64,000 bases of DNA from Nitrospira sp. (GTDB taxonomy: Bacteria; Nitrospirota; Nitrospiria; Nitrospirales; Nitrospiraceae): assembly GCA_030123625.1 (NCBI GenBank), contig CP126121.1, forward strand, positions 577,001 through 641,000. The letters are read 5' to 3'. Every line of letters starts with the position of its first letter. The first letter of the stretch is position 1. Both the position numbers and the translations under genes were made by a program. The notes under the pieces were generated by a model. The model was not told where the DNA came from, ran no database searches, and saw only the letters and a program-made list of their open reading frames with translations. This document shows, one piece after another, positions 1-64,000 of the stretch.

Positions 1-353
1 GTGTCAACACGGGTAACCCTCGACAATACCGTCAGCGTTTTTTCGATCTGGCGGAAGGTATCAGACTCATCGAACAGCATCAGACGACGGTGACTTTCTA
101 GAAGCTGCTTATAAGTGCTCTGACAGAGAAGCAGTGTGGTCTCCAAGGATTGTGCAAGTTCAGCGGTGTAGTGCACCACGGATCCAGTCTTGCGCCGATC
201 GCCGTTCAGCTTCTCTAAGCGTTGTTGAAGGGTACTGAAGGTGGCTTGCAGTTTTGCGATCCCCAACTCGGTATCGAGGGGGTCGATGAACGTGAACGGC
301 TGACGCTCGTCACCGTCACCCTTGTGTCGTGGAATTCGGTGGAAGGAAGCCAT
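1..353 (-). CDS. Hypothetical helical protein, C-terminus outside window
   Basis: An open frame runs leftward from an ATG at 353 to the window edge with no stop (117 codons seen). The product is hydrophilic and mostly helical, with a heptad-like stretch at about residues 33-55 that could form a coiled coil. There is no signal peptide or membrane segment in the visible part. No clear ribosome binding site precedes the ATG. I do not recognise the family. It lies downstream, on the same strand, of several tiny ORFs. Composition reads like a real protein rather than a shadow frame, but the missing C-terminus prevents a better call. Confidence 0.5.
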   Translation of the reverse strand, partial: MASFHRIPRHKGDGDERQPFTFIDPLDTELGIAKLQATFSTLQQRLEKLNGDRRKTGSVVHYTAELAQSLETTLLLCQSTYKQLLESHRRLMLFDESDTFRQIEKTLTVLSRVTRVD

Positions 354-373
354 GTCGGGTTATTTTAAATATT

Positions 374-592
374 TTAACTGCAAAGGCAAGTGGAACCGCT
401 GACAGGGTAAATCGCGTACACTCGCCGGAGAGCCAGTCGATCGGCTAACGCGGTGGAAATTTTTCCCTCGACGAGTCCCGCCACATTTTTCACTGCCTTC
501 TCTTGTTTCATAAGAGGACGCACCGCGCTTTGCGCCGTGCGAAGGAAACCCGCGCACCGTCGCTTACGCATAAGAGCTTGAAGCCCCAGCAT
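374..592 (-). CDS. Possible small basic protein, doubtful
   Basis: A 72-codon frame with an Arg/Lys-rich N-terminal half and an alternating helical middle. It continues the leftward series of tiny ORFs between 616 and 1025. The ribosome binding site is poor (AGG only 2-3 nt before the ATG). It has no recognisable motif, and a competing frame of similar length exists at 360-557. It may be a decayed remnant rather than a gene. Confidence 0.22.
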   Translation of the reverse strand: MLGLQALMRKRRCAGFLRTAQSAVRPLMKQEKAVKNVAGLVEGKISTALADRLALRRVYAIYPVSGSTCLCS

Positions 593-615
593 TACCTGGA
601 AAACGCCTGTGGATG

Positions 616-1025
616 TTAATGAGCCGCCCCTTCCTTACAGAGGGTGAGGAGCCGGTCTAACGCCCGTTCTCTTGTGAGATGTTCGATGGTCGATGCCATA
701 TCAAAGAGGGCACTCCTTCTCGATAGGCAGGAGATGTTGCATACTCGTGTGAACGGCTTGCAGGGTTCGTTCGAAAATAGCGAGTTTCTCCCAATTCTCC
801 TTCAGCCTTCTGATCATGGGGAAATGCTGCCATGTGTTCCTGGAATCATGATACCGCTCGTTCCCGCGAAGCCAGCAATTGAAGAAACTGATGATGCCAC
901 AGCGCCAGGTTGACTGTCTGGACAGCCTGAACTTCGCAAAGTGTATGGACGGGCGTGAGGGGTGATTTTGGTGTCCGGGTGGGAGTCTGGTCGGTAAAGC
1001 GTGGGAACGAACCGATACCCATCAT
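616..1025 (-). pseudogene. Chain of three tiny ORFs, likely frameshifted remnant
   Basis: Three leftward frames follow one another in three different phases: 846-1025 (59 codons), 701-817 (38 codons) and 616-699 (27 codons). Each has protein-like composition (helical, rich in L/E/R/H). The third begins 1 nt after the stop of the second. None has a convincing ribosome binding site. The simplest reading is one small helical protein gene broken by frame shifts, although three genuine mini-genes cannot be excluded. The opposite strand frame at 644-913 has no start signal and is less protein-like. The family is not recognised. Confidence 0.3.
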
Positions 1026-1110
1026 CAGTTACTTACCACAGAATGGTCGAATCTGTTCCTTGGTGTCCTTCCTTAATATCAAGTGGAAATCTTCTTACCT
1101 CATAATAATA

Positions 1111-1389
1111 TTAAGGCGAACTAGGCGGTGGCCCTGCTGGAGGAATCGGTGTCGGTCGGGGCGGCGGCACCGGTGATGGCGGCAGGGGTTTGGGTGGCGG
1201 TGACGGTACCGGAGCCGGTGGTAACGGTTCTGGATTAGGAGTCGGCACGGGTGGAATCGGTTGCGGAGGCAAGGGATCGACGGATGAGGACGAGGTACCT
1301 GATACGTTCGTGCACTGGATAGAAGCGCTTGGCATATCGCCGCTGGTCACCGTCATCAGCATCATGAACCCAGCGAGACTGTTCAGCAT
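1111..1389 (-). CDS. Proline-rich secreted protein with P-x-P repeats
   Basis: A 92-residue protein begins at ATG 1389, preceded by GAGG at good spacing; an in-frame GTG lies at 1422. The first 25 or so residues have a hydrophobic core (LAGFMMLM) that could act as a signal sequence. From residue 42 to the end the chain is almost entirely proline with alternating P/V/T/L, in degenerate six-to-seven-residue units of the type P-x-P-P-x-P. Such tails are usually extended polyproline stalks in the envelope. The complementary strand gives a glycine-rich frame (1190-1402), which I treat as its shadow. Function unknown. Confidence 0.5.
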   Translation of the reverse strand: MLNSLAGFMMLMTVTSGDMPSASIQCTNVSGTSSSSVDPLPPQPIPPVPTPNPEPLPPAPVPSPPPKPLPPSPVPPPRPTPIPPAGPPPSSP

Positions 1390-1460
1390 TGTGCCTCGAT
1401 GATTCTTGTCACAACCGGACACCCCCTATTCATCTTGGAACCTGGTCCGTGACCGATCGA

Positions 1461-1495
1461 ATAAAAAGCTCCGCTCTCTTTCGAAAGCGGAGCTT
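1461..1495 (-). terminator. Rho-independent terminator for leftward transcript
   Basis: A perfect 10-bp stem (1466-1475 with 1486-1495), AAGCTCCGCT/AGCGGAGCTT, encloses a 10-nt loop. On the minus strand it is followed by TTTTTAT. It lies about 180 nt beyond the stop of the leftward acyl-ACP synthetase/acyltransferase gene and fits an intrinsic terminator for that transcript. Confidence 0.75.
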
Positions 1496-1497
1496 CC

Positions 1498-1573
1498 CAG
1501 GACTTACAAGTTTTTTCGTTATGGCCTCTCACGTTTCCGCGGGAGATTCACAACGTTGTTCTTGTAAGTCCTG
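1498..1573. repeat. 13-bp perfect inverted repeat around a 50-nt insert
   Basis: Arms at 1498-1510 (CAGGACTTACAAG) and 1561-1573 (CTTGTAAGTCCTG) are exact reverse complements. The 50-nt insert contains a smaller palindrome, ACAACGTTGT, near 1551-1560. The element sits directly upstream, in leftward sense, of the terminator hairpin. The transcript end would therefore fold into two consecutive stems. It could be a 3'-UTR-derived small RNA or a small mobile repeat; neither can be shown from one copy. Confidence 0.6.
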
Positions 1574-1673
1574 TTGACTCTACGTTAACGTCTTTCTCCT
1601 TCAGCTCCTACGGGTAAAGTCCCTAGAACGTATTGAAATGTCCTACCACGTATTCCGGACGGATCATTGGGAT

Positions 1674-4367
1674 TCAATCAGGCGATCGGGGACGAGCCGC
1701 ATCTGATCCCAGTGCGGCAACGTGTGTGTGGAGGGCATCGGTGATGCGCTCATGCGACCGCGTTCCCTTTCCCTGTCGCTCCAGCTCTGAAGGCGAAAGC
1801 GGCAGGCCGAACCGTACGGTCATGGGGCGGAAGCGCGGAAACCATGCGCCCATGGGAAGCGCGTGGTGTCCTCCCCCGATCCACACCGGCACAGCCGGCA
1901 CCGAACGAGCTTGCAACAACAGTCCGACTCCTGACTGGAACGGTTGGAGCCGCCCGTCCGGTGAACGGCCTCCTTCAGCGAACCACACCAGGGGATGACC
2001 TTTATCAAGGATGGCTGCGCCATAGGCGAGGCTTGTCAGCGCTCCGCGTCCTTGCTCGATCGGCACGACGCGGGTCGCCCGACTCACGAGCCGCATGACC
2101 ATATTTCCGAACATCATTCCGGTCCATCCACTCCAATAGAGGCGGCTGAGGATCAGTTCCGGCAGAGCCGCCACCAGCGCGGGCGGATCCAGCAGACTCG
2201 TGTGGTTGGGGACGAGTACCATCGGACCCTGAATCGGTACATGCGTCACTCCTTCCACGGTGATGCCGAATCTGGTCGTCATCAGGTGCCTCGTGAGGCT
2301 CAGAAGCATCGTTCCAAACCTTTGAATCACCGGTCCTTGTGGTGCGAGCCACCGCCGCTGCTGTTCATCCAGCAATTCAAGGGGACGTCGCAGACGCTTC
2401 AGCACATCGTTCCCTGCACTCTTCGCCATTCCGGCTTCAAGGGCTTCCCGCAGCAGATCGCGTACGGTTTCGATCCGACCGATCGCCTCGTCGGACAACT
2501 CCAGACCGACCCGTTCGCGTAATTCCAGCGTCACGTTCAACCATTCTAACGAGTCCACACCTAAATCTAAGTGCAGGTGAGTATCCGGCGTGAGTCTGGC
2601 ATCCGGAAATCGCCGAGCCAGCCATTCCCAGACGGTCTTCGCTTCAACCTGTTCGAGCAACTGCCGATCCTCGGGCGCCATCTGCTCAATCAGTATCGGT
2701 CCTTTTTCCCTCACGACTCCTCGCTGCTTTGCCTGTGTATAGAGCTCCCGCAACTTGTGACGCCTGATCTTTCCCAAACGAGTACGGGGCAGCGGCTCCA
2801 ATGTGATTGCGTAATCGCCGATGCGGTGGTGCGACGGGAGCGAGGCAGATCGTTGCTGTATCTCTCGACGGATCAGTTCTTCCAGCTTCGACTGCTCCAA
2901 GCGCACGGCGCTCGCCTCGGGTCCCACCAGAGCGACCAGTCGATTGCGGTCTTCCAGCACTGCGGCTTCACGGATCACCTCACTCTGTTCAAGTACGCTT
3001 TCGACAGACTCCGGATTGATGTTTTCTCCACCCGGCAACACAATCATTGAAGAGACGCGACCGTTCAAGTAGAGCACCCCATCTGTGAACGATCCGAGGT
3101 CGCCGGTCCGAAAATAGCCGTCTTTCGTGAACGCCTCATCGGTCTTTTTAGGAAGATTGCGATACCCGGCAAACACGTTCGGTCCTTTCACTTGAACCTC
3201 GCCCTGTTTTGAAACAGGATCCGGATCAATAATCCGAATGCCGACGTTTGGCAACGGAGTACCGGCACTCCCGAATCGGAGGCTTCCCGGTACATTGAGC
3301 GTCAAGATCGGAGATGTCTCAGTCAGCCCATACCCGCTCGCGACTTCCCATCCCAACCCTTCGAGTTTCCATGCCACGTTGGCATCAAGCGCTGCTCCCC
3401 CGGAAACGACCATGCGCAACCGTGGCGCGAAGCGGCGATGCAGTGTCTTGAACAGCCACGGACCGGCCCGCACTCCGAACCGCCGGCGCAGGGCAATCGA
3501 AAAGTCGAGTGCCCCACGGAACAGCAACCAGGCAAGACGCCCCATTCGATGTACTCGAGCTTCGACGGCTGTCATCAGAGCTTGGTAAAAGCGCGGCACG
3601 GCGACAATAATGGTGGCTTCCCCCTCGATCAGTGCTCGTAAGATTTGTGGACCGACCAGCGAATGGGGCAGCACAACGGGCACACCGCTCGACAGGGGAG
3701 TCAGGAGTCCCACAGTGAACGGATAGACATGGTGCAACGGCAGCGGGAGCAGCAGCCGATCCCGGGGTGATAACAATTGTTGCTGCAGCAGAGCGGACAG
3801 GTTCGACATCAGATTGTGATGCGTGAGCGGTACACCTTTGGGAAGTCCTGTAGTTCCGGAGGTGTAGAACAGTACAGCCGGATCATTCGAATCGACGGAG
3901 CCACACGTCTCGGCTTGCTCTGCGAGATACCACTGGAGGCTTCTTTTGTCTGTCTTATCGGCATCCAACAGAACCAGCCGGCATTCATGATCCGGCATCA
4001 TCGTCACAAGGCGATCGGCCATCGACGTCGTCGTGAAGAGCCATTGAGCCTTGCTGTCTTGGCGAATGTGCCGGAATTCTTCCTCTCCGACTTGGGTATC
4101 GACCGGCACCGGAACGGCCCCTGCTTCGATCAATGCGAAACAGGCGACGATCCACTCGGAACTGCTTGGGGCACAGAGCACACCATTAGCTCCTCGCTGC
4201 AACCCTGCTGCGGCGAGTCCCATTGCGAGCCGCTGTGCTGTATCGATCAATTCGCGGAACGACCAAATCCGGCTTCCCTTACGATGAAAGATCACAAGTG
4301 CCGGGGAAGTTTCGAATCGAGCAAGAGAGCGAATGAGGATTTGAAGACTATCGCTAAAAATCGGCAT
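1674..4367 (-). CDS. Acyl-CoA/ACP synthetase - ACP - acyltransferase fusion
   Basis: An 897-residue three-domain enzyme. Residues 1-545 are an AMP-forming acyl-activating domain: P-loop YTSGTTGLPKG at 168-178, GYGLTET at 345-351, YFRTGDLG at 418-425 and the C-terminal catalytic lysine in RLGKIRR near 533. Residues 570-645 are an acyl carrier domain with LGVDSLE, whose Ser606 should carry phosphopantetheine. Residues 675-885 are a PlsC-type glycerolipid acyltransferase with the HX4D box NHTSLLD (His722, Asp727) and EGGRS at 798-802. The family logic is that a free fatty acid is adenylated, loaded on the built-in carrier and passed to a lysophospholipid or similar acceptor. E. coli Aas has the acyltransferase first and no internal ACP, so the order here is reversed. 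No ribosome binding site is evident before the ATG. It is transcribed alone and followed by a strong terminator. Confidence 0.88.
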   Translation of the reverse strand: MPIFSDSLQILIRSLARFETSPALVIFHRKGSRIWSFRELIDTAQRLAMGLAAAGLQRGANGVLCAPSSSEWIVACFALIEAGAVPVPVDTQVGEEEFRHIRQDSKAQWLFTTTSMADRLVTMMPDHECRLVLLDADKTDKRSLQWYLAEQAETCGSVDSNDPAVLFYTSGTTGLPKGVPLTHHNLMSNLSALLQQQLLSPRDRLLLPLPLHHVYPFTVGLLTPLSSGVPVVLPHSLVGPQILRALIEGEATIIVAVPRFYQALMTAVEARVHRMGRLAWLLFRGALDFSIALRRRFGVRAGPWLFKTLHRRFAPRLRMVVSGGAALDANVAWKLEGLGWEVASGYGLTETSPILTLNVPGSLRFGSAGTPLPNVGIRIIDPDPVSKQGEVQVKGPNVFAGYRNLPKKTDEAFTKDGYFRTGDLGSFTDGVLYLNGRVSSMIVLPGGENINPESVESVLEQSEVIREAAVLEDRNRLVALVGPEASAVRLEQSKLEELIRREIQQRSASLPSHHRIGDYAITLEPLPRTRLGKIRRHKLRELYTQAKQRGVVREKGPILIEQMAPEDRQLLEQVEAKTVWEWLARRFPDARLTPDTHLHLDLGVDSLEWLNVTLELRERVGLELSDEAIGRIETVRDLLREALEAGMAKSAGNDVLKRLRRPLELLDEQQRRWLAPQGPVIQRFGTMLLSLTRHLMTTRFGITVEGVTHVPIQGPMVLVPNHTSLLDPPALVAALPELILSRLYWSGWTGMMFGNMVMRLVSRATRVVPIEQGRGALTSLAYGAAILDKGHPLVWFAEGGRSPDGRLQPFQSGVGLLLQARSVPAVPVWIGGGHHALPMGAWFPRFRPMTVRFGLPLSPSELERQGKGTRSHERITDALHTHVAALGSDAARPRSPD

Positions 4368-5416
4368 TGATCGAGTCTCGTGAAAGGAGTTTGCCGTTCA
4401 CCGTTCGGCCACCTTCTCTTCAGCGAAGGTGCAGACTCTTCTTCGAATTCTTGTCAGTCACGTGGGTGAGGTCCTGCCGGAAATCTCGCTTGAACACACC
4501 TCCGTTGTGTGTGAAGCGTAGAGGTCCTAAATACTATTCAAAACGCGGCCTGGCATTGCCGGTGACGCGAGGGGATTTCGACGTCTAAAATCCTGACATT
4601 GATCACCCGTCCCTCCCTGCCAACGGATAATTGAAATCGAGTTCGGCCATGGGTCCAACAAGATCGATGATAAGGAGTTGTAAATTGAAGAGTGTGTATA
4701 CATCCTCCTGTGGTCCAACAGTTCATGAATGTCTGGTCTCCTGCATAGTTTCGGTGCTTGTCGTGACTCAATGAAATTCCCGACACTCTGGAATCGTGAT
4801 GTGGGATTGTGCATGTGCTAGTCTCTGTCTCTTCCTAGGTAACATTGCAACTATCTTGCTGAACTCAGCGATGCTATGGATCCAACTTGATCCACCATCG
4901 ACTTGGTGAAGGGGTCGCTTATTCTCTCTCTAGATTCCACTATGTGAGTGAGAACGCGCACCACTAGGAGATGCCCAGGGAAGACCGGATCTTCGGATGG
5001 TCGACCGGAGCGCATCCGGTTATCGACATCGCGCAGGGATCGGTCTCGAATCGTCCATGGAACCGGACGAGCTCTTCGAACGCTGAAACCAAGGCGATAA
5101 AACGACCGGATGGCGAGCGGGTCTGTTACTGCACGCTGCAAGATGAAAGAGGCCGAACCTCGCATCACCTCCATTCGCTTCTTTGCATTCCCGTTAACCA
5201 AAGGGCATACCTTTTGCCTCACTATCTACTTACGTTCAGCAACGCTGACTCTGTTTGAAAAATTCGTCGAGAAATCGTCAAATCGTATTCGTCTATCGAC
5301 GCTGAGCGAGACGATCTGTCTCGACGGGAGCACATTTTCTTGATGATGCCGAGAGAATGAGGATGAAGACATGGCGCTCGATAAACAGTTGGAGAAAGCA
5401 GCCGAGGCTGGGCGAC
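4368..5416. other. Long spacer without a supportable gene
   Basis: About 1 kb, comparatively AT-rich. Frames up to 123 codons exist on both strands (for example 4851-5222 leftward), but none has a start signal, conserved motif or protein-like composition. A short inverted repeat CGAGAC-gatct-GTCTCG lies at 5307-5323, beyond the 3' end of the hibernation-factor gene, and may help end that transcript. It should also hold the promoter of the acyl-ACP synthetase gene near 4370-4500, but I cannot place boxes with confidence. Confidence 0.4.
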
Positions 5417-5971
5417 TCAGGCTGCGGCGCCTTTGTCGGCGTAGTGTTGGAGCGGGTCGACAGGATTCACGGTCGTGGCCTGTGGACCTTTTTCCCCCGG
5501 TTCGATGTTGAGCGTCACTTCCATGCCGTCCATCTTCTCGAACTCCAAGTCATGTACCGCGTTGCGATGAAAGTAGACTTCGGTGCCGTCATCCAACACA
5601 ATGAACCCGTAGCCTTCCTCGGGAAAAAGCCTCGTCACGACGCCGTGCTCGGGCGGCGCCGCGATGCGGACTTCATGCGACGCCCGTTTTTCTTGTATCC
5701 GGTCTAACTCCGTCTCCAGCGCTTCAAAAGCCTGGCGGATGGCTTCTTCGAAACTGTTGTCGGTCTTGCGCGCCGTAACCGTATGGCCGGGCATCTGCGC
5801 GACGAGGACGGCTTCGTGCGTGTCTTCTGCTTTTTGGTAATCCTTCCGCGCGAGAGTGACGCGCAAGTGGACCAGGCCGGCTGACGGTTTCAGCTCGTTG
5901 GCTCGAGCCGTGATGTCGGCGGCCCATTCGTCGGTGACCTTGGTGTGTCGCCCTTCGATTTGCAGATCCAT
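5417..5971 (-). CDS. HPF/RaiA-like ribosome hibernation factor fused to cold-shock domain
   Basis: A 184-residue cytosolic protein. Residues 1-100 resemble the ribosome-associated inhibitor/hibernation factor fold (beta-alpha-beta-beta-beta-alpha). Residues 108-172 are a cold-shock, nucleic-acid-binding OB domain with GYGFI at 120-124 and VYFHRNAV at 132-139, matching the RNP1/RNP2-type aromatic patches. In long HPF proteins the C-terminal part instead dimerises ribosomes; replacing it with a CSD suggests single-stranded RNA or rRNA binding near the decoding site. The start is supported by AAGGA 6 nt upstream. It follows the baeRF gene by 30 nt on the same strand, so the two probably form one translation-related unit. 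Confidence 0.85.
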   Translation of the reverse strand: MDLQIEGRHTKVTDEWAADITARANELKPSAGLVHLRVTLARKDYQKAEDTHEAVLVAQMPGHTVTARKTDNSFEEAIRQAFEALETELDRIQEKRASHEVRIAAPPEHGVVTRLFPEEGYGFIVLDDGTEVYFHRNAVHDLEFEKMDGMEVTLNIEPGEKGPQATTVNPVDPLQHYADKGAAA

Positions 5972-6001
5972 GTCGTCCTTTTGTGTTTCAGCGAAGGCGG
6001 G

Positions 6002-7156
6002 CTAATACCGATAGACTGCCGTCAGCAAGTGGCCGTCCGGAATCTCCTCCGGCCTCATGCCGTACACCTTGCCGTCCTGTCGAAGCGTCTCTGCGGCAGC
6101 CAGGTCCAGCAGTTCTTCGTCGCCCGGCTCCTCATGATCACGCTCGTCCAACGCAAGCCGGTTGAAGTCGAACCGCCCCCAACGGTGCACGCCCAACGGA
6201 ATAAACAAAGTCGCAATGCGTCCTTGGAACGCGGCCGTGAGCGTATGGCCGGCTCGCCCCTTGGCGATTCCTTCATGATATTCAGCGACGGCCTTGTCGC
6301 GGGCCTGCTCGAAGTGACAATCTGCGATGGGCCGCGCTTTGCGATGCAGCTCGTCGTCCGGGACGCCGTCGGGATTTCCTGCGACAATCTCCTCTACGAT
6401 GAAACGGTACCTGCTTACTTCTCTATAGATCGGCACCAAGTATTCGACGCAGGCCAGAATGAGGGGCACGCGCTCGTTCGTCAGTCGCTGGTGCAACACC
6501 TCCTCCACCCAGTGGAAATACCGCTTCACCTTGATCACATCCACGTCTTCGGTGCCGGCGCCGTGGCCGTGCACTCTCCCCCCTTCAGGCCCTCCCATCG
6601 GCAAACTATAGCGTTGAAGATACGGGGCCGGTCCGTCTGCTTCCGGCAGCGTCTGCTCAATGCCCTCAGGCATCTCCGGTAAGGACACCGGCTCGAGGCC
6701 GTCGCGCGTACAATCGAGGAGCCGCACGGCCTTCTGGCTGAGGGCGAGCACATAAAAGTGCGCCTCATTGATCAACAGCGGTAAGAGCGGTTTGATGTAA
6801 AACCGATCGGACACGGCCACAAATTCCGTGACCGCGAACGGCATTCGATAGCTCCGGAATACATCAGGTGAACGGAATACGGCGAGCCCCTCGGCTTGGT
6901 GCCTCCAGAATGCCGAGTCCTCGACCAGACCCGCGACCGGTTCCAACAGATTGCGGGCCTCGGCAGCACGCGTACCTTCATTGATCAACTGCTGCTCCGC
7001 CTGTCTCACGAGGTTCTTCAGCCGGATCGGATCCTGCCTGATTTCCTGTCCCGCGCGGTGCGTGGGCAGAAAAATGGAAATCGCCGGCGCCCGACTTTCG
7101 GCCAGGAGAGATCTGAGCTGAGACTGCATAGGCGGGCCCGCCATGAATTTCATCAT
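6002..7156 (-). CDS. baeRF-type (bacterial eRF1-like) protein
   Basis: A 384-residue protein matching the bacterial archaeo-eukaryotic release factor families (baeRF3/7 type). Typical stretches are the N-terminal SIFLPTHRAG, the central region around LYVLALS/VRLLDCTRDG, PLILACVEYLVPIYREVS in the last third and the C-terminal AAETLRQDGKVYGM. Members resemble the middle and C-terminal parts of aRF1/Pelota and are predicted to act on the ribosome in rescue or modification, but no reaction has been established for this family. Several ATGs occur in the first ten codons; I keep the outermost one. It is divergent from glgX and precedes the hibernation-factor fusion by 30 nt, which supports a ribosome role under stress. 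Confidence 0.75.
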   Translation of the reverse strand: MMKFMAGPPMQSQLRSLLAESRAPAISIFLPTHRAGQEIRQDPIRLKNLVRQAEQQLINEGTRAAEARNLLEPVAGLVEDSAFWRHQAEGLAVFRSPDVFRSYRMPFAVTEFVAVSDRFYIKPLLPLLINEAHFYVLALSQKAVRLLDCTRDGLEPVSLPEMPEGIEQTLPEADGPAPYLQRYSLPMGGPEGGRVHGHGAGTEDVDVIKVKRYFHWVEEVLHQRLTNERVPLILACVEYLVPIYREVSRYRFIVEEIVAGNPDGVPDDELHRKARPIADCHFEQARDKAVAEYHEGIAKGRAGHTLTAAFQGRIATLFIPLGVHRWGRFDFNRLALDERDHEEPGDEELLDLAAAETLRQDGKVYGMRPEEIPDGHLLTAVYRY

Positions 7157-7399
7157 AGGTTATGAGATCACCACTGCCATCTAGTACCTTCCCTGGGAAA
7201 GCGAAAGGTCGTAGTGCCGTTGTACAGCGGCTAAAATCATCAATATGTAGATCGGGTACCGCAGTTGATCGTGCACAGCGAACCGACCAACCCTCGTGCG
7301 TCTCCTTCCTGAGGAGTAATCCCTGTGAAATCCGCAGTACGCTTTCATCGTCATTTACATTCGGGAGCTCACGAGTCCATGAGATAAGTTGTCCCGCGC

Positions 7400-7421
7400 G
7401 AGACAAAATGTCTTTTGTCTC
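7400..7421. promoter_or_regulatory. 22-bp palindrome between baeRF and glgX
   Basis: GAGACAAAA at 7400-7408 pairs perfectly with TTTTGTCTC at 7413-7421 around TGTC. It lies about 84 nt before the likely glgX start, in the 348-nt divergent spacer. Perfect symmetry and lack of a U-tract favour an operator for a dimeric regulator over a terminator. The regulator is unknown. Confidence 0.45.
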
Positions 7422-7504
7422 ATCCACCGTAACGGATGTTTGTTAAGACTGGGGTATGGTACGATTACGCGTTGATAGGCATTCATTTTGCTGGTGATGC
7501 GGGC

Positions 7505-9643
7505 ATGCGCAAGTGGTCAGGCAGTCCATTTCCCCTGGGAGCCAATTGGGACGGACAAGGCGTCAACTTTGCCTTGTTCTCGGAGAATGCGACGAAAGTG
7601 GAGTTGTGCCTGTTCGATCGTGCCGACGATCCACGCCCATCCGTTTGCATTCCGCTTGAAGAACGGACCAATCAAGTCTGGCACGTGTACTTGCCGGAGC
7701 TCTTTCCCGGACAGCACTATGGGTATCGCGTCCACGGCCCTTATGATCCGGCGCAGGGCCATCGATTCAATCCCGCCAAACTCCTCATCGACCCGTACGC
7801 GAAAGCGGTGGCGGGCAACGTGCAGTGGTCCGACGGGCTCATGTTCGGCTATCGAATCGGTGATCCGCAAGCCGACCTCTCGATGGACGACCGGGATAAC
7901 GCCGCCTACGTTCCCAAAAGCGTGGTGGTCGATTCCGCGTTCACCTGGGGCGCCGATAAACTTCTCCGCACTCCTTGGGACGAGACGGTGATCTATGAAG
8001 TGCACGTGAAAGGATTGACGGCCCGCCACCCCGACGTGCCGGAGGATTTGCGAGGGACCTATTTGGGCATAACCTCGCCGGCTATTCTGGATCATCTAAA
8101 AACCCTCGGCGTCACAGCCGTCGAATTGTTGCCCGTCCATCATTTCGTCCGCGAGAAACATCTTCAGGATCGCGGGCTCACGAACTATTGGGGCTATAAT
8201 TCCATCGGATTTTTTGCCCCCGATATTCAGTATGCCCATTCTCAGAAACGCGGCGAGCAGGTGCGCGAGTTCAAAGCGATGGTGAAAACGTTGCACAGCG
8301 AAGGCATCGAAGTCATTCTCGACGTCGTCTACAACCATACGGCGGAAGGGAATCAACTCGGACCGACCCTCTGCTTCCGCGGCATCGATAACGCCGCATA
8401 CTATCGCCTGGTGGACGACAACAAACGCTACTACATGGATTACACGGGATGCGGCAATACGCTGAACATGAACCATCCGCGTGTGTTGCAGCTCATCATG
8501 GACAGCCTGCGCTATTGGGTCGAAGAGATGCACATCGACGGGTTCCGTTTCGATCTCGCATCCGCCCTGGCGCGGGAGCTGCACGACGTGAACCGCCTCG
8601 GCGCGTTCTTCGACATCATCTATCAGGACCCGATCCTCTCCCGCGTCAAGTTGATCGCCGAACCCTGGGACTTGGCTTCCGGAGGCTACCAAGTCGGAAA
8701 CTTTCCCTTGGGCTGGGCCGAATGGAACGATAAGTATCGCGATACCATCCGCCGCTATGTCAAGGGAGACGGCGGGCAGGTATCCGAGTTCGGCTATCGC
8801 TTATCAGGCAGCAGCGATCTGTACGAACGCAGCGGGAAACGCCCGTACGCCAGCATCAACTTCGTCACCGCCCATGACGGTTTCACGCTCAACGACCTGG
8901 TGTCGTACAACGAGAAACACAATGAGGCGAACGGGGAAGAGAATCGGGACGGCAACGACAACAACCAAAGCTGGAATTGCGGCGTGGAAGGCCCGACGAA
9001 TGATCCGGCGATCGTGGCCCTGCGAGAGCAACAGAAACGCAATTTCCTTGCGACCCTCTTTCTCTCCCAGGGAGTCCCCATGCTGTGCGGGGGCGATGAA
9101 TTGGGCCGCACTCAGGGGGGCAACAATAACGCCTACTGTCAGGACAATGAAATCAGCTGGTTTAATTGGGACCTGCGAGACCGCGATCGTCAACTGTTGG
9201 CCTTCGTACGGCGCCTCATTCAATTACGGCGCGAGCAGCCGGTGCTGGGCAGACGTCAATTCTTCCAGGGACGGCGCATTCGCGGGTCCGAAATCAAGGA
9301 TATCGCGTGGTTTCGTCCCGACGGCCATGAAATGACCGATCAAGATTGGCAGAACGAGCATGCCCGCTCTCTTGGGGTGCGGCTGGCCGGCGACGCCATC
9401 GAGGAGAAGGACTACAAAGGACGGACCATCCGTGGGGACACATTGTTATTGCTGTTTAACGCCCATCATGAGCCGCTTCCTTTCATCCTGCCCGCGCATC
9501 AGCGGGGCGTTCGATGGGAAATGCTGATCGATACGAGCGATCCTGAAGAGCCGGACGACGATCACAAACAGTTCCGCGGGGGAGAAACGTTTGATCTTAA
9601 AGCCCGCTCAATCGCGGTACTGCGGTTGCATAAGACGCGCTGA
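7505..9643 (+). CDS. glgX: Glycogen debranching enzyme GlgX (GH13 isoamylase type)
   Basis: A 712-residue cytosolic enzyme hydrolysing alpha-1,6 branches of glycogen, preferring short stubs left by phosphorylase. The N-terminal CBM48 module spans about residues 8-120. The GH13 barrel follows, with DVVYNHT from 273, nucleophile Asp349 in DGFRFDLA, acid/base Glu386 in AEPWD and Asp458 in TAHDGFT. The insertion rich in Asn/Asp (GNDNNQSWN) is typical of GlgX. I chose ATG 7505, which gives the family-standard N-terminus; an in-frame ATG at 7436 would add 23 untypical residues. It converges with malQ. A 22-bp palindrome lies upstream and may control it. Confidence 0.93.
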   Translation: MRKWSGSPFPLGANWDGQGVNFALFSENATKVELCLFDRADDPRPSVCIPLEERTNQVWHVYLPELFPGQHYGYRVHGPYDPAQGHRFNPAKLLIDPYAKAVAGNVQWSDGLMFGYRIGDPQADLSMDDRDNAAYVPKSVVVDSAFTWGADKLLRTPWDETVIYEVHVKGLTARHPDVPEDLRGTYLGITSPAILDHLKTLGVTAVELLPVHHFVREKHLQDRGLTNYWGYNSIGFFAPDIQYAHSQKRGEQVREFKAMVKTLHSEGIEVILDVVYNHTAEGNQLGPTLCFRGIDNAAYYRLVDDNKRYYMDYTGCGNTLNMNHPRVLQLIMDSLRYWVEEMHIDGFRFDLASALARELHDVNRLGAFFDIIYQDPILSRVKLIAEPWDLASGGYQVGNFPLGWAEWNDKYRDTIRRYVKGDGGQVSEFGYRLSGSSDLYERSGKRPYASINFVTAHDGFTLNDLVSYNEKHNEANGEENRDGNDNNQSWNCGVEGPTNDPAIVALREQQKRNFLATLFLSQGVPMLCGGDELGRTQGGNNNAYCQDNEISWFNWDLRDRDRQLLAFVRRLIQLRREQPVLGRRQFFQGRRIRGSEIKDIAWFRPDGHEMTDQDWQNEHARSLGVRLAGDAIEEKDYKGRTIRGDTLLLLFNAHHEPLPFILPAHQRGVRWEMLIDTSDPEEPDDDHKQFRGGETFDLKARSIAVLRLHKTR

Positions 9644-9811
9644 TCCTAAGCGGCCCTACCTATCCACCTCACACCTCCGGTTGATACCCTTGACCATCCG
9701 AAAATAAAACAGACTCGGACCAGTGAGATTTCGCGGGCATCCTAGTCGCGGTCACCGAGGCGCATCATCGAACGTGAAGCCTGCGCACATCTGCATGCGG
9801 TAGGCGGCGAT

Positions 9812-11728
9812 TCAGCGCACTTGGGCGCGATTGCGGCGACTCAAAACTTTCCCTAGACGGTGTGGAAACTGAGCCGTCTCGATCTCTTCGAGCGAGAGCG
9901 GCAATGCGAGGGACCAGTTGGGATATGTGCCTTCCGCTCCCGGCATATTCGGTCGCTCCGAGGCAAGGCAGGCCGCCTCCATCGTGGCCATGACGATAAC
10001 CGAGGGCGCGACCGCCAATTGCTCGAACGTGCGGACGGCCGCCGTTTCCAAATCGGCGCGCCGATCGATTCCGCTGATCTGCGCCATCTTCTGCCGCAAC
10101 TTTTCGGCCGCGGCCTTGTCCGGATCCAACCCGCTCCGGCGCTGAAGTTCCAAATCCGCCCCGGTCCAAATGCCGGCCAGCGTGGGGAGATCGTGCGTGG
10201 TCACGGCGGCCAAGGCCTTCTCCGGATAGTCCGACGGTGCGGTATCCTCGAACCAGAGCAATCGGTAAGACAGCATATCGTACTTTGCCATCTGCTCACG
10301 AACGCCCTCTTCGACTGTGCCGAGATCTTCACCGACCACCACCGCGCCGGCTCGCCGGCTTTCCAGCGCGATGATGCCCAGCAGGTCATCAGCCCGATAC
10401 CGCACATATGCGCCGTCCTTCGGTGCACAGCCATGAGGAACCCACCAGAGCCGGAAGAGGCCCATGACATGGTCGATACGCAACCCGCCGGTATGGCGCA
10501 TCGCGGCGCGGATCGTTTGAATGAACGGTTCATAGGCCGCCTGCCGTAGTTTGTGTGGGTTGAACGGCGGCAAGCCCCAATTCTGGCCTTGTTTATTGAA
10601 GAGGTCAGGGGGAGCTCCGATCGAACAATCGAGTGCCACGAAATCCTGCCAAGCCCAGGCGTCTGCCCCATTAGGTGAAAAGCCCACGGGCAAGTCCTGC
10701 ATCAATGTCGCTGGTTCCGTCGCGCGCGCTAGCTGGCGGTCCAACAGCCACTGCAGCCACTTATGGAAGCGTACGCGATCGACATGCTCCTGTGTGAAGC
10801 GCTGCATGTCCTCCGCGTCGGGGCGGCGATAGCCGCTCGGCCATTGCCGCCAGTCGGCGCCATGCTGTTCCACCAACACGTTGAAGACGGCGAATTGGTC
10901 GAGCGATGGTCCTTGGTCCCGCTGAAATCGATCGAAGTCCGCGTCTTCCTTGAAAAGGACCCATAGTTTCTGCAAGGCATCCAGTTTCAGTTGAAACACC
11001 CGATCGCGATCGATCTTCCGTTCGTCGTTCAATGCACGAGCGTCCGCGGCGAGCTGCCGAAGATCGCCTTCGATTCGCTCGAACCCCGGCACATCTTCGA
11101 TATGGAGATAGAGCGGATTCCGATAGCGGCGGCTGGAAGGCGAATAGGGACTGGCTTCCTGAGGCAGAATCGGAAGAGTCGCATTCAAAGGGTTGATTAG
11201 CACCATCCCCGCTCCAATGGACTTGGCCCATTCCCCAAGGCGGCGAAGGTCGGCTAAGTCCCCGAGGCCCCAGCTTGAACGGCTTCGCGCGGCATAGACC
11301 TGCGCGCTCCATCCCCAGGTTCTTAATCCCGAGGGAAGATGGCAGCATCCAGGCGTAACAATGAGCTTCATGGACGGAGGCCCACCCTTCGGCGCGAGCT
11401 CATGGTAGCCGATCGGTACGCTGTTGGGGAGGCGGTCGCGCACCTCCATAGTTGTGCCGTCTTCCAGCCGCAACTCGGCGCGACCGGGGAGGACCAACGG
11501 TTCTCCGCGACGCATTACCTTGACCGGTTCGTTGAACAGAGACTGTGGCGCTTGAGGCGGGCGGCCGATCACAGACCGGATCGCTTCGATAGATTTCCGA
11601 GATACCGTTTGCTCCTTCCCTGCTGCGTCTTGGTAGACGGTATCGATGCCCCAGGCATCGCGACTCATGGCCTGTCCTTTCACAGGCTGGTGAAATAATC
11701 TGGCCACAGTTGTAAAAAAGTTTTTCAT
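9812..11728 (-). CDS. malQ: 4-alpha-glucanotransferase (amylomaltase)
   Basis: A 638-residue GH77 enzyme that moves maltosyl and longer units between alpha-1,4 glucans. Catalytic residues are Asp419 in LRIDHVMGLFR, Glu467 in VVGEDLGT and Asp513 in TTHDLPT. The region before residue 130 is the beta-rich extension common in MalQ proteins. The ATG overlaps the treZ stop as ATGA (4 nt), so the two are translationally coupled. A second ATG (residue 21) also has a purine-rich leader and could be used. With GlgX and TreZ it would recycle short maltodextrins produced by debranching. Confidence 0.92.
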   Translation of the reverse strand: MKNFFTTVARLFHQPVKGQAMSRDAWGIDTVYQDAAGKEQTVSRKSIEAIRSVIGRPPQAPQSLFNEPVKVMRRGEPLVLPGRAELRLEDGTTMEVRDRLPNSVPIGYHELAPKGGPPSMKLIVTPGCCHLPSGLRTWGWSAQVYAARSRSSWGLGDLADLRRLGEWAKSIGAGMVLINPLNATLPILPQEASPYSPSSRRYRNPLYLHIEDVPGFERIEGDLRQLAADARALNDERKIDRDRVFQLKLDALQKLWVLFKEDADFDRFQRDQGPSLDQFAVFNVLVEQHGADWRQWPSGYRRPDAEDMQRFTQEHVDRVRFHKWLQWLLDRQLARATEPATLMQDLPVGFSPNGADAWAWQDFVALDCSIGAPPDLFNKQGQNWGLPPFNPHKLRQAAYEPFIQTIRAAMRHTGGLRIDHVMGLFRLWWVPHGCAPKDGAYVRYRADDLLGIIALESRRAGAVVVGEDLGTVEEGVREQMAKYDMLSYRLLWFEDTAPSDYPEKALAAVTTHDLPTLAGIWTGADLELQRRSGLDPDKAAAEKLRQKMAQISGIDRRADLETAAVRTFEQLAVAPSVIVMATMEAACLASERPNMPGAEGTYPNWSLALPLSLEEIETAQFPHRLGKVLSRRNRAQVR

Positions 11729-13596
11729 ATCCCGTTAAAGACCAGGCATTCGTAAGGCAACAAGGTGCGATCGGATAGGTCGGCGCGTCTCGTGCCGTGA
11801 TACTGTTCCGCCTCGGAGCTCCAATGGAAACGGACGGAGACTCCGTCCGGAATCCGCTGCTCCTGCGCGGACAAGTTGAAGAGCGCACGAATGCTGTCTT
11901 GCGAATCGAACTTTCCGCGGGTCAGCTCCAATACGGGATCGTCAGTCGGAAGCAGGCGGGCGGTACGATTGATGCCATCACGCAGGGCCGGCCATTCGCG
12001 GCGCGCCCGCAGCAGATCTTGATACAGCCGCCGCAGTCCCGCGCGATGTGGGTCCGCTTCCCAGGACCAGCTCAACCGGGAAGCAGCGAACGTCGACTCG
12101 GCTTGGGGGTCCGGCACGTCACCGTCCCTGTGGAACGCTTCGAATTCCCGTCGCCGGCCGGCGCGGACATTTTCGATCAGCGCCGGATCGCTGAAGGAAC
12201 AAAAAAACTGGAACGGGCGCGGCTCGCCGTATTCTTCTCCCATGAACAAGAGCGGCAAATACGGCGCGAGCAGCATGAGGCTCGCTGCCAGGCGTTGCGC
12301 CGGCGGAGGAAGCAGCGTGCTCAGTCGATCGCCTGCGGCGCGATTGCCGATCTGATCGTGATTTTGTGTGCAGACGACGAACCGGTCTCCGGGAAGTCCC
12401 TCGGCGGAACCGCCGTGGCGTCGATCGCGCGAACGGCTGTAACAGCCGTCGAACACGAATGTATCGGTCAGCGCTTTGGCGAGTTGCTCGGGGCGTCCAT
12501 AGTCGATGTAATACCCTTGCCGTTCACCGGTGAGGCAGGTGTGTACCGCATGATGGAAATCGTCGCTCCACTGCGCGTCCAACCCATAGCCGCCCTGCTC
12601 CCGCGGCAACACGATCCGCACGTCGTTGAGGTCGCTCTCCGCCACGATGTACGCGCCATAGTCTCGTCCTTCCGAAGCGGCCTGCGCGGCCTCTTTGATA
12701 TCGCGGAGAATATGGCGGGCCCCGAAGTCATAGATCGCATGGATCGCGTCCAACCGTAGCCCGTCGAAATGGTAGTCGCGGATCCACATACGCACATTGT
12801 CCAGTACGAACTGCCGCACATGGTCTGATCCGGCCTCGTCATAGTTGACCGCCGCTCCCCAGGGCGTCCGGTAGCGCTCGGTGAAATAGGGTCCGAATTC
12901 GGCGAGATACGCGCCTTCCGGACCGATATGATTGTAGACGACGTCGAGAAAGACAGCGAGGCCGTGGCGGTGACAGGCGTCGACGAGACGCTGCAAGCCG
13001 TGCGGCCCGCCGTAACTGTGTTGCGGCGCATAGGGATGCACGCCGTCATATCCCCAGTTGCGGGTGCCGGAAAATTGTGCCACCGGCATAAGTTCGATCG
13101 CCGTCACACCCAGCTCCTGCAGAGCCGGCAGCCGCGGGATGACGGCATCGAACGTGCCTTCGGGCGTAAACGTGCCGACGTGCAGCTCATAAAAGGCGAG
13201 ACCTTCACGCGGGATGCCGCTCCAAGCCGCATCGGTCCAACGGAATTCGTCCGGATCAAGAACGGCCGAAGGCAGACTGACCCCGTCCGGTTGCCAGCGC
13301 GATGCAGGATCCGGACGCTCAGGACCTCCATCCAAGCGATAGGAATAGCGTTGCCCGCTGAGAATGCGATCGCTCGTGAAACTGAAGTAGCCCTGCTCTT
13401 CCTGTTCCATCGGGCGGACTACCCGGCTCTCGCCGTCAATCAACACCAATTCCACACGCTTCGCTTTCGGAGCCCATACCCGCCACCGAACGCGGCCGTC
13501 ATCTTGAAACAGCGCCCCGCACTCCGGTCGTTCTTCTTGCAAGGCCTCAGTATTCTGGTTGGGGAGCCGGCTCGGCGCCTGCCGCCGCTTCTGCAT
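11725..13596 (-). CDS. treZ: Malto-oligosyltrehalose trehalohydrolase TreZ (copy 1)
   Basis: A 623-residue GH13_10-type enzyme that cleaves trehalose from malto-oligosyltrehalose. The CBM48-like N-terminal module covers about residues 25-110. The barrel has FLDVVYNHIGPEG from 216, nucleophile Asp283 in DGLRLDAIHAI, acid/base Glu320 in VAESDLND and Asp414 in TQNHDQIGN; FMGEEYGE follows. These are TreZ rather than GlgB signatures. Its usual partner TreY, which makes the substrate, is not in the window. It is coupled to malQ by a 4-nt overlap. No strong ribosome binding site precedes the ATG. A diverged second copy lies at 38197-40107 (FLDVVYNHIG here, ILDVVYNHFG there). Confidence 0.9.
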   Translation of the reverse strand: MQKRRQAPSRLPNQNTEALQEERPECGALFQDDGRVRWRVWAPKAKRVELVLIDGESRVVRPMEQEEQGYFSFTSDRILSGQRYSYRLDGGPERPDPASRWQPDGVSLPSAVLDPDEFRWTDAAWSGIPREGLAFYELHVGTFTPEGTFDAVIPRLPALQELGVTAIELMPVAQFSGTRNWGYDGVHPYAPQHSYGGPHGLQRLVDACHRHGLAVFLDVVYNHIGPEGAYLAEFGPYFTERYRTPWGAAVNYDEAGSDHVRQFVLDNVRMWIRDYHFDGLRLDAIHAIYDFGARHILRDIKEAAQAASEGRDYGAYIVAESDLNDVRIVLPREQGGYGLDAQWSDDFHHAVHTCLTGERQGYYIDYGRPEQLAKALTDTFVFDGCYSRSRDRRHGGSAEGLPGDRFVVCTQNHDQIGNRAAGDRLSTLLPPPAQRLAASLMLLAPYLPLLFMGEEYGEPRPFQFFCSFSDPALIENVRAGRRREFEAFHRDGDVPDPQAESTFAASRLSWSWEADPHRAGLRRLYQDLLRARREWPALRDGINRTARLLPTDDPVLELTRGKFDSQDSIRALFNLSAQEQRIPDGVSVRFHWSSEAEQYHGTRRADLSDRTLLPYECLVFNGI

Positions 13597-13665
13597 CTTG
13601 TTGTCTACGGTTCCAATTCAGCCATAGAACCCGTTAAAGACGTCGCGACATAAGCCGCATCACGG

Positions 13666-14046
13666 TCATTCACCGGGCAGTTTTTTACTCTGCACTGTGC
13701 CGCCTGGGACGGTGCCTCCCGGAAGGGTCCCTCCCGGCAACATGCCTCCAGGCACCGTTCCGCCGGGCAAGGTCTTATTGGGAAATGTTCCGCCCGGAAG
13801 TGTCCCTCCCGGAAGAGTCCCACCCGGCAACGTGCCGCCGGGCAGCGTCCCTCCCGGCAAGGTGCCTCCGTCCGGCGTATTGTCAAGACCGGAATGCCTC
13901 GTCCCTTCATCTGCCGTTCCAGAACGTGGCGTATCCGGTGTACTGACAGGCATAGTGGACTGGTCTCCGAATCCTGCGCCACAATCCGAGGACAGTAACA
14001 TTGAAGACAATCCAAACAGGAAGACAAGTAGCGTTATACGTTTCAT
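13666..14046 (-). CDS. Secreted LPGGT-repeat protein
   Basis: A 126-residue protein with a signal peptide (hydrophobic TLLVFLFGLSSMLL, cleavage probably near residue 25). After a short polar linker it consists of about 13 five-residue units of the LPGGT/VPGGT type. The 15-nt DNA repeats are imperfect, so the repeat is not brand new. ATG 14046 is preceded by AAGGAG at 7 nt; an overlapping GTG at 14049 is closer. Pentapeptide P-G-G turns suggest an elastic or collagen-like extracellular filler; the actual role is unknown. It lies between treZ and the oxidoreductase gene on the same strand. The opposite strand reads as PPG repeats, which I regard as a shadow. Confidence 0.7.
   Translation of the reverse strand: MKRITLLVFLFGLSSMLLSSDCGAGFGDQSTMPVSTPDTPRSGTADEGTRHSGLDNTPDGGTLPGGTLPGGTLPGGTLPGGTLPGGTFPNKTLPGGTVPGGMLPGGTLPGGTVPGGTVQSKKLPGE
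13697..13872. repeat. 15-nt tandem repeat tract encoding LPGGT
   Basis: Imperfect 15-bp units (consensus on plus strand near GTCCCTCCCGGCAAG) are repeated about 12-13 times with mostly third-position changes. One unit is altered to FPNKT. The tract is a potential site of slipped-strand length variation within the secreted-protein gene. Confidence 0.75.
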
Positions 14047-14055
14047 CACAGCTCC

Positions 14056-15213
14056 TTATAGCGAGGGTGATTTCACGTGAACGAGCGTCGGCTTCTGAAC
14101 CGGTGGCCGTTTGATGACCTGATCATGTGAGGGCCACTGTTTCTTGTCAGGAAGTGACAGGGAAACGGGTCGACCGGTTTTCGCCGACCGATAGAGGGCC
14201 TCGACGATCGCCACATCGATCAAGCCTTCCAGCCCGGACGGTTCGGGATCACGGTCGTTGAGCACGCAATCGGAAAAATACAGCAGCTCCGGTGCAAATT
14301 GATCACGCCCCTCGTATCGCCGAGAACGGCTCTTCCCATTGAGCAGACTATTCTGCCGAAGTTCGCCGATATACTCATAAGCCGGATCCATCCGAACATA
14401 CCCTTTCGTGCCGACCACTTCGTAAGCTGAGACATCGGTCGCTCCAAAGCTACAGACGAACGTCGCGAGACAGCTACCCGGGAATTCGAGCCAGGCCGTC
14501 GTCATCTCATCGACCTCTCGAAAACGCCGGTCGGTCCCCTTGACCGCACAGGCGCTGACTCTCGTCGGGTTGGCTTGAAAGACGTAACGGGCGGCATTGA
14601 TGCAATAGACGCCGATGTCGTACAGCGAGCCGCCGCCTAATTCGGCATCCACCCGGATATTTTCTTCGCGCACCTGCATGGTAAAGACCGAATTGAACAG
14701 TCGGAGGTTGCCGAGCTTGCCGGACCGGGCGAGCTCGACCGTGTCCATGTTCGCCTCCTCGAAATGCAGGCGATAGGCGACCATCAATTTGGTATCGGCA
14801 CGATCGGCCGCTTGGATCATGCGTCGGCATTCCTGCTCGGTCACAGCCATCGGTTTTTCACACAGAACATGGACGCCTGCTTTGGCCGCTCGCACCGCAT
14901 AGTCGCAATGCAGACTATTCGGCAGCGCGATATACACGGCGTCGATATGGCCTTCCCGCAGGCATTGATCGTATTGACGATAGGAATAGCAGTAAGGGAC
15001 TTCATACCGACGGGACAACTGCCTCAGCTTGTGGGGATCATCGGATACCAGCGCCGTCAATTGGGAATTCTTTTCAGCATGGGCGAATGCCGGTAGGACC
15101 GCGACCTGCGCAATGTAACCGAGCCCTACCACGGCATAACGAACCGGCGTCGCTTCAACGCGAGACGTGCTGCGGCGGACGATGGAAGATTTAGTCGAGA
15201 CAGAACGGCCCAT
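14056..15213 (-). CDS. Gfo/Idh/MocA family NAD(P)-dependent oxidoreductase
   Basis: A roughly 385-residue cytosolic dehydrogenase. The N-terminal Rossmann fold begins with YAVVGLGYIAQ, and the family motif CEKPMAV is present with its catalytic lysine. The C-terminal alpha/beta domain contains GGGSLYDIGVYCINAARY, typical of glucose-fructose oxidoreductase-like members. Substrates in this family are sugars, inositols or their derivatives; the exact one cannot be read. ATG 15213 has GAGG upstream; ATG 15225 would add four residues without a site. It is 9 nt upstream of the LPGGT-repeat gene and may be co-transcribed with it. Confidence 0.82.
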   Translation of the reverse strand: MGRSVSTKSSIVRRSTSRVEATPVRYAVVGLGYIAQVAVLPAFAHAEKNSQLTALVSDDPHKLRQLSRRYEVPYCYSYRQYDQCLREGHIDAVYIALPNSLHCDYAVRAAKAGVHVLCEKPMAVTEQECRRMIQAADRADTKLMVAYRLHFEEANMDTVELARSGKLGNLRLFNSVFTMQVREENIRVDAELGGGSLYDIGVYCINAARYVFQANPTRVSACAVKGTDRRFREVDEMTTAWLEFPGSCLATFVCSFGATDVSAYEVVGTKGYVRMDPAYEYIGELRQNSLLNGKSRSRRYEGRDQFAPELLYFSDCVLNDRDPEPSGLEGLIDVAIVEALYRSAKTGRPVSLSLPDKKQWPSHDQVIKRPPVQKPTLVHVKSPSL

Positions 15214-15377
15214 CAGACCTCGCATAAAGTGCTTTTAGGAACGTAACATTCAATCCTCCATCGTCGCAGCTGACGATCTCCCTAGTTCGTCAACTGTCCG
15301 ACTTCGCCGTTCGATCCCAAGAGGAACGTGCAGGCTATTCCTCATTCTGCCGACACAATCGGCGCTCCTCAAACTGT

Positions 15378-15740
15378 TCAGAGCGTCGGTATGCGAGGCT
15401 GCTCGGCTTGTTCCAGTTCTTGTTGATGTCTCAAACAATTGGGAGTCCAAGGAATGGCTTCAAGCCGTTTTTCTTCGATCGGTTCACCGTCCACCACACA
15501 GGTCCCGAAGGTGCCTTCGTCGATCCGCTGCAGGGCTTCGCGGACTTGGCTCAAGGTTCTCCAATCGGCATCTGCTTCCCGAAACTGCTCATCCTTCCGT
15601 TCGTCGTCGATGCTCTCGTCGCCCGCATCACCAGCCGGGCCGTCGCCCGGCTGCCGAGCCCGTTTACCGGCTCGTGTGAGCTGTGCCAACAAGGCTTGCT
15701 CTTTTTCCAGCAGTTGTCCCTTATATCGGTCTTTATTCAT
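15378..15740 (-). CDS. DksA/TraR-like protein with degenerate zinc finger
   Basis: A 120-residue protein with an N-terminal helical hairpin (about 1-75) rich in acidic residues, then the DksA-like segment GTCVVDGEPI...RLEAIP...CLRHQ. Canonical DksA has two CxxC pairs; here they are CxxD and CxxH, so zinc binding, if kept, would use Cys-Asp-Cys-His or be lost. DksA family proteins insert into the RNA polymerase secondary channel; small members of this type often occur in stress islands. AGAGGG precedes the ATG at suitable spacing. It could alternatively be a non-transcriptional TraR-like protein. Confidence 0.8.
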   Translation of the reverse strand: MNKDRYKGQLLEKEQALLAQLTRAGKRARQPGDGPAGDAGDESIDDERKDEQFREADADWRTLSQVREALQRIDEGTFGTCVVDGEPIEEKRLEAIPWTPNCLRHQQELEQAEQPRIPTL

Positions 15741-15798
15741 GAATCCCTCTCATGTGTTGATGCCGGCCCTCTTTTATGGGTGACCTGGCCTTCTGTCA

Positions 15799-16167
15799 TC
15801 ATCGCCGTCCAGAGCGGGATGGATGACGGCGCTTCACATCTTTGCCGAACAATGTGCGCAATTCATCTTTGGCCCGTTCCAGCCGGTTTTTCTGGGCGGC
15901 ATCTAGATTTTTGCCGCCCCGATTGATGTGAAAGCTCAGCATGGACATCGCTGATTGATAGGGAGTGCCTTTACGCCTACGGCTCCGTAAGGCCGACCGC
16001 TTGAGCGAAGAGGCGATCTGACGAGGACTCGTCTTCGTGAACAGGCCCTGTTCCAGATCCAAAGCATCGCTATGCCTCATGACGTCGGCCGACCATTTGC
16101 GAGTCTTCCGTGGTTTCGACTTGGATGATCCGAGGCTTCTCTTTCTCGTATTTGATCGCTTGGCCAT
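15799..16167 (-). CDS. DUF3175 family basic protein
   Basis: A 122-residue, strongly basic protein. The central and C-terminal segments (KWSADVMRHSDALDLEQG, SAMSMLSFHINRGGKNL, LERAKDELRTLFG) match DUF3175, a family of unknown function often found beside stress genes. N- and C-termini are lysine/arginine-rich and may contact nucleic acid. GGAGG lies 7 nt before the ATG. No signal peptide. Confidence 0.82.
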   Translation of the reverse strand: MAKRSNTRKRSLGSSKSKPRKTRKWSADVMRHSDALDLEQGLFTKTSPRQIASSLKRSALRSRRRKGTPYQSAMSMLSFHINRGGKNLDAAQKNRLERAKDELRTLFGKDVKRRHPSRSGRR

Positions 16168-16194
16168 TTCTGTTCCTCCGGCAGGTTATCCTAA

Positions 16195-16350
16195 TCACCG
16201 CGCACGCGATGCGGTCGCCCAGGCTCCAATGGCCAGCCCAGCAGAGTGAGAACCAATTGTGTTGCAAGACCCACCGCCCATCCCGCTATGACTGCGCTCC
16301 ATTGCACCCCCACCGAATGACCACTGTTCCATTGTTCGTGCCATCTCCAT
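16195..16350 (-). pseudogene. Small membrane protein gene with two offsetting frame shifts
   Basis: An ATG at 16350 with a strong GGAGG leader opens a 51-codon frame. As written, its middle is not protein-like. Reading the middle one frame over gives VQWSAVIAGWAVGLATQL then VLTLLG, a classic membrane segment, and returning to the first frame gives LAIGAWATASRAR. One extra G in the five-G run at 16307-16311 (minus strand) and one missing base near 16237-16239 would restore a continuous protein. That sequence resembles small membrane proteins with a W-x-A-V-x-A-G-W start and an LLGLAIGAW end, but is far shorter than most. It may be a decayed gene, or the indels may be assembly errors. Confidence 0.5.
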
Positions 16351-16805
16351 GAATACCTCCAGGTAATACATCTTGCCTCGCTGCCATATGCAGAAGGCCG
16401 AAGTATTTGTACGTATGCAATTGAAAGACCATTCGAGAACTCTCCCCAAGCCGATGGAATTTGTGCAGAGGCTCAACGATTCATCGCCCATCATGTCTCT
16501 GCTCAGACATGATGTCCACAGGGGATGTCGGCCAAAGAAGAAATCCGGTTATCGCCTTGCGCATGTAAGACTATGCTCCTCACGACACACCGTGCATTGT
16601 CCTCACCACGAACATGTCCAGAGAGGCAGTGAGCTGCCTTAGAGCTAACGAAAAGATTCGAGCCGTCGGTCGTCGAACTCTAGATCCTGCTTCACAGCTT
16701 GTCGCGAGAAACTCGGTGTCAGGGCCAAGGGCACATGAATTGCAGTTTTGTATGAATTGCATTTTGTAAGGCACCATAACCATTTTCTTCTCAAAAGGAG
16801 GCAGC
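16351..16805. other. Spacer between divergent genes, with tandem 17-nt direct repeat
   Basis: No supportable gene in 455 nt. Near its right end, ATGAATTGCAGTTTTGT (16735-16751) is followed directly by ATGAATTGCATTTTGT (16752-16767), a tandem repeat differing by one base. TTGCAG and TTTGTA within it are spaced 17 nt apart, like weak -35 and -10 boxes. It ends about 38 nt before the OB-type protein gene and may be its promoter or an operator. Confidence 0.4.
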
Positions 16806-17237
16806 ATGAAAACCCTTATTAGTACAATCCTTATTGCAGGGGTCGGTCTTGTCGGCGGCATGGGCCTGTCTTTGTCGGCGGCGGCGGACGACACTACGTC
16901 TCAGACGCAGGCGCATCAGTTAACTCCTAAATTTCCGAAGTCCGATAAATGTTCGACTTCCTCGCCATGCCGCGACGTAGTCGGAGAGATCGTGAGAATC
17001 GAAGAAAACTATTGGGTCAAATTGCCCAATGGCAACGAAACCCATATGCGCGTCACTCCCGAGACGAAGATAGAGTCTCGTGTCAAAGTCGGCGATCCGA
17101 TCGCGGCGCAACTGACGTCGACCGGCGATGCGGATGCGATCAAAAAGTTGAAGCAAATGCCGACGGCGGATGAGTTGAGCATCCAGGAAAAGAAAAAAGT
17201 AATAGAAGAGCCGACGACATTAAAAGACATGCGCTGA
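16806..17237 (+). CDS. Periplasmic OB-type protein (paralogue 1)
   Basis: A 143-residue exported protein with a clear signal peptide (cleavage probably after AAA near 26-27). Residues 58-112 form a beta-rich domain, GEIVRIEENYWVKLPNG...TPETKIESRVKVGDPIAAQLTS. The pattern (strand, polar turn, T-x-I, x-V-K-x-GD-x-I-x-A) recurs in the proteins at 26501-27007 and 42194-42592. AGGAGG lies 5-6 nt before the ATG. The fold is probably OB-like as in DUF5666-type proteins; the ligand is unknown. The N-terminal region has two cysteines (CSTSSPC) that might form a disulphide. Confidence 0.75.
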   Translation: MKTLISTILIAGVGLVGGMGLSLSAAADDTTSQTQAHQLTPKFPKSDKCSTSSPCRDVVGEIVRIEENYWVKLPNGNETHMRVTPETKIESRVKVGDPIAAQLTSTGDADAIKKLKQMPTADELSIQEKKKVIEEPTTLKDMR

Positions 17238-17587
17238 AAGACATACTGAGTCAGGAAGCGGCGTTGAGCGGACCGGCTGTCCCTCAAAAGACAGGATGAT
17301 CGATTCTCGACGAGCGCGGTCACAAGTGACAAGAAAACGACCGATGCCGGCGACCCATGGACACGGAGAGCGGCCGAGAGCAAGTCAAACAGATTGCGAC
17401 TTTGGCCGCTCCTCTGCCCGCCTCCTTTGAACACAGTCCAATGGTAGGTGGTAAGCGGCGAGACAGTGGCGCCGACTGCCTGCCGCCATGCCGACATCGA
17501 TAAGGTATGGACTCTGCATCGGGCTGGAACTTCCCGCGTGCAATCGAACCGGAGACAGTTATCTCCATTGCAGGATAACAGGAGAAG
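17238..17587. other. Spacer without a gene
   Basis: About 350 nt between two rightward genes. Overlapping leftward frames cross it (17009-17497 and 17320-17847), but they continue into coding regions of the other strand and lack start signals. I see no clear terminator or promoter. Confidence 0.4.
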
Positions 17588-18946
17588 ATGTTCGACTCCG
17601 ACCGCCGTTCAGCACGATTCGGCCGCATGATGGATCGCTTGCGGACGCGCGAATGGATCGTGCCGACCGCCATGGTGTCGGTCGCCATCGGCTTATCCTT
17701 CGCAATGGAAGCGCTCGACGAACACGTCAAAGGGCGGCTGGAGCCGGTGTGGTATCTGTTCAGCGGCGGACAAACGATCGCCCGGCAGTTCCTGTCCGCC
17801 CTGGCCGCCGCCATGGTGGCCATTCTTACCATGGCCTTCTCAATCACCGTGACGGCACTGACCTTTATCGGCCAGCATTACGGTTCTCGCGTCTTGCGCA
17901 GTTTCATGCAGGATTTCAGGACGCAGTTTGTCATGGGGACCTTTCTGGCGACGTTCGTGTACGCGTTGCTGGTCTTGCGCACCGTGCACGGCGCTTCGGA
18001 CGACAGTTCCCTGCCCCGCATCTCGGTCACGTTCGCCATCATGCTCGCCGTCGTGTCGTTATCCATACTGACATATTTCCTGTATCACCTGTCCGAGCGC
18101 ATGGACGCGCCGAATATCGTCGCGTCCATCGCCCACGATCTTGATCGCGTAATCGATCGAACGACACAGGCGCGCGCCGAAATCGAACCGTTTTATGAGG
18201 AAATTTCTCCCGAACTGCCCGGAACGGCTGCGTACGTGGTCGAAGCGATGGACAACGGTTACATTCAACGAATCGATGAAGAAGCGTTGATAGAAGCAGC
18301 CGCATCGCACGAGGCGATGGTTCGACTCCACTGCCGCGCCGGCATGTTCATGGTACGAGGAGATACGCTCGCGACCGTTCAGGCAAAGCCTCGAACGGAG
18401 ACACCGCTCTGCACCCGCATTCGCGCCTCTATCCGGCTCGGAGCCGCACGCTCGTTGGAACAAGACATCGAATTCGGCATCGATCAGCTCGTGCAAGTGG
18501 CGATTCGCGGGTTGTCGTCGGAGCGCAACGACACGTTCACCGCGATGCTCTGTCTTGACCGGCTTGCCGCCGCGCTCAGCCGCCTTGCCGAACGGGACTT
18601 TCCACCTTCCATGAGGCGGGATCGCGATGGCTGCCCGCGGCTGTGGATCCGTCGGATGAGGTTCCCCGACTTGGCCCATCGGGCTTTTAAGCAGATTCAC
18701 TCCTTGGGAACGGCCGTCGTCTCCATTCGGTTGTTCGAGACTCTCGAAACTATCGCGCGTCGAGTCGGACGGGAGGAGGACCGCGCAGCCCTGCGCCGGC
18801 ATGCGTTGGAGACACACAGGGCGAGTCGAACCACCCTTCAAGATTCAATGGACATCGAAGACGTAGAACGAGCCTTTACGGTCACAATGCATGCCTTGAA
18901 GGAGAATCCTCACCCCTACCCCGCCTCGGAGAAGCCCGATTCCTGA
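17588..18946 (+). CDS. DUF2254 integral membrane protein
   Basis: A 452-residue inner-membrane protein of the DUF2254 family. Four hydrophobic segments occur at about residues 22-45, 66-98, 112-135 and 146-170, including the family-typical FSITVTALTFIGQHYGSRVLRSFMQD. The remaining 280 residues are a soluble cytoplasmic domain with helical repeats (RSLEQDIEFGIDQLVQVAIRGLS). Function is unknown; members are widespread in stress-tolerant bacteria. AGGAG is placed 4-5 nt before the ATG. It is transcribed alone and converges with the next gene. Confidence 0.85.
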   Translation: MFDSDRRSARFGRMMDRLRTREWIVPTAMVSVAIGLSFAMEALDEHVKGRLEPVWYLFSGGQTIARQFLSALAAAMVAILTMAFSITVTALTFIGQHYGSRVLRSFMQDFRTQFVMGTFLATFVYALLVLRTVHGASDDSSLPRISVTFAIMLAVVSLSILTYFLYHLSERMDAPNIVASIAHDLDRVIDRTTQARAEIEPFYEEISPELPGTAAYVVEAMDNGYIQRIDEEALIEAAASHEAMVRLHCRAGMFMVRGDTLATVQAKPRTETPLCTRIRASIRLGAARSLEQDIEFGIDQLVQVAIRGLSSERNDTFTAMLCLDRLAAALSRLAERDFPPSMRRDRDGCPRLWIRRMRFPDLAHRAFKQIHSLGTAVVSIRLFETLETIARRVGREEDRAALRRHALETHRASRTTLQDSMDIEDVERAFTVTMHALKENPHPYPASEKPDS

Positions 18947-19049
18947 TTTTCTCACCTCTAACCGGCATCATTCATGACGGCCCGGAACAGCGCAACGGCG
19001 GCGCAAAAGAAACGTTCCTGATAATATGAGCGGAGAAATACCGGAATCG

Positions 19050-19574
19050 CTACGCCGCCAGCTTAAAAAACGTGCTGGTCGAGCCGTCCCGCTTGTGCTC
19101 CTGGTACAGAAACACTAATTTCCGCTTGTCGAACGTGTCGAACCAGTCATCCCAAGCGATCTTCTCCAAGCGCTTTCCCCCGTAACCGGGAAAGTCGATC
19201 CGCAAGACGCCCGCACCGTCCCGCCCTGCAGTATCACCGACGACGGAGGGCATAGCCTTTCGTGACTCCGCCCATTGGCGGATGACATCGTGATTGCGCG
19301 TCGCCAATGATTGCCCCTTCCGGTCCTCATGGTCGTCCGGCGAATCGATCCACTTGGAGTACTTCACATGCTTCGCCCCTGAACCCTTCGACCGGCCGCC
19401 GCCTCTTCTTCCGGCGCCTCTCCGGCCGGCTCTTCCACTGTCGGCGCCTTTTCTACCCGCGCTCCTTCCCCTCCCGGCGGTTCTGCCGCTGCCGGACGAC
19501 CGACTTCCGGAACGGCTTGTCCTGCCCGAGCGGCCCGCTCTGGTTGAACGCCCTGTCTTCTTTTGAGTCCGCAT
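19050..19574 (-). CDS. Conserved protein with basic disordered N-terminal tail
   Basis: A 174-residue protein in two parts. Residues 1-75 are low-complexity Arg/Gly/Ser/Lys, predicted disordered and likely to bind nucleic acid or polyphosphate. The rest is a conserved domain with ATRNHDVIRQWAESRKAMP, VLRIDFPGYGG and KIAWDDWFDTFD...LVFLYQE. Short proteins of this kind are widespread but I know of no established function. I chose ATG 19574 because AAAGGAGG precedes it at 5 nt; an in-frame ATG at 19601 has no such site. The tail may help place it on DNA. Confidence 0.7.
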   Translation of the reverse strand: MRTQKKTGRSTRAGRSGRTSRSGSRSSGSGRTAGRGRSAGRKGADSGRAGRRGAGRRGGGRSKGSGAKHVKYSKWIDSPDDHEDRKGQSLATRNHDVIRQWAESRKAMPSVVGDTAGRDGAGVLRIDFPGYGGKRLEKIAWDDWFDTFDKRKLVFLYQEHKRDGSTSTFFKLAA

Positions 19575-19729
19575 ACCATCCTCCTTTGTGTAGATCGACA
19601 TCCCTACGCCGCGTCTCTCTAAAACTTTTTCCTCGCATCTCCGTTACACCGCCAGCGCGGCATGGCATTTCGGCCTCCATCCTCTTCGGCACAGCGTCAT
19701 CATGTGGCCGTCCCGACTCATATGCTCTC

Positions 19730-21298
19730 CTACAGCGCTCTCAGGAACGCCGTGAGATCCTTCTTTTCTTCTGGGGACAATTTCAACCCCATCACGAGAT
19801 TGAAAAATTCCACGGTATCTTCCAGCGTCAGCAACCGCCCATCGTGGAAGTACGGCGGGGAATCTTTAATGCCCCGGAGCGTAAATGTCTTGATCGGACC
19901 GTCGCCCGGTTCGTCTTTGAGGAACCGTTCGAGGTGCAGATCATGCATCTTATTATCCAGGTAAAACGGCGGCGTATGACACTCAGCGCACTGGCCTTTG
20001 CCGAAAAAGACCTTCTCTCCGCGTTGCTCATTCTCCGTGGCTTTCTTCGGGTCCAGCCGACCGGTCATGGGATCGAGCTTAGGGGCCGGGGGGAAATCGA
20101 GCATGTTCTGCATCTGCGCCATGTGACTCACGTGAATACGATCGACAATATTCATCCCTTTTTTGATGGCATGGATTTCGTCGCCGTTGAAGTAAGCCGT
20201 CCGTTGCTCGAACTCCGTGAAGTCCTCGATCGAACGTAGACTCCGTTTAGAACTATGGATTTGCTGATTGAATACTCCCCGGAGGCTCGTCGTATCGAGA
20301 CGCATGCGCCGTTCCTCGGGCCTCGTGTCTGGATTTAAGTGGAACTGTCCGGTCGTATGGCCATTCACGTGGCAGTCGAAACAAGTCACGCCCAAGCTGG
20401 GATGCAGGCTTTTGCGGTCATCGGTCGGGTTGAACTCTTCTTGTGGAAAGGGCGTCAATAACATTCTGAGTCCATCGAGCTGGACCGGCGTGAGGATATC
20501 CTTGAATAATCGATAGTAGTTGTTGATGGAAATGACTTCCCCTCGGGACACGTCGCCCAGTTCGGGGCGATTGCTCAAAAACATAGCCGGAGGAAACTCC
20601 GGCAGGAATGCCTCCGGGAGGTCGTAATCGACATCGACCCGCTCAAGCCGTGGAAACATGTCTATTTGCATCTGAGGGAAAACCATGCCCCCGGGTGATT
20701 GCAACGGGTGCGGCAGCGAAGGATAGGGAAAGACTCCTTGCTTCTTCATTTCTTCCTGGCTGAGCCCGGCGAGCCGTTCCCATGTCATGCCCTCAGACAA
20801 CCGTGCGGTCGGCCCTACCGGCAGCGGCTTTCCCCGCGACATCTTGACTTCGGAATCCAGCTTCGGCTTGAGATGATAGCGACGCTCCAGCAGCTTGCGT
20901 TGCGTCTCCATCACTTTTGGCTTCGCGGCGATATCCTTCTTCATGATCTCTTCCGGCTCTTGCATGGGCTTCTCCGCGCCCAAGGGATCACGGTAGAAGT
21001 CGAAACCGGAGATCTTGCCGTCTCTTGGCTGATTCAGAAACGCAGGGGAAGAGGCTTTTGCCTTCTGGGCGTCGAAGATGGAGGAGCGGTCATGATCCGT
21101 CTTTTTCTGCTCCGGACGTTCGATCGGAACGGTGCGCGGCTCTTGCGCGTCGGTCACCGCATCGTGCGGCGGCCGGTTCGACTTGGTATCCTGAGCGTCG
21201 GCAACCGCGACACAGCCGGTGAGACCGACGGCCAGCAGGACCCGGAAAGCCCCGCGCATGAAAGGTGGGTTCCGAATCGTCTCAACCTGTTTTTTCAT
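19730..21298 (-). CDS. Di-haem cytochrome c peroxidase/MauG-like protein
   Basis: A 522-residue periplasmic protein. The N-terminus (AFRVLLAVGLTGCVAVADA) is a signal peptide, possibly a lipoprotein signal because of Cys near 30. Two c-haem sites are visible: C306FDCH310 and C437AECH441. The second half (RGEKVFFGKGQCAECHTPP, FTLRGIKDSPPYFHDGRLLTLEDTVEF) is typical of the CCP/MauG family, which reduces peroxides or oxidises protein side chains. Residues 30-240 are an unusually long proline-, lysine- and glutamate-rich N-terminal region. ATG 21298 has AGGAGG 6 nt upstream; the frame extends further but without a site. No partner gene is obvious. Confidence 0.83.
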   Translation of the reverse strand: MKKQVETIRNPPFMRGAFRVLLAVGLTGCVAVADAQDTKSNRPPHDAVTDAQEPRTVPIERPEQKKTDHDRSSIFDAQKAKASSPAFLNQPRDGKISGFDFYRDPLGAEKPMQEPEEIMKKDIAAKPKVMETQRKLLERRYHLKPKLDSEVKMSRGKPLPVGPTARLSEGMTWERLAGLSQEEMKKQGVFPYPSLPHPLQSPGGMVFPQMQIDMFPRLERVDVDYDLPEAFLPEFPPAMFLSNRPELGDVSRGEVISINNYYRLFKDILTPVQLDGLRMLLTPFPQEEFNPTDDRKSLHPSLGVTCFDCHVNGHTTGQFHLNPDTRPEERRMRLDTTSLRGVFNQQIHSSKRSLRSIEDFTEFEQRTAYFNGDEIHAIKKGMNIVDRIHVSHMAQMQNMLDFPPAPKLDPMTGRLDPKKATENEQRGEKVFFGKGQCAECHTPPFYLDNKMHDLHLERFLKDEPGDGPIKTFTLRGIKDSPPYFHDGRLLTLEDTVEFFNLVMGLKLSPEEKKDLTAFLRAL

Positions 21299-21710
21299 AT
21301 ATTCCTCCTCATCTCTTTTCTCATTGCCGCTTGATGTTCGGTCGGCGAGCCAGGCGCTGGTCAAGATCCTTCGGTGGGTTGGCGGTTATGGACCTACCTA
21401 AACTGAACCGACATCGCTTGAGTGGTTTGTGCGGCCATCCATCGTCTTCTTTCCCGCAATACCGCTCACTCACCTTATGCCAAGCTATTCCGTAGAGAAG
21501 ATTTTGAGACCTAGATCGACCCCTAGTAGGAAAGAGCTTGGATGAGCGTCAAACGCTTCGGCGATTTCTTCGGCGGCTGATGTGAGATGGCCTAAGCAAG
21601 TCCAGACCTATCAGGCTTCAGAGTATTGAACACATCTGTGATCGTCTCGCGGAAACTTGGCCGGCGCTTCGGTCGGGACGATGCCGTGCTGGCCCACCGT
21701 GCGTACGTTA
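21299..21710. other. Spacer without a gene
   Basis: About 410 nt between two leftward genes. It has no frame with a start signal and no strong hairpin. It must contain the promoter of the peroxidase gene near 21300-21400. Confidence 0.4.
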
Positions 21711-22877
21711 CTACGGGGTCATCACGATTTTGATGCAACCGTCCTGCTTACGATTGAACATGTCGAACCCCTGCGGCGCCTCGGCGAGCCTCATCCGATG
21801 CGTCACGACGAAGCTGGGATCGATGTCGCCATGGGCGATGCGATCCAACAGCGGCTTCAGATACCGTTGGCAATGCGTTTGGCCGGTTTTGATCGTCAAC
21901 GCCTTGTTCATCACCGCCCCCATCGGCATCTTATCGATCAATGCGCCGTAGACGCCGGGAATGGAGACCGTGCCGCCGTTTCGACAGGCCATGATGGCCT
22001 GCCGCAAGGCGATCGGCCGATCGGATTCCGACATCATCGCTTGTTTGATACGGTCGTAGTAGTACAACAGTCCCGGCATATGCGCTTCCAACCCGACGGC
22101 ATCCATGCAGGAATCCGGGCCCCGCCCGCCGGTCAGCTGCATGAGCGTGTCGTAGACGTCCGTTTCTTCATAGTCGATCGTATCCGCTCCTCCATTACGC
22201 GCCATCTGCAGTCGCGCTGGAAAACGGTCGATGGCGATCACTCGTTCGGCGCCAAGGAGGAACGCGCTGCGGATCGCGAACTGGCCTACCGGTCCGCACC
22301 CCCATATGGCGACCGTGTCGCCGGGCTGAATGTTGCATTGTTCGGCGGCCATATAGCCGGTCGGAAAAATATCGGAGAGAAACAGCACCTGTTCGTCGGA
22401 AAAGCCGTTTTCGATTTTGATCGTGCCGACATCGGCGAAGGGAACACGCACGTATTCGGCCTGTCCGCCCGCGAAACCGCCGGTCAAATGCGAATAGCCG
22501 TAGATACCGGCCGGAGAGTGCCCGAAAAATTTCTCCGCCATCCACGCATTTGGATTGGTATTTTCACACAGAGAGTAGAGTTCTTTTTTGCAAAAGAAGC
22601 ATTGTCCACAGGAAATCGGGAAGGCGACGACGACGCGGTCTCCCACGCGGCGTTGCTTGACCTCCGGACCAACCTCGACGATCTCGCCCATGAACTCGTG
22701 ACCCATGACATCGCCTTGTTCCATCGTCGGCACGAAGCCGTTGTAGAGGTGCAACTCGGACCCGCAGATGGCCGCCGAACTCACCTTCACGATCGCGTCC
22801 TTTTTGTTGAGGATGTTCGGATCCGGCACATCCACTACCCGCATATCTTGTTTGCCGTACCAGCAGTTGGCTTTCAT
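21711..22877 (-). CDS. Zinc-dependent alcohol/formaldehyde dehydrogenase-like protein
   Basis: A 388-residue medium-chain dehydrogenase. Catalytic zinc ligands are Cys38, His60 and Glu61 (CGSELH, GHE). The structural zinc site is Cys90, Cys93, Cys96 and Cys104. The Rossmann motif is WGCGPVGQ near 194-201. Overall it resembles glutathione-independent formaldehyde dehydrogenase-like proteins, with [19 protein letters not shown] in the substrate loop; the substrate is not certain. GAGG precedes the ATG. It lies 79 nt downstream of the membrane SRPBCC gene on the same strand, with an inverted repeat in the gap. The opposite strand carries a long spurious frame. Confidence 0.9.
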
Positions 22878-22891
22878 GGTTTTCCTCAGTG

Positions 22892-22946
22892 CTGAGTCCT
22901 GAGTGCTGCTGAGTCCCGATCCGAAAATTTCAAGGCTCAGGACTCA
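22892..22946. repeat. Inverted repeat CTGAGTCCTGAG in CTGAGT-rich spacer
   Basis: Arms at 22892-22903 and 22935-22946 are perfect 12-bp complements. The surrounding spacer is built almost wholly from variants of GCTGAGT and ACTCAG. It can fold as a hairpin between the SRPBCC stop and the dehydrogenase start. Similar word-built spacers occur near 36060-36144 and 54346-54540 with different words. Confidence 0.65.
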
Positions 22947-22956
22947 GAACTCAACA

Positions 22957-23997
22957 CTACCGTTTGATCGCCCTATCGTACTTCCACGACGTGGTCTCCA
23001 CCCGTCCTGCCGGTTGTCCTTCGGTCGTGATGACCTCTCCGGTTTCCATTACCTGTTTGAATCGGCGCAAATCCATCTTCACCGTGTGACTCGGGTCCTC
23101 GCCGAGCCATGCGGATACTGCGGCGCCCACTGTTCCCAATGGGGGCCGATATTCCATCTCGGCAGTGACGATCGTGCCTCGCCCGCCGGACGCCGGTTCA
23201 AATCGGACGGAACCGGCATGGTCGACTGTGGAACCTTCAACCGATCGCCAGGCGATACACTCATGTGGACGGTCCTCGGTGATTTCAGCATCCCACTCGA
23301 CGGTGGAGCGGGCCGGCCCTTTAGCGACCCAGTGCGACCTGCGGTCGTCCTGCACCTCAATGCGTACCAGGTGTTTCATGAATGTCGGCAAGTTTGTCAG
23401 CTCACGCCAATGCCGATAGAGCTCTTGTTGCGGACGATCTATGATGAGAGCGGCGGTCAGCGACATGTGGTCGTTTCTCGTTTCGATCCCTCGGCTCAAT
23501 TGTTGCGCAGTGATCATATCCAATAGTGTCGCGCCCGCCACGGCGGCGGTCGCCAACGCCACCCGGCCGCGCTGCGAGCGATTCGACATGAATGCAGCGC
23601 CCAGGCAGGCCAGATCCATCGCATCTCCGGCCACTCGTGACCAAACCGCCGCGGCCGGCGCGCGCTGCGTCAAGATGCCGACTCCGCTGGCGATCTCCCG
23701 CAACCCCATGGCGCGGACCAATCCATCATGCCGAGACGGCGCCCCGATCATCCTCGCAAGCCGCCGTGGGACCATCAATTCCGCCAAGCCCAGCCCGATT
23801 CCGAATAGGCCGAGCCCATATGCCCACATTTCCTCCTGACTCAGCGAGCCGTTCCGGCTCGAACCGGGATGCAAAGACTCGCCGCTCGCATGGCTTCCCA
23901 TTATCCGTCCGCCTGTTCTCGATGCGGCGGCCTGTGCGTTGTCGCGGGTGCCATGTGCCGTTTTTCTCACGGTGCGTTTTAAAGATCGTCTCGCCAT
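22957..23997 (-). CDS. Membrane-anchored SRPBCC (cyclase/dehydrase-like) protein (paralogue 1)
   Basis: A 346-residue protein. Residues 1-50 are basic and polar. Hydrophobic segments near 55-75, 95-115 and 120-165 anchor it. Residues 180-325 are an SRPBCC/START-like ligand-binding domain (ALIIDRPQQELYRHWRELTNLPTF, VEWDAEITEDRPHECIAWRS, GTIVTAEMEYRPP), closely like those at 27198 and 31448. Such domains bind hydrophobic ligands; no specific ligand is known. AAGGAG lies 6 nt before the ATG. It is followed by the zinc dehydrogenase, a pairing that suggests a shared small-molecule or membrane-stress role. Confidence 0.8.
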   Translation of the reverse strand: MARRSLKRTVRKTAHGTRDNAQAAASRTGGRIMGSHASGESLHPGSSRNGSLSQEEMWAYGLGLFGIGLGLAELMVPRRLARMIGAPSRHDGLVRAMGLREIASGVGILTQRAPAAAVWSRVAGDAMDLACLGAAFMSNRSQRGRVALATAAVAGATLLDMITAQQLSRGIETRNDHMSLTAALIIDRPQQELYRHWRELTNLPTFMKHLVRIEVQDDRRSHWVAKGPARSTVEWDAEITEDRPHECIAWRSVEGSTVDHAGSVRFEPASGGRGTIVTAEMEYRPPLGTVGAAVSAWLGEDPSHTVKMDLRRFKQVMETGEVITTEGQPAGRVETTSWKYDRAIKR

Positions 23998-24019
23998 GGC
24001 ATCTCCTTCATTCCTTCGC

Positions 24020-24484
24020 TCACCCTTTCGCTCCCGCGGTTCCTGCCTTCACCATCACGAACATTTGCTGTTGCTGACCGGCTTTAAAGTCCGTCGGCGG
24101 TTGGCCGTTCGGCAAGGCATAGATCAGTGTGACCTTGTTTTGGTCGGCTTCGACCAACCCTTTCGAAACCGCGCCGACTTCGGGCGCTTTGGTGCTGACC
24201 ATCGTGATGTGCCAGGGGTCCTGCTTCGTCTCAAGCGTATAGGTCACCGCAAACATTTCCTTCCGGTCTTTATCGTAGGCAATGATGGTCTTGTCGTTGA
24301 TATAGATCGACGTGTCGGTCAGCTCGCCTTGATCGATCGGCGCGCCGTTGCGCTCTCCGCTGACGATGCGATATTCGCCCGTCAGATCGGCTTTCGGTTG
24401 ATCCGAGGAGCGACCGGTGCAGGCTGGCAAGACGGCGACAAGCATTGCGACGATGAGAGACATTTTATGCATTGACTCGTTCAT
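24020..24484 (-). CDS. Lipoprotein with TIGR03067-like beta domain
   Basis: A 154-residue exported lipoprotein: lipobox LPAC at about residues 19-22 after a hydrophobic core. The mature part begins with DLTGEYRIVSGERNGAPI, characteristic of TIGR03067-type domains of unknown function, then forms beta strands up to about 150. AAAGGA precedes the ATG. It is likely anchored in the outer or inner membrane facing the periplasm. It lies 22 nt upstream of the SRPBCC gene on the same strand and may share its transcript. Confidence 0.7.
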   Translation of the reverse strand: MNESMHKMSLIVAMLVAVLPACTGRSSDQPKADLTGEYRIVSGERNGAPIDQGELTDTSIYINDKTIIAYDKDRKEMFAVTYTLETKQDPWHITMVSTKAPEVGAVSKGLVEADQNKVTLIYALPNGQPPTDFKAGQQQQMFVMVKAGTAGAKG

Positions 24485-25093
24485 GAGATATCCTTTCTTT
24501 TAAGGTCTGACGGTCATCCGTGATATGACCGGCCGGACATCGCGGCAAACAGCATGTATGATCATCCGATGCCCCAACCCCATGCCTAAAAGGGAAACCG
24601 CTTCGCTATCGCTTTTTGTGAAGCGATGCCGTTTATGAGCGGTTATTTTCCCGGTTTTTTCGTTGCGGACGGGACGAGAGACTCGGACGTTCTTTCAGCG
24701 CAGCCGCCTGATGGCCTTTCACTTTTGTCGCTGAGGTCAACTTTTGGCGATTCATCGGGACGTCATTCCTTGCGCCGCCGCACCTGGTCACCCGGTTGGG
24801 ATTTTTTAATCGAATCTTACTGCGAATTGTGACTCCGTGACTCCATGGTGCACCTTAGCATTCTGTATTCAAGAATCCCTACTAGGCTCTCCCCTGGAAC
24901 GCCTTGTTGCATAGTTGTTGAATGCAGTCCGCACGTACCGGCGATGTTGATCTTCGGTGGAAGGGTTCTCGCGCAAATCAGTCGTGTATTTCCCGTTTCT
25001 TGAGTCATGACACCTCGTATCGGCCATGACTGCGAAGATACGTTTGCGCCAGGGACCGATTCGACGGATCAACAGTGCGAACTCTTGCGCCGC
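24485..25093. other. Spacer without a supportable gene
   Basis: About 610 nt. Frames up to about 67 codons (for example 24869-25072 leftward) lack ribosome binding sites and conserved motifs. A poly-Pro-like or IS remnant was not found. Confidence 0.4.
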
Positions 25094-26076
25094 TTATGCC
25101 GCCGCCCGCGGGCAGGAGGTATCCGCGCCGTTATAATCGCCGAGATACGCTTCCAGATATAGCTTGCGCACGAGGGCGATCAGAACTACGGCCAGCGGGG
25201 TCGCAAGCATGACGCCGATCGGACCCACCCACACGCCGAAGAACATCTGCGAGACAAGCGTCAACACCGGCGGCAGCGACACCGTGCGTTGCTGGATCAG
25301 CGGCGTCAATACATAGTCCTGGACGATCTGGATACCGAGATACAGGCCGATGATTCCCATGGTGCCTGAGGTGCCGAGTTGTTGAAGCGCGAGCAGGACG
25401 GCAGGAACGGCCGATACCAGAGGGCCGATATACGGGACGAATCCGAAGAGGCCTGCCAAGAGTCCCAGCAACAAGGCCAAGGGAATGCCCATCATGGCGA
25501 GCGAGGCGCCGATCGAGATCGCGACGAAAGCCATGGCCAGAAGACGGCCGAACAGCCATCGTTCAAGATCATGTCCGGCCGCGACGAGCGCGTCCCGCAC
25601 GAGACTCCGCGACTGGAGGGGAAATAACCGCACGAGTCCTTCGAGATACCGGCCGGGAGACGCGGCAAAGTAGAGGCCGAGAAACAGCACGATCACGAAA
25701 GCCCCGACTCCTTGCAGGAGATACGCGAAGAGCCGGCCTCCGATGCCGATCGCCTTCGATTGCTCTGATAGAGCGGCGTGGCTTTCGGCGACCAGCCATG
25801 CGCCCCAGGGCTGGCGTTCAAGCTGCTGCCGGACGTGATCGACGCTGGAAGGGAGCTGATCGACGAGCTGATCGAGCTGGGCCGAAATCCGTGGCGCGGC
25901 CCATAGAAAGATCAGCCCGGTCACGGCTAAGAGGAGCGCCACACCAACAACGCCGGCACCGCATATCCCAACAGCGCCAGAGGAACGAGCAGCGCCAGCG
26001 CGATTCCCAACACAATGATCGTGGATCGGACTAGCCGCGCAGCGGACGAACCGGGAACATTGGCCGACTCGCGCAT
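25094..26076 (-). pseudogene. AI-2E family transporter gene broken by internal deletion
   Basis: The C-terminal 280 codons (25094 to about 25942) encode a typical AI-2E/PerM exporter: WAAPRISAQLDQLVDQLP, PLALLLGLLAGLFGFVPYIGPL, QDYVLTPLIQ, GVWVGPIGVMLATPL. The N-terminal part is in another frame: ATG 26076 with GGAGG starts a sequence ending in IALALLVPLALLGYAVPALLVW and then a stop at 25927. Family members have about 30 more residues (second membrane segment and loop) between these parts. The best reading is a deletion of roughly 95 nt that also shifted the frame, near 25930-25945. A GTG start at 25942 could yield a truncated product, but it lacks the first two helices. Confidence 0.7.
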
Positions 26077-26500
26077 GGTCGTCTTCCCCTCCTTGCGACT
26101 CGTACGAGCCTGATCATGGATCTTCGCGGGAAGACCCCCGGAACAGGGCTGACACGCTCTTAGTCTTCCGCGGCCCGGACACTGGATCGTGCCCATATGA
26201 GAGTTTCAAGTTTGAGATAGGATCGAGTCTCATGCAGACCGAACCCTTCATTGAAGGCTTCGGATGTTCTCTTAGTGCAGCTCCTCTTCTTTTATTTCCC
26301 TGTAGATTTGCGGCCCTCGATGAATCTGAAGAACGGTCGGTGCATGCGGACGCAATGAGGAGAAAATTTGTCACTCATGCTCTGTGTTACCAATCAATCG
26401 GAAGAACCTCTTCCGTCTTTTTCTCGCTCGTCCTCATATTGACGATTCCCAGTACTGTCGATGGATTTGAAATTGTGGCCTCGTGGATCCTTCCGTGCGC
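26077..26500. other. Spacer without a gene
   Basis: About 420 nt upstream of the broken transporter gene and downstream of the OB-type protein gene. The frames present (26114-26374 leftward, 26232-26528 rightward) have no start signals and no protein-like composition. Confidence 0.4.
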
Positions 26501-27007
26501 TCATGGTTTAGGTTTTCCTTCCTTTTGAACCTCCACGGCTCGTCCCTGATTGGTCACAGTGGCCGTGATGCGGTCGCCGGGATGTATGTTGGTGTTGAAC
26601 CTTGTCTGAGGATCAATCGTAAGAACGATCTCTTTATCATTCGATCGTTCTATGGTAAGGGCGGTTTCCTCAGACTTGAGAACGCGGCCACGGACGGTTT
26701 TCAATCCCGACGCCTGACCGGGATTCACACTCGGATCTTCGATGCCGGTTTGCTCACGGTCATGGCCTCTTTTGGCTTCGACTTTTGGTCCGCTTGAACC
26801 GCCTTGAAGCTCTCCTTCGACTCTATAGTTTTCTCCCTGTCCTTGCTGTTTCAACCGGTTTTTCCGGATCTCTTCCCGCCGGTCTTGGTCCGCCGCATCG
26901 GGTTTTTGAAGCTCAGGATTGCCTTGCGGAAGGATGGCATCTTGGGCTGAAACGAAAGACGCCCAGAGAACGCTGCAGAACAAGGTGACAGTCATGCGCC
27001 GTGTCAT
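26501..27007 (-). CDS. Periplasmic OB-type protein (paralogue 2)
   Basis: A 168-residue exported protein with a signal peptide (VTLFCSVLWASFVSAQ, cleavage near 22). Residues 30-95 are polar, rich in Glu/Arg/Gln and probably unstructured. Residues 108-162 repeat the OB-like pattern of the proteins at 16806 and 42194: VRGRVLKSEETALTIERS, TIDPQTRFNTNIHPGDRITATV. AAGGAG lies about 10 nt before the ATG. It is preceded on the same strand by the small SRPBCC gene with a strong hairpin between them. Confidence 0.72.
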   Translation of the reverse strand: MTRRMTVTLFCSVLWASFVSAQDAILPQGNPELQKPDAADQDRREEIRKNRLKQQGQGENYRVEGELQGGSSGPKVEAKRGHDREQTGIEDPSVNPGQASGLKTVRGRVLKSEETALTIERSNDKEIVLTIDPQTRFNTNIHPGDRITATVTNQGRAVEVQKEGKPKP

Positions 27008-27124
27008 GATTCATGTTCTCCTTCTCTCACGCACATTGAGCCGTTCCGAAAGAAGCATCCCAAGGGAAAGGGCGCCATAGAGGGAGGGAACACGACGCCG
27101 TGAGAGACTTCACTCGAACCCGCG

Positions 27125-27151
27125 GCGTCGCCGTGGCTGCCACGGCGACGC
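27125..27151. terminator. 12-bp perfect hairpin between SRPBCC and OB-type genes
   Basis: GCGTCGCCGTGG (27125-27136) and CCACGGCGACGC (27140-27151) pair perfectly around CTG. The stem is very GC-rich but has no U-tract on either strand. It may end or attenuate the leftward transcript from the SRPBCC gene before the OB-type gene. Confidence 0.5.
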
Positions 27152-27197
27152 TGCCCGCTGAACCGTCGAGCCACGGTCTTTTCCGATCCTCCCTCCG

Positions 27198-27647
27198 TCA
27201 GGCCACCGTTCCCCGCCACGCTCCGGTCTCTTGACCGCGAGACTCGATGAAATCTTTGAATCGCTGCAGATCTCCTTCCACTCGGCCGGCCACCACGCCT
27301 ATTGTGTCGCCGGTCTTCTCCATCGCCCCCTCCGGCTCATATTCCATACGAAGGTGGAGTTTTGATTTGTTCTCTGAAACCGGGGAAAAGGTGACCATTC
27401 CACCGTTCTTGGAACCGCCCTGGCTCATCCAGCCGATTCGTTGATCGGGAATCTGCTCGGTGATGACGGCATCCCATTCTTTTTGCTTTCCCCCGATGCT
27501 GGCCTTCCAGTGCAGATGCTTGTCGTCGATCTGCTGGACTTGTTCCACGCCTTCCATAAATCGGGGAAACTCTTCAAATTGGGTCCATTGATTGTAAGCG
27601 GTCTTGACAGGAACATTGATCTCGATCGATTTTTCTATGACGGACAT
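27198..27647 (-). CDS. SRPBCC family protein (paralogue 2)
   Basis: A 149-residue cytosolic single-domain protein of the cyclase/dehydrase-like SRPBCC group: EKSIEINVPVKTAYNQWTQF, EEFPRFMEGVEQVQQID, KEWDAVITEQIPDQRIGW, VEGDLQRFKDFIE. Unlike the other two paralogues it has no membrane segment. The start at 27647 is chosen because AAGGAGG precedes it; the frame continues upstream without a site. It follows the DUF2630 gene by 65 nt on the same strand. It probably binds a hydrophobic ligand; none is known. Confidence 0.85.
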   Translation of the reverse strand: MSVIEKSIEINVPVKTAYNQWTQFEEFPRFMEGVEQVQQIDDKHLHWKASIGGKQKEWDAVITEQIPDQRIGWMSQGGSKNGGMVTFSPVSENKSKLHLRMEYEPEGAMEKTGDTIGVVAGRVEGDLQRFKDFIESRGQETGAWRGTVA

Positions 27648-27712
27648 AGTCGCCTCCTTGCTGATTGTTGTTGTGACGGACGACGCGGCACGAGTATTCA
27701 CACGGCGGTTCT

Positions 27713-27958
27713 TCACTGTTCATATTCTTCGACGATCTCCGGCGGCCTGACCTGCGCCTTGTCGGCATCCTGTCCGACGGTCCGTAGCGCGCGTCGTTGC
27801 CGAAGGAGATCCCAGCATTGATCAAGCTCGACTTGCAGAGCCCGCAACCGACGCTGGTCCTCGTCGCTGTTGACTTCACGAGCCAGCATCTGATGTTCCT
27901 GACCGACAAGTTCATTGATTCGTTGGAGCACCGACTGATCAGTCGTCTTGTCGTCCAT
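27713..27958 (-). CDS. DUF2630 family protein
   Basis: An 81-residue, highly charged helical protein with the DUF2630 signature: ISELV-like RINELVGQEHQMLA, then RLRALQVELDQCWDLLRQRRA. Function unknown; members appear in stress-linked loci. AGGTGA precedes the ATG. It lies 37 nt after DUF4142 and 65 nt before the SRPBCC gene, all leftward, so the three are probably one operon. Confidence 0.85.
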   Translation of the reverse strand: MDDKTTDQSVLQRINELVGQEHQMLAREVNSDEDQRRLRALQVELDQCWDLLRQRRALRTVGQDADKAQVRPPEIVEEYEQ

Positions 27959-27995
27959 TCATCACCTATTCAGAACTCCGTCCATCTCCGTCGAG

Positions 27996-28514
27996 TCAAG
28001 GATTCGTCTGCAACGAATATTTCACTTGATGCGCCTTTTCCCGATGGGTTTGTAACGCCGGAAGGGTCGAGGCGATCCACTGTTTGATGTCTTCATCCTG
28101 TATGGTGTTCACACGCCGCCGGAACTCCTCCACCGTCGTTTCGTGGTCTTCCAGAATATAGTCGATGTAGGCGCGGTCGAAGGCATGGCCGGACAGTTGG
28201 GAGATCTTGTTCACTTGCTGCTTATGCTCCTCACTGACTCCGGGAGAGAGTTGCACGCCGCCTTTCATGGCCAATAGTTCGACCTGTTGGCTGCTCTTCT
28301 TGTGGACTTCGACCATTTGCTGCCCCAAGTCCTTTACTCGTTCGTTCACCGCACGTTGGACTGCAAGTTGGCCCAGCGATATTTCGATCTGCTGTCCTTC
28401 TGCGGCCTTCTCAAGGAATGATTGAGCGTCGGTTTTGACGGTTTGCGCGAAGACAGATGCAGTGAACCCTACGGCGCCGCACATCATCAGGCTTAATGAC
28501 AGGAACCTCGGCAT
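27996..28514 (-). CDS. DUF4142 periplasmic protein (paralogue 1)
   Basis: A 172-residue exported protein; the signal peptide ends near AQ at 23-24. The rest is a ferritin-like helical bundle of the DUF4142 family (SFLEKAAEGQQIEISLGQLAVQ, VKDLGQQMVEVHKKSSQQ, FDRAYIDYILEDHETTVEEF). No metal function is proven. ATG 28514 has GAGGAG 5-6 nt upstream; an in-frame ATG seven codons earlier does not. It lies 39 nt downstream of the esterase gene and 37 nt before DUF2630. A second copy is at 29998-30555. Confidence 0.85.
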   Translation of the reverse strand: MPRFLSLSLMMCGAVGFTASVFAQTVKTDAQSFLEKAAEGQQIEISLGQLAVQRAVNERVKDLGQQMVEVHKKSSQQVELLAMKGGVQLSPGVSEEHKQQVNKISQLSGHAFDRAYIDYILEDHETTVEEFRRRVNTIQDEDIKQWIASTLPALQTHREKAHQVKYSLQTNP

Positions 28515-28553
28515 GACATTCTCCTCTTGAAGCACGACGTACTGCGCAGATGG

Positions 28554-29756
28554 CTAGTCCTGCAGCGGTTCGATTGGCACGCTGCGGCCGGTGGGCTCCA
28601 ATCGGTCGTCATTGCGGGAAAAGACCGGATCGTCGAACGACCAATTCATGCCGTTTGCGACCAACCGCACGGCTTTTTTCGCGTCGCCGACGACGGCGCC
28701 CATCCCGAAAAACTCGTGCGTGACTCCCTTGAAATTTCGATACGACACCGGAACGCCGGCTTCGAGGAGACGTTCGGCATAGCGTTTTCCCTCCGATCGC
28801 AAGGGATCGATTTCCGCCGTAATGATCGTGGCGGGCGGAAGCCCGCTGAGGTCGCGGGCATGCACCAGATCGATCCACGGGTGTTTCCCATCCGCCGGCT
28901 CTCTCAAATACTTTTCGAAGAACCACGCCATCATCGGCTTGTCCAACGGTTTGGCGTTTGCATTTTCGCGATAGGATGAGGTGTTGAAGTCATAGCCGGC
29001 TACGGGATAAATGAGGGCTTGGTGGACGGGCAACAGTTCCCCGCGCGCCCTCGCCATCAGGCACACAGCAGCCGCCAAATTGCCCCCGGCACTCTCACCG
29101 GCCACGGCGACCATGGAAGGATCTCCCCCGAAGCCGTCGGCGTTGCGCAACACCCACCGATAGGCTGCATAGGCATCCTCATGGGCCGCCGGAAATTTGT
29201 GCTCCGGAGCTTTACGGTATTCCACGGACACCACGATGGCCTTGGTGGTTTTTGCGAGCGCCCGCGCCGACGAATCGTACGTGTCGATCGTCGCGATCAC
29301 CCATCCTCCCCCATGAAAATACACGATCACGGGAAATGGGCCCTCCCCTTCCGGCGTATAGACGCGGATCGGAATAGCACCTCCTGGACCGGGAATCGTA
29401 TGATTTTTGGTCTTTCCAATCGACATCGGGGCCGTACTTTGCTTTCGTTCCTGCAGTAATGCCGCCACGGCATCGGCAGGGGTAGGTTGCGCCCGTGCTT
29501 CCTCGGCGGAGAGCGAAATAAGAGGTTTAGGTTTTAAGTCTTCCAACTCCGCCAGCACTGCAGCCATGTCCTTATCCGCCCGTGATTTCACCGTGTCCAT
29601 CGCCTGTTTGACTTCTTCGGCGGACGGAGCCTCGGCTTTTCGGTGCCCGCCGCCGTAGGTTTCCGTTTCCTTCTGTGCCGTTTGGCAACCCGTCTGGAGG
29701 CTGAAGAGAACCGCGACACACAGAAATGATGTCACGATATTTTGTTGCGCAATCAT
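28554..29756 (-). CDS. Alpha/beta-hydrolase esterase, lipoprotein (HSL type)
   Basis: A 400-residue predicted lipoprotein: lipobox with Cys24 (QTGC). Residues 30-115 are a polar, helical linker. The catalytic domain of hormone-sensitive-lipase type has the oxyanion motif HGGGW (148-152), nucleophile Ser222 in GESAGG, Asp317 in EIDPL and His347 in THEFF. It would hydrolyse short-chain esters in the periplasm or on the outer membrane. ATG 29756 (GGGGAA upstream) is preferred to the longer frame, which lacks a signal peptide at its start. It lies 39 nt upstream of DUF4142 on the same strand. Confidence 0.87.
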   Translation of the reverse strand: MIAQQNIVTSFLCVAVLFSLQTGCQTAQKETETYGGGHRKAEAPSAEEVKQAMDTVKSRADKDMAAVLAELEDLKPKPLISLSAEEARAQPTPADAVAALLQERKQSTAPMSIGKTKNHTIPGPGGAIPIRVYTPEGEGPFPVIVYFHGGGWVIATIDTYDSSARALAKTTKAIVVSVEYRKAPEHKFPAAHEDAYAAYRWVLRNADGFGGDPSMVAVAGESAGGNLAAAVCLMARARGELLPVHQALIYPVAGYDFNTSSYRENANAKPLDKPMMAWFFEKYLREPADGKHPWIDLVHARDLSGLPPATIITAEIDPLRSEGKRYAERLLEAGVPVSYRNFKGVTHEFFGMGAVVGDAKKAVRLVANGMNWSFDDPVFSRNDDRLEPTGRSVPIEPLQD

Positions 29757-29997
29757 CACGCTTCCCCTACATTGTGCCGACACGGCGGCATGAGGATGCC
29801 GCCCGTATGACGACATTATCCTCTCTCTTGTACCGCCTATGGGATCGTCAGGCGACTAGCAGATTCCCGAGAAATGAGTGCGGGCATGAGCGAGAAGACG
29901 GGTTGCTCAGGGGCTGATCCCGAGCACCTTTCACAAGGCGCGCCGTTATCCTCACTTGCCGGAATAGCGGGTGCGGCTGTACGGCAATCTTTACGGA

Positions 29998-30555
29998 TTA
30001 CGGATTCGTTTGCAGAGAGTTTTTGACCAACCGCGCCTGATCTCGATGTGCCCGCAAAGCAGGCAATGTGGAGGTGAACCATTCCCTCAAATCCGGATAT
30101 CTCATCGTCTTCACATAATGCTGGAATTCCTCCAAAGTCTTTTCGTGATTTGCCAGCGTGAGATTCATGTAGGCGCGATCGAACTCATAACCTGACAATT
30201 TCGACATTTCGTCTACCTTTTTCTTATCTTCTGGACTGAGCTTCGTAGGCAAAGATACTTTATGTTTTGATGCCAGTTCCTCCGCCTCTCGGCGGACTTT
30301 CTTGTGATCTTCCACCATCTTGGAGCCGAATTCCTTCACCCGATCGTTCTGCGCCCGTTGCGTAGCCAGTTGACCGAGCGCAATCGCGACTTGCTGCTCC
30401 TCCGCGGCGATCGTCAGAAACGTTTGCGTATCTGTTTTTGAGTCCAATGTTGCTCCTGAAGGATCGGATTCCACATCCACTTGCGCTCCGGCCATTCCTG
30501 GAGAGAAATTCAAGGCGACAACCATTAAAAGACCTGCGCATATCATGCGATACAT
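29998..30555 (-). CDS. DUF4142 periplasmic protein (paralogue 2)
   Basis: A 185-residue exported protein with a signal peptide (cleavage near GAQ, about 24-26). The helical bundle SFLT-like QTFLTIAAEEQQVAIALGQLA, DRVKEFGSKMVEDHKKVRRE, YEFDRAYMNLTLANHEKTLEEF parallels the protein at 27996 almost segment by segment, and both end in SLQTNP. AAGGAG precedes the ATG. The duplication is older than the surrounding sequence, since identity is moderate. Confidence 0.86.
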   Translation of the reverse strand: MYRMICAGLLMVVALNFSPGMAGAQVDVESDPSGATLDSKTDTQTFLTIAAEEQQVAIALGQLATQRAQNDRVKEFGSKMVEDHKKVRREAEELASKHKVSLPTKLSPEDKKKVDEMSKLSGYEFDRAYMNLTLANHEKTLEEFQHYVKTMRYPDLREWFTSTLPALRAHRDQARLVKNSLQTNP

Positions 30556-30896
30556 GGGACGCTCCTTGGATAAGGTGAGTAGCCTTTCATTTTGGATCTC
30601 TCCCGACCCGGTACCGGGCCGGCCTTCAACAGGCGGTGCAAATCATGGGCCCTGAGGAATCGGCTTTGGCCGATTGGTCGGAGCCCATTCGCTGAAGGAC
30701 AGACCTTAGCGTAGGCGCCGTCTCACGCCGGTTTGTTCATCTCAGGAATGTAACGGGTATGTTCGCGATGAATGGGTTTCAGGAGACAAGATGTCCCCTC
30801 CGGGACAGACATTCTTTCAATCCCTGCTCCATCGACCTTTCGAACGTCCCAACTTCTTAGTATGAGGAACTCCTGCGTCCGCACCTTCACTCACGA
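30556..30896. other. Spacer with short palindromes, no gene
   Basis: About 340 nt. It contains CCCGGTACCGGG at 30606-30617 and a small hairpin AATCGGC-tttg-GCCGATT near 30658-30675. Either could be part of regulation of the DUF4142 gene that starts at 30555. No gene is visible. Confidence 0.4.
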
Positions 30897-31442
30897 TTAT
30901 TGTTTCTTGACTCGGCTCGATACCGTCTGCTCCAGTTCCTCGCTGTTCGACACCAACACATTATTCACGAAGAATGTGGGCGTCCCTTGTACTCCGCACC
31001 GATGGCCAGACTGCACATCACGCCGTATTTTCAGTATTCCGGCTCCCGCGTGGAGGTCGTCTTTAAAATGCGGAACATCCAACCCGGCCATCGCAGCATA
31101 GACATAGAGATCATCCAGATCGAGATGGGCTTGGTTTTGGAACAGCAAATCGTGCATGGGCCAGAAGCGGTCTTGCAAAGCGGCGGCTTCAGAGGCTTCC
31201 GCTGCGAGCTGTGCATGCGGATGTTTCTTCACAAGGGGAAAATGCCGGTACACGAACCGCACACGGTCCGCGAATCGAGAACGCAACCCGCTCATGAGGG
31301 ATTGGGCTTGTCTGCAATAAGGACATTCGAAATCGCAGTACGTCATCACAGTCACCGACGCCGCTCCACCTCCCCTCACATGATCGTCCGGCAACACGAT
31401 GAGGTCATAGCGATCACATATGCTGCGGGCCTCCTTAGGCAT
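30897..31442 (-). CDS. DsbA-family thiol oxidoreductase-like protein
   Basis: A 181-residue thioredoxin-fold protein. The active site is Cys40-Pro-Tyr-Cys43 (DFECPYC), and the cis-proline loop is GTPTFFVN near 160. A helical insert (about 75-140) fits the DsbA/Thioredoxin_4 group. No signal peptide is visible with this start, so it may be cytosolic, as in DsbA-like proteins linked to antiporters. I chose ATG 31442, 5 nt after the upstream SRPBCC stop; the longer frame overlaps that gene heavily. Disulphide exchange is likely, partner unknown. Confidence 0.8.
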   Translation of the reverse strand: MPKEARSICDRYDLIVLPDDHVRGGGAASVTVMTYCDFECPYCRQAQSLMSGLRSRFADRVRFVYRHFPLVKKHPHAQLAAEASEAAALQDRFWPMHDLLFQNQAHLDLDDLYVYAAMAGLDVPHFKDDLHAGAGILKIRRDVQSGHRCGVQGTPTFFVNNVLVSNSEELEQTVSSRVKKQ

Positions 31443-31447
31443 AGCGC

Positions 31448-32254
31448 CTACGCTTTCTGTTCGCCGCCGGCCTGAGAAAAAGCGCCCGTCTCCATTTCTT
31501 CTTTGAATCGCTGCAGATCTTCGGCAATCTTCGTATTCGGGTCTTCCCCGAACCACTTAGCCACAGCCGCGCCGAACTCGCCTCCCGGCGGCTCATACTG
31601 CAGCGTCACGGTCAACCACGTCCGCTGTCCGTCACCCGTCGGCTTGAACTCCACCGAACCGGTATGATTCACATCGGCACCCTGCAGCGACCTCCATCCA
31701 AGGCGTTGATTCTCCACATCGTTGATGATTTCAGCATCCCACTCCACCTTCGGGACACCGGGCATCGCCTTCATCACCCAGTGGGACAGTCGATCATTGA
31801 TGACCTGTACCGAATCAAGATGGTTCATGATGCGGGGCAAATTATCCAATGACCGCCAAAATCGATACATGTCATTCGGTGGACGATTGATCTCGATCGC
31901 CCGTTGAATTTTTGTTGCGCGGTCCGTATGCACCTTGCGACGGCCCAATCGATCGGTGTTGCTCGACCCGCCGGACCGGTTACTGCCGCCGCTCATATCG
32001 ATACCCATGGCACCAAATACAGGGCAATAGCCGCTTATCGCTCGATAGAGAAGCCCCCCTCCTACCGTCGCCAATGCGGCGCCGGACCAGCGGCGGCGGG
32101 ACAACCCCGAGGCTAAGAACATCATCCCGGCGATGACGGATAACACCCGCTGCACGTCGCCGATATTTTCTCGATGCTCGAACTCCGCTCGTTCTTCATT
32201 CCATCCCAAGTCCTGCGTATTGGTATGGTAGCGCTCTTTTTCCGACATAGCCAT
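31448..32254 (-). CDS. SRPBCC protein with N-terminal DUF2892-like membrane part (paralogue 3)
   Basis: A 268-residue protein. Residues 28-85 resemble DUF2892 (ENIGDVQRVLSVIAGMMFLA, then a second membrane segment and SGYCPVFGAMGI). A short Ser/Gly linker leads to the SRPBCC domain at 110-255 (AIEINRPPNDMYRFWRSLDNLP, VEWDAEIINDVENQRLGWRS, LTVTLQYEPPGGEF). GGAGG precedes the ATG. The DsbA-like gene follows 5 nt downstream. The two-part architecture recalls membrane-tethered lipid- or quinone-binding proteins; no ligand is known. Confidence 0.85.
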   Translation of the reverse strand: MAMSEKERYHTNTQDLGWNEERAEFEHRENIGDVQRVLSVIAGMMFLASGLSRRRWSGAALATVGGGLLYRAISGYCPVFGAMGIDMSGGSNRSGGSSNTDRLGRRKVHTDRATKIQRAIEINRPPNDMYRFWRSLDNLPRIMNHLDSVQVINDRLSHWVMKAMPGVPKVEWDAEIINDVENQRLGWRSLQGADVNHTGSVEFKPTGDGQRTWLTVTLQYEPPGGEFGAAVAKWFGEDPNTKIAEDLQRFKEEMETGAFSQAGGEQKA

Positions 32255-32522
32255 GAGCTTCCTCCCGTCAGTTCTCCTGACAATATTATGATGTGGGTCT
32301 CACTCAGTTCTTGTGCAAGAGGCAGACCGTCCGGTCACACCTGAAATGAGCAAGAAGGTTTCATGGCTTTACAGGAATCGGCCCGAGATGTCTCGGCCCG
32401 GACAGATTTTCTCCGTATGGAGAGGCTCGCCGGGACACATCGCATCCTGAGAATTATTGAACGATTCTTCTCACGGAGGCCGAATCTTGCATAGAGCACT
32501 GCCTAGAAAATAGGAAATCGCT

Positions 32523-33113
32523 ATGGATGATCCAGCTGTGCTTGTTCGGTACTATCTTCTTTATTTCATCCTTCCGCTCTGGATCCTCGCCGGCCTGACC
32601 GATTACTTTCTCCATAAGCGGACACGAATCGAGACCACGTCCGGAACCAAAGAATCGATTCTCCACTTATTGCAACTGACTGAGGCCGGCGTGCCGGTGG
32701 TACTGGGGCTGCTGTGTGACATCAATGCGCTCATCATCGCCGTCATGCTGGGCGCTGTGGTCGTTCATGAGGCCACCGCCCTCTGGGATGTGACGTACGC
32801 GCATACACGCCGCTACCTCGGTCCGTTGGAGCAACATATCCATAGTTTTTTGGAGGTCCTTCCGATCATGGCCGTATCGTTCGTCACGATCCTGTACTGG
32901 AATCAGCTCTTGGCGCTGGTTGGAGTCGGAACCGAAGCGCCTCGCTTCGAATTGAGAACGAAGACGGACCCCCTCCCGACCGCTTACCTCATTGCGCTGT
33001 TTTCTTCCATCGCAATCTTCATCGTCCTCCCGTACGGAGAAGAGCTCTGGCGCTGCCTTAGAACAGTCCGATATCAAGAGGAGGATGGTACGCCCGCAAC
33101 TCATGCTGCTTGA
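32523..33113 (+). CDS. Unknown polytopic membrane protein with His/Glu motifs
   Basis: A 196-residue inner-membrane protein with four or five hydrophobic segments (about 7-25, 52-80, 105-130, 150-175). Conserved-looking polar residues lie at the membrane edges: YFLHKRTRIE, SILHLLQLTE, VVHEATALWD, YAHTRR and QHIHSFLE. Clusters like these often bind metal ions, as in membrane hydroxylases, but spacing does not match a named family. I know related unnamed proteins only as conserved hypotheticals. A weak AGGAAA precedes the ATG. It converges with DUF4383, and a hairpin separates them. Confidence 0.65.
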   Translation: MDDPAVLVRYYLLYFILPLWILAGLTDYFLHKRTRIETTSGTKESILHLLQLTEAGVPVVLGLLCDINALIIAVMLGAVVVHEATALWDVTYAHTRRYLGPLEQHIHSFLEVLPIMAVSFVTILYWNQLLALVGVGTEAPRFELRTKTDPLPTAYLIALFSSIAIFIVLPYGEELWRCLRTVRYQEEDGTPATHAA

Positions 33114-33141
33114 TCACGCCATATGAAGGGACTTCAAGACC

Positions 33142-33174
33142 GAGACAACGGCACCGGCCCGGCGCCGTTGTCTC
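33142..33174. terminator. Bidirectional hairpin between convergent genes
   Basis: GAGACAACGGC (33142-33152) pairs perfectly with GCCGTTGTCTC (33164-33174) around an 11-nt GC-rich loop. It lies between the convergent membrane-protein and DUF4383 genes. No U-tract follows, so it may act as a transcript end stabiliser or rho-linked terminator. Confidence 0.55.
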
Positions 33175-33191
33175 ATTGAGATGAGAGGAAA

Positions 33192-33635
33192 TCAAGCAGC
33201 CCGGCGATAACTTTCCGCTATTTCATCCGCTTGTGCCTGCTTGCCGTACCCATAGTAAGCGGCAAAAGCGGCGGTCCCGCCATGGAGCCAGACGTCCCAT
33301 CCATGTAAAGGAATGAGACCGAATGCCATGCTGAGCGGGGGAATGACCCCCATTACAGCCAGAATGCCGTAGAACCATGTCAGGCCACGGGCAAAGCCTC
33401 TTGCCTTGCTTACGCTCCGAGCAAAAGAAAGGCCTGCTATGCCCACCCCCAGATGAATCAGATTATGGATCCAGTTCACGGGAAACAGGCCAAACAGAAG
33501 ACCATACCCCTCCTCTGCAAATAAACCAGGCACAGCGTTCGGGTGGGGAGTCGAGAGGACTCCTGGTATAAACCCCAGGAGCCCTACCGCCAGGAATAGG
33601 ACTCCGATAAGTTGCGCAAACCTCCGGCTAGTCAT
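33192..33635 (-). CDS. DUF4383 membrane protein
   Basis: A 147-residue inner-membrane protein with four hydrophobic segments and the DUF4383 pattern FAQLIGVLFLAVGLLGFIPG, FGLFPVNWIHNLIHLGVG, then LTWFYGILAVMG. Function unknown. A near-perfect GGAGGTGA lies 7 nt before the ATG, suggesting strong translation. Confidence 0.87.
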   Translation of the reverse strand: MTSRRFAQLIGVLFLAVGLLGFIPGVLSTPHPNAVPGLFAEEGYGLLFGLFPVNWIHNLIHLGVGIAGLSFARSVSKARGFARGLTWFYGILAVMGVIPPLSMAFGLIPLHGWDVWLHGGTAAFAAYYGYGKQAQADEIAESYRRAA

Positions 33636-33799
33636 GCAATCGTCACCTCCTTCCCGGGCTTGTAACTTCGCAAATGCCGCGCCATGTCGGAATCTTTATG
33701 GAGGAAGACGCAAAGGTGACGGCTGTGTCGGAAAAGGAATACAAGCCAGTCTCTGCCGAGTAGGTTGGTCGACAGAGACAGCTTGCGCGCGGGGCGCTC

Positions 33800-34324
33800 T
33801 TATGCGGCCCGGCGGTGGCCTCGAGAGGATTTCGACATCATTCGTTCTTTGATACCGAGAGCTTCCTGTCCCAGTTCCTCCCAATCGATATCCGCATTCT
33901 CCGCTTCAGGAAACATTTCCCTCTCTTCCTCTTCTATGTGGTGCTTCACGAGTTCACTCATCACGGTAAATTTGGCCTTGTAACCCTTGGCCGACGCTTT
34001 CATTTTTTTAAGTTCTTTGATCAGCAACGCAACCACGTGATGTTCTTCATTGGCTTCATCGACTAAATCTTCTTCACCGGTTGCTTCGCGGATGGCGGGA
34101 TACACAAGGCTCTCCTCGATTTTCGTATGGATCTCCAGGGCTTTGAGTGCCTCGTCCGCAATCCCTTGCCGAGACCGACCGTCCGCCTCTTCAAACGACT
34201 GAAACAGCTGTTCCACTTCCCGATGATCTTCTTTTAACAGTTCGATCGCATTGACGGACTCTTGCTCCGACTGACCCTCATCCAACTCCTCATTGTCTTT
34301 CGATTGCCGTTGCCTCTTTGCCAT
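33800..34324 (-). CDS. Hemerythrin-like HHE domain protein (copy 1)
   Basis: A 174-residue cytosolic protein. The four-helix HHE domain (about 25-150) carries candidate di-iron ligands: His34 in KEDHREVEQLF, His66 and Glu70 in EIHTKIEESLVYP, His95-His96 in EEHHVVALL, and HHIEEEEREMFPE. Such proteins bind oxygen, NO or iron. The C-terminus is basic. GGGAGG precedes the ATG. It is 49 nt from the ferritin-like gene on the same strand. A second copy lies at 59223-59846. Confidence 0.87.
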   Translation of the reverse strand: MAKRQRQSKDNEELDEGQSEQESVNAIELLKEDHREVEQLFQSFEEADGRSRQGIADEALKALEIHTKIEESLVYPAIREATGEEDLVDEANEEHHVVALLIKELKKMKASAKGYKAKFTVMSELVKHHIEEEEREMFPEAENADIDWEELGQEALGIKERMMSKSSRGHRRAA

Positions 34325-34373
34325 TGGAGCCTCCCTTCTTGTCTGTTATGCCTGTGCTGCCCGCCAACGTTGC

Positions 34374-34982
34374 TCACGATCTGGCTGGTTCCCTTTCCGC
34401 ACGCCCCGGAGTCTCATCGCTGAAGTACAGGCGCCGCAAACCCTGATTTGTGTCCGGTTGCACGGCAAATAATAAGTCCGCCAATTCATCCGCATGCTCT
34501 TCTTCCTTCGCCAAGATACCTTCCATCATGACTCGGGAAGTCGTATCTTTATCGCCGAAGTACCGGACCATTTCACTATAGGTCTCGATGGCAATACGCT
34601 CGGCGATCAGATCTTCGCGGATCATATCGGCTAAAGAGGTGCCTTCCCGATACTCGCTGTGGCTATGTTCTGCAATGACCGAGGGATGAAGTTCGGGCTT
34701 GCCTCCCAACTGCTTGATTCGCTCCGCGAGCTGATCGGCATGGGACTGTTCCTCCTGAGCATGTTCCAGAAATTCTTCGGCGACTGCGGCCGAGTTGATG
34801 CCTGTCGCCATGAAATAGTGGAATCGATACCGCAGCACACACATATACTCGGTGGCCAATGCATCGTTCAGCAGTCGGATAACTTGCTTCCGATCCAGCT
34901 CATATTTCTCTGTGACGGGACCTTCTTCAATGTGTCGACGGGCTCGTTTTCGAATCTCTTCGATGTTGGTCAGGAAATCCAT
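34374..34982 (-). CDS. Bacterioferritin/ferritin-like di-iron protein
   Basis: A 202-residue four-helix protein. The di-iron ligand set is visible: Glu45 (ATEYMCVLRY), Glu78 and His81 (EEQSHADQL), Glu128 (AERIAIETY), Glu160 and His163 (KEEEHADEL). It resembles the bacterioferritin-like group; a heme-binding methionine is not obvious. It would store or oxidise iron in the cytosol. I chose ATG 34982 (GGAGGAAGCT upstream); the frame continues for 51 codons without a site. It is followed by the hemerythrin gene and probably co-transcribed. Confidence 0.85.
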   Translation of the reverse strand: MDFLTNIEEIRKRARRHIEEGPVTEKYELDRKQVIRLLNDALATEYMCVLRYRFHYFMATGINSAAVAEEFLEHAQEEQSHADQLAERIKQLGGKPELHPSVIAEHSHSEYREGTSLADMIREDLIAERIAIETYSEMVRYFGDKDTTSRVMMEGILAKEEEHADELADLLFAVQPDTNQGLRRLYFSDETPGRAEREPARS

Positions 34983-35314
34983 AGCTTCCTCCTCTTCCCT
35001 AACGGTATCTCGTCGCTTCTTTCGAGGCGCCACCCCGACTGCAGGGCGTTGCACAAACTTTGCCTTGTCCTTTCCCCTCGACTTTAAACAATTGCAGGCA
35101 ATTAACCTTGAAAACATGAGGCACGTGGCCGGCACAATGAGCTGTGACAGGCTTATGACCGGACCTCAGCAATGCGGTTGGGGACAATCTGTCTAATCAG
35201 GGACAACTTGCACTGGAACACTCCGGATCGCATGATGGCGATGCCGCCGACATGCGCCCATGCGATCAGTCCCGCAATGGCCTCGTTCTACCCTATTAGT
35301 ATTCATGAGCGCTT
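34983..35314. other. Spacer without a gene
   Basis: About 330 nt upstream of the ferritin-like gene. It has no frame with a start signal; it should carry the promoter of the ferritin/hemerythrin unit. Confidence 0.4.
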
Positions 35315-36037
35315 TTACTGCGCGACCAGTCGCTTCAGCTCCTTTGCGTTTTTCACGGCATAAGCCGCCTCATCGTTGTCGAAATAGACATAGGCCGCCG
35401 TCAAGCGCGGACTCCAACGTTCGAGACGCCGAGCCCAGCTCTCCAAGGCGGTATGTGAATAGTCTCCTTGATATTTTCCACCGGGCCCATGGAGCCGCAC
35501 ATAGACAAAGTCGGCCGTCAACTCGACCGGTGTCTGAAACCCAGCCAATTCAAAGAGACAAAAGGCCGCATTGTGACGCTGAAGCGCCCGATAGACTTCC
35601 AGTGTATGCCATGTGGGATCCCGCAATTCGAAGCTGAAGCGATGTCCCGAGGGAAGCGCCTGGAGAAATTGGTTGAGGCGCTCGATATCGCAGTGCCAAT
35701 GAGGCGGCAGCTGAAAGAGAATCGGGCCGAGCTTCTGCCCCAATCGGTCGACAATCGGCAGAAACCGTGTCAACGCGCTTTCCGGGTCCTTGAGCTTTTT
35801 TCGATGCGTGATATACCGGCTCCCTTTCACGGCAAAACAAAAGTCCCCGGGGGTGCCGAGGCGCCACCTGTCTGCCGCCTGCTCGCTGGGAAGCCGATAA
35901 AAGCTGTTGTTGATTTCGACTGAATCGAAATCCTGCGCGTAGAACCCCAACCATTTCTGAGATGCCAACGACTCGGGATAGTACCGCTGTCGCCAATGCT
36001 GATACTGCCAACCTGATGTCCCGATCCGCAGTTCCAT
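35315..36037 (-). CDS. DUF72 (YecE-like) TIM-barrel protein
   Basis: A 240-residue cytosolic protein of the DUF72 family: IGTSGWQYQHWRQRYYPE at the N-terminus, FDSVEINNSFYRLPSEQ, GPILFQLPP, FSFELRDPTWH and VYFDNDEAAYAVKNA. The fold is a TIM barrel; the reaction is unknown. No ribosome binding site is visible before the ATG. It lies 100 nt downstream of the debranching-enzyme gene on the same strand, separated by a very strong inverted repeat. Confidence 0.88.
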   Translation of the reverse strand: MELRIGTSGWQYQHWRQRYYPESLASQKWLGFYAQDFDSVEINNSFYRLPSEQAADRWRLGTPGDFCFAVKGSRYITHRKKLKDPESALTRFLPIVDRLGQKLGPILFQLPPHWHCDIERLNQFLQALPSGHRFSFELRDPTWHTLEVYRALQRHNAAFCLFELAGFQTPVELTADFVYVRLHGPGGKYQGDYSHTALESWARRLERWSPRLTAAYVYFDNDEAAYAVKNAKELKRLVAQ

Positions 36038-36059
36038 TTTGATTGAAATTCGTTATTCA

Positions 36060-36144
36060 TTAACGTTAAACGCGGTTTCGTTAATCGTGAATCGTTATTC
36101 GTTAAACACAGGAAACTTCTTGCGAATAACGATTCACGATTAAC
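36060..36144. repeat. 22-bp perfect inverted repeat in CGTTA-word spacer
   Basis: Arms at 36080-36101 and 36123-36144 are perfect 22-bp complements (GTTAATCGTGAATCGTTATT.. and its mirror) around a 21-nt loop. The right arm covers the stop codon of the debranching-enzyme gene. The flanks (36046-36079) are made of the same words: CGTTATTC, GTTAA, CGTTAA. The hairpin very probably ends or protects the leftward transcript. Confidence 0.75.
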
Positions 36145-38200
36145 ATTTAACGACTTCCTCGCGGCAAGCCTGGTATGCGCGCAATACTTCAGCGACACTC
36201 CAGGCTTGCGCAACGCACCCGCGTGGCGCATAAGGAGGATCGGCATCGAATATTTCGCTGATGGTCCCGATCCCGTCATCGGCCAAGTGAGAATCGAACG
36301 CATTCAAGAGGCGTCGGCATTCCGATCGGTCCACGCCGGCTTTCAGCGACGCATCGATGAAATGGCCGATCAGCCAGGTCCATACGGTGCCTTGATGGTA
36401 AGCGGCATCGCGCGCGCGCAGATCTCCGAAGTACATCGGCTTATAGTCGCGGTGGCCCGGCGCAAGACTGCGCAGTCCGAACGGCGTCAATAACTTGTCC
36501 CGCACCACGGCAAGGACGGGTGTCCATCGATCCTTCTGCAAGACGGGATACCGTAAAGACATCGTCAGAATTTGATTGGGTCGGAGACTCGGGTCGTCGC
36601 CCGTTTCACCGTCCACGATATCGTAAAGATACCCGCCCGATGCGTACCAAAAACGATCGTGGAAAGAATCTTCGATTTGCTTCGCCAACTCGTCCCATCG
36701 GCCCGATCGTTCTCCCAGATCATCGGCCCATCGCCCCATCAAACGAACGGCGTTGTACCACAGCCCCTGTATCTCCACCGGCTTGCCCCGTCGCGGCGTG
36801 ACCACCCAGTCCTCCACCTTGGCATCCATCCATGTCAACGCATAGCCCGGCGCGCCGGCCTTCAGGAGACCGTCCTTCGTATCGATACCGATGCCGAACC
36901 GTGTCCCCTTCACATGATGCTCCATCACATCTTTCAATGCCGGATACAACACCATCAGCGTATCCCGATCACCCGTCACCTCGTAGTACCGATCGAGCGC
37001 GTGGAAGAACCATAAGGTGGCGTCCGCCGTATGGTACAGTCCCGTGCGCTCACCCTCCGGAAATAGATTGGGAATAAGTCCGTCCTTAATGTACCGAGCG
37101 AATGTGCGTAGAATCGCGCAAGCTTCTCGATGCCGCCCGGTGCACAATGTGAGCCCTTCCAAGCTGATCATCGTGTCCCGCCCCCAATCGGTGAACCAGT
37201 AATACCCGGCAATGACCGTCCGCGCCTCGTCTCCTGACGCCTGCGCCAAAGCATGCTCTTCCATCCGGCTTCCGGGAAACACAATGAACTGATCCGCCGC
37301 CAGGGCCAAGAGCGTTTCAAGCCGATCATCATGGACCCGATCGGCCTGAGACACGAGTTTCTGGAGTCGTGCCTGCTCAGCCGCAAAGATGGCGTCGGCG
37401 TCGTATTGAAGATTTTCCCAAGGCTCCATGCTGGCCACAAAGGACACCGGATGTTCCCGATCCAACCGCACGGTGAAATATCCGGGGCTTTCCAGATCCT
37501 CGACATGCGGAGAGCCGCGATCGCGATCCACGCGATAGGAGACGTCGCGGCTGATGCAGGTGTCGGCCACGAAGGCGCCTGCTTGCGGCCTCAGACAAAG
37601 CTTCAACGGGGATACCCCTTCGCACAGCGGCATCTCGTACCGTTCTCTGATCATGGTGAGGAGAAACGGCGGCTTGCGCGCTTCGCTCAACGGCGCGTCG
37701 GGCATGCGAAAGGTCATGAAGGGCCGCAGACGAAGAGTCACCGGATCTCCCGCTTCCAATCGATATTGCACATACACGGTATTCTGACCGTACGGCATGA
37801 TGACTCGTTTGATCACCTCACGACCATGGCACGAGAATTTCCATATCGGGGTCTGCCATTTACGACAAAAGGCCGTAAGATATTCCAAGATGTCCGTGTC
37901 CAATCTGCCGTCTGCATGCTCCGCCCCGCTCAGCCGGACGATCGTCCCGCCGATATCGAGTTCTTCATCAAGTCTCGGAATGATCATGGTGCGTCCCCTG
38001 GGCGAGGGTAAGTCGGGGACGAATATTCCATGATAGCGGCGTGTCGCAATTTGCATGACCGTGGTGGACGAGTATCCTCCTAACCCGTTCGTCACCAGCC
38101 ATTCGTGAGACAAGAATGCATTCACATCCCCGTTTCGTTCACACGGCAGAGTGATGATCGGTTCGGAAGGAGGCGTCGACTCAACCATGTCTTCGTTCAT
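36140..38200 (-). CDS. GDE-type glycogen debranching enzyme (amylo-alpha-1,6-glucosidase)
   Basis: A 686-residue protein with the bacterial/archaeal GDE layout. The N-terminal beta domain starts at about residue 20 (SHEWLVTNGLGGYSSTTVMQ, RRYHGIFV). The C-terminal (alpha/alpha)6 barrel has YYWFTDWGRDTMISLEGL, then GLYHTADATLWFFHAL, GYALTWMDAK and YHQGTVWTWLIG, which hold the expected catalytic acidic residues. It hydrolyses the alpha-1,6 glucose stub of glycogen. I chose ATG 38200 because it overlaps the treZ2 stop as ATGA; the upstream extension lies inside treZ2. It complements GlgX with a mechanistically different enzyme. Confidence 0.87.
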   Translation of the reverse strand: MNEDMVESTPPSEPIITLPCERNGDVNAFLSHEWLVTNGLGGYSSTTVMQIATRRYHGIFVPDLPSPRGRTMIIPRLDEELDIGGTIVRLSGAEHADGRLDTDILEYLTAFCRKWQTPIWKFSCHGREVIKRVIMPYGQNTVYVQYRLEAGDPVTLRLRPFMTFRMPDAPLSEARKPPFLLTMIRERYEMPLCEGVSPLKLCLRPQAGAFVADTCISRDVSYRVDRDRGSPHVEDLESPGYFTVRLDREHPVSFVASMEPWENLQYDADAIFAAEQARLQKLVSQADRVHDDRLETLLALAADQFIVFPGSRMEEHALAQASGDEARTVIAGYYWFTDWGRDTMISLEGLTLCTGRHREACAILRTFARYIKDGLIPNLFPEGERTGLYHTADATLWFFHALDRYYEVTGDRDTLMVLYPALKDVMEHHVKGTRFGIGIDTKDGLLKAGAPGYALTWMDAKVEDWVVTPRRGKPVEIQGLWYNAVRLMGRWADDLGERSGRWDELAKQIEDSFHDRFWYASGGYLYDIVDGETGDDPSLRPNQILTMSLRYPVLQKDRWTPVLAVVRDKLLTPFGLRSLAPGHRDYKPMYFGDLRARDAAYHQGTVWTWLIGHFIDASLKAGVDRSECRRLLNAFDSHLADDGIGTISEIFDADPPYAPRGCVAQAWSVAEVLRAYQACREEVVKC

Positions 38201-40107
38201 TGGGTCCGCCCATGGAGTAATGCCGCAACATTCCGCTCGATGCGGAACACCGTCGCCGACTCGGCCGGAATGTGCCATCCTGTATCCGTCAGTGGATTGA
38301 CGATCCCGGGCCCGCCGTATTGAGGATGATCGCTCGACCATAGAAGCGCCCAGTATCCATCAGGCCGTGGAGCCAGCAAGGGCTCCGGAGCGGGGACAAA
38401 GTCGAGATCCGCCCCCAAATTGACGACGACAAGACGGTCATAACCGGTGTCTTCAAAATAGCGGAGGACGAAGGCGTGCGCATTCAGAACGGCCCCATCA
38501 ATGTGTTCGCGTGACTGCGCGGAGAACACCGGATCTTCACGACGCAGTCGCAACAGGTCTCGGTGGAGTCGGTAGAGCGGTCCGTGAACGCTCCGTTCAG
38601 CGCGGTCCAGCTTGGATCGCTCGAACGTCATGGGATCGTTCGGATCGAACATCGCCTTCCGTGCTTCATCGGAAGCGTAACTGGGAAATTGGCTTAAGAA
38701 CTCCTGCCGTCCTTGTCGGACCTTGGGGCCGAGCTCATGGCTGCCGAAGTCGACGAAGTAGAGAAACGGATTCGACGCGCCATACTCCTGCCCCATGAAC
38801 AACATGGGCGTCTGAGGGGCCAACAAATGAATCGCCGTGAGAACACGATATTTTCCGGGGCTCGTCAACGCATGGAGTCGGTTGCCTGTAAGGGCATTTC
38901 CTATTTGATCATGGTTTTGTATATAGAACACGAAGCTGCCGGCTGGTTCCCGATCGACGACCGTTCCCCTGGCCTTCCGTTGCCAGTGGTACCGCTGGCC
39001 CTGGTACAAAAACCCGCGCTTTATGGCCGAAAGAAATTCCTGCGGCGTACCGCGATAGTCGGTGTAGTACGCTTCGCTGCGTCCTGTGGCCGCCACCCGC
39101 GACACATGATGGAAATCTTCGCACCAAATGGCATCAAGACCCCACCCTCCCTGTTCCACAGGCCGAACCGCACGGATGTCCTGCGATTCGTTTTCGGCGA
39201 TCAACACGATGGTCCGCCGCCCTGCCGCCCGCCGTGCCTGAACGGACAGCTCTCCTAAGATATGGTAATCGCTGACATCGTGGATTGCATGCGTCGCGTC
39301 GATCCTCAAACCGTCAAGGTGAAATTCTTCGATCCAATAGCAGGCATTTTGGACGACGAATTCCCGCATGCCTTCCGACCTTGGCCCATCGAAATTGAGA
39401 GCTTGTCCCCACTCATTCGGATATCGGTCGGTGACATAGTCGTCGCTGAATACCGATGTATAGTTTCCATCCGGTCCAAAATGATTGTAAACCACGTCTA
39501 AAATGACTCCCAGCCCAGTTCCATGGGCCGCATCCACGAAGCGTTTGAGGGCATCATAGTCCCCATACATATGTGACGGAGCGAACAGACACACCCCGTC
39601 GTACCCCCAATTCCAGCGGCCGGGAAATTCGGTGATCGGCATGACTTCCAACAGAGTGATTCCGAGACGTTTGAGCGCATCCAGCTCTCGAATGGCGGCG
39701 TCGAACGTACTCTCTTCGGTGAAAGCGCCGATATGGAGTTCATAGATGACTTGCCCCGCCATATGGACGCCCGGCCATTCTCTATCTCGCCAGCGGTAGG
39801 CGGAGGGATCGACGATGTGCGAAGGGCCATGAGGTCCTTCCGGTTGAAAACGTGAACAAGGATCCGGGAAATCCGCTTTCCCATCCACCCGGTAACGATA
39901 CGTCATGCCCGGGCTGACATCGGAGATGATCGCAGTGAAATAGCCCGTTTCATCGTCTCTCCGGAGCGATCGGGTGTCGCCGCTCCCGAACACAACCTCG
40001 ATGCGATGGACTTTGGGAGCCCACACTCTAAACTGCACACCTGTTTCTACAGCCCGTGCTCCGAGCGGAATTGTATGGGCCATGCGTGTATCTTTTATCG
40101 CATCCAT
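38197..40107 (-). CDS. treZ: Malto-oligosyltrehalose trehalohydrolase-like (copy 2)
   Basis: A 636-residue GH13 protein with TreZ signatures: ILDVVYNHFGPDG from 202, nucleophile Asp270 in DGLRIDATHAIHD, acid/base Glu305 in IAENESQD, Asp400 in IQNHDQIGN, and FMGQEYGA. The GLDAIWCEDFHH segment is also TreZ-like. It diverges clearly from copy 1 (AENESQD against AESDLND; MGQEYGA against MGEEYGE), so it may differ in chain-length preference. It overlaps the debranching gene by 4 nt and is translationally coupled to it. A second in-frame ATG (residue 9) is possible; neither has a clear ribosome binding site. Confidence 0.85.
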   Translation of the reverse strand: MDAIKDTRMAHTIPLGARAVETGVQFRVWAPKVHRIEVVFGSGDTRSLRRDDETGYFTAIISDVSPGMTYRYRVDGKADFPDPCSRFQPEGPHGPSHIVDPSAYRWRDREWPGVHMAGQVIYELHIGAFTEESTFDAAIRELDALKRLGITLLEVMPITEFPGRWNWGYDGVCLFAPSHMYGDYDALKRFVDAAHGTGLGVILDVVYNHFGPDGNYTSVFSDDYVTDRYPNEWGQALNFDGPRSEGMREFVVQNACYWIEEFHLDGLRIDATHAIHDVSDYHILGELSVQARRAAGRRTIVLIAENESQDIRAVRPVEQGGWGLDAIWCEDFHHVSRVAATGRSEAYYTDYRGTPQEFLSAIKRGFLYQGQRYHWQRKARGTVVDREPAGSFVFYIQNHDQIGNALTGNRLHALTSPGKYRVLTAIHLLAPQTPMLFMGQEYGASNPFLYFVDFGSHELGPKVRQGRQEFLSQFPSYASDEARKAMFDPNDPMTFERSKLDRAERSVHGPLYRLHRDLLRLRREDPVFSAQSREHIDGAVLNAHAFVLRYFEDTGYDRLVVVNLGADLDFVPAPEPLLAPRPDGYWALLWSSDHPQYGGPGIVNPLTDTGWHIPAESATVFRIERNVAALLHGRTQ

Positions 40108-40205
40108 GTGCGCACGCTTGTGATGTTTGTGTACTCACTATAGGGCCGGCAAGAGGACTCGTGCTGGGCAGCCCTAAAAGGAAACGACGGCGGAGGAACG
40201 TCGCA

Positions 40206-41321
40206 TTAAATACCGGCGAGAAATCCTTCCAAGCCGCCGATACGTCCACCGTCGGTTTTGAAAGCTTCTCCCTCGTCCCATACCCATTTGTCGTTGCCTG
40301 CCTCACCGACGAGCCGATAAACCGACACATAAGGACGGTGTGCCCGGACCGCCTCCTCAATGGCATTCCACGCCCGCTCACGATCGAGGGGATGAACCCA
40401 GTCACCGAGCGCCGGGGGAATTCCGCCGGATGAGTCCTCGAGCAGTCGGGGATTTTTGACGTCGATGAAGTCCAATGTCCGACTCGGTTCAAAGCGACAC
40501 CGGTACAACACGACATCTTTGTTATGCCTCAATACTGTGCTCGCAGGTCGATCCTTCGAGCCGCTTCCTTTCCTCGTTGAGGGCGACGTGGCGAGTTTGC
40601 GCATCACGATTGAATATCCGTGATGGCGCCTGAACCGATTTTGCAAGGGTTTGACTATCAGATGCATCAAGGACCATGAGCCATCTTGTCGCCGAACGGC
40701 TTCATCCCATGCCACTTCGCCCTTATGGCGCGCCCAGTGGAAGATTTGCCCCCAACGGGCGACGGGATTCATCTGTCCCGGAAAGATACGATAGACCGGC
40801 CGCTCTTTCATGTCGTCGTCCGTATAGCCGGTGAGCAGTTGAGCGCCCTGATTACATTCGGTCACACGTCCTCGAAGATCGCACAACACCACACCCGTGT
40901 TGTTCATTTCATCGACGAACGAATGGAGCTGCTGTCGGCTTGCGGCAAGCGCATCACAAGATTGAAAAAGCTGTCGCCTCTTTCGATCCACGTGCAGGCA
41001 TATCAAGCCGACGCCCGTGATCGTGACGACTCCGATCGCGCGATTCATGACGCCTGCCTGGAAATCTCCCAGCGGACCGATCCATAATCCTATCAATGTG
41101 AGCGCCAATGCCGCGGCGGTGACGGAAGCGATGGCACGCGCACCGTCCCACAACAAAGCAAGGACGATGGCAATTGAATAGGGCGCCCACGCGGAGATTC
41201 CATCAGGCATTCCCATATCAATCATGAAGGTGCCGAGCAGGATGAGGGCCAGCAGAAACCCGAATACGCCCGAACGCGCTTTCAGCCCGGCGTGTTTGAA
41301 ATCCGTCCGAATCAAGTCCAT
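40206..41321 (-). CDS. Membrane PAS-domain sensor without output domain
   Basis: About 371 residues. Three or four hydrophobic segments at about 18-105 form the membrane part (GVFGFLLALILLGTFMIDMG, then SIAIVLALLWDGARAIASV). A coiled linker leads to a PAS domain (FVDEMNNTGVVLCDLRGRV, NQGAQLLTGYTDDDM) and a second PAS-like region (RTLDFIDVKNPRLLED, DKWVWDEGEAF). There is no histidine kinase, GGDEF, EAL or chemotaxis domain, so it must pass a signal by contact or be a truncated receptor. I chose ATG 41321; the frame extends to a GTG at 41402. Confidence 0.65.
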   Translation of the reverse strand: MDLIRTDFKHAGLKARSGVFGFLLALILLGTFMIDMGMPDGISAWAPYSIAIVLALLWDGARAIASVTAAALALTLIGLWIGPLGDFQAGVMNRAIGVVTITGVGLICLHVDRKRRQLFQSCDALAASRQQLHSFVDEMNNTGVVLCDLRGRVTECNQGAQLLTGYTDDDMKERPVYRIFPGQMNPVARWGQIFHWARHKGEVAWDEAVRRQDGSWSLMHLIVKPLQNRFRRHHGYSIVMRKLATSPSTRKGSGSKDRPASTVLRHNKDVVLYRCRFEPSRTLDFIDVKNPRLLEDSSGGIPPALGDWVHPLDRERAWNAIEEAVRAHRPYVSVYRLVGEAGNDKWVWDEGEAFKTDGGRIGGLEGFLAGI

Positions 41322-41483
41322 GTGCTTGATGTTATCGGGACAGACGAAGAAATGAACTAGGGAAATGCCAGAGAATGAGGACGAATCGAGGGATGTCGGC
41401 ACATATTCATGGAAACATCATCGTACCTCCATAGGAATGGAACCGGTATCAATGCGATACGTATCGGATGACACATTCCTCCA

Positions 41484-42029
41484 TCACCTGAACTCGGATG
41501 CCGCAGTCCACAATCGTCTGACTTCTGATTGCCGGGGCATCGCGGCATTCGGCGTGACGGCTCCTACCGCATCCACCATCGAGAGCGCGCCGACCAGATC
41601 GCCTTTTGCATCCACGACAGGAGCATGACGGATGCGATGGTTCAGCATGGCGTCCATTGCATCGGCTAGAATGGCATTCTCTCGACATCGAACGACCATA
41701 CGCTTCTTGACCACCTCATAAAGTCCACCCGAATCACCGTGGCTCTCAGTGACGACATGGAGAGCCAAGTCATATTCTGTGAGCGCGAAGGCCGGCTCGT
41801 GCTCGAGGCATACAACCAGGATGGGCACGTTCCGGTTTTTGATGATGTCAATCGCTTCTTTGACGGTGATGACGGCCGTGGTGACAGCGACCTCATGGGT
41901 CATAATGTCTTTGACAAGGCGATCTTCACCGGGAAGGACTCTGTAGGCTTCGTCATTGGTGGACTCCCCGAAAATTCCGGAACGAGGGCGTGGGACCACA
42001 GTAAGCATTGAATGTTCATAACGAGTCAT
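41484..42029 (-). CDS. CBS-domain pair protein
   Basis: A protein of about 181 residues with two CBS motifs: KDIMTHEVAVTTAVITVKEA at about 40-95 and ILADAMDAMLNHRIRHAPVV at about 120-165. CBS pairs bind adenosyl ligands such as AMP or ATP and regulate partner proteins. The start is uncertain (ATG 42029, ATG 42008 or GTG 42044) because none has a good site. It is downstream of nothing obvious on the leftward strand, with 160 nt to the next gene start. Confidence 0.78.
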   Translation of the reverse strand: MTRYEHSMLTVVPRPRSGIFGESTNDEAYRVLPGEDRLVKDIMTHEVAVTTAVITVKEAIDIIKNRNVPILVVCLEHEPAFALTEYDLALHVVTESHGDSGGLYEVVKKRMVVRCRENAILADAMDAMLNHRIRHAPVVDAKGDLVGALSMVDAVGAVTPNAAMPRQSEVRRLWTAASEFR

Positions 42030-42193
42030 CAAGCCTGGCTGCACTAGGAGTACCCCGTATGATTCGTAATCGCGTTTACTTCTACTTCCGATTCGTGGCC
42101 TATAGACCTATAGAATCAACTAGAATCGACGGAGGACTTTCGCCGGTCGAAACCTCCGGCTCTCTATCGCGAAGCTCTCGCGCGAAGCTCTCG

Positions 42194-42592
42194 CTATTTG
42201 ATCGCCTGGATCAACAGCGCATGATTCTGGTCGTTGACCGTTGCTTCTATTTGGTCACCCTTTTTAATTTTCCCCTTCATGTTGGTGGTTTTATCAGTGT
42301 GCAAACGAACTTCCGCTCCATCCCCGGTCTTGACAAAATAATTGGCGTCATCAACGCGGAACAGTTCGCCTCTAATCGTCTTCTCACCGCTTGCACTGCT
42401 CTTCCTATCTTTCACGTTCTGCTGTTTATCATCATCGGACTGAAAATTGTATTTCTGAGCATCAGTTAAGGAGTCGGTTTTCATCGTGTCTGAAGGACTC
42501 GGTGAATGTTCCGCCTGCACTGTCATGGACGGCCCTACGGACAACGCCACACCACACAATACAACCCCCACCATTTTCCAACTTGATTTCAT
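42194..42592 (-). CDS. Periplasmic OB-type protein (paralogue 3)
   Basis: A 132-residue exported protein with a signal peptide (MVGVVLCGVALSVGPSMTVQA, cleavage near 26). Residues 75-130 carry the same OB-like pattern as the proteins at 16806 and 26501: IRGELFRVDDANYFVKTGDG, then TNMKGKIKKGDQIEATVND. AGGAGG lies 6 nt before ATG 42592; an upstream in-frame ATG does not. The gene is divergent from the glycan operon that starts at 42772. Confidence 0.75.
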   Translation of the reverse strand: MKSSWKMVGVVLCGVALSVGPSMTVQAEHSPSPSDTMKTDSLTDAQKYNFQSDDDKQQNVKDRKSSASGEKTIRGELFRVDDANYFVKTGDGAEVRLHTDKTTNMKGKIKKGDQIEATVNDQNHALLIQAIK

Positions 42593-42733
42593 ACGAGCCT
42601 CCTCCTGGTTCAAGGTCGTCCTCAATTGTGCCTCCAACACAACACCTCATACACAATACACATAAGCTGAACGAACGGTTTTTTTAACCTAGGAATTTCC
42701 CCCGCTTCCGAAAGGCAGCAGGGGGCTTTCCTA

Positions 42734-42766
42734 GTACTTGTACGGCAAGGGAGCGGGTACTTGTAC
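42734..42766. promoter_or_regulatory. Two copies of GTACTTGTAC before the glycan operon
   Basis: The near-palindrome GTACTTGTAC occurs at 42734-42743 and 42757-42766, with a 23-nt spacing (about two helical turns). It lies just upstream of the first GT9 start at 42772. Repeated half-symmetric sites at this distance are typical for a dimeric regulator, but no regulator is identified. Confidence 0.4.
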
Positions 42767-42771
42767 TTGAT

Positions 42772-43941
42772 ATGAAGCGAGAGGGCGATAGGCTCACAAA
42801 CATGAGTGATGAAAGAAAAGATATGGGTTCTGAAACGCCGCTGCAAATGAAACCGCACACCATCGCCGTGGTGCGGGCGCTGCAATTAGGAGATCTATTA
42901 TGTTCTGTGCCGGCCTTCCGATCGCTACGGGCGGCGTTTCCCCAGGCTCACATCGCACTCATCGGCCTTCCTTGGTCCAAGGCTTTCGTCAACCGCTTTG
43001 GACGGTATCTCGATGAGTTCATCGAATTTCCAGGCTATCCCGGTCTTCCCGAACGGCCACCCGCGGTCGCCGCGATTCCTGATTTTTTAGCGACCATGCA
43101 GCGACGGAGATTTGACCTCGCGCTTCAAATGCATGGGAACGGCCGATACACCAACCAGCTTCTATCCCTTCTGGGTGCGAGAATGACGGCCGGTTTCGCT
43201 CACCCGGATGGTCATTGTCCTGACGAGCGCCTGTTCATGCCGTATCCCGACCATTTACCAGAGGCCGACCGACATGTGGCATTGCTGCAACATCTCGGCA
43301 TTCCGACACAGGGCAATCACTTGGAATTTCCGCTGAATAGGCATGATGTCGCAGCCTTTCGTGCCCTCCAAGCCTCGCACGGACTTCAACCGGGATCGTA
43401 TATCTGCCTCCATCCCGGAGGACGTGGTTCCTTACGCAGGTGGGCTCCGCATTTGTTTAGTCTCGTGGCGGATCGGCTGGTAAGAGCGGGATACCGCATC
43501 GTCATCACCGGTACGGAGGAGGAACGCCCGCTCGCAGAAGCCGTAATGGCTCACATGCGTGAAGAAGCGACCGACCTGGTAGGGCAAACGGATCTCGGCA
43601 CACTTGCGGTTCTATTAGATCGGTCGGCGATGTTGATTTCGAATGATACCGGTGTCTCCCATGTGGCCGCAGCGCTGCAAGTCCCAAGTGTCATCGTGTG
43701 CATCGGGTCCGATCCGCTCCGTTGGAGTCCGCAAAATACCCATCTGCATCGCGTGCTCATCGGCCAAGGCACGACGATCGACGATGTCATGGGGGCAGTC
43801 CATACACTTGAGCGCTCGAGTTCTCGCCGTCACCACACGAGGCTCGCGGCACCGTATCGAGGGCATGCCCTTTCCGATCTCTCTCAGGCTCCACGGCAGT
43901 CAACCGAGAGCCGACCTTCCAGCGCTTTCAGGTCCCTATGA
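42772..43941 (+). CDS. Glycosyltransferase family 9 (heptosyltransferase-like), first operon gene
   Basis: A 389-residue (as given) cytosolic GT-B enzyme. The N-terminal fold begins with HTIAVVRALQLGDLLCSVPAFR. The nucleotide-sugar part has HPGGRGSLRRWAPHLF and ISNDTGVSHVAAAL, both typical of GT9. Family enzymes transfer ADP-heptose or related sugars. The likely true start is ATG 42847 because the family N-terminus begins there; 42772 and 42802 are alternatives, all with weak sites. The C-terminal 40 residues are low-complexity and basic. Its stop overlaps the next ATG by 4 nt. A second GT9 is in the same operon. Confidence 0.82.
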   Translation: MKREGDRLTNMSDERKDMGSETPLQMKPHTIAVVRALQLGDLLCSVPAFRSLRAAFPQAHIALIGLPWSKAFVNRFGRYLDEFIEFPGYPGLPERPPAVAAIPDFLATMQRRRFDLALQMHGNGRYTNQLLSLLGARMTAGFAHPDGHCPDERLFMPYPDHLPEADRHVALLQHLGIPTQGNHLEFPLNRHDVAAFRALQASHGLQPGSYICLHPGGRGSLRRWAPHLFSLVADRLVRAGYRIVITGTEEERPLAEAVMAHMREEATDLVGQTDLGTLAVLLDRSAMLISNDTGVSHVAAALQVPSVIVCIGSDPLRWSPQNTHLHRVLIGQGTTIDDVMGAVHTLERSSSRRHHTRLAAPYRGHALSDLSQAPRQSTESRPSSAFRSL

Positions 43942-44933
43942 AGCCGCTTCGAATCTTCACATGGCACGTTCACGGCAACTACTTGTATTACCTGAGCCAA
44001 ACACCCCATGAATTGTATCTTCCGGTCGGCAAGTCGGGAATCGGGTATGCGGGAGCCGCACCCGGTTTTCCCTGGCCGACACGAGTCCATGACGTGCCGA
44101 TTGAAGAGATTCATCGGCTCGATGTCGATGTCATACTGTACCAATCACGCTCGCACTATCTGCGCGACCAATACGATATTTTGTCGGATCGGCAGCGCCG
44201 TCTCCCGGCTGTTTTCCTTGAGCATGATCCTCCTCAAGAACATCCGACCAATACACGTCACGTCGTCGATGATCCCACCATGTTGTTGGTCCACGTCACG
44301 CCATTCAATGAACTGATGTGGGACAACGGACAGACCCCTACGACGGTCATCGAACACGGTGTCGTCGTTCCGGACGATGTCCGGTATACCGGCGAGTCGG
44401 CGAAAGGTCTCGTCGTCGTGAACGGACTGCGCCGGCGCGGACGCCGCCTGGGCGCTGATGTGTTCGAGCGCGTGCGCCGAGAGGTGCCGTTAGACCTCGC
44501 CGGTATGGAATCGGAAGAATTGGGCGGGCTGGGAGAGATTTCACACGAAGCGCTGCCGGCATTGATGTGCCGCTATCGATTTCTCTTTAATCCGATTCGC
44601 TATACGAGTCTCGGCCTGTCGGTGTGCGAAGCCATGGCGCTCGGGGTGCCGATCGTCGGCCTTGCCACCACGGAAATGGCCACACTTGCCGATCAGGGAG
44701 GGCCTGGTTACGTCCATACCGATATCCGAAAGCTGATCGGCTATATGCAAAGACTCCTGTCCGATCCGCTCGAGGCTCAACGATTGAGCATTGAAACCCG
44801 TCGCGAGGGTCGGCGCCGTTTCAATATCGCGCGCTTCATCGACGATTGGAATGCCGCGTTAGCCGCAGCCGTTCGCCGTGGACGAACCGCACAGGAGCGA
44901 CCGCGTCGTCTTGAACCACTTCTAGCAGGATGA
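43938..44933 (+). CDS. GT-B glycosyltransferase
   Basis: A 331-residue protein. The N-terminal segment (RIFTWHVHGNYLYYLSQ, GFPWPTRVHDVP) and the C-terminal nucleotide-binding region (FNPIRYTSLGLSVCEAMALGVPIVGLA) identify a GT4-related glycosyltransferase. The E-x7-E-like motif is present in the last part (CEAMALG). It starts with an ATGA overlap after GT9, so it is translationally coupled. The donor and acceptor are unknown. It is probably one of four or five transferases that assemble the glycan. Confidence 0.78.
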   Translation: MKPLRIFTWHVHGNYLYYLSQTPHELYLPVGKSGIGYAGAAPGFPWPTRVHDVPIEEIHRLDVDVILYQSRSHYLRDQYDILSDRQRRLPAVFLEHDPPQEHPTNTRHVVDDPTMLLVHVTPFNELMWDNGQTPTTVIEHGVVVPDDVRYTGESAKGLVVVNGLRRRGRRLGADVFERVRREVPLDLAGMESEELGGLGEISHEALPALMCRYRFLFNPIRYTSLGLSVCEAMALGVPIVGLATTEMATLADQGGPGYVHTDIRKLIGYMQRLLSDPLEAQRLSIETRREGRRRFNIARFIDDWNAALAAAVRRGRTAQERPRRLEPLLAG

Positions 44934-44940
44934 GGAATAC

Positions 44941-46869
44941 ATGAAACGGCAAATCGCGTTGATCAGCGAACACGCGTCCCCCGTCAGTCTTCTCGGCGGT
45001 GTGGATTGCGGAGGACAGAACCTCTATGTGGGACAAGTTGCGAAAACGCTGGCCGCAATGGGATGCGACGTCGATGTGTTCACGAGGCGCGACAGCAACA
45101 TCCTTCCCGAGACCGCCGAATGGGTCAACGGCGTCCGGATCATTCATGTCCCGGCCGGTCCCCCCGCCTATGTCCGGAAGGAAGAATTGTTGCCGCACAT
45201 GAAGCCCTTTACGGAGTACATGTTGCAGTTCTGCCGCTGCCAACGGAAAGCCTACGATCTCATCCATGCGAATTTCTGGATGTCGGGACTGGTTGCGACA
45301 GAGCTGAAGAAACAGTTGGGGATCCCGTTCGTCATCACGTTCCATGCCTTGGGACGCGTCCGGCGACAATTTCAACGCCAAGCCGATGAATTCCCCGATG
45401 AGCGCTTCGAGATCGAGGATCGTCTTGTCGCGGAGGCCGACCACATCATCGCCGAAGCCCCTCAGGACGAGGAAGATCTGATTCGGTTGTACAACGCCGA
45501 TCCCGGGAATATCACGATGGTTCCCTGCGGATTCGACCCTACGGAGCTCGCTCCCATGAGCAAGACGCTGGCCCGCATCTCGCTCGGCCTTCCTCCGGAT
45601 GAGCGCGTCGTGCTCCATCTGGGCCGGTTGGTTCCGCGCAAGGGAACCGAAACGGTCGTCCGCGCCTTCGGACGACTTCTGCACAAGCATCGTGTACCGG
45701 CGCGTTTGCTGATCGTCGGCGGCGACCGTGATGATCCCGATCCTCGCGCCACCCCCGAAATCGCGCGATTACAGGCCATCGCCCGTGAAGAGAACATTGC
45801 CGATCAGGTGACGTTTGTCGGACGACGCGGGCGCGAAGTGTTGAAATACTACTACAGCGCCGCGGATATCTTCGTGACCACACCGTGGTATGAGCCGTTC
45901 GGCATCACTCCGTTGGAAGCGATGGCCTGCGGAACGCCCGTCCTCGGAGCCAACGTGGGCGGCATCAAATTTACGGTCCGTGACGGAGAAACCGGCTATC
46001 TGGTCGCCCCTCAAGATCCGGATCGACTCGCGGAAAAGATCGCGTATCTCTATGCCAATCCCAAGCTTCTCGGAGTATTCGGTCGCCAAGCCATTCAGCG
46101 GGTCAACGATTTGTTTACCTGGAGCAAGGTCGTCAAAGGATTGAAGTCCGTCTATGAGCAAATTCTGGCCGAGAAGCAACTGGCCGGTACCTATCGGACT
46201 GATGAGCGCGATCTGGTGAACGAACAGTTCGACACCGCCATCAAATCGCTTCAGGAAAACAAGCGCAGCCTTGTGGTGCCGATTCTGGAAGCGGCCCATG
46301 TGCTGAGCGACGCATTCGCGAGAGGCGGCAAAGCGCTCATCTGCGCCTCGCCCGGACAGTTCTCGACGGCGCAACTGCTGGCACACCGCCTGCTGGATAT
46401 TGTCGGAAGCGGACGTCCCGGTTTGCCCGCCATCGCGCTTGAGTCCACGCGCACAGCCGGTGAGACGGGAAAGGACTCCAGCCTCGCCGAACAAGTCAAA
46501 ATCTTTGCGCGTCCGGAAGATGTCGTCATCGGCATCGGGATCGATGGCATGAGCGCTCCATTATTGCGTGTATTCGAGACGGCCGCTCAGCGTGGGCTTC
46601 AGGCCGTCGCCATTGTGGGGAATGAAGCCGGCTCGGAACAGTTCGAGACGCACGCCACGCTGACGATTGCGTCTCCACACGGTCACGCGCGGGAGTCCGT
46701 CTATCACGCGCTTCTGCACATCTTGTGCGGCCTCGTGCGGCAGCGTGTGTCCGCCGCAGACCGTACGCCGACCGGCGGCACCGTGCATTCCATTGCGGAG
46801 CGCCCACGTCGCATGAGAAGCCAAACGACGCGGCGCCGTCTGCCCGCGCAACCTGCCGCCAAGAGGTGA
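44941..46869 (+). CDS. GT4 glycosyltransferase fused to degenerate SIS (GmhA-like) domain
   Basis: A 642-residue two-part protein. Residues 1-410 are GT4: GGVDCGGQNLYVGQVAKTL, VLHLGRLVPRKG at 225-235 and EPFGITPLEAMACGTP at 318-333, close to sucrose/glucosyl and MshA-type synthases. Residues 430-600 resemble phosphoheptose isomerase GmhA: GGKALICASPGQFSTAQLLA and DVVIGIGIDGMS replace the GmhA NGGSA and STSGNS loops. These losses suggest the domain is not a normal isomerase and may bind a sugar phosphate as a sensor. GAGG precedes the ATG at 7 nt from the previous stop. The basic tail (605-642) is low-complexity. Confidence 0.82.
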   Translation: MKRQIALISEHASPVSLLGGVDCGGQNLYVGQVAKTLAAMGCDVDVFTRRDSNILPETAEWVNGVRIIHVPAGPPAYVRKEELLPHMKPFTEYMLQFCRCQRKAYDLIHANFWMSGLVATELKKQLGIPFVITFHALGRVRRQFQRQADEFPDERFEIEDRLVAEADHIIAEAPQDEEDLIRLYNADPGNITMVPCGFDPTELAPMSKTLARISLGLPPDERVVLHLGRLVPRKGTETVVRAFGRLLHKHRVPARLLIVGGDRDDPDPRATPEIARLQAIAREENIADQVTFVGRRGREVLKYYYSAADIFVTTPWYEPFGITPLEAMACGTPVLGANVGGIKFTVRDGETGYLVAPQDPDRLAEKIAYLYANPKLLGVFGRQAIQRVNDLFTWSKVVKGLKSVYEQILAEKQLAGTYRTDERDLVNEQFDTAIKSLQENKRSLVVPILEAAHVLSDAFARGGKALICASPGQFSTAQLLAHRLLDIVGSGRPGLPAIALESTRTAGETGKDSSLAEQVKIFARPEDVVIGIGIDGMSAPLLRVFETAAQRGLQAVAIVGNEAGSEQFETHATLTIASPHGHARESVYHALLHILCGLVRQRVSAADRTPTGGTVHSIAERPRRMRSQTTRRRLPAQPAAKR

Positions 46870-46874
46870 CTGCG

Positions 46875-47609
46875 ATGACAATGACCGCGCCGTTACAGAA
46901 TACAGTAGCACTGGTCACGGGAGGGGCCCAAGGTTTGGGGGAAGCCCTGTGCCGAACACTGGGTCAAGACGGCGCCACGGTCGCCATTGCCGATATCCGT
47001 GGAGAGCAGGCCGAAGCACTGGCTTCCAAGTTGAACGCCGACGGTTTGCACACAGTGGCCGTACCGATGGACGTGACGGACGCGGACGCGGCTCAATCGG
47101 CCGTGCGTCGGTTCTCGGAACAGTACGGCAAGTTGGATATCCTCATCAACAACGCCGCCATCGACAAGACGGTGCCGGTTGAAGAATTGACCGTGTCGGA
47201 GTGGGACCGCATCATGGCGACAAACCTCCGCGGCCCCTTCGTCATGTCCAAACTGGCATTGGCGATGATGATCCCTCGCCGTACCGGCCATATCATCAAC
47301 ATCGTTTCAACAGCCGCCAAGCGAGCCTGGGCCAACGCCTCCGCCTATCATGCCAGCAAATGGGGACTCTTGGGCCTGAGCCATGCGCTTCATGTCGAGG
47401 CTCGATCGCATGGCGTGAAAGTCACGGCCGTCATCAGCGGTGGGATGCGCACTCCCTTTTTACTGGACCGATTCCCGGACATCGACCTCGCGACGCTCCA
47501 GGATCCGCAGAATGTGGCGGAGACCGTGCGATATCTCCTGAGACTGCCCGCCGACACGGTGGTCCCGGAGATGACCGTCATTCCGATGCGGGAGACCTCG
47601 TGGCCATGA
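46875..47609 (+). CDS. Short-chain dehydrogenase/reductase
   Basis: A 244-residue NAD(P)-dependent enzyme. Cofactor loop TGGAQGLG is at 15-22, NNAA at 92-95, and the catalytic triad Ser145, Tyr158, Lys162 is intact (YHASK). The start at ATG 46875 has GAGGTGA upstream; the frame extends to 46725 inside the previous gene but is not needed. Within the operon it most likely oxidises or reduces a sugar or sugar-nucleotide carbonyl. Its stop overlaps the next ATG (ATGA). Confidence 0.87.
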   Translation: MTMTAPLQNTVALVTGGAQGLGEALCRTLGQDGATVAIADIRGEQAEALASKLNADGLHTVAVPMDVTDADAAQSAVRRFSEQYGKLDILINNAAIDKTVPVEELTVSEWDRIMATNLRGPFVMSKLALAMMIPRRTGHIINIVSTAAKRAWANASAYHASKWGLLGLSHALHVEARSHGVKVTAVISGGMRTPFLLDRFPDIDLATLQDPQNVAETVRYLLRLPADTVVPEMTVIPMRETSWP

Positions 47610-48220
47610 GCCGAAAAGCCGTATTTTTGGATAAAGACGGCACATTGATCGAGAACCATCCGTTCGATCGCGACCCCGAACACATCGAATGGCTCCCTGG
47701 CACGATCGAAGGATTGCGTGTGTTGCACCACGCGGGCTATGCCCTGATCGTGGTGTCCAATCAGGGAGGAGTCGCGCAGGGGCGGTTCACGGTGGAAGAC
47801 CTGTTGCGCGAGGAGCTCGGTCTTCGAGCCGAGCTCGCAAAGTTCCACGTCCCTCTGACGGGTTATTACTACTGTCCCCATCATACGGAGGGCACCGTTC
47901 CCCCATTCAACATCGACTGCTATTGTCGAAAACCCAATCCCGGCCTGCTGATTCAGGCCGCCGATGAGCTCCATGTGAATCTGACGCATTCATGGATGAT
48001 CGGCGATATCCTGCACGACGTTGAAGCCGGCCGCGCGGCCGGCTGCCGCACCGTCTTACTCACGAACGGCAATGAAACCGAATGGAATCTCACCCCCTTG
48101 CGTTGGCCTAACTTGATTGCCGACGAGATGTTCGAAGCGGCCCGGCTCATCACGTTCACCGATCTGATTCAGACCGACGAACGACCGTGCTTGCAAGATG
48201 ACGGATCGAAAGAGCCATGA
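47606..48220 (+). CDS. gmhB: D-glycero-D-manno-heptose-1,7-bisphosphate 7-phosphatase-like HAD
   Basis: A 204-residue HAD phosphatase. Catalytic Asp9 and Asp11 lie in FLDKDGTLI; the GmhB-type zinc site is Cys90, His92, Cys105 and Cys107 in CPHHTEG...DCYCRKPNPG. GmhB removes the 7-phosphate in ADP-heptose formation; related HAD-IIIA proteins act on other sugar phosphates. A canonical GmhA and an HldE are not in the window, so the exact role is open. The start overlaps the SDR stop by 4 nt, and its stop overlaps the next ATG. Confidence 0.85.
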   Translation: MSRKAVFLDKDGTLIENHPFDRDPEHIEWLPGTIEGLRVLHHAGYALIVVSNQGGVAQGRFTVEDLLREELGLRAELAKFHVPLTGYYYCPHHTEGTVPPFNIDCYCRKPNPGLLIQAADELHVNLTHSWMIGDILHDVEAGRAAGCRTVLLTNGNETEWNLTPLRWPNLIADEMFEAARLITFTDLIQTDERPCLQDDGSKEP

Positions 48221-49359
48221 CGGCGATTGTCGCTGATCGACCGAGCGTCCGCCTCTGGAGGCAGACCAGCAGAATTCTCTGCGTGCGGCTCGATGCGCTC
48301 GGCGATGTCATCATGACGGGGCCGGCGCTGCGTGCGCTTAAGCAATCGGCTCCGAACCGTCATATTACCCTTCTTACCTCCGCCGCCGGCGTCCATGCGG
48401 GCCGTCTGATGCCTTGTATCGACGATATCTGGTCGTACGAAGCTCCATGGATGAAAGGGGCCCCTGAGGGGCAGTCGGCTGCGGCGGATCGTGCGCTGAT
48501 TTCCCGCCTACGTCATGGAGCATTCGATGCCGCCGTTCTGTTCACCGTGTACAGCCAAAATCCCCTTCCGGCCGCCTTGATGTGCTGGCTGGCCGATATC
48601 CCGCTCCGTGTCGCGCATTGTCGGGAGAACCCCTACCATTTGCTCACGGATTGGATTCCAGAACCCGAGCCGACGTCTTATATTCGCCATGAGGTCCGAC
48701 GTCAGCTGGATCTTGTCAGCCAAATCGGCGCCGAAGTCGTGAATGAGCGCCTCTTCTTACAAATTCCCGGCTCCGCCTTCCACAATCTCGACGAAACGTT
48801 GGGACCGCTCCGGACAAAGATCGCTGAAGCCGTGATCATTCACGCCGGTGCGACCGCAGCCAGCCGCCGCTATCCCGCCGAGCAATTCGCCATTGCGGCC
48901 GACCGGCTGGCTCTCACTTGGAAAGGGCCGATTATTTTTACCGGCGTCGAGGGCGAGCATCCCTTGGTCGAGTCGATCCGCGCTCGCATGAATGTCCCGA
49001 CGTACTCGCTCGTCGGTCGACTGCAGCTCCCGGAGTTGGCCGCCTTGTTGAGCCGCGCGCGTGTCCTGATCTCAAACAATACCGGCGCGGTCCATGTCGC
49101 CGCTGCCGTGGGCACACCGGTCGTCGATCTGTATGCCTTGACCAACCCGCAGCATACGCCGTGGCACGTGCCGAGTCGCGTCTTATTCCACGATGTCGCT
49201 TGCAAGTTTTGCTACAAGAGTACATGCCCGCAGGAGCACCATGACTGCCTGCGTTTGGTGACACCGGACGAAATCGTCGACGCCGCAGTGGACCTGTTGG
49301 GCCTCAGCTCAACGTCACCCTCCGAAGAAGGAGTACACCTTGTACACACTCGGTCTTAA
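48217..49359 (+). CDS. Glycosyltransferase family 9, second copy
   Basis: A 380-residue GT-B enzyme: ILCVRLDALGDVIMTGPALRAL at the N-terminus, AVIIHAGATAASRRYPAEQF and LISNNTGAVHVAAAVGTP in the nucleotide-binding part, then a Cys-rich stretch (CKFCYKSTCPQEHHDC) of the kind found in some heptosyltransferases. It overlaps the phosphatase gene by 4 nt and its own 3' end overlaps the carbamoyltransferase start by 20 nt. It is not a close copy of the first GT9. The cysteine cluster could bind zinc. Confidence 0.83.
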   Translation: MTAIVADRPSVRLWRQTSRILCVRLDALGDVIMTGPALRALKQSAPNRHITLLTSAAGVHAGRLMPCIDDIWSYEAPWMKGAPEGQSAAADRALISRLRHGAFDAAVLFTVYSQNPLPAALMCWLADIPLRVAHCRENPYHLLTDWIPEPEPTSYIRHEVRRQLDLVSQIGAEVVNERLFLQIPGSAFHNLDETLGPLRTKIAEAVIIHAGATAASRRYPAEQFAIAADRLALTWKGPIIFTGVEGEHPLVESIRARMNVPTYSLVGRLQLPELAALLSRARVLISNNTGAVHVAAAVGTPVVDLYALTNPQHTPWHVPSRVLFHDVACKFCYKSTCPQEHHDCLRLVTPDEIVDAAVDLLGLSSTSPSEEGVHLVHTRS

Positions 49360-51073
49360 TGCGGCGTTCCATGACTCCTCGGCTTGCTTGGTCCATGATG
49401 GGATGGTCGTCGCCGCGGCCGAGGAAGAGCGGTTTACGCGGATCAAGCATGCCAAGCGTCCTATTCCGTTCAGCACCTATGAATTGCCCTTTCATGCCGT
49501 TGCCTTCTGTCTTCAGCGCGCCGGCATTCACTTGCGGGATGTCGATCACGTCGCCTATGCGTACGATCCGATGCCCAAGCTGGGCGACCATGCAGGTGCG
49601 GTATCCCTCACGTTGCCGATGGAGCCGAGCGCCCATCCGGTCGCGGGTGAATGGGAATCACCCTGGGATCCGCTTTTTCTTTCCTCGATCGTGAATGCTC
49701 CACGACACTTGGTGTCGGGCGCTCCGCATCATCTACACGATCGGTTCGCCGGTGTCACAGCCCCGGGGCCCTATCGGTGGCACTGGGTCGATCATCATGA
49801 AGCCCATGCAGCCAGCGCATTTTTGCCTTCACCCTTCGAGAGTGCCGCCGTGCTGACGTTGGACGGCAGAGGGGAACAAGCCACCACCACCTACCATATC
49901 GGGGAAGGCCGTGGATTGCGACGGCTCGGCCAGGTCGACATGCCTCACTCGCTGGGACTGCTCTATGAGGAACTGACCACCTACTTGGGGTTTCTGCACT
50001 CGTCCGATGAATACAAGGTCATGGCCCTCGCTTCCTATGGGAAACCGAAGTTTAAACAGCCCTTCCGAGCCATTGTGGAAGTCCATGGCGACGGCCAATA
50101 TCGGATTCTCCCTCACCGATTCGAAACCATGTTCGGCCCGGCACGCGCGCCCGGCTCTCCATTCGAGCAACGACATTACGACTTGGCGCGGTCGCTCCAG
50201 GAAGTGCTGGAAGAGACGGCATTAGAGTTGGCGGAGTGGTTGCACCGGACGTCGGGCTCTCCACACTTATGTATGGCCGGAGGCGTGGCGTTGAACTGCG
50301 TCATGAATGCCTCTCTCCGTGACCGCGGGCCGTTTCAATCGATATGGGTGCAGCCGGCGGCCGGCGATGCCGGTACCGCGATGGGCGCTGCGCTCGCGGT
50401 GGACGCCGCACAGCGGCAGGCGGTCGGCCCACGAGCATTTCGTATGGAGCATGCGTTCTGGGGACCTTCGTACAGCGACGAGGACATCGAATCCGTATTG
50501 CGCCGCGCCAAGCTTCCGTTCCGCCGTTTAACCGATGTCGAGGGGGAGACCGCCGCGTTATTGGCACGCGATCATATTCTCGGCTGGTTTCAAGGCGCGA
50601 TGGAATTCGGCCCTCGCGCATTGGGAAGCCGGTCGATCCTTGCTTCTCCGATCAACCCCTCCATGCAGGATCGATTGAACGACATCAAAGACCGCGAGGA
50701 TTTTCGGCCGGTGGCGCCCGTCGTGTTGGAGGAGGCGGCCGGGCAATGGTTTGAGGGAGCGGAGCGTTCGCCGTTCATGCTCTTTACGTATCAGGTGCGG
50801 CCTGATCGGGCGAATCGAATTCCCGCCGTCCGACACGTCGACGGATCGGCGCGGGTGCAGACGATCACACGTGAGCAACACCCGCGCTATTACGAGCTGA
50901 TCAAAGCGTTTGAAGCGAAGACCGGCGTGCCGATCTTGGTCAACACCTCTTTCAATACGAGAGGTGCGCCGATCGTCTGTACACCTCGCGAAGCCGTTGA
51001 AGCCTATAGTAGTTCTCCGTTGGACGCGCTGGTGATCGGGCCGTTCCTCCTGACCAAATCACTGGCCGCTTAA
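49340..51073 (+). CDS. Carbamoyltransferase (NodU/CmcH family)
   Basis: A 577-residue enzyme. The N-terminal Kae1-like half begins LGLNAAFHDSSACLV and contains VDHHEAHAASAF (metal/adenylate-binding histidines) and LTLDGRGE. The C-terminal YrdC-like part has GPRALGSRSILASP, DIKDREDFRPVAPVV and LVNTSFNTRGAPIVC. Family members carbamoylate hydroxyls on sugars and antibiotics using carbamoyl phosphate and ATP. The start is TTG 49340, supported by AAGGAG 7 nt upstream and by the family N-terminus. It overlaps GT9. The acceptor is probably the operon's glycan. Confidence 0.88.
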   Translation: MYTLGLNAAFHDSSACLVHDGMVVAAAEEERFTRIKHAKRPIPFSTYELPFHAVAFCLQRAGIHLRDVDHVAYAYDPMPKLGDHAGAVSLTLPMEPSAHPVAGEWESPWDPLFLSSIVNAPRHLVSGAPHHLHDRFAGVTAPGPYRWHWVDHHEAHAASAFLPSPFESAAVLTLDGRGEQATTTYHIGEGRGLRRLGQVDMPHSLGLLYEELTTYLGFLHSSDEYKVMALASYGKPKFKQPFRAIVEVHGDGQYRILPHRFETMFGPARAPGSPFEQRHYDLARSLQEVLEETALELAEWLHRTSGSPHLCMAGGVALNCVMNASLRDRGPFQSIWVQPAAGDAGTAMGAALAVDAAQRQAVGPRAFRMEHAFWGPSYSDEDIESVLRRAKLPFRRLTDVEGETAALLARDHILGWFQGAMEFGPRALGSRSILASPINPSMQDRLNDIKDREDFRPVAPVVLEEAAGQWFEGAERSPFMLFTYQVRPDRANRIPAVRHVDGSARVQTITREQHPRYYELIKAFEAKTGVPILVNTSFNTRGAPIVCTPREAVEAYSSSPLDALVIGPFLLTKSLAA

Positions 51074-51086
51074 TCGGAGCTGTTCT

Positions 51087-52121
51087 ATGAAGGATAATTC
51101 TGATTCCAGCTCGGCAGTCGCCATGGATTCCATCAGCTCTCAGGCGGGCCGGATACTGATGAGCGTGGTCATTCCTACCTTCGATCGCCCCGATCTTCTG
51201 CGACGCTGTCTCGAATCACTGATCGTGCAAACCATGGACCCTTTGTCGTTCGAAATCATCGTCGTCGCAGATGGACCGTCCAAGTCGACTCGGAAAGTCG
51301 TCACCGAGCTATGTGACGTTACCTCATCGCCGGATATGCGATATCTTGAATTACCAATCCATCGCGGCCCGGCAGCCGCTCGAAATCTCGGCTGGAAATC
51401 GGCACGCGGAACGGTCATCGCCTTTACCGACGATGATTGCATCGCACAACCGACCTGGCTCGAAGCCGGTTGGGCAGGCTTTGAAGACCACCGCGTCTCA
51501 GGTCTTTGGGGACGCATCGTCGTTCCGATCCCCGCACAACCGACCGACCATGAGTGGAATACGAAACAATTGGAACAATCTCCGGGAGCGACGGCGAACT
51601 GTTTCTACCGCAAAACGGCATTGGAAGCGGTTCGCGGTTTCGATGAACGCTTTACCGCAGCCTGGCGAGAGGACAGCGATTTACAGTTCATGTTGCTGAA
51701 GGGCGGGCACCATATGATGCCTTGCCAAGGGGCCATCGTGTTTCATCCGGCTCGTCAGGCACCATGGGGCATCAGCCTTCGTCAGCAGCGCAACAACCTC
51801 TACAACGCGTTGCTGTACAAAAAGCACCCGAGGCTCTATCGGTCACGGATTCAGCAACAGCCGCCCTGGCGCTATTATGCGACCGTGGCGGCCTTGATGC
51901 TCACCGTCGCGGCAGCCGTCGTTCAGTGGACACCAGGAATCCGGTTCGGCGTACTGTCGTGGCTGGGAATGACGGCTTGGTTGTGCGCGCGACGTTTGCA
52001 TTCGACGTCCCGCGAGCCGAGTCACATCCTTGAAATGGCGGTGACATCGGCGCTGATTCCTCCGTTGGCCGTGTTTTGGCGGCTCCAAGGAGCATGGCGG
52101 TTTCAGGTCGCCTTCTTGTAA
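51087..52121 (+). CDS. Family 2 glycosyltransferase with C-terminal membrane segments
   Basis: A 344-residue GT-A protein. The N-terminal domain has MSVVIPTFDRPDLLRRCLES, FTDDDCIAQPTWL (metal-binding DDD) and REDSDLQFMLL. Two hydrophobic segments near 258-280 and 285-300 suggest membrane attachment. GGAGC precedes the ATG. It transfers a nucleotide-activated sugar to a growing chain; specificity unknown. Gap to the previous gene is 13 nt. Confidence 0.83.
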   Translation: MKDNSDSSSAVAMDSISSQAGRILMSVVIPTFDRPDLLRRCLESLIVQTMDPLSFEIIVVADGPSKSTRKVVTELCDVTSSPDMRYLELPIHRGPAAARNLGWKSARGTVIAFTDDDCIAQPTWLEAGWAGFEDHRVSGLWGRIVVPIPAQPTDHEWNTKQLEQSPGATANCFYRKTALEAVRGFDERFTAAWREDSDLQFMLLKGGHHMMPCQGAIVFHPARQAPWGISLRQQRNNLYNALLYKKHPRLYRSRIQQQPPWRYYATVAALMLTVAAAVVQWTPGIRFGVLSWLGMTAWLCARRLHSTSREPSHILEMAVTSALIPPLAVFWRLQGAWRFQVAFL

Positions 52122-52130
52122 CGCACGGCG

Positions 52131-52721
52131 ATGCCGCCAGTTCATCTCACGATCATGAGTGTCGAAAGTCCGAAATCCTGTGCACCGACCAATCGACTCA
52201 ACGTCGGGTGTGGGCCTCATCACATGCCTGGCTGGCTCAATGCCGATCTCAATGTAGGTCCTGGGATTGACCTGGTAGGCGACATCCGAACAGGGCTCAG
52301 TCTCGATACGGGCAGCATCCATTATGTAGTGGCCATGCACATGCTTCAGGACTTGCCCTATCCCGACATCCCTGTCGCCCTACGAGAGTTCAAGCGCCTC
52401 CTCATTCCCGGTGGGGTGCTGAGACTGGGATTGCCCGATTTGGACAAAGCCATTCGGGCCTACATCGCCAGGGATCCGAGCTATTTCCATGTGCCGGACG
52501 GTGATGCCCGTGCAATCGGCACGAAACTCATCACGCAAATTATCTGGTATGGGTCCGTGCGGACGCCGTTCACGTTCGACTGCATCGCGGAACTCCTTGA
52601 GCGCGAACGGTTTCGCCATGTGCGACGCTGCGCATTCGGTCAAACCGAGAGTGTCTATCCGGACATTGTGCAACTTGACAACCGGCCTCGAGAAAGTCTG
52701 TTCGTCGAGGCTATGAAATAG
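52131..52721 (+). CDS. SAM-dependent methyltransferase-like protein
   Basis: A 196-residue protein with a class I methyltransferase core: NVGCGPHHMPGWLNADL (motif I), GDIRTGLSLDTGSIHYVVAMHML, and REFKRLLIPGGVLRLGLPDL (post-motif). The cofactor loop is present, but the methyl acceptor region is short, so the domain may be catalytically weak or act on a small sugar substrate. The ATG at 52131 is used; ATG 52156 is an alternative. Spacing to neighbours is 9-11 nt. Confidence 0.75.
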   Translation: MPPVHLTIMSVESPKSCAPTNRLNVGCGPHHMPGWLNADLNVGPGIDLVGDIRTGLSLDTGSIHYVVAMHMLQDLPYPDIPVALREFKRLLIPGGVLRLGLPDLDKAIRAYIARDPSYFHVPDGDARAIGTKLITQIIWYGSVRTPFTFDCIAELLERERFRHVRRCAFGQTESVYPDIVQLDNRPRESLFVEAMK

Positions 52722-52732
52722 GGGTTCTTTCT

Positions 52733-53422
52733 ATGATGTCGTCTATGGTTCCCTCACGTCTCCGAATGCTCATCATCTCGCCGCACTGCGACGATGCCGT
52801 ATTCGCCTGCGGATCCCTGCTCGAAACGTATCCGGGCTCCACTGTCGTGACGGTCTGTGCCGAAGGTCCCACGCTGAACGAGTCTCTCACGGAATGGGAC
52901 CGCTCGAGCGGATTCCAAGTCGGCGACGATGTCATGGCTCTCCGGCGCGGAGAAGATGCGCAGGCCTTGTCACAGCTGGGCGCGCATGCCCTCTGGTTGT
53001 CGTTTTACGACAGTCAATATCGAAACCCGGCGTCTTGTTCCGACGTGGTACGCGCCTTGTCCGTGGTGGTCGAGACCGTCTCTCCGCATAGCCTATTCAT
53101 CCCCATGGGTCTTTTTCACAACGACCATCGAGCGACATCGGAGGCCTGTCTTGGATTGAGAAGCTGGTATCCAGAATTCGCATGGTATTTCTATGAGGAT
53201 GCTCTGTACCGGCATATCCCCGATCTCCTTTCAGAACGTCTTGCGCATCTCCGGATGCGCGGCATTCGCGCGCGACGGGTCAATCTCGGCCCTTTGTCGA
53301 GCGAACACAAACGGCCGGCTGTTCAATGCTATGGCTCGCAACTGCGGGCGCTCACCACCCCGGGACGGCCCGGTTATGAGGATGTGTTTCTTCCCGAACG
53401 ATATTGGATGATTCATTCGTGA
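52733..53422 (+). CDS. PIG-L family deacetylase
   Basis: A 229-residue LmbE/PIG-L protein. The zinc motif PHCDDA is at 17-22 (PHxDD, Cys instead of the common Pro) and the second histidine pair is H129-x2-H132 in FHNDHRATSEA. Enzymes of this family remove acetyl groups from GlcNAc-containing glycans or pseudodisaccharides. The start at ATG 52733 is one of three nearby ATGs. Its stop overlaps the next gene's start by one base (TGATG). Confidence 0.85.
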   Translation: MMSSMVPSRLRMLIISPHCDDAVFACGSLLETYPGSTVVTVCAEGPTLNESLTEWDRSSGFQVGDDVMALRRGEDAQALSQLGAHALWLSFYDSQYRNPASCSDVVRALSVVVETVSPHSLFIPMGLFHNDHRATSEACLGLRSWYPEFAWYFYEDALYRHIPDLLSERLAHLRMRGIRARRVNLGPLSSEHKRPAVQCYGSQLRALTTPGRPGYEDVFLPERYWMIHS

Positions 53423-54357
53423 TGGAAGGCGGCGATCTTCACTCCTCTGGCGATCGACGTGACGATCGAATGACCGTCGTCGTCTTGACGCATAACCGCG
53501 CGCATGAGGTGCTGCGGACGATCGGTCACCTTGTACGGCTTCCGGAAGATCCGACGATCATCGTCATGGATAATGCGTCTTCCGATGGGACCTCTTGGCA
53601 GATCGCAGATCGGTATCCGGCTGTGCAGGTCTTGCGAATGGACCGCAATATGGGCGCTGCGGCGCGCAATGCCGGGATTCGGCATGCGACGACGAAATAT
53701 GTCGCCCTTTGCGACGATGATACCTGGTGGACGGCCGGATCGCTTGGGTCGGCGGCTGACGCCATGGACCGCCACGCGCAAGTGGCGGTCGTCACCGCCC
53801 GAGTGCTCGTGGGTGCCGACCAGCACGAAGATCCGACATGCCGAGCCATGGCGGAGAGTCCGCTTCCCCGCTCCGCCGATTTACCGGGACCGGCGATTCT
53901 CGGGTTTTTGGCAGGCGCATCGATGGTGCGCCGTTCCGCTTTCTTGCAGGTCGGGGGATTTGAACCGCGTTTCTTCCTCGGAGGAGAAGAGGCATTGGTC
54001 GCCTATGACTTGATCGAAGCCGGATGGTTGATGCTGTATCTCGCCGACGCGACCGTGCGGCATATGCCGTCACCGCATCGAGACGCCGCGCTGCGCCGGC
54101 GTCACTTGGTCCGCAATGCTCTGTGGCTCGCATGGATGCGCCGGCCCTATGCGTCCGCCTGGCGGGAAACCAGGCGCGCATTGGAACGATTGAAGGCGGA
54201 CCCTGCGGCTCGAAACGGCTTTCTTGAAGCAATGAGGGGGCTGCCATGGGTTTGGGGCAGGCGGCGCGCTGTTTCTTCCCACGTCGAAACCCTCATCCAA
54301 ATGCTGGAGCCTGCATCCGAGGTCCGTGGCTCGGCGTTCGTGAAACGTGAAGCGTGA
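53422..54357 (+). CDS. Family 2 glycosyltransferase, last operon gene
   Basis: A 311-residue GT-A protein: MTVVVLTHNRAHEVLRTIGHL, IVMDNASSDGTSWQIAD, VALCDDDTWWTAGSLGS and FFLGGEEALVAYDLIEAGW. No membrane segments. I chose ATG 53422 at the TGATG junction with the PIG-L gene; a TTG 18 nt upstream is less likely. The last codons run into a repeat-rich spacer, and the C-terminal VKREA is formed by its words. It probably adds an early or terminal sugar; specificity unknown. Confidence 0.82.
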   Translation: MEGGDLHSSGDRRDDRMTVVVLTHNRAHEVLRTIGHLVRLPEDPTIIVMDNASSDGTSWQIADRYPAVQVLRMDRNMGAAARNAGIRHATTKYVALCDDDTWWTAGSLGSAADAMDRHAQVAVVTARVLVGADQHEDPTCRAMAESPLPRSADLPGPAILGFLAGASMVRRSAFLQVGGFEPRFFLGGEEALVAYDLIEAGWLMLYLADATVRHMPSPHRDAALRRRHLVRNALWLAWMRRPYASAWRETRRALERLKADPAARNGFLEAMRGLPWVWGRRRAVSSHVETLIQMLEPASEVRGSAFVKREA

Positions 54358-54542
54358 TTCAGGGCGTGACGTGCGAGACGGGCAAGAGTGGCGAGACAAG
54401 CGGGATTCGTTGAAAAGCAGTGTTTCACCAGTCTCGCACTTCTCGCTCCTCGCGCCATTCTCGCGAGAGCCGAGATACGAACGACGCTCGCCTCGCACGC
54501 CTCGCGGACTCGTCGACGCGGGCTGAGTCGGCGAAGCGGGCT
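54344..54542. repeat. Word-repeat spacer with nested hairpins after the glycan operon
   Basis: The spacer is built from short words such as CGTGAAACGTGAAGCGTGATT, GCGAGAC, CTCGC and CGAGA. GTGCGAGAC (54371-54379) pairs with GTCTCGCAC (54431-54439), and GCGAGAC (54391-54397) pairs with the same 3' arm. It separates the convergent operon and phospholipase gene and may act as a bidirectional terminator. The same style of spacer, with other words, occurs at 22890-22950 and 36046-36144. Confidence 0.6.
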
Positions 54543-56783
54543 TCACGAGATACGCTGCTTGTCGTTCGAAAAATCCGCGCACCGAGAAAGCCATCGTCGC
54601 AATCCCCACACGGCACTCACTATCGCAATGGCCGAGACGGCCAAGACGAGATAGCTTCCAAGACCGGGAGCGTTCAGTGTGGTCGCCACTTGGTCCATGA
54701 ACACGGCGATGGCCAATAGACCGGGCAATTCGCCGAGGACAGTCCCCAACAGGTAGTCTCTCGTGCGAATATGCGTGGCTCCGGCGATCATATTGACCAC
54801 CGTGAACGGGGCGACCGGAATGACCCGCACGGCAACGACAGCCAACACGCCTTTGGTGGCCAAATTCCGGCTCAAACGATACAGACGAGCGGACCAACGC
54901 TCCACCAGCTGCCGTCCCATCAGGCGTCCGAGCCCGAACGTCACCAGCGCGCTGAGCGTCATTCCGATAAAGCTGTACACGAACCCATGCAGCGGACCGA
55001 ACGTCAGCACAGTGGCCGCGACAAGCACCGTGACCGGCGCAACGACGAGTCCTCCGATCACGAACGATCCTACGACGATGAACGGAGCCGTCGGGCTGCG
55101 CGCGAACTCGTCCGCATAGGCCATGAGCCGCGACAGTTCCATCCACTCTCCCAGCGGCGACCACCGCCATGCGGCCGCCAGCGCCGCCACAATCAGCAGC
55201 ACCCCCACACCCATGATCATCTGCCGATGCACCGAGGAGCGATTCTCAGGAGGGTACAGTTGCATCTCATAGGGTCCGCTCGGATCGATGAACTCATCGT
55301 CCGGCACCATCCCGTCGACGTCCTCCGGAATCTGCTTGTCGAACACGTCAAGCGTCCGATCCTTTCCACGGAGCGCCTCTACGGCGGTGATCAACCTTGG
55401 ATGGCGGCGCAGCGCCTGCGCCACCTCTTCCGGGGAGACATCCAAATGCTCGCCGAGCAGACGATTGCGGAATGCCGCGATTCGCTCCTCCACCTCGGGA
55501 TGACCCGCCGCATGAACGGCCAGATCACATTCGGTATCGAACCCCAGACTGCGATTGCTCAAATTCGCCGAGCCGATGCGCACGGAGATATCATCGATGA
55601 CACAGACCTTGCTGTGCACGCTGATGCAACGTTGCTTCGCATCGGGCACACGGGGATAGTACAGCGCCAGCCGGTGATAGCGGTCGACGTTGCGGAGAAG
55701 TGTGAGCACCCTTCCCCGCAAGACATCCATCGTATGTTGCTCCAGCCATCCATCGCTGCTGGGATGCAGAATCATGACGATATCGGGCCCGTCGGCGCGT
55801 CCCAACAAGTCCGTCAAAACCTGGGCCAAGACTTTAGACGTAAAATACTGGGTTTCGATATAAATGAATCGCCGCGCGGCCCGTAATAGATCAATCAACA
55901 ACCGCTCAATCTCACGCACCGGTGGTCGGCCTGCAGCGGCCGGCATCGTGCGCGCAATGGCGACCTGAATCTCCCGCAGATCGGGCACGACCGATACCGG
56001 CCAGGGATCATGGACTCTCTTGGATGGAGACGGGGCCAGCCGTTCCCCGGTCGCAGCTTCCCAACGTGCCCTCGCCAATTGTTCCAACGATTCCGCCGCA
56101 TTGCCGTCGACCACCATCTGAACATCGTGGAACGGACGGCAAGGCGCGTCGTCGGACAGGATTCTCCTGTCCGGATGATCCATGCGGTGCTCGGGCGTAT
56201 CCCATCGACATTGAGCAAAGTCCAACCCTCCGACAAATGCGACGGCTCCGTCCACGACCACGACTTTTTGATGTTGGGAGGCTCCGACCGGGTGTGTGTC
56301 GTCCTTCCAGAAATGGAGACGCCGGTGCGCCAGGAGCCGTTGAGGAAGCCACCACTGCCGCTCCTTGAAATAGATCACATGGAAGTCCCACACCAGAACA
56401 TAAATATGCAGCTTCTTTCGCCGCGCGAGAAGAGCGCCGAGAAACGGACCCAGGCGATCCGGATATCCGTCTGATTCGCGACCGATCATCATGCGGATAC
56501 GCGAATCGAAATCCCATCCCAACATGTAGATGGAGTGCTCGGCCGCAAGAGCCGCCTCGCGAAAGGCGGCAAAGTACGCGTGACCATCGATCAAGAATGC
56601 CGCGCGTCGCGCCCGCTCCACACGCCAGCAATTCCATCCCGGCTTAAACAGACTATTGCCTTTGGGGATGCGCCTTTCGAGAGCAGAAGACGCCTGATCG
56701 ATAGGCGTTCCGCTGTCGCTCTCGACGCTATCGCTCTCGAAATAAGATGGAACGCGAAGAGCCTCATCGCGATCGGGTTTCAT
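54543..56783 (-). CDS. Phospholipase D-like protein fused to VTT/DedA-type membrane domain
   Basis: A 746-residue protein. Two HKD sites define the PLD part: His171-Lys173-Asp178 in HQKVVVVDGAVAFVGGLD, and His390-Lys392-Asp397 in HSKVCVIDDISVRIGSANLSNRS. After a linker (about 480-535), residues 540-735 contain about six hydrophobic segments with the VTT/SNARE-associated pattern (FGPLHGFVYSFIGMTLSAL, FGLGRLMGRQLVERW, RVIPVAPFTVVNMIAGA). It may hydrolyse or transfer phosphatidyl groups and link to lipid scrambling or flipping. It is transcribed toward the glycan operon. Confidence 0.87.
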   Translation of the reverse strand: MKPDRDEALRVPSYFESDSVESDSGTPIDQASSALERRIPKGNSLFKPGWNCWRVERARRAAFLIDGHAYFAAFREAALAAEHSIYMLGWDFDSRIRMMIGRESDGYPDRLGPFLGALLARRKKLHIYVLVWDFHVIYFKERQWWLPQRLLAHRRLHFWKDDTHPVGASQHQKVVVVDGAVAFVGGLDFAQCRWDTPEHRMDHPDRRILSDDAPCRPFHDVQMVVDGNAAESLEQLARARWEAATGERLAPSPSKRVHDPWPVSVVPDLREIQVAIARTMPAAAGRPPVREIERLLIDLLRAARRFIYIETQYFTSKVLAQVLTDLLGRADGPDIVMILHPSSDGWLEQHTMDVLRGRVLTLLRNVDRYHRLALYYPRVPDAKQRCISVHSKVCVIDDISVRIGSANLSNRSLGFDTECDLAVHAAGHPEVEERIAAFRNRLLGEHLDVSPEEVAQALRRHPRLITAVEALRGKDRTLDVFDKQIPEDVDGMVPDDEFIDPSGPYEMQLYPPENRSSVHRQMIMGVGVLLIVAALAAAWRWSPLGEWMELSRLMAYADEFARSPTAPFIVVGSFVIGGLVVAPVTVLVAATVLTFGPLHGFVYSFIGMTLSALVTFGLGRLMGRQLVERWSARLYRLSRNLATKGVLAVVAVRVIPVAPFTVVNMIAGATHIRTRDYLLGTVLGELPGLLAIAVFMDQVATTLNAPGLGSYLVLAVSAIAIVSAVWGLRRWLSRCADFSNDKQRIS

Positions 56784-56888
56784 AACGATCCCGCGGCATC
56801 AACATCCTACAACGGTCTTTCTCATATTGCCCAAACCTGCAAAGTCGATTCCCTCCAAGCGAAGAAGTCTAATGTGAAGAGGTCCAAT

Positions 56889-56989
56889 GTGATGGAGACG
56901 GCGGGTCTGATCCGAAGCCGTAGAGAAAGGGTCTCTATCTTGCAACTCAACTTTGATATCTGCCCACAAACATTATCAAGGAGGCTTCT
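56889..56989 (+). promoter_or_regulatory. Duplicated 5' leader, copy A
   Basis: This leader matches 57568-57673: GTGATGGAGACGGC, then TCTGATCCGAAGCCG, GAGAAAGGGTCTCTATCTTGCA, and a shared AAGGAGGCT site. It carries an inverted repeat (GAGAAAGGGTCTC) at about 56922-56934 that could be an RNA hairpin. The conserved part extends well upstream of the ribosome binding site, so it probably includes a promoter or RNA element. Confidence 0.6.
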
Positions 56990-57409
56990 ATGAGAGTACG
57001 ACAGATGTGCGCATATATGCTGATGGCGAGTGGAATACTCTTGTTCACGGGCGGCTCATCCCAGGCGCAACTAGAAGGATCTCACACAGGTACCCCGACA
57101 GGTGGCGGCACAATCGGAGGAGGTTCTGCAGGAATTACCCCTCCCGGGGGAGAGGGGTTATCGGGTGCCAGCCAAACGATGAGGCCGAGTAGCGAATCAT
57201 CATCAGTGATGGGGCAATACGGGACAGGCGGCTCACCGCAAATAGGCGGGGAGGCGAGATTGGGAGGATCCGGCCAAATGCCCGACACGATCCAAGGCCA
57301 AACTGGAGCGGGGATAAGCGGTCCAAGCGGGATAGGCTCCGGAACCGGTTCCAGCAGTATGGGGCTCTCCAGCGGCATGGGATCATCCGGTGGAGCCGGT
57401 GGTCGATAG
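56990..57409 (+). CDS. Glycine-rich secreted protein (tandem paralogue 1)
   Basis: A 139-residue exported protein. The signal sequence MRVRQMCAYMLMASGILLF is followed by GGSSQAQ, with a cleavage site near residue 27. The mature part is Gly/Ser/Thr-rich, unstructured, with no cysteine. The N-terminal 25 residues match the next gene (RRACAHMLMVGGMLLFVGGVSQA) closely, while the mature parts are only similar in composition. AAGGAGG precedes the ATG. Function unknown; likely surface or periplasmic filler, perhaps stress-induced. Confidence 0.65.
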   Translation: MRVRQMCAYMLMASGILLFTGGSSQAQLEGSHTGTPTGGGTIGGGSAGITPPGGEGLSGASQTMRPSSESSSVMGQYGTGGSPQIGGEARLGGSGQMPDTIQGQTGAGISGPSGIGSGTGSSSMGLSSGMGSSGGAGGR

Positions 57410-57567
57410 TGTATGCAAGAGGCCATTTTGTAAGCTGCGTGCATCATGTGACATCCGACAGCGACGGGATGTGTTGTCCGAGTTCAAGACAGCTTGTCTG
57501 CCGGTAATCATAGCAGTTCGTCACCTGGTTCAAACTGTCTGACCGCCGCACGGCGAAACATCCTCAT

Positions 57568-57673
57568 GTGATTGAGACGGCAAGGCATGATCGAAGCCGC
57601 GGAGAGAAGGCCTATATTTTGCAGCGAGACCTAGGAGATCTACTCACACACTTTTTATCGAAGGAGGCTCTTT
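57568..57673 (+). promoter_or_regulatory. Duplicated 5' leader, copy B
   Basis: It repeats the leader at 56889-56989: GTGATTGAGACGGC, ATGATCGAAGCCG, GAGAGAAGGCCTATATTTTGCA and AAGGAGGCT. Distances to the start codon are the same within a few nt. The shared part indicates that promoter, leader and signal peptide were duplicated together. Confidence 0.6.
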
Positions 57674-58078
57674 ATGAGTATACGACGGGCGTGCGCGCAC
57701 ATGTTGATGGTCGGAGGAATGCTCTTGTTCGTCGGTGGTGTCTCTCAGGCGGACCAGCCAAAAAGCGGAACTCAAAAGAGTGGAACCCAATCAGGAAGCA
57801 GCGGTGGATCGAGCGGAACCATGAAGCAAAGTCATGAATCGTCCGGCAAGATGGGACAAAATTCCCCCCCGATCACTGAAGAGGACCCAGGCGGTATCGT
57901 CACTCGCGGAGGAAGAGGAGAAGTACCCAGTTCGAGCAAAGCTGACCCTCTCCAACAGGACCTGAGACATGATTCCACCAAGTCAGGACCGGGGGGCGTC
58001 CCCGGCAACAAGGGCTCATCAGGGAATATGGGATCATCAGGCAATATGGGATCATCCGGCGGAGGTGGAGGATACTAA
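57674..58078 (+). CDS. Glycine-rich secreted protein (tandem paralogue 2)
   Basis: A 134-residue exported protein, twin of the preceding gene. The signal peptide is closely similar; the mature chain is Gly/Ser/Lys-rich, ending in a GSSGNMGSSGNMGSSGGG repeat (9-residue unit GNMGSSGNM-like, three copies). A central acidic segment (PPITEEDPGGIVT) is present only here. AAGGAGG precedes the ATG. Function unknown. Confidence 0.65.
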   Translation: MSIRRACAHMLMVGGMLLFVGGVSQADQPKSGTQKSGTQSGSSGGSSGTMKQSHESSGKMGQNSPPITEEDPGGIVTRGGRGEVPSSSKADPLQQDLRHDSTKSGPGGVPGNKGSSGNMGSSGNMGSSGGGGGY

Positions 58079-58113
58079 TCGAGCAGCATCCGTTTGGATC
58101 TCCTCGCGCTGAT

Positions 58114-58147
58114 ATGAGGCAGGAAGACGCGAGTTCACCTGCCTCAT
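58114..58147. terminator. 10-bp perfect hairpin after the glycine-rich gene pair
   Basis: ATGAGGCAGG (58114-58123) pairs with CCTGCCTCAT (58138-58147) around a 14-nt loop, 36 nt after the second gene's stop. The tail GTCATGC lacks a U-tract, so a weak terminator or RNA stabiliser is likely. Confidence 0.5.
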
Positions 58148-58324
58148 GTCATGCATGCCGGTCGTCATGATTGAGCCACAATCACCGAAATCGCGCTCAT
58201 TGTGTGCTGAATTTACCGCCCCACGGAGGGGTAATCGGGTATGGAGTAAGCCCCGTTGACTCATCGCAATCCCATGTCTCCGTGAAGCAGAGGAAGAAGT
58301 TCTGCTGGTTAAAGGAGTACTCGC

Positions 58325-59179
58325 ATGCCGGAACAACAACGTCCTCCTCAACAACAAACAAGACAACCGGGCATTGAGTCCGAGATGGCGCCTCGCCCAA
58401 AAACGGAGAACCGCGTGCATCATGGCACGGGTAAACTGAACGGCAAGGTCGCGCTCATCACCGGCGGCGACAGCGGCATCGGACGAGCCGTCGCAGTCGC
58501 CTTTGCCCGCGAAGGAGCGGATCTTGCGATTGCTTATTTGGATGAGCACAAGGACGCGGAAGAAACCAAACACATGGTCGAGCGGGAGGGCCGACGCTGT
58601 ATGACCATCGCCGGGGACGTCGGGAGCCATGAACATTGCATGCAGGCCGTGCGCACCGTCCTGCGGGAACTGAGGCAGTTGGACATCTTGGTCAACAATG
58701 CCGCGTATCAGCAACCGCAAGACGGTCTCGACAAGATCACGCCGACTCAGTTGGAGCGGACGTTTCGCACGAACATCTTCTCCTATTTCTTCATGGCGCA
58801 GGCGGCCTTTCCGCACCTTGCGGAAGGCGCGAGCATCATCAATACGACGTCCGTGACCGCCTATAAAGGAAGCCCACATCTATTGGACTACTCCTCGACC
58901 AAGGGCGCCATCGTGTCGTTCACCAGATCGTTGGCCTTGGCTCTATCCGAGAAGAAAATCCGCGTCAACGGCGTGGCGCCCGGTCCGATCTGGACGCCGT
59001 TGATCCCGTCGACATTTCCGCCGGACAAAGTCGCCACCTTCGGATCAGAGGTCCCGTTGAAACGCGCGGGCCAACCGGAAGAAGTGGCGCCTTGTTATGT
59101 GTTTCTCGCGTCGCAGGACGCCTCGTACATGACGGGACAGGTGTTGCATCCAAACGGAGGAACCGTCGTGAACGGTTAG
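58325..59179 (+). CDS. Short-chain dehydrogenase (glucose dehydrogenase/YhdF-like)
   Basis: A 284-residue NAD(P)-dependent SDR with TGGDSGIG at 46-53, NNAA at 124-127, Ser176, Tyr189 and Lys193 in YSSTK. The 30-40-residue polar N-terminal extension (PEQQRPPQQQTRQ) is typical of bacterial general-stress SDRs of the YhdF/YhxC type. The substrate is unknown. AAAGGAG precedes the ATG. It is followed 43 nt later by the second hemerythrin gene on the same strand, suggesting a stress operon. Confidence 0.88.
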   Translation: MPEQQRPPQQQTRQPGIESEMAPRPKTENRVHHGTGKLNGKVALITGGDSGIGRAVAVAFAREGADLAIAYLDEHKDAEETKHMVEREGRRCMTIAGDVGSHEHCMQAVRTVLRELRQLDILVNNAAYQQPQDGLDKITPTQLERTFRTNIFSYFFMAQAAFPHLAEGASIINTTSVTAYKGSPHLLDYSSTKGAIVSFTRSLALALSEKKIRVNGVAPGPIWTPLIPSTFPPDKVATFGSEVPLKRAGQPEEVAPCYVFLASQDASYMTGQVLHPNGGTVVNG

Positions 59180-59222
59180 CAGGATGTTGAGGGCCTCAAA
59201 CACATTCAGAAAGGAGAGACCT

Positions 59223-59846
59223 ATGCCGAAGCGTGATTCGAGCCAACCCAAAGCGAAAACGTCTCCCAAAAAGAAATCCGCCGATGCGATACAAATGCTG
59301 AAAGACGATCACCGTAAAGTCGAAGCGCTCTTTGAGCAATTCCTGGGAGAAGAAAGCGGAAAGAAGCAGCAAATCGCGCAACAGATTTTTCATGAACTGG
59401 AGGTGCACAGTACCTTGGAAGAGGAGCTCTTTTACCCGGCGCTGCAGACCCAAGGCAACCCCGAAGAACTCGGCTCGCTCGAACAGGGGGAAGAGCTCGA
59501 GGGAGAAGAGACGATAGATGCATCGAAACCGGACGAGGGAGCGGGCATAGAAGACATAGAAGAGGACGAAACCGACGAAACCGCGGAAGAAATCGCCGAA
59601 GATATGATCGCCAACGCGTACGACGATCACCGTGTCGTTCGGGACATGATCGCCGAGCTCAGAAACAACGACGCGTCAAGCCCGGAGTTCCGGCAGAGCA
59701 TGATCGAATTGCAGCAGACGGTGGCGGATCATGTGTCCCAAGAAGAAGACGAGCTGTTCCCCCAAGCTCAACTCAACATGGATACCAAGACGATCGGCGT
59801 GCAAATGCAGCAACGAAAGCAGGAGATTCTTTCCGCCGCCGCCTGA
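59223..59846 (+). CDS. Hemerythrin-like HHE protein with acidic insert (copy 2)
   Basis: A 207-residue cytosolic protein. The HHE helices supply candidate di-iron ligands: His30 (KDDHRKVEALF), His60 and Glu64 (EVHSTLEEELFYP), His138 (YDDHRVVRDMI), and HVSQEEDELFP near 180. Between the second and third helices (about 80-130) is a 50-residue insert rich in Glu/Asp (EQGEELEGEE, EDIEEDETDETAEEI), absent in the copy at 33800. The N-terminus is basic. AAAGGAG precedes the ATG. Likely senses or stores oxygen/iron; the insert may bind metal or a basic partner. Confidence 0.87.
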   Translation: MPKRDSSQPKAKTSPKKKSADAIQMLKDDHRKVEALFEQFLGEESGKKQQIAQQIFHELEVHSTLEEELFYPALQTQGNPEELGSLEQGEELEGEETIDASKPDEGAGIEDIEEDETDETAEEIAEDMIANAYDDHRVVRDMIAELRNNDASSPEFRQSMIELQQTVADHVSQEEDELFPQAQLNMDTKTIGVQMQQRKQEILSAAA

Positions 59847-59859
59847 GTCGGCTTGACCC

Positions 59860-59888
59860 GGCCGCCGTGCGGATCTCGCGCGGCGGCC
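59860..59888. terminator. GC-rich hairpin between convergent genes
   Basis: GGCCGCCG (59860-59867) pairs with CGGCGGCC (59881-59888); an inner GCG/CGC pairing extends the stem around GATCT. It lies between the convergent hemerythrin and kinase genes with no U-tract on either side. Confidence 0.55.
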
Positions 59889-59936
59889 TAGCGGCGAATC
59901 CACCATTGCAGCAGAAGCACTCATGAATGATGTGGG

Positions 59937-61565
59937 CTAAGCCTTGCTGGACAGAGGCAGCTTGTCTCTTCGGGGAGAGCCGGACCGTTTGCCTTTGGAA
60001 AACAACGCGCGACTGATCGACTCGTACAGCTCTTCGGTCACGGACCCCTTCGACACGAAGGCGGCCGCGCCGGCCTTCGTCATCGCATCGATGATCTGGC
60101 GATCGTCATGGACCGACAACCCGACGATGGCGATTTCAGGATAGTCTTGGTGGATCCGGCTTGTCGCCGTCACCCCGTCCATCACGGGAAGATTCACGTC
60201 CATGAGCACGACATCGGGCCGCAGCTGCGCCGTCAATTCGACGGCCTGCTCGCCGTCGGATGCCTCTCCGATCACCCGCAAGTTCTCATGTCCGTCCAGA
60301 AGACTCTTGATCCCGCGACGGACCATGATATGGTCATCGACGAGAAGCACGCGGACCATTGATTGTTCCGGCAAGGGTTGCGTGGTGAGTCCGGAACGTC
60401 GGTCAGGATGGCCGGCGGGCTTGAGATCGGAGAGCTCCTCCTTAAGGGGTTCGCGCAGTTCCGGAGCGGCGGGAGGCCAATAGGGCAGAATCATGGAGGC
60501 CCGCGTTCCATGGCCGGGCGTGGAATTGATTTCAAACCGACCCCCCATTGCCTGCATCCGTTCATCGATGCTGAACAGCCCGAATCCGGATGACCCACGC
60601 TCGGGAGCGGCGATCGCCGTATGATCGAACCCCTGTCCGCTGTCCGTGACCGTAATGTGCAGTTCAGTGGGGGTGGTGGCCACCGCCACAATCGCGCGAT
60701 TCGTGTCCGCATGTTTCACGATGTTGAGCAGCAATTCTCGAACGGATTGAAAGACCAAAATCGCTTGATCGTCCGGGAGATTGATCCGGTCCGCTCCGAC
60801 CTGCACATCCACGGTCAGTCCATGGGTACGCATGTGTTCGGACAACCATTGGAAGGCATGAGACAATCCGAATTCTTGCAACGAGGGCGGCGCGAGGTCG
60901 GCAATGAGCGTGCGTGTATACCGCAGGGATTCGTCGAAAATCTGATCTAATTCGGCGAGCAGCGTCGTTCCCGGCTCCTTCGCGACACAGGCCACGGCTT
61001 GCCGCAGCTTCATGCGTCCCGCGACGAGCAATTGAGCCAAATAGTCGTGGAGATCGCCGGCGAGCTTGCGCCGCTCCCGCTGCTCCGTCAACGTCAAATC
61101 GCTGGCGAGCGCGCGCAACCGTTCTTGAGAACGTATGAGTTCCTCGGTCCTCGTCTGGAGGGCGGCATGGGCGGCCTGATTGTCGTCGCGCAACCGCTTC
61201 TTCTCGAGCACTTGTCCCACGGCGGATCCCAACCGTTCGATGCGATCCTTCATGACGTAATCCGCCGCGCCATGGTGCAACAAGGCGACGGCTTGCTCTT
61301 CGCCGATGGAGCCCGACACGATGACGAAGGGAATATCGAGTTTGCGCTGCTGCAGACAGGTGAGGGCCCTCATCGCGTCAAAAGACGGCATCGAATTGTC
61401 GGAAAGAATCAGGTCATATGGCCGATCGAGACACTCCAGCAATGACTCTTCCGTCTCGACGCGATCCCAGACCAGATCGAATCCGGCGTGTTTCAATTCA
61501 CGCACCATCAATTCGGCATCCGTGTCCAAATCTTCCAGCAGCAACACTCGCAAGGGCTGACCCAT
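59937..61565 (-). CDS. REC - histidine kinase (NarX type) - REC hybrid protein
   Basis: A 542-residue signalling protein. N-terminal receiver at 5-120 with Asp56 (LSDNSMP). A coiled linker leads to a HisKA_3/NarX-type kinase: His173 in GDLHDYLAQ, then the HATPase domain (VRELLLNIVKHA, DSGQGFD, GFGLFSIDERM). A second receiver at about 403-520 has Asp456 (LMDVNLP) but no LuxR-type DNA-binding domain follows. ATG 61565 has GGGAGG upstream; a GTG at 61604 overlapping the previous stop is the alternative. Signals are probably passed to proteins elsewhere. Confidence 0.87.
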   Translation of the reverse strand: MGQPLRVLLLEDLDTDAELMVRELKHAGFDLVWDRVETEESLLECLDRPYDLILSDNSMPSFDAMRALTCLQQRKLDIPFVIVSGSIGEEQAVALLHHGAADYVMKDRIERLGSAVGQVLEKKRLRDDNQAAHAALQTRTEELIRSQERLRALASDLTLTEQRERRKLAGDLHDYLAQLLVAGRMKLRQAVACVAKEPGTTLLAELDQIFDESLRYTRTLIADLAPPSLQEFGLSHAFQWLSEHMRTHGLTVDVQVGADRINLPDDQAILVFQSVRELLLNIVKHADTNRAIVAVATTPTELHITVTDSGQGFDHTAIAAPERGSSGFGLFSIDERMQAMGGRFEINSTPGHGTRASMILPYWPPAAPELREPLKEELSDLKPAGHPDRRSGLTTQPLPEQSMVRVLLVDDHIMVRRGIKSLLDGHENLRVIGEASDGEQAVELTAQLRPDVVLMDVNLPVMDGVTATSRIHQDYPEIAIVGLSVHDDRQIIDAMTKAGAAAFVSKGSVTEELYESISRALFSKGKRSGSPRRDKLPLSSKA

Positions 61566-61600
61566 ACGACCTCCCGCATCGGGCACATTCCTCAGATTGA

Positions 61601-62050
61601 TCACTCCGGCCTCTGATTAAGGATCATCCAGTACAGATTCAATTGCTTCACGGCCTCGACGAATTGATGGAAATCCACCGGCTTCACGATATAGCTGTTG
61701 ACGCCCAACTCGTAACTCTTGATCACGTCCTGTTCCTCACGCGACGACGTCAACATGACGACGGGAATGGATTTCGTCCGGTCATCGCTCTTGCAGCGGC
61801 GAAGGACTTCCAGCCCGTCGACTTTCGGTAATTTGAGGTCCAAGAGAATCAATTTCGTTTGCCTGCATGGGCTCCGATCCGCATAGGATCCCATACCGAA
61901 CAGGCAATCCAACGCTTCCGCGCCGTCCCGCGCCACATGAATATGATTGGCGAAATGATACTGCCGGAAGACCCGCAGCGTCAGCTCCGCGTCCTCCTCA
62001 TTATCCTCAACCAACAAGACCGAGATGTTGTCCGGCACCGTTCTGTTCAT
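61601..62050 (-). CDS. Single-domain response regulator (Rcp1-like)
   Basis: A 149-residue receiver protein. Asp71 in LLDLKLPKVDG is the phosphoacceptor; acidic pair Glu15-Asp16, Thr in MLTSS and Lys in VKPVD complete the site. It is of the Rcp1 type, often paired with phytochrome-like or PAS kinases. It has no output domain. GGAGAG precedes ATG 62050, which lies inside the 3' end of the upstream kinase gene (44-nt overlap), so the two are tightly coupled. Confidence 0.9.
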   Translation of the reverse strand: MNRTVPDNISVLLVEDNEEDAELTLRVFRQYHFANHIHVARDGAEALDCLFGMGSYADRSPCRQTKLILLDLKLPKVDGLEVLRRCKSDDRTKSIPVVMLTSSREEQDVIKSYELGVNSYIVKPVDFHQFVEAVKQLNLYWMILNQRPE

Positions 62051-63974
62051 GAACGCTCTCCAGCGTGAAATAAAATGTCGCGCCTTCGTCCAGTTTTCCA
62101 TCGGCCCACACCCGGCCCCCGTGGCGATGGACGATCCGATGCACAAGAGCCAGCCCCACCCCGGTCCCCTCGAAGTCCTCCGCTCGATGCAGCCGCTGAA
62201 ATACTCCGAATAGTTTGCCCACATATTGTTGATCGAATCCCACTCCATTGTCTCGAATCCAATAAACCACGCTGCTCGGCTGCTGCTCATCCCGGTGCCA
62301 TCCGATCTCGATCCGGGCAACTTGGCGTGGGCGGGAGTATTTCCAGGCATTGGAGAGGAGGTTGACCCATACCTGCTTGACCAGGCGGCGATCGGCCAGG
62401 CATTTGGGCAGATCATCGACAATCAATTCCACGGATCGATCCGGATCCTGTCGCCGTAGTTCGACCCACGTTTCGAGAATAACCCGCCGGATATCCACCG
62501 CCTGCCGATCGAGCACCGATCGGGACAGGCGTGAAAACTCCAGCAGGTCGTCGATCAGCTCGCCCATGCGCCCGGCGCTTTTTTGGATGACGTTCAGACA
62601 TCGCTGCGCCTCCTGAGGCAAGGATGGGCCGAAGTCCTCGACCAACATCTTGGCGAATCCGTTGATTGATCGTAACGGCGCGCGCAGGTCATGCGACACG
62701 GAGTAACTGAACGCTTCCAGCTCCTTGTTGGCCTCCCGTAGCGCGCGCTCGGCCGATTTCCGTTCCGTGATATCACGGGCGATGGAGGAGATGCCGAGAA
62801 TCGTCCCGGCGGCGTCCATAATCGGCGAGATCGTCAAGGACACGTCTATCGCGCGCCCGTTTTTATGACGTCGCACGGTTTCCCGTTGTTCGACGCGCTC
62901 GCCCGATCGAATACGGTCGAGAATTTGCGCTTCCTCCTCCACACGATCGGGAAACAGCAGGCGAGTCACCGGTTGCCCGATGATTTCTTTCGCCTGGTAC
63001 CCGAACAGCCGTTCGGCGCCGCTGTTCCATGTCGTAATGATCCCATCCAGCGTTTTGCTGAGGATGGCATCGGTCGAAGACATGACGATGGCGGCGAGCC
63101 GAGCCGTGGCTTTTTCAGCTCGCTTTCGTTCCGTCACATCGCGAATGACGACGGCGTGAGACCCTGCTTGCTCATCCCGGAGCGCGGTGATCGTGATATT
63201 CGCGATGAACCGCGTGCCGCTTTTTTTCATCATCTGCCGATCCATATCGGTTCGCGCCGCCAGTCCCGCCGCCGCCTCAGTCGCCTGTTGCAAGTCGTTC
63301 TCAGGCCGGCATAATTCGACATCGCCCGGAGCATACAAGCGCGTGTAGGGTTGGCCGAGGATCTCTTCGCCGCGATAACCCGTCAGACGCTCCGCTCCAA
63401 TGTTCCAGGTGGCCACTTTGCCGTCCGCGTCCACCAAGAAAATCGCGTAATCTTCAATCCCCTCGACCAACTGTCGGAATCGCTCCTCGCTCTGCCGCCT
63501 GGCCTGTTGCTGGGCCCATTCTCGAAGTCGAAACAATTCGACGAACGCGTCCACTTTGTGCCGGAGAATGTCGGGCTGGACCGGCTTGACTAAATAATCC
63601 ACGGCCCCGCTCGAAAGCCCTCGCACGACGTGTGCATCCATCGTGTCGACGCCCGACAGGAAAATGATGGGAGTGAAGCGGGAACGGTCCCGTTTCCGAA
63701 TCAATGCGGCCAATTCGAAACCATCCATCTGCGGCATCCGGACGTCGAGAACAATGACCGCGCAATCATGGCGCAACAGATGCCGCAACGCGTCCTGACC
63801 CGTTTGCGCGGTCAGGACCGTGCGGCCGGGACCTTCGAGGAGAGACGCCATGGCGAGGAGAATGCCGGGGTCGTCATCGACGAGCAGAATAGGCGCGGGA
63901 ATTTCGTTCAGCGCGGAGTCGTCCCCGGTGGACGCGGGCATTTTCCTGGACCAATTCATCGACGCCTCGGACAT
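62007..63974 (-). CDS. REC - PAS - PAS - histidine kinase
   Basis: A 655-residue cytosolic sensor. The N-terminal receiver has Asp77 (VLDVRMP). Two PAS domains lie at about 160-285 and 290-405 (ATWNIGAERLTGYRGEEI; TTWNSGAERLFGYQAKEI), each ending in a TERK linker. The kinase core has His428 in SVSHDLRAPLRSI, N-box VNLLSNAWKY and GTGVGLALV. No membrane segment. The start ATG 63974 has GAGG about 11 nt upstream. It overlaps the downstream receiver gene. The two nearly identical PAS layouts suggest an internal duplication. Confidence 0.88.
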   Translation of the reverse strand: MSEASMNWSRKMPASTGDDSALNEIPAPILLVDDDPGILLAMASLLEGPGRTVLTAQTGQDALRHLLRHDCAVIVLDVRMPQMDGFELAALIRKRDRSRFTPIIFLSGVDTMDAHVVRGLSSGAVDYLVKPVQPDILRHKVDAFVELFRLREWAQQQARRQSEERFRQLVEGIEDYAIFLVDADGKVATWNIGAERLTGYRGEEILGQPYTRLYAPGDVELCRPENDLQQATEAAAGLAARTDMDRQMMKKSGTRFIANITITALRDEQAGSHAVVIRDVTERKRAEKATARLAAIVMSSTDAILSKTLDGIITTWNSGAERLFGYQAKEIIGQPVTRLLFPDRVEEEAQILDRIRSGERVEQRETVRRHKNGRAIDVSLTISPIMDAAGTILGISSIARDITERKSAERALREANKELEAFSYSVSHDLRAPLRSINGFAKMLVEDFGPSLPQEAQRCLNVIQKSAGRMGELIDDLLEFSRLSRSVLDRQAVDIRRVILETWVELRRQDPDRSVELIVDDLPKCLADRRLVKQVWVNLLSNAWKYSRPRQVARIEIGWHRDEQQPSSVVYWIRDNGVGFDQQYVGKLFGVFQRLHRAEDFEGTGVGLALVHRIVHRHGGRVWADGKLDEGATFYFTLESVHEQNGAGQHLGLVG

Positions 63975-64000
63975 GATCGTCAGATCCTCGCTTTTTTCTT

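Follow-up and report, generated by a model that had tools for sequence, protein, structure and literature searches.

Related systems

The nearest described relatives of the operon analysed here are the cwg operon of Streptomyces coelicolor and, in chemistry, the lipopolysaccharide (LPS) core cluster of Pseudomonas. The vancomycin-induced cwg operon, SCO6179–6190, is described (Hong et al. 2002, as cited by PMC6767563; PMC5839063) as having a carbamoyltransferase, a GT2, a GmhB-type HAD phosphatase, two GT9 enzymes and an MshA-like GT4, together with a phosphoheptose isomerase (cwgH) and HldE (cwgI). The Pseudomonas cluster, PA4996–PA5012, encodes heptosyltransferases, several other glycosyltransferases, the putative heptose carbamoyltransferase WapO, a PIG-L protein and MsbA (PMC8005017). 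None of the papers on Burkholderia, Nitrospira, cyanobacterial heptose or stress that we consulted names a cluster such as the one described below.

Layout of the operon

The window, a stretch of 64,000 nucleotides from a Nitrospira genome, contains eleven open genes at 42772–54357, all on the + strand and spaced by −20 to +13 nt:

42772–43941, +, GT9a, glycosyltransferase family 9 (heptosyltransferase type); Pfam PF01075, E 1.8e-22; in 57 of 64 full-length related loci
43938–44933, +, GT4b, glycosyltransferase family 4, not assigned to any curated subfamily; PF13692, E 1.9e-8; in 63 of 64 loci, adjoining GT4m in most relatives
44941–46869, +, GT4m–SIS fusion; PF00534, E 1e-41, and C-terminal SIS_2, PF13580, E 4.9e-8; below the NCBIfam MshA cut-off; residues 1–415 are a GT4 of the MshA/sucrose-phosphate-synthase group and about 421–610 a decayed GmhA-like SIS domain
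46875–47609, +, classical SDR oxidoreductase; NCBIfam SDR models; in 30 of 64 loci
47606–48220, +, HAD phosphatase of GmhB type (D-glycero-D-manno-heptose 1,7-bisphosphate 7-phosphatase type); PDB 3l8e GmhB, E 2.1e-36, motifs aligned
48217–49359, +, GT9b, WaaF-like heptosyltransferase; TIGR02195, 121.1 bits against a cut-off of 134.6; in 59 of 64 loci
49340–51073, +, O-carbamoyltransferase (CTase) of the NodU/CmcH/TobZ superfamily; N- and C-terminal domains PF16861, E 4.9e-71, and PF02543, E 3.5e-61; TTG start with AAGGAG upstream
51087–52121, +, GT2a, glycosyltransferase family 2; PF00535, E 5.6e-29; in 40 of 64 loci; hydrophobic segment at about 267–285 by hydropathy
52131–52721, +, methyltransferase-like protein; PF08241, E 2.6e-5, a weak call; 59% identical in genome G052
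52733–53422, +, PIG-L family deacetylase; PF02585, E 1.5e-12; 50% identical in G052
53404–54357, +, GT2b, glycosyltransferase family 2; PF00535, E 4.3e-26; TTG start uncertain

The start of the HAD gene was taken as the ATG at 47606, which overlaps the SDR by 4 nt, and the mechanical ORF start at 47201 was set aside. Its product keeps the Zn cysteines and the DxDGT motif, and scores 141 bits (141.1) with NF006506 against a cut-off of 178. ORF and domain searches bear out the first-pass annotation in its eleven co-directional genes, their domains and gaps of at most 13 nt. Two of its calls need qualifying: the methyltransferase is present but weakly matched, and the SIS domain is present without the catalytic-site motifs of GmhA.

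How closely does this locus resemble cwg? It has the same enzyme set (GT9, GT4, GT2, carbamoyltransferase and GmhB-type HAD), and its spacing suggests that the eleven genes are co-transcribed. The 12-gene Streptomyces locus L007 has SIS in place 8 and HldE in place 9, matching the published positions of cwgH and cwgI. However, the sequences are distant (42% identity for GT4m, 46% for CTase) and the gene order differs. Cwg has HldE and a separate, intact SIS, whereas our operon has a fused SIS lacking the motifs, no HldE, and an additional PIG-L and methyltransferase; an epimerase occurs in the cwg-like locus, and an SDR only in ours. In the CTase tree the cwg-like enzymes sit on the side of the cluster (support 100), although a branch length of 2.65 makes the grouping unsure; it is unsure too in the GT4m tree, which joins long branches.

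Conservation of the module

Is the grouping of these genes more than local accident? We retrieved 64 full-length related loci by similarity to a single gene and scored six partner families (GT9a, GT4b, HAD, GT9b, CTase and GT2a). At least four of the six are present in 57 of the 64 loci, and all six in 33. As controls we drew 40 stretches of 20 kb at random from 19 genomes (the operon's own, G052 and 17 other cluster carriers). At the thresholds used none of the 40 holds any operon family, so the grouping is not due to chance. The divergence of the gene families is also correlated (Mantel r 0.65–0.97), with none of 200 shuffles equally high. The first-pass annotation had proposed searching other genomes for the same gene order and had named conservation across unrelated genomes as support; the gene content proves to be conserved across unrelated genomes, in shuffled versions. 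We conclude that the operon is a real eleven-gene module, the core of which recurs, shuffled, across bacteria of about nine phyla.

Carbamoylation, PIG-L and the methyltransferase are add-ons to this core. Neither CTase nor GT2a was found within 10 kb of any of the 11 full-length cyanobacterial loci, and the core product therefore need not be carbamoylated. The methyltransferase-like gene occurs in none of the 64 loci, only in this operon and in G052. PIG-L was seen only in the clusters of two Nitrospira-like genomes (the host and G052) and of Burkholderiales, where it is also paired with GT2b; the de-N-acetylation foreseen in the first reading is thus a side feature. The carbamoylation of a glycan, also foreseen there, is supported: most of CTase can be aligned with O-carbamoyltransferases of solved structure (novobiocin carbamoyltransferase in the PDB, E 6.9e-94; TobZ, E 1.1e-88). 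NodU, which carbamoylates Nod factor, belongs to the same superfamily, but CTase was rejected as a NodU equivalog, at 199 bits against the NF041651 cut-off of 1000 and with no Nod genes.

Probable supply of heptose

What sugar does the cluster handle? In many relatives the cluster contains a full HldE, and the GT4 is fused to a GmhA-type SIS domain that is intact. RfaE2, the heptose nucleotidyltransferase, exceeds its curated cut-off in 49 of 50 cluster-bearing genomes. In one cyanobacterial order it does so in 17 of 100 genomes, and among control genomes in 3 of 14. Within that order, GT4m and an RfaE2 above 200 bits (a high-scoring HldE) coincide in 4/4 versus 1/96. The operon's HAD, for its part, is closest to GmhB. 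Judged from these sequences, the chemistry of the cluster is that of heptose, as had been proposed from GT9 and GmhB. The best curated models for the two operon GT9 enzymes score below cut-off, and GT9 enzymes can use donors other than heptose.

The absence of HldE from the operon's eleven genes, already recorded, stands, but the enzyme lies in-cluster in many relatives and its activities are encoded elsewhere in the host. Outside the operon the host has RfaE2 (192.5 bits) and RfaE1 (385.5 bits), both above cut-off, a GmhA (206.5 bits) 3 bits below its cut-off and a further GmhB (184.4 bits) above its own. It thus encodes the enzymes expected of a user of the ADP-heptose pathway: GmhA, just short of the cut-off, RfaE1/RfaE2 and a GmhB. 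No HldD epimerase above cut-off was found, so that the heptose may stay D,D.

The SIS domain of the operon reads CASPGQFSTAQLLAHRL where the intact relatives, in alignment, have CGNGGSAA.AQHFA.E; GNGGS and the following His/Glu motif are missing and QE.H has gone as well, leaving it without the GNGGS motif and the conserved His, Glu and Gln of phosphoheptose isomerases. Across the loci, 30 have both intact SIS and HldE, 37 have neither and 6 are mismatched, for which the raw Fisher p of 1e-13 ignores kinship. A test on independent pairs gave 5 supported pairs and a sign test that was not significant, the independent events being few.

Proposed product and alternatives

We consider it probable, from gene content and conservation, that the operon makes a carbamoylated, heptose-containing, LPS-core-like envelope oligosaccharide. 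A short oligosaccharide would be built in the cytoplasm with ADP-D-glycero-D-manno-heptose from a route of the GmhA–HldE–GmhB type. In many relatives the SIS, HldE and HAD enzymes of the cluster itself would provide this donor; here it would come from the host's GmhA, RfaE1 and RfaE2 and a GmhB, either the operon HAD or the other genomic copy. Both GT9 enzymes would transfer heptose, and the GT4 and GT2 pairs other sugars. CTase would O-carbamoylate the glycan, plausibly at a heptose, as is proposed for WapO in Pseudomonas LPS; PIG-L would free an amine on an N-acetylhexosamine, and the methyltransferase may act on the end product. The sequences themselves establish the gene content and its conservation, the common divergence of the families, the association with HldE, and the lack of HldE and of the SIS motifs in this operon. 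We infer each of these transfer steps, the glycosyltransferase donors, the carbamoylation site, the lipid anchor, how the product is exported and whether it acts in envelope stress.

How would such a product leave the cytoplasm? The operon's eleven genes include no exporter. Like an LPS core, the oligosaccharide would not need a Wzy polymerase, and an ABC exporter like MsbA could flip it. Such a protein, carrying a receiver domain and found mainly in Burkholderiales, is the only transporter among the identified recurrent neighbour families (80 loci, near flanks). As a dedicated exporter it was rejected, since the two Nitrospira-like genomes match it only at the general ABC level (32–38% identity). 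Neighbours of stress type (hemerythrin, ferritin-like, CBS, PRC, Mn catalase) occur at 27 of 84 cluster loci versus 2 of 40 controls, with queries drawn partly from those same loci; in matched genomes the figures are 2/17 versus 2/40, and we dropped the link.

Might the operon instead merely decorate the organism's ordinary LPS core, its heptosyltransferases and carbamoyltransferase acting on a lipid A–Kdo core as in Pseudomonas? The Pseudomonas cluster groups a similar mix of heptosyltransferases, carbamoyltransferase, PIG-L and several glycosyltransferases, with WapO likened by description only (PMC8005017), and the host's heptose supply does lie outside the operon. Lipid A–core transport, ligase and heptose kinases, present in Pseudomonas, are absent from the eleven genes, which add the MshA-like GT4–SIS fusion and the SDR. 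Against this explanation, Chloroflexota have the core genes too, as do Streptomyces in distant form, several of the loci being MAGs, and these lineages are generally held to be free of LPS. Moreover, only 1 of 58 other genomes of the genus has the cluster, which is therefore not the ordinary core of the genus. We regard this explanation as unlikely.

Still less probable is a soluble or small glycoconjugate (a redox thiol, osmolyte or secondary metabolite), in which an MshA-like GT4 and PIG-L would form an amino-sugar conjugate. GT4m does belong to the MshA/sucrose-phosphate-synthase group, CTase resembles antibiotic carbamoyltransferases, and the operon lacks polymerase and flippase. The parallel with mycothiol and bacillithiol (MshA/MshB, BshA/BshB) drawn in the first-pass annotation reduces, however, to the shared fold classes GT4 and PIG-L: GT4m scores 298.8 bits with MshA against a cut-off of 462.5 and 110.5 with BshA against 273.7, the operon has no cysteine ligase, most clusters lack PIG-L, and six is a high number of glycosyltransferases for so small a molecule. 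A repeat unit of a capsule or exopolysaccharide, leaving the cell through Wzx/Wzy or ABC machinery encoded elsewhere, would suit the several GT2 and GT4 enzymes and the heptose found in some capsules, but is similarly improbable given that the MsbA-like protein is the sole transporter among the recurrent families identified in the near flanks.

Significance

ADP-heptose is usually seen as a precursor of LPS and as a signal to innate immunity. More tentatively than for the envelope oligosaccharide itself, we suggest that the cluster may represent a widespread, unrecognised, non-LPS heptose glycan of the envelope, often carbamoylated, in diderms and monoderms of about 9–11 phyla, with the module moving between them; the in-cluster GmhA and HldE would be lost where ADP-heptose is already made, and this operon may have been caught in mid-loss. 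If so, the heptose-glycan cluster in Cyanobacteria, Chloroflexota and others would constitute a second, broadly spread use of ADP-heptose, and would set the cwg operon, induced by vancomycin and long uncharacterised, in context.

Gene content and conservation of the operon

What does the operon encode? All eleven genes predicted in the first-pass annotation were borne out; they are co-directional, lie at 42772-54357 and are spaced by -20 to +13 nt. By Pfam and NCBIfam their products are, in order, GT9, GT4, GT4 plus SIS (GT4m), classical SDR, GmhB-type HAD, GT9, carbamoyltransferase (CTase), GT2, a weak methyltransferase, PIG-L and GT2. Translation of the HAD begins at ATG 47606, giving a 4-base overlap with the SDR stop, and that of the CTase at TTG 49340, preceded by AAGGAG. 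Third-position G+C (0.58-0.73, versus 0.62-0.71 in neighbouring genes) gives no sign of recent import. A gene for a fusion of a phospholipase D-like protein with a VTT membrane domain (54543-56783) converges on the end of the operon. Neighbours of the stress type at 33800-42044 and 59184-59846 encode a ferritin-like protein, a CBS-domain protein and two hemerythrins; a glycogen debranching enzyme and a protein of the alpha-amylase family are encoded there too.

The HAD aligned with solved GmhB structures, zinc cysteines included, and the CTase with TobZ and the novobiocin O-carbamoyltransferase. Nearest to GT4m were MshA-type structures and Tll1590, which we take to be of the sucrose-phosphate-synthase type; as an MshA, GT4m scored below the cut-off.

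Does the gene set recur in unrelated genomes? Using an alignment of five sequences restricted to the GT4 part, we fetched 80 loci from one-genome-per-species contigs, neighbours playing no role in selection, and mapped the window's proteins onto them. It does recur. Among the 64 loci that span 21 kb or more we counted GT4b in 63, GT9b and HAD in 59 each, GT9a in 57, GT2a in 40, CTase in 37, SDR in 30, HldE in 26, GT2b in 13, PIG-L in 12 and the methyltransferase in none. At least four of these six core partners (GT9a, GT4b, HAD, GT9b, CTase, GT2a) were found in 57/64 and all six in 33/64, versus 0/40 random 20-kb stretches (17 cluster-bearing and two Nitrospira-like genomes) with any panel family, the score thresholds of mapping and controls having been set after the first map had been seen. 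By record titles the loci span Cyanobacteriota, Chloroflexota, Pseudomonadota, Bacteroidota, Planctomycetota, Myxococcota, Verrucomicrobiota, Acidobacteriota and Ca. Roizmanbacteria, although several come from MAGs, so that a single occurrence may reflect a binning error. Between gene families, pairwise distances were correlated (Mantel r 0.65-0.97; 0/200 shuffles equally high), which fits joint inheritance, part of the correlation stemming from host phylogeny alone.

The cluster comprises two blocks, GT4b-GT4m(SIS)-SDR-HAD-HldE-GT9b and CTase-GT2a-GT9a, the second inverted or apart in many Bacteroidota and some Burkholderiales. Cyanobacterial loci carry block one plus GT9a, with a carbamoyltransferase within 10 kb in 0/11. 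PIG-L together with GT2b was observed in clusters only of Burkholderiales and the two Nitrospira-like genomes, the methyltransferase only in the latter. In several Burkholderiaceae an MsbA-like ABC exporter adjoins the cluster; its C-terminus is fused to a response-regulator receiver domain (L005:10801-13488, L090:6894-9617), and it is a possible flippase for the cluster product.

The host genome is a single contig of 4,691,675 bases, of which the window is 577001-641000. A GT4-SIS gene (E <= 1e-60) was found in 1/58 congeners and 0/40 more distant relatives. That congener, G052, has all eleven genes in identical order at 50-78% identity, but only 33% in the SIS part, and its scanned flanking genes differ from those of the window's operon. 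A second host carbamoyltransferase (G000:C1:3391688-3392257) lies on the other, SxtJ/DUF5989-associated, tree branch.

Predicted supply of heptose

Many related clusters contain HldE; the eleven genes do not. Its absence, noted at first pass, thus stands for the operon but not for the host, which elsewhere has RfaE1 (385.5 bits) and, at another site and about 2 kb apart, RfaE2 (192.5 bits) and a GmhA match (206.5 bits, 3 under cut-off). The host also has a second GmhB-type HAD above cut-off; no HldD epimerase above cut-off was found there. An RfaE2 domain exceeded the curated cut-off in 49/50 cluster-bearing genomes. In the order of Tolypothrix, GT4m occurs in 4/100 genomes, one of them the search centre, and RfaE2 exceeds 200 bits in 4/4 of these versus 1/96 others. 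HldE and GmhA-like genes also occur in Chloroflexota (L015, L018, L033 and other loci), where to our knowledge LPS is not expected.

How does the SIS domain behave? In alignments, relatives with HldE keep its phosphoheptose-isomerase motifs, which are absent in G052 and the window (CASPGQFSTAQLLAHRL versus CGNGGSAA.AQHFA.E). Among 73 scorable loci, 30 have intact SIS and HldE, 37 neither, and 6 are mismatched. The GT4m tree implies at least 12 changes of HldE and 10 of SIS; with just 5 independent supported pairs on it, the sign test was not significant. We infer that the initial steps once encoded in the window's operon may have been lost because ADP-heptose would come from the host. The SIS domain of a Bryobacteraceae locus (L027, contig ending early) also lacks GNGGS.

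Likeness to known clusters

The best-matched described analogue in chemistry is the Pseudomonas LPS core cluster, in which WapO is a putative heptose carbamoyltransferase and which also holds a PIG-L protein and MsbA (PMC8005017). The first-pass annotation found no polymerase in the operon. This holds and fits a predicted core-type oligosaccharide, which requires none and would account for the gap.

A plasmid locus of Streptomyces (L007) comprises twelve genes, with phosphoheptose isomerase in place 8 and HldE in place 9. By gene order and annotation we equate it with S. coelicolor cwg (SCO6179-6190), where cwgH is a phosphoheptose isomerase, cwgI a bifunctional synthase/transferase, expression is vancomycin-induced via sigma-E, and a cell wall glycan product is only predicted (PMC6767563; PMC5839063). 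In the carbamoyltransferase tree, the cwg-like enzymes join those of the clusters to the exclusion of five others (support 100, long branch).

Judged by these comparisons of sequence, the heptose-glycan module, its product predicted, is real, widely conserved and often lost or transferred.
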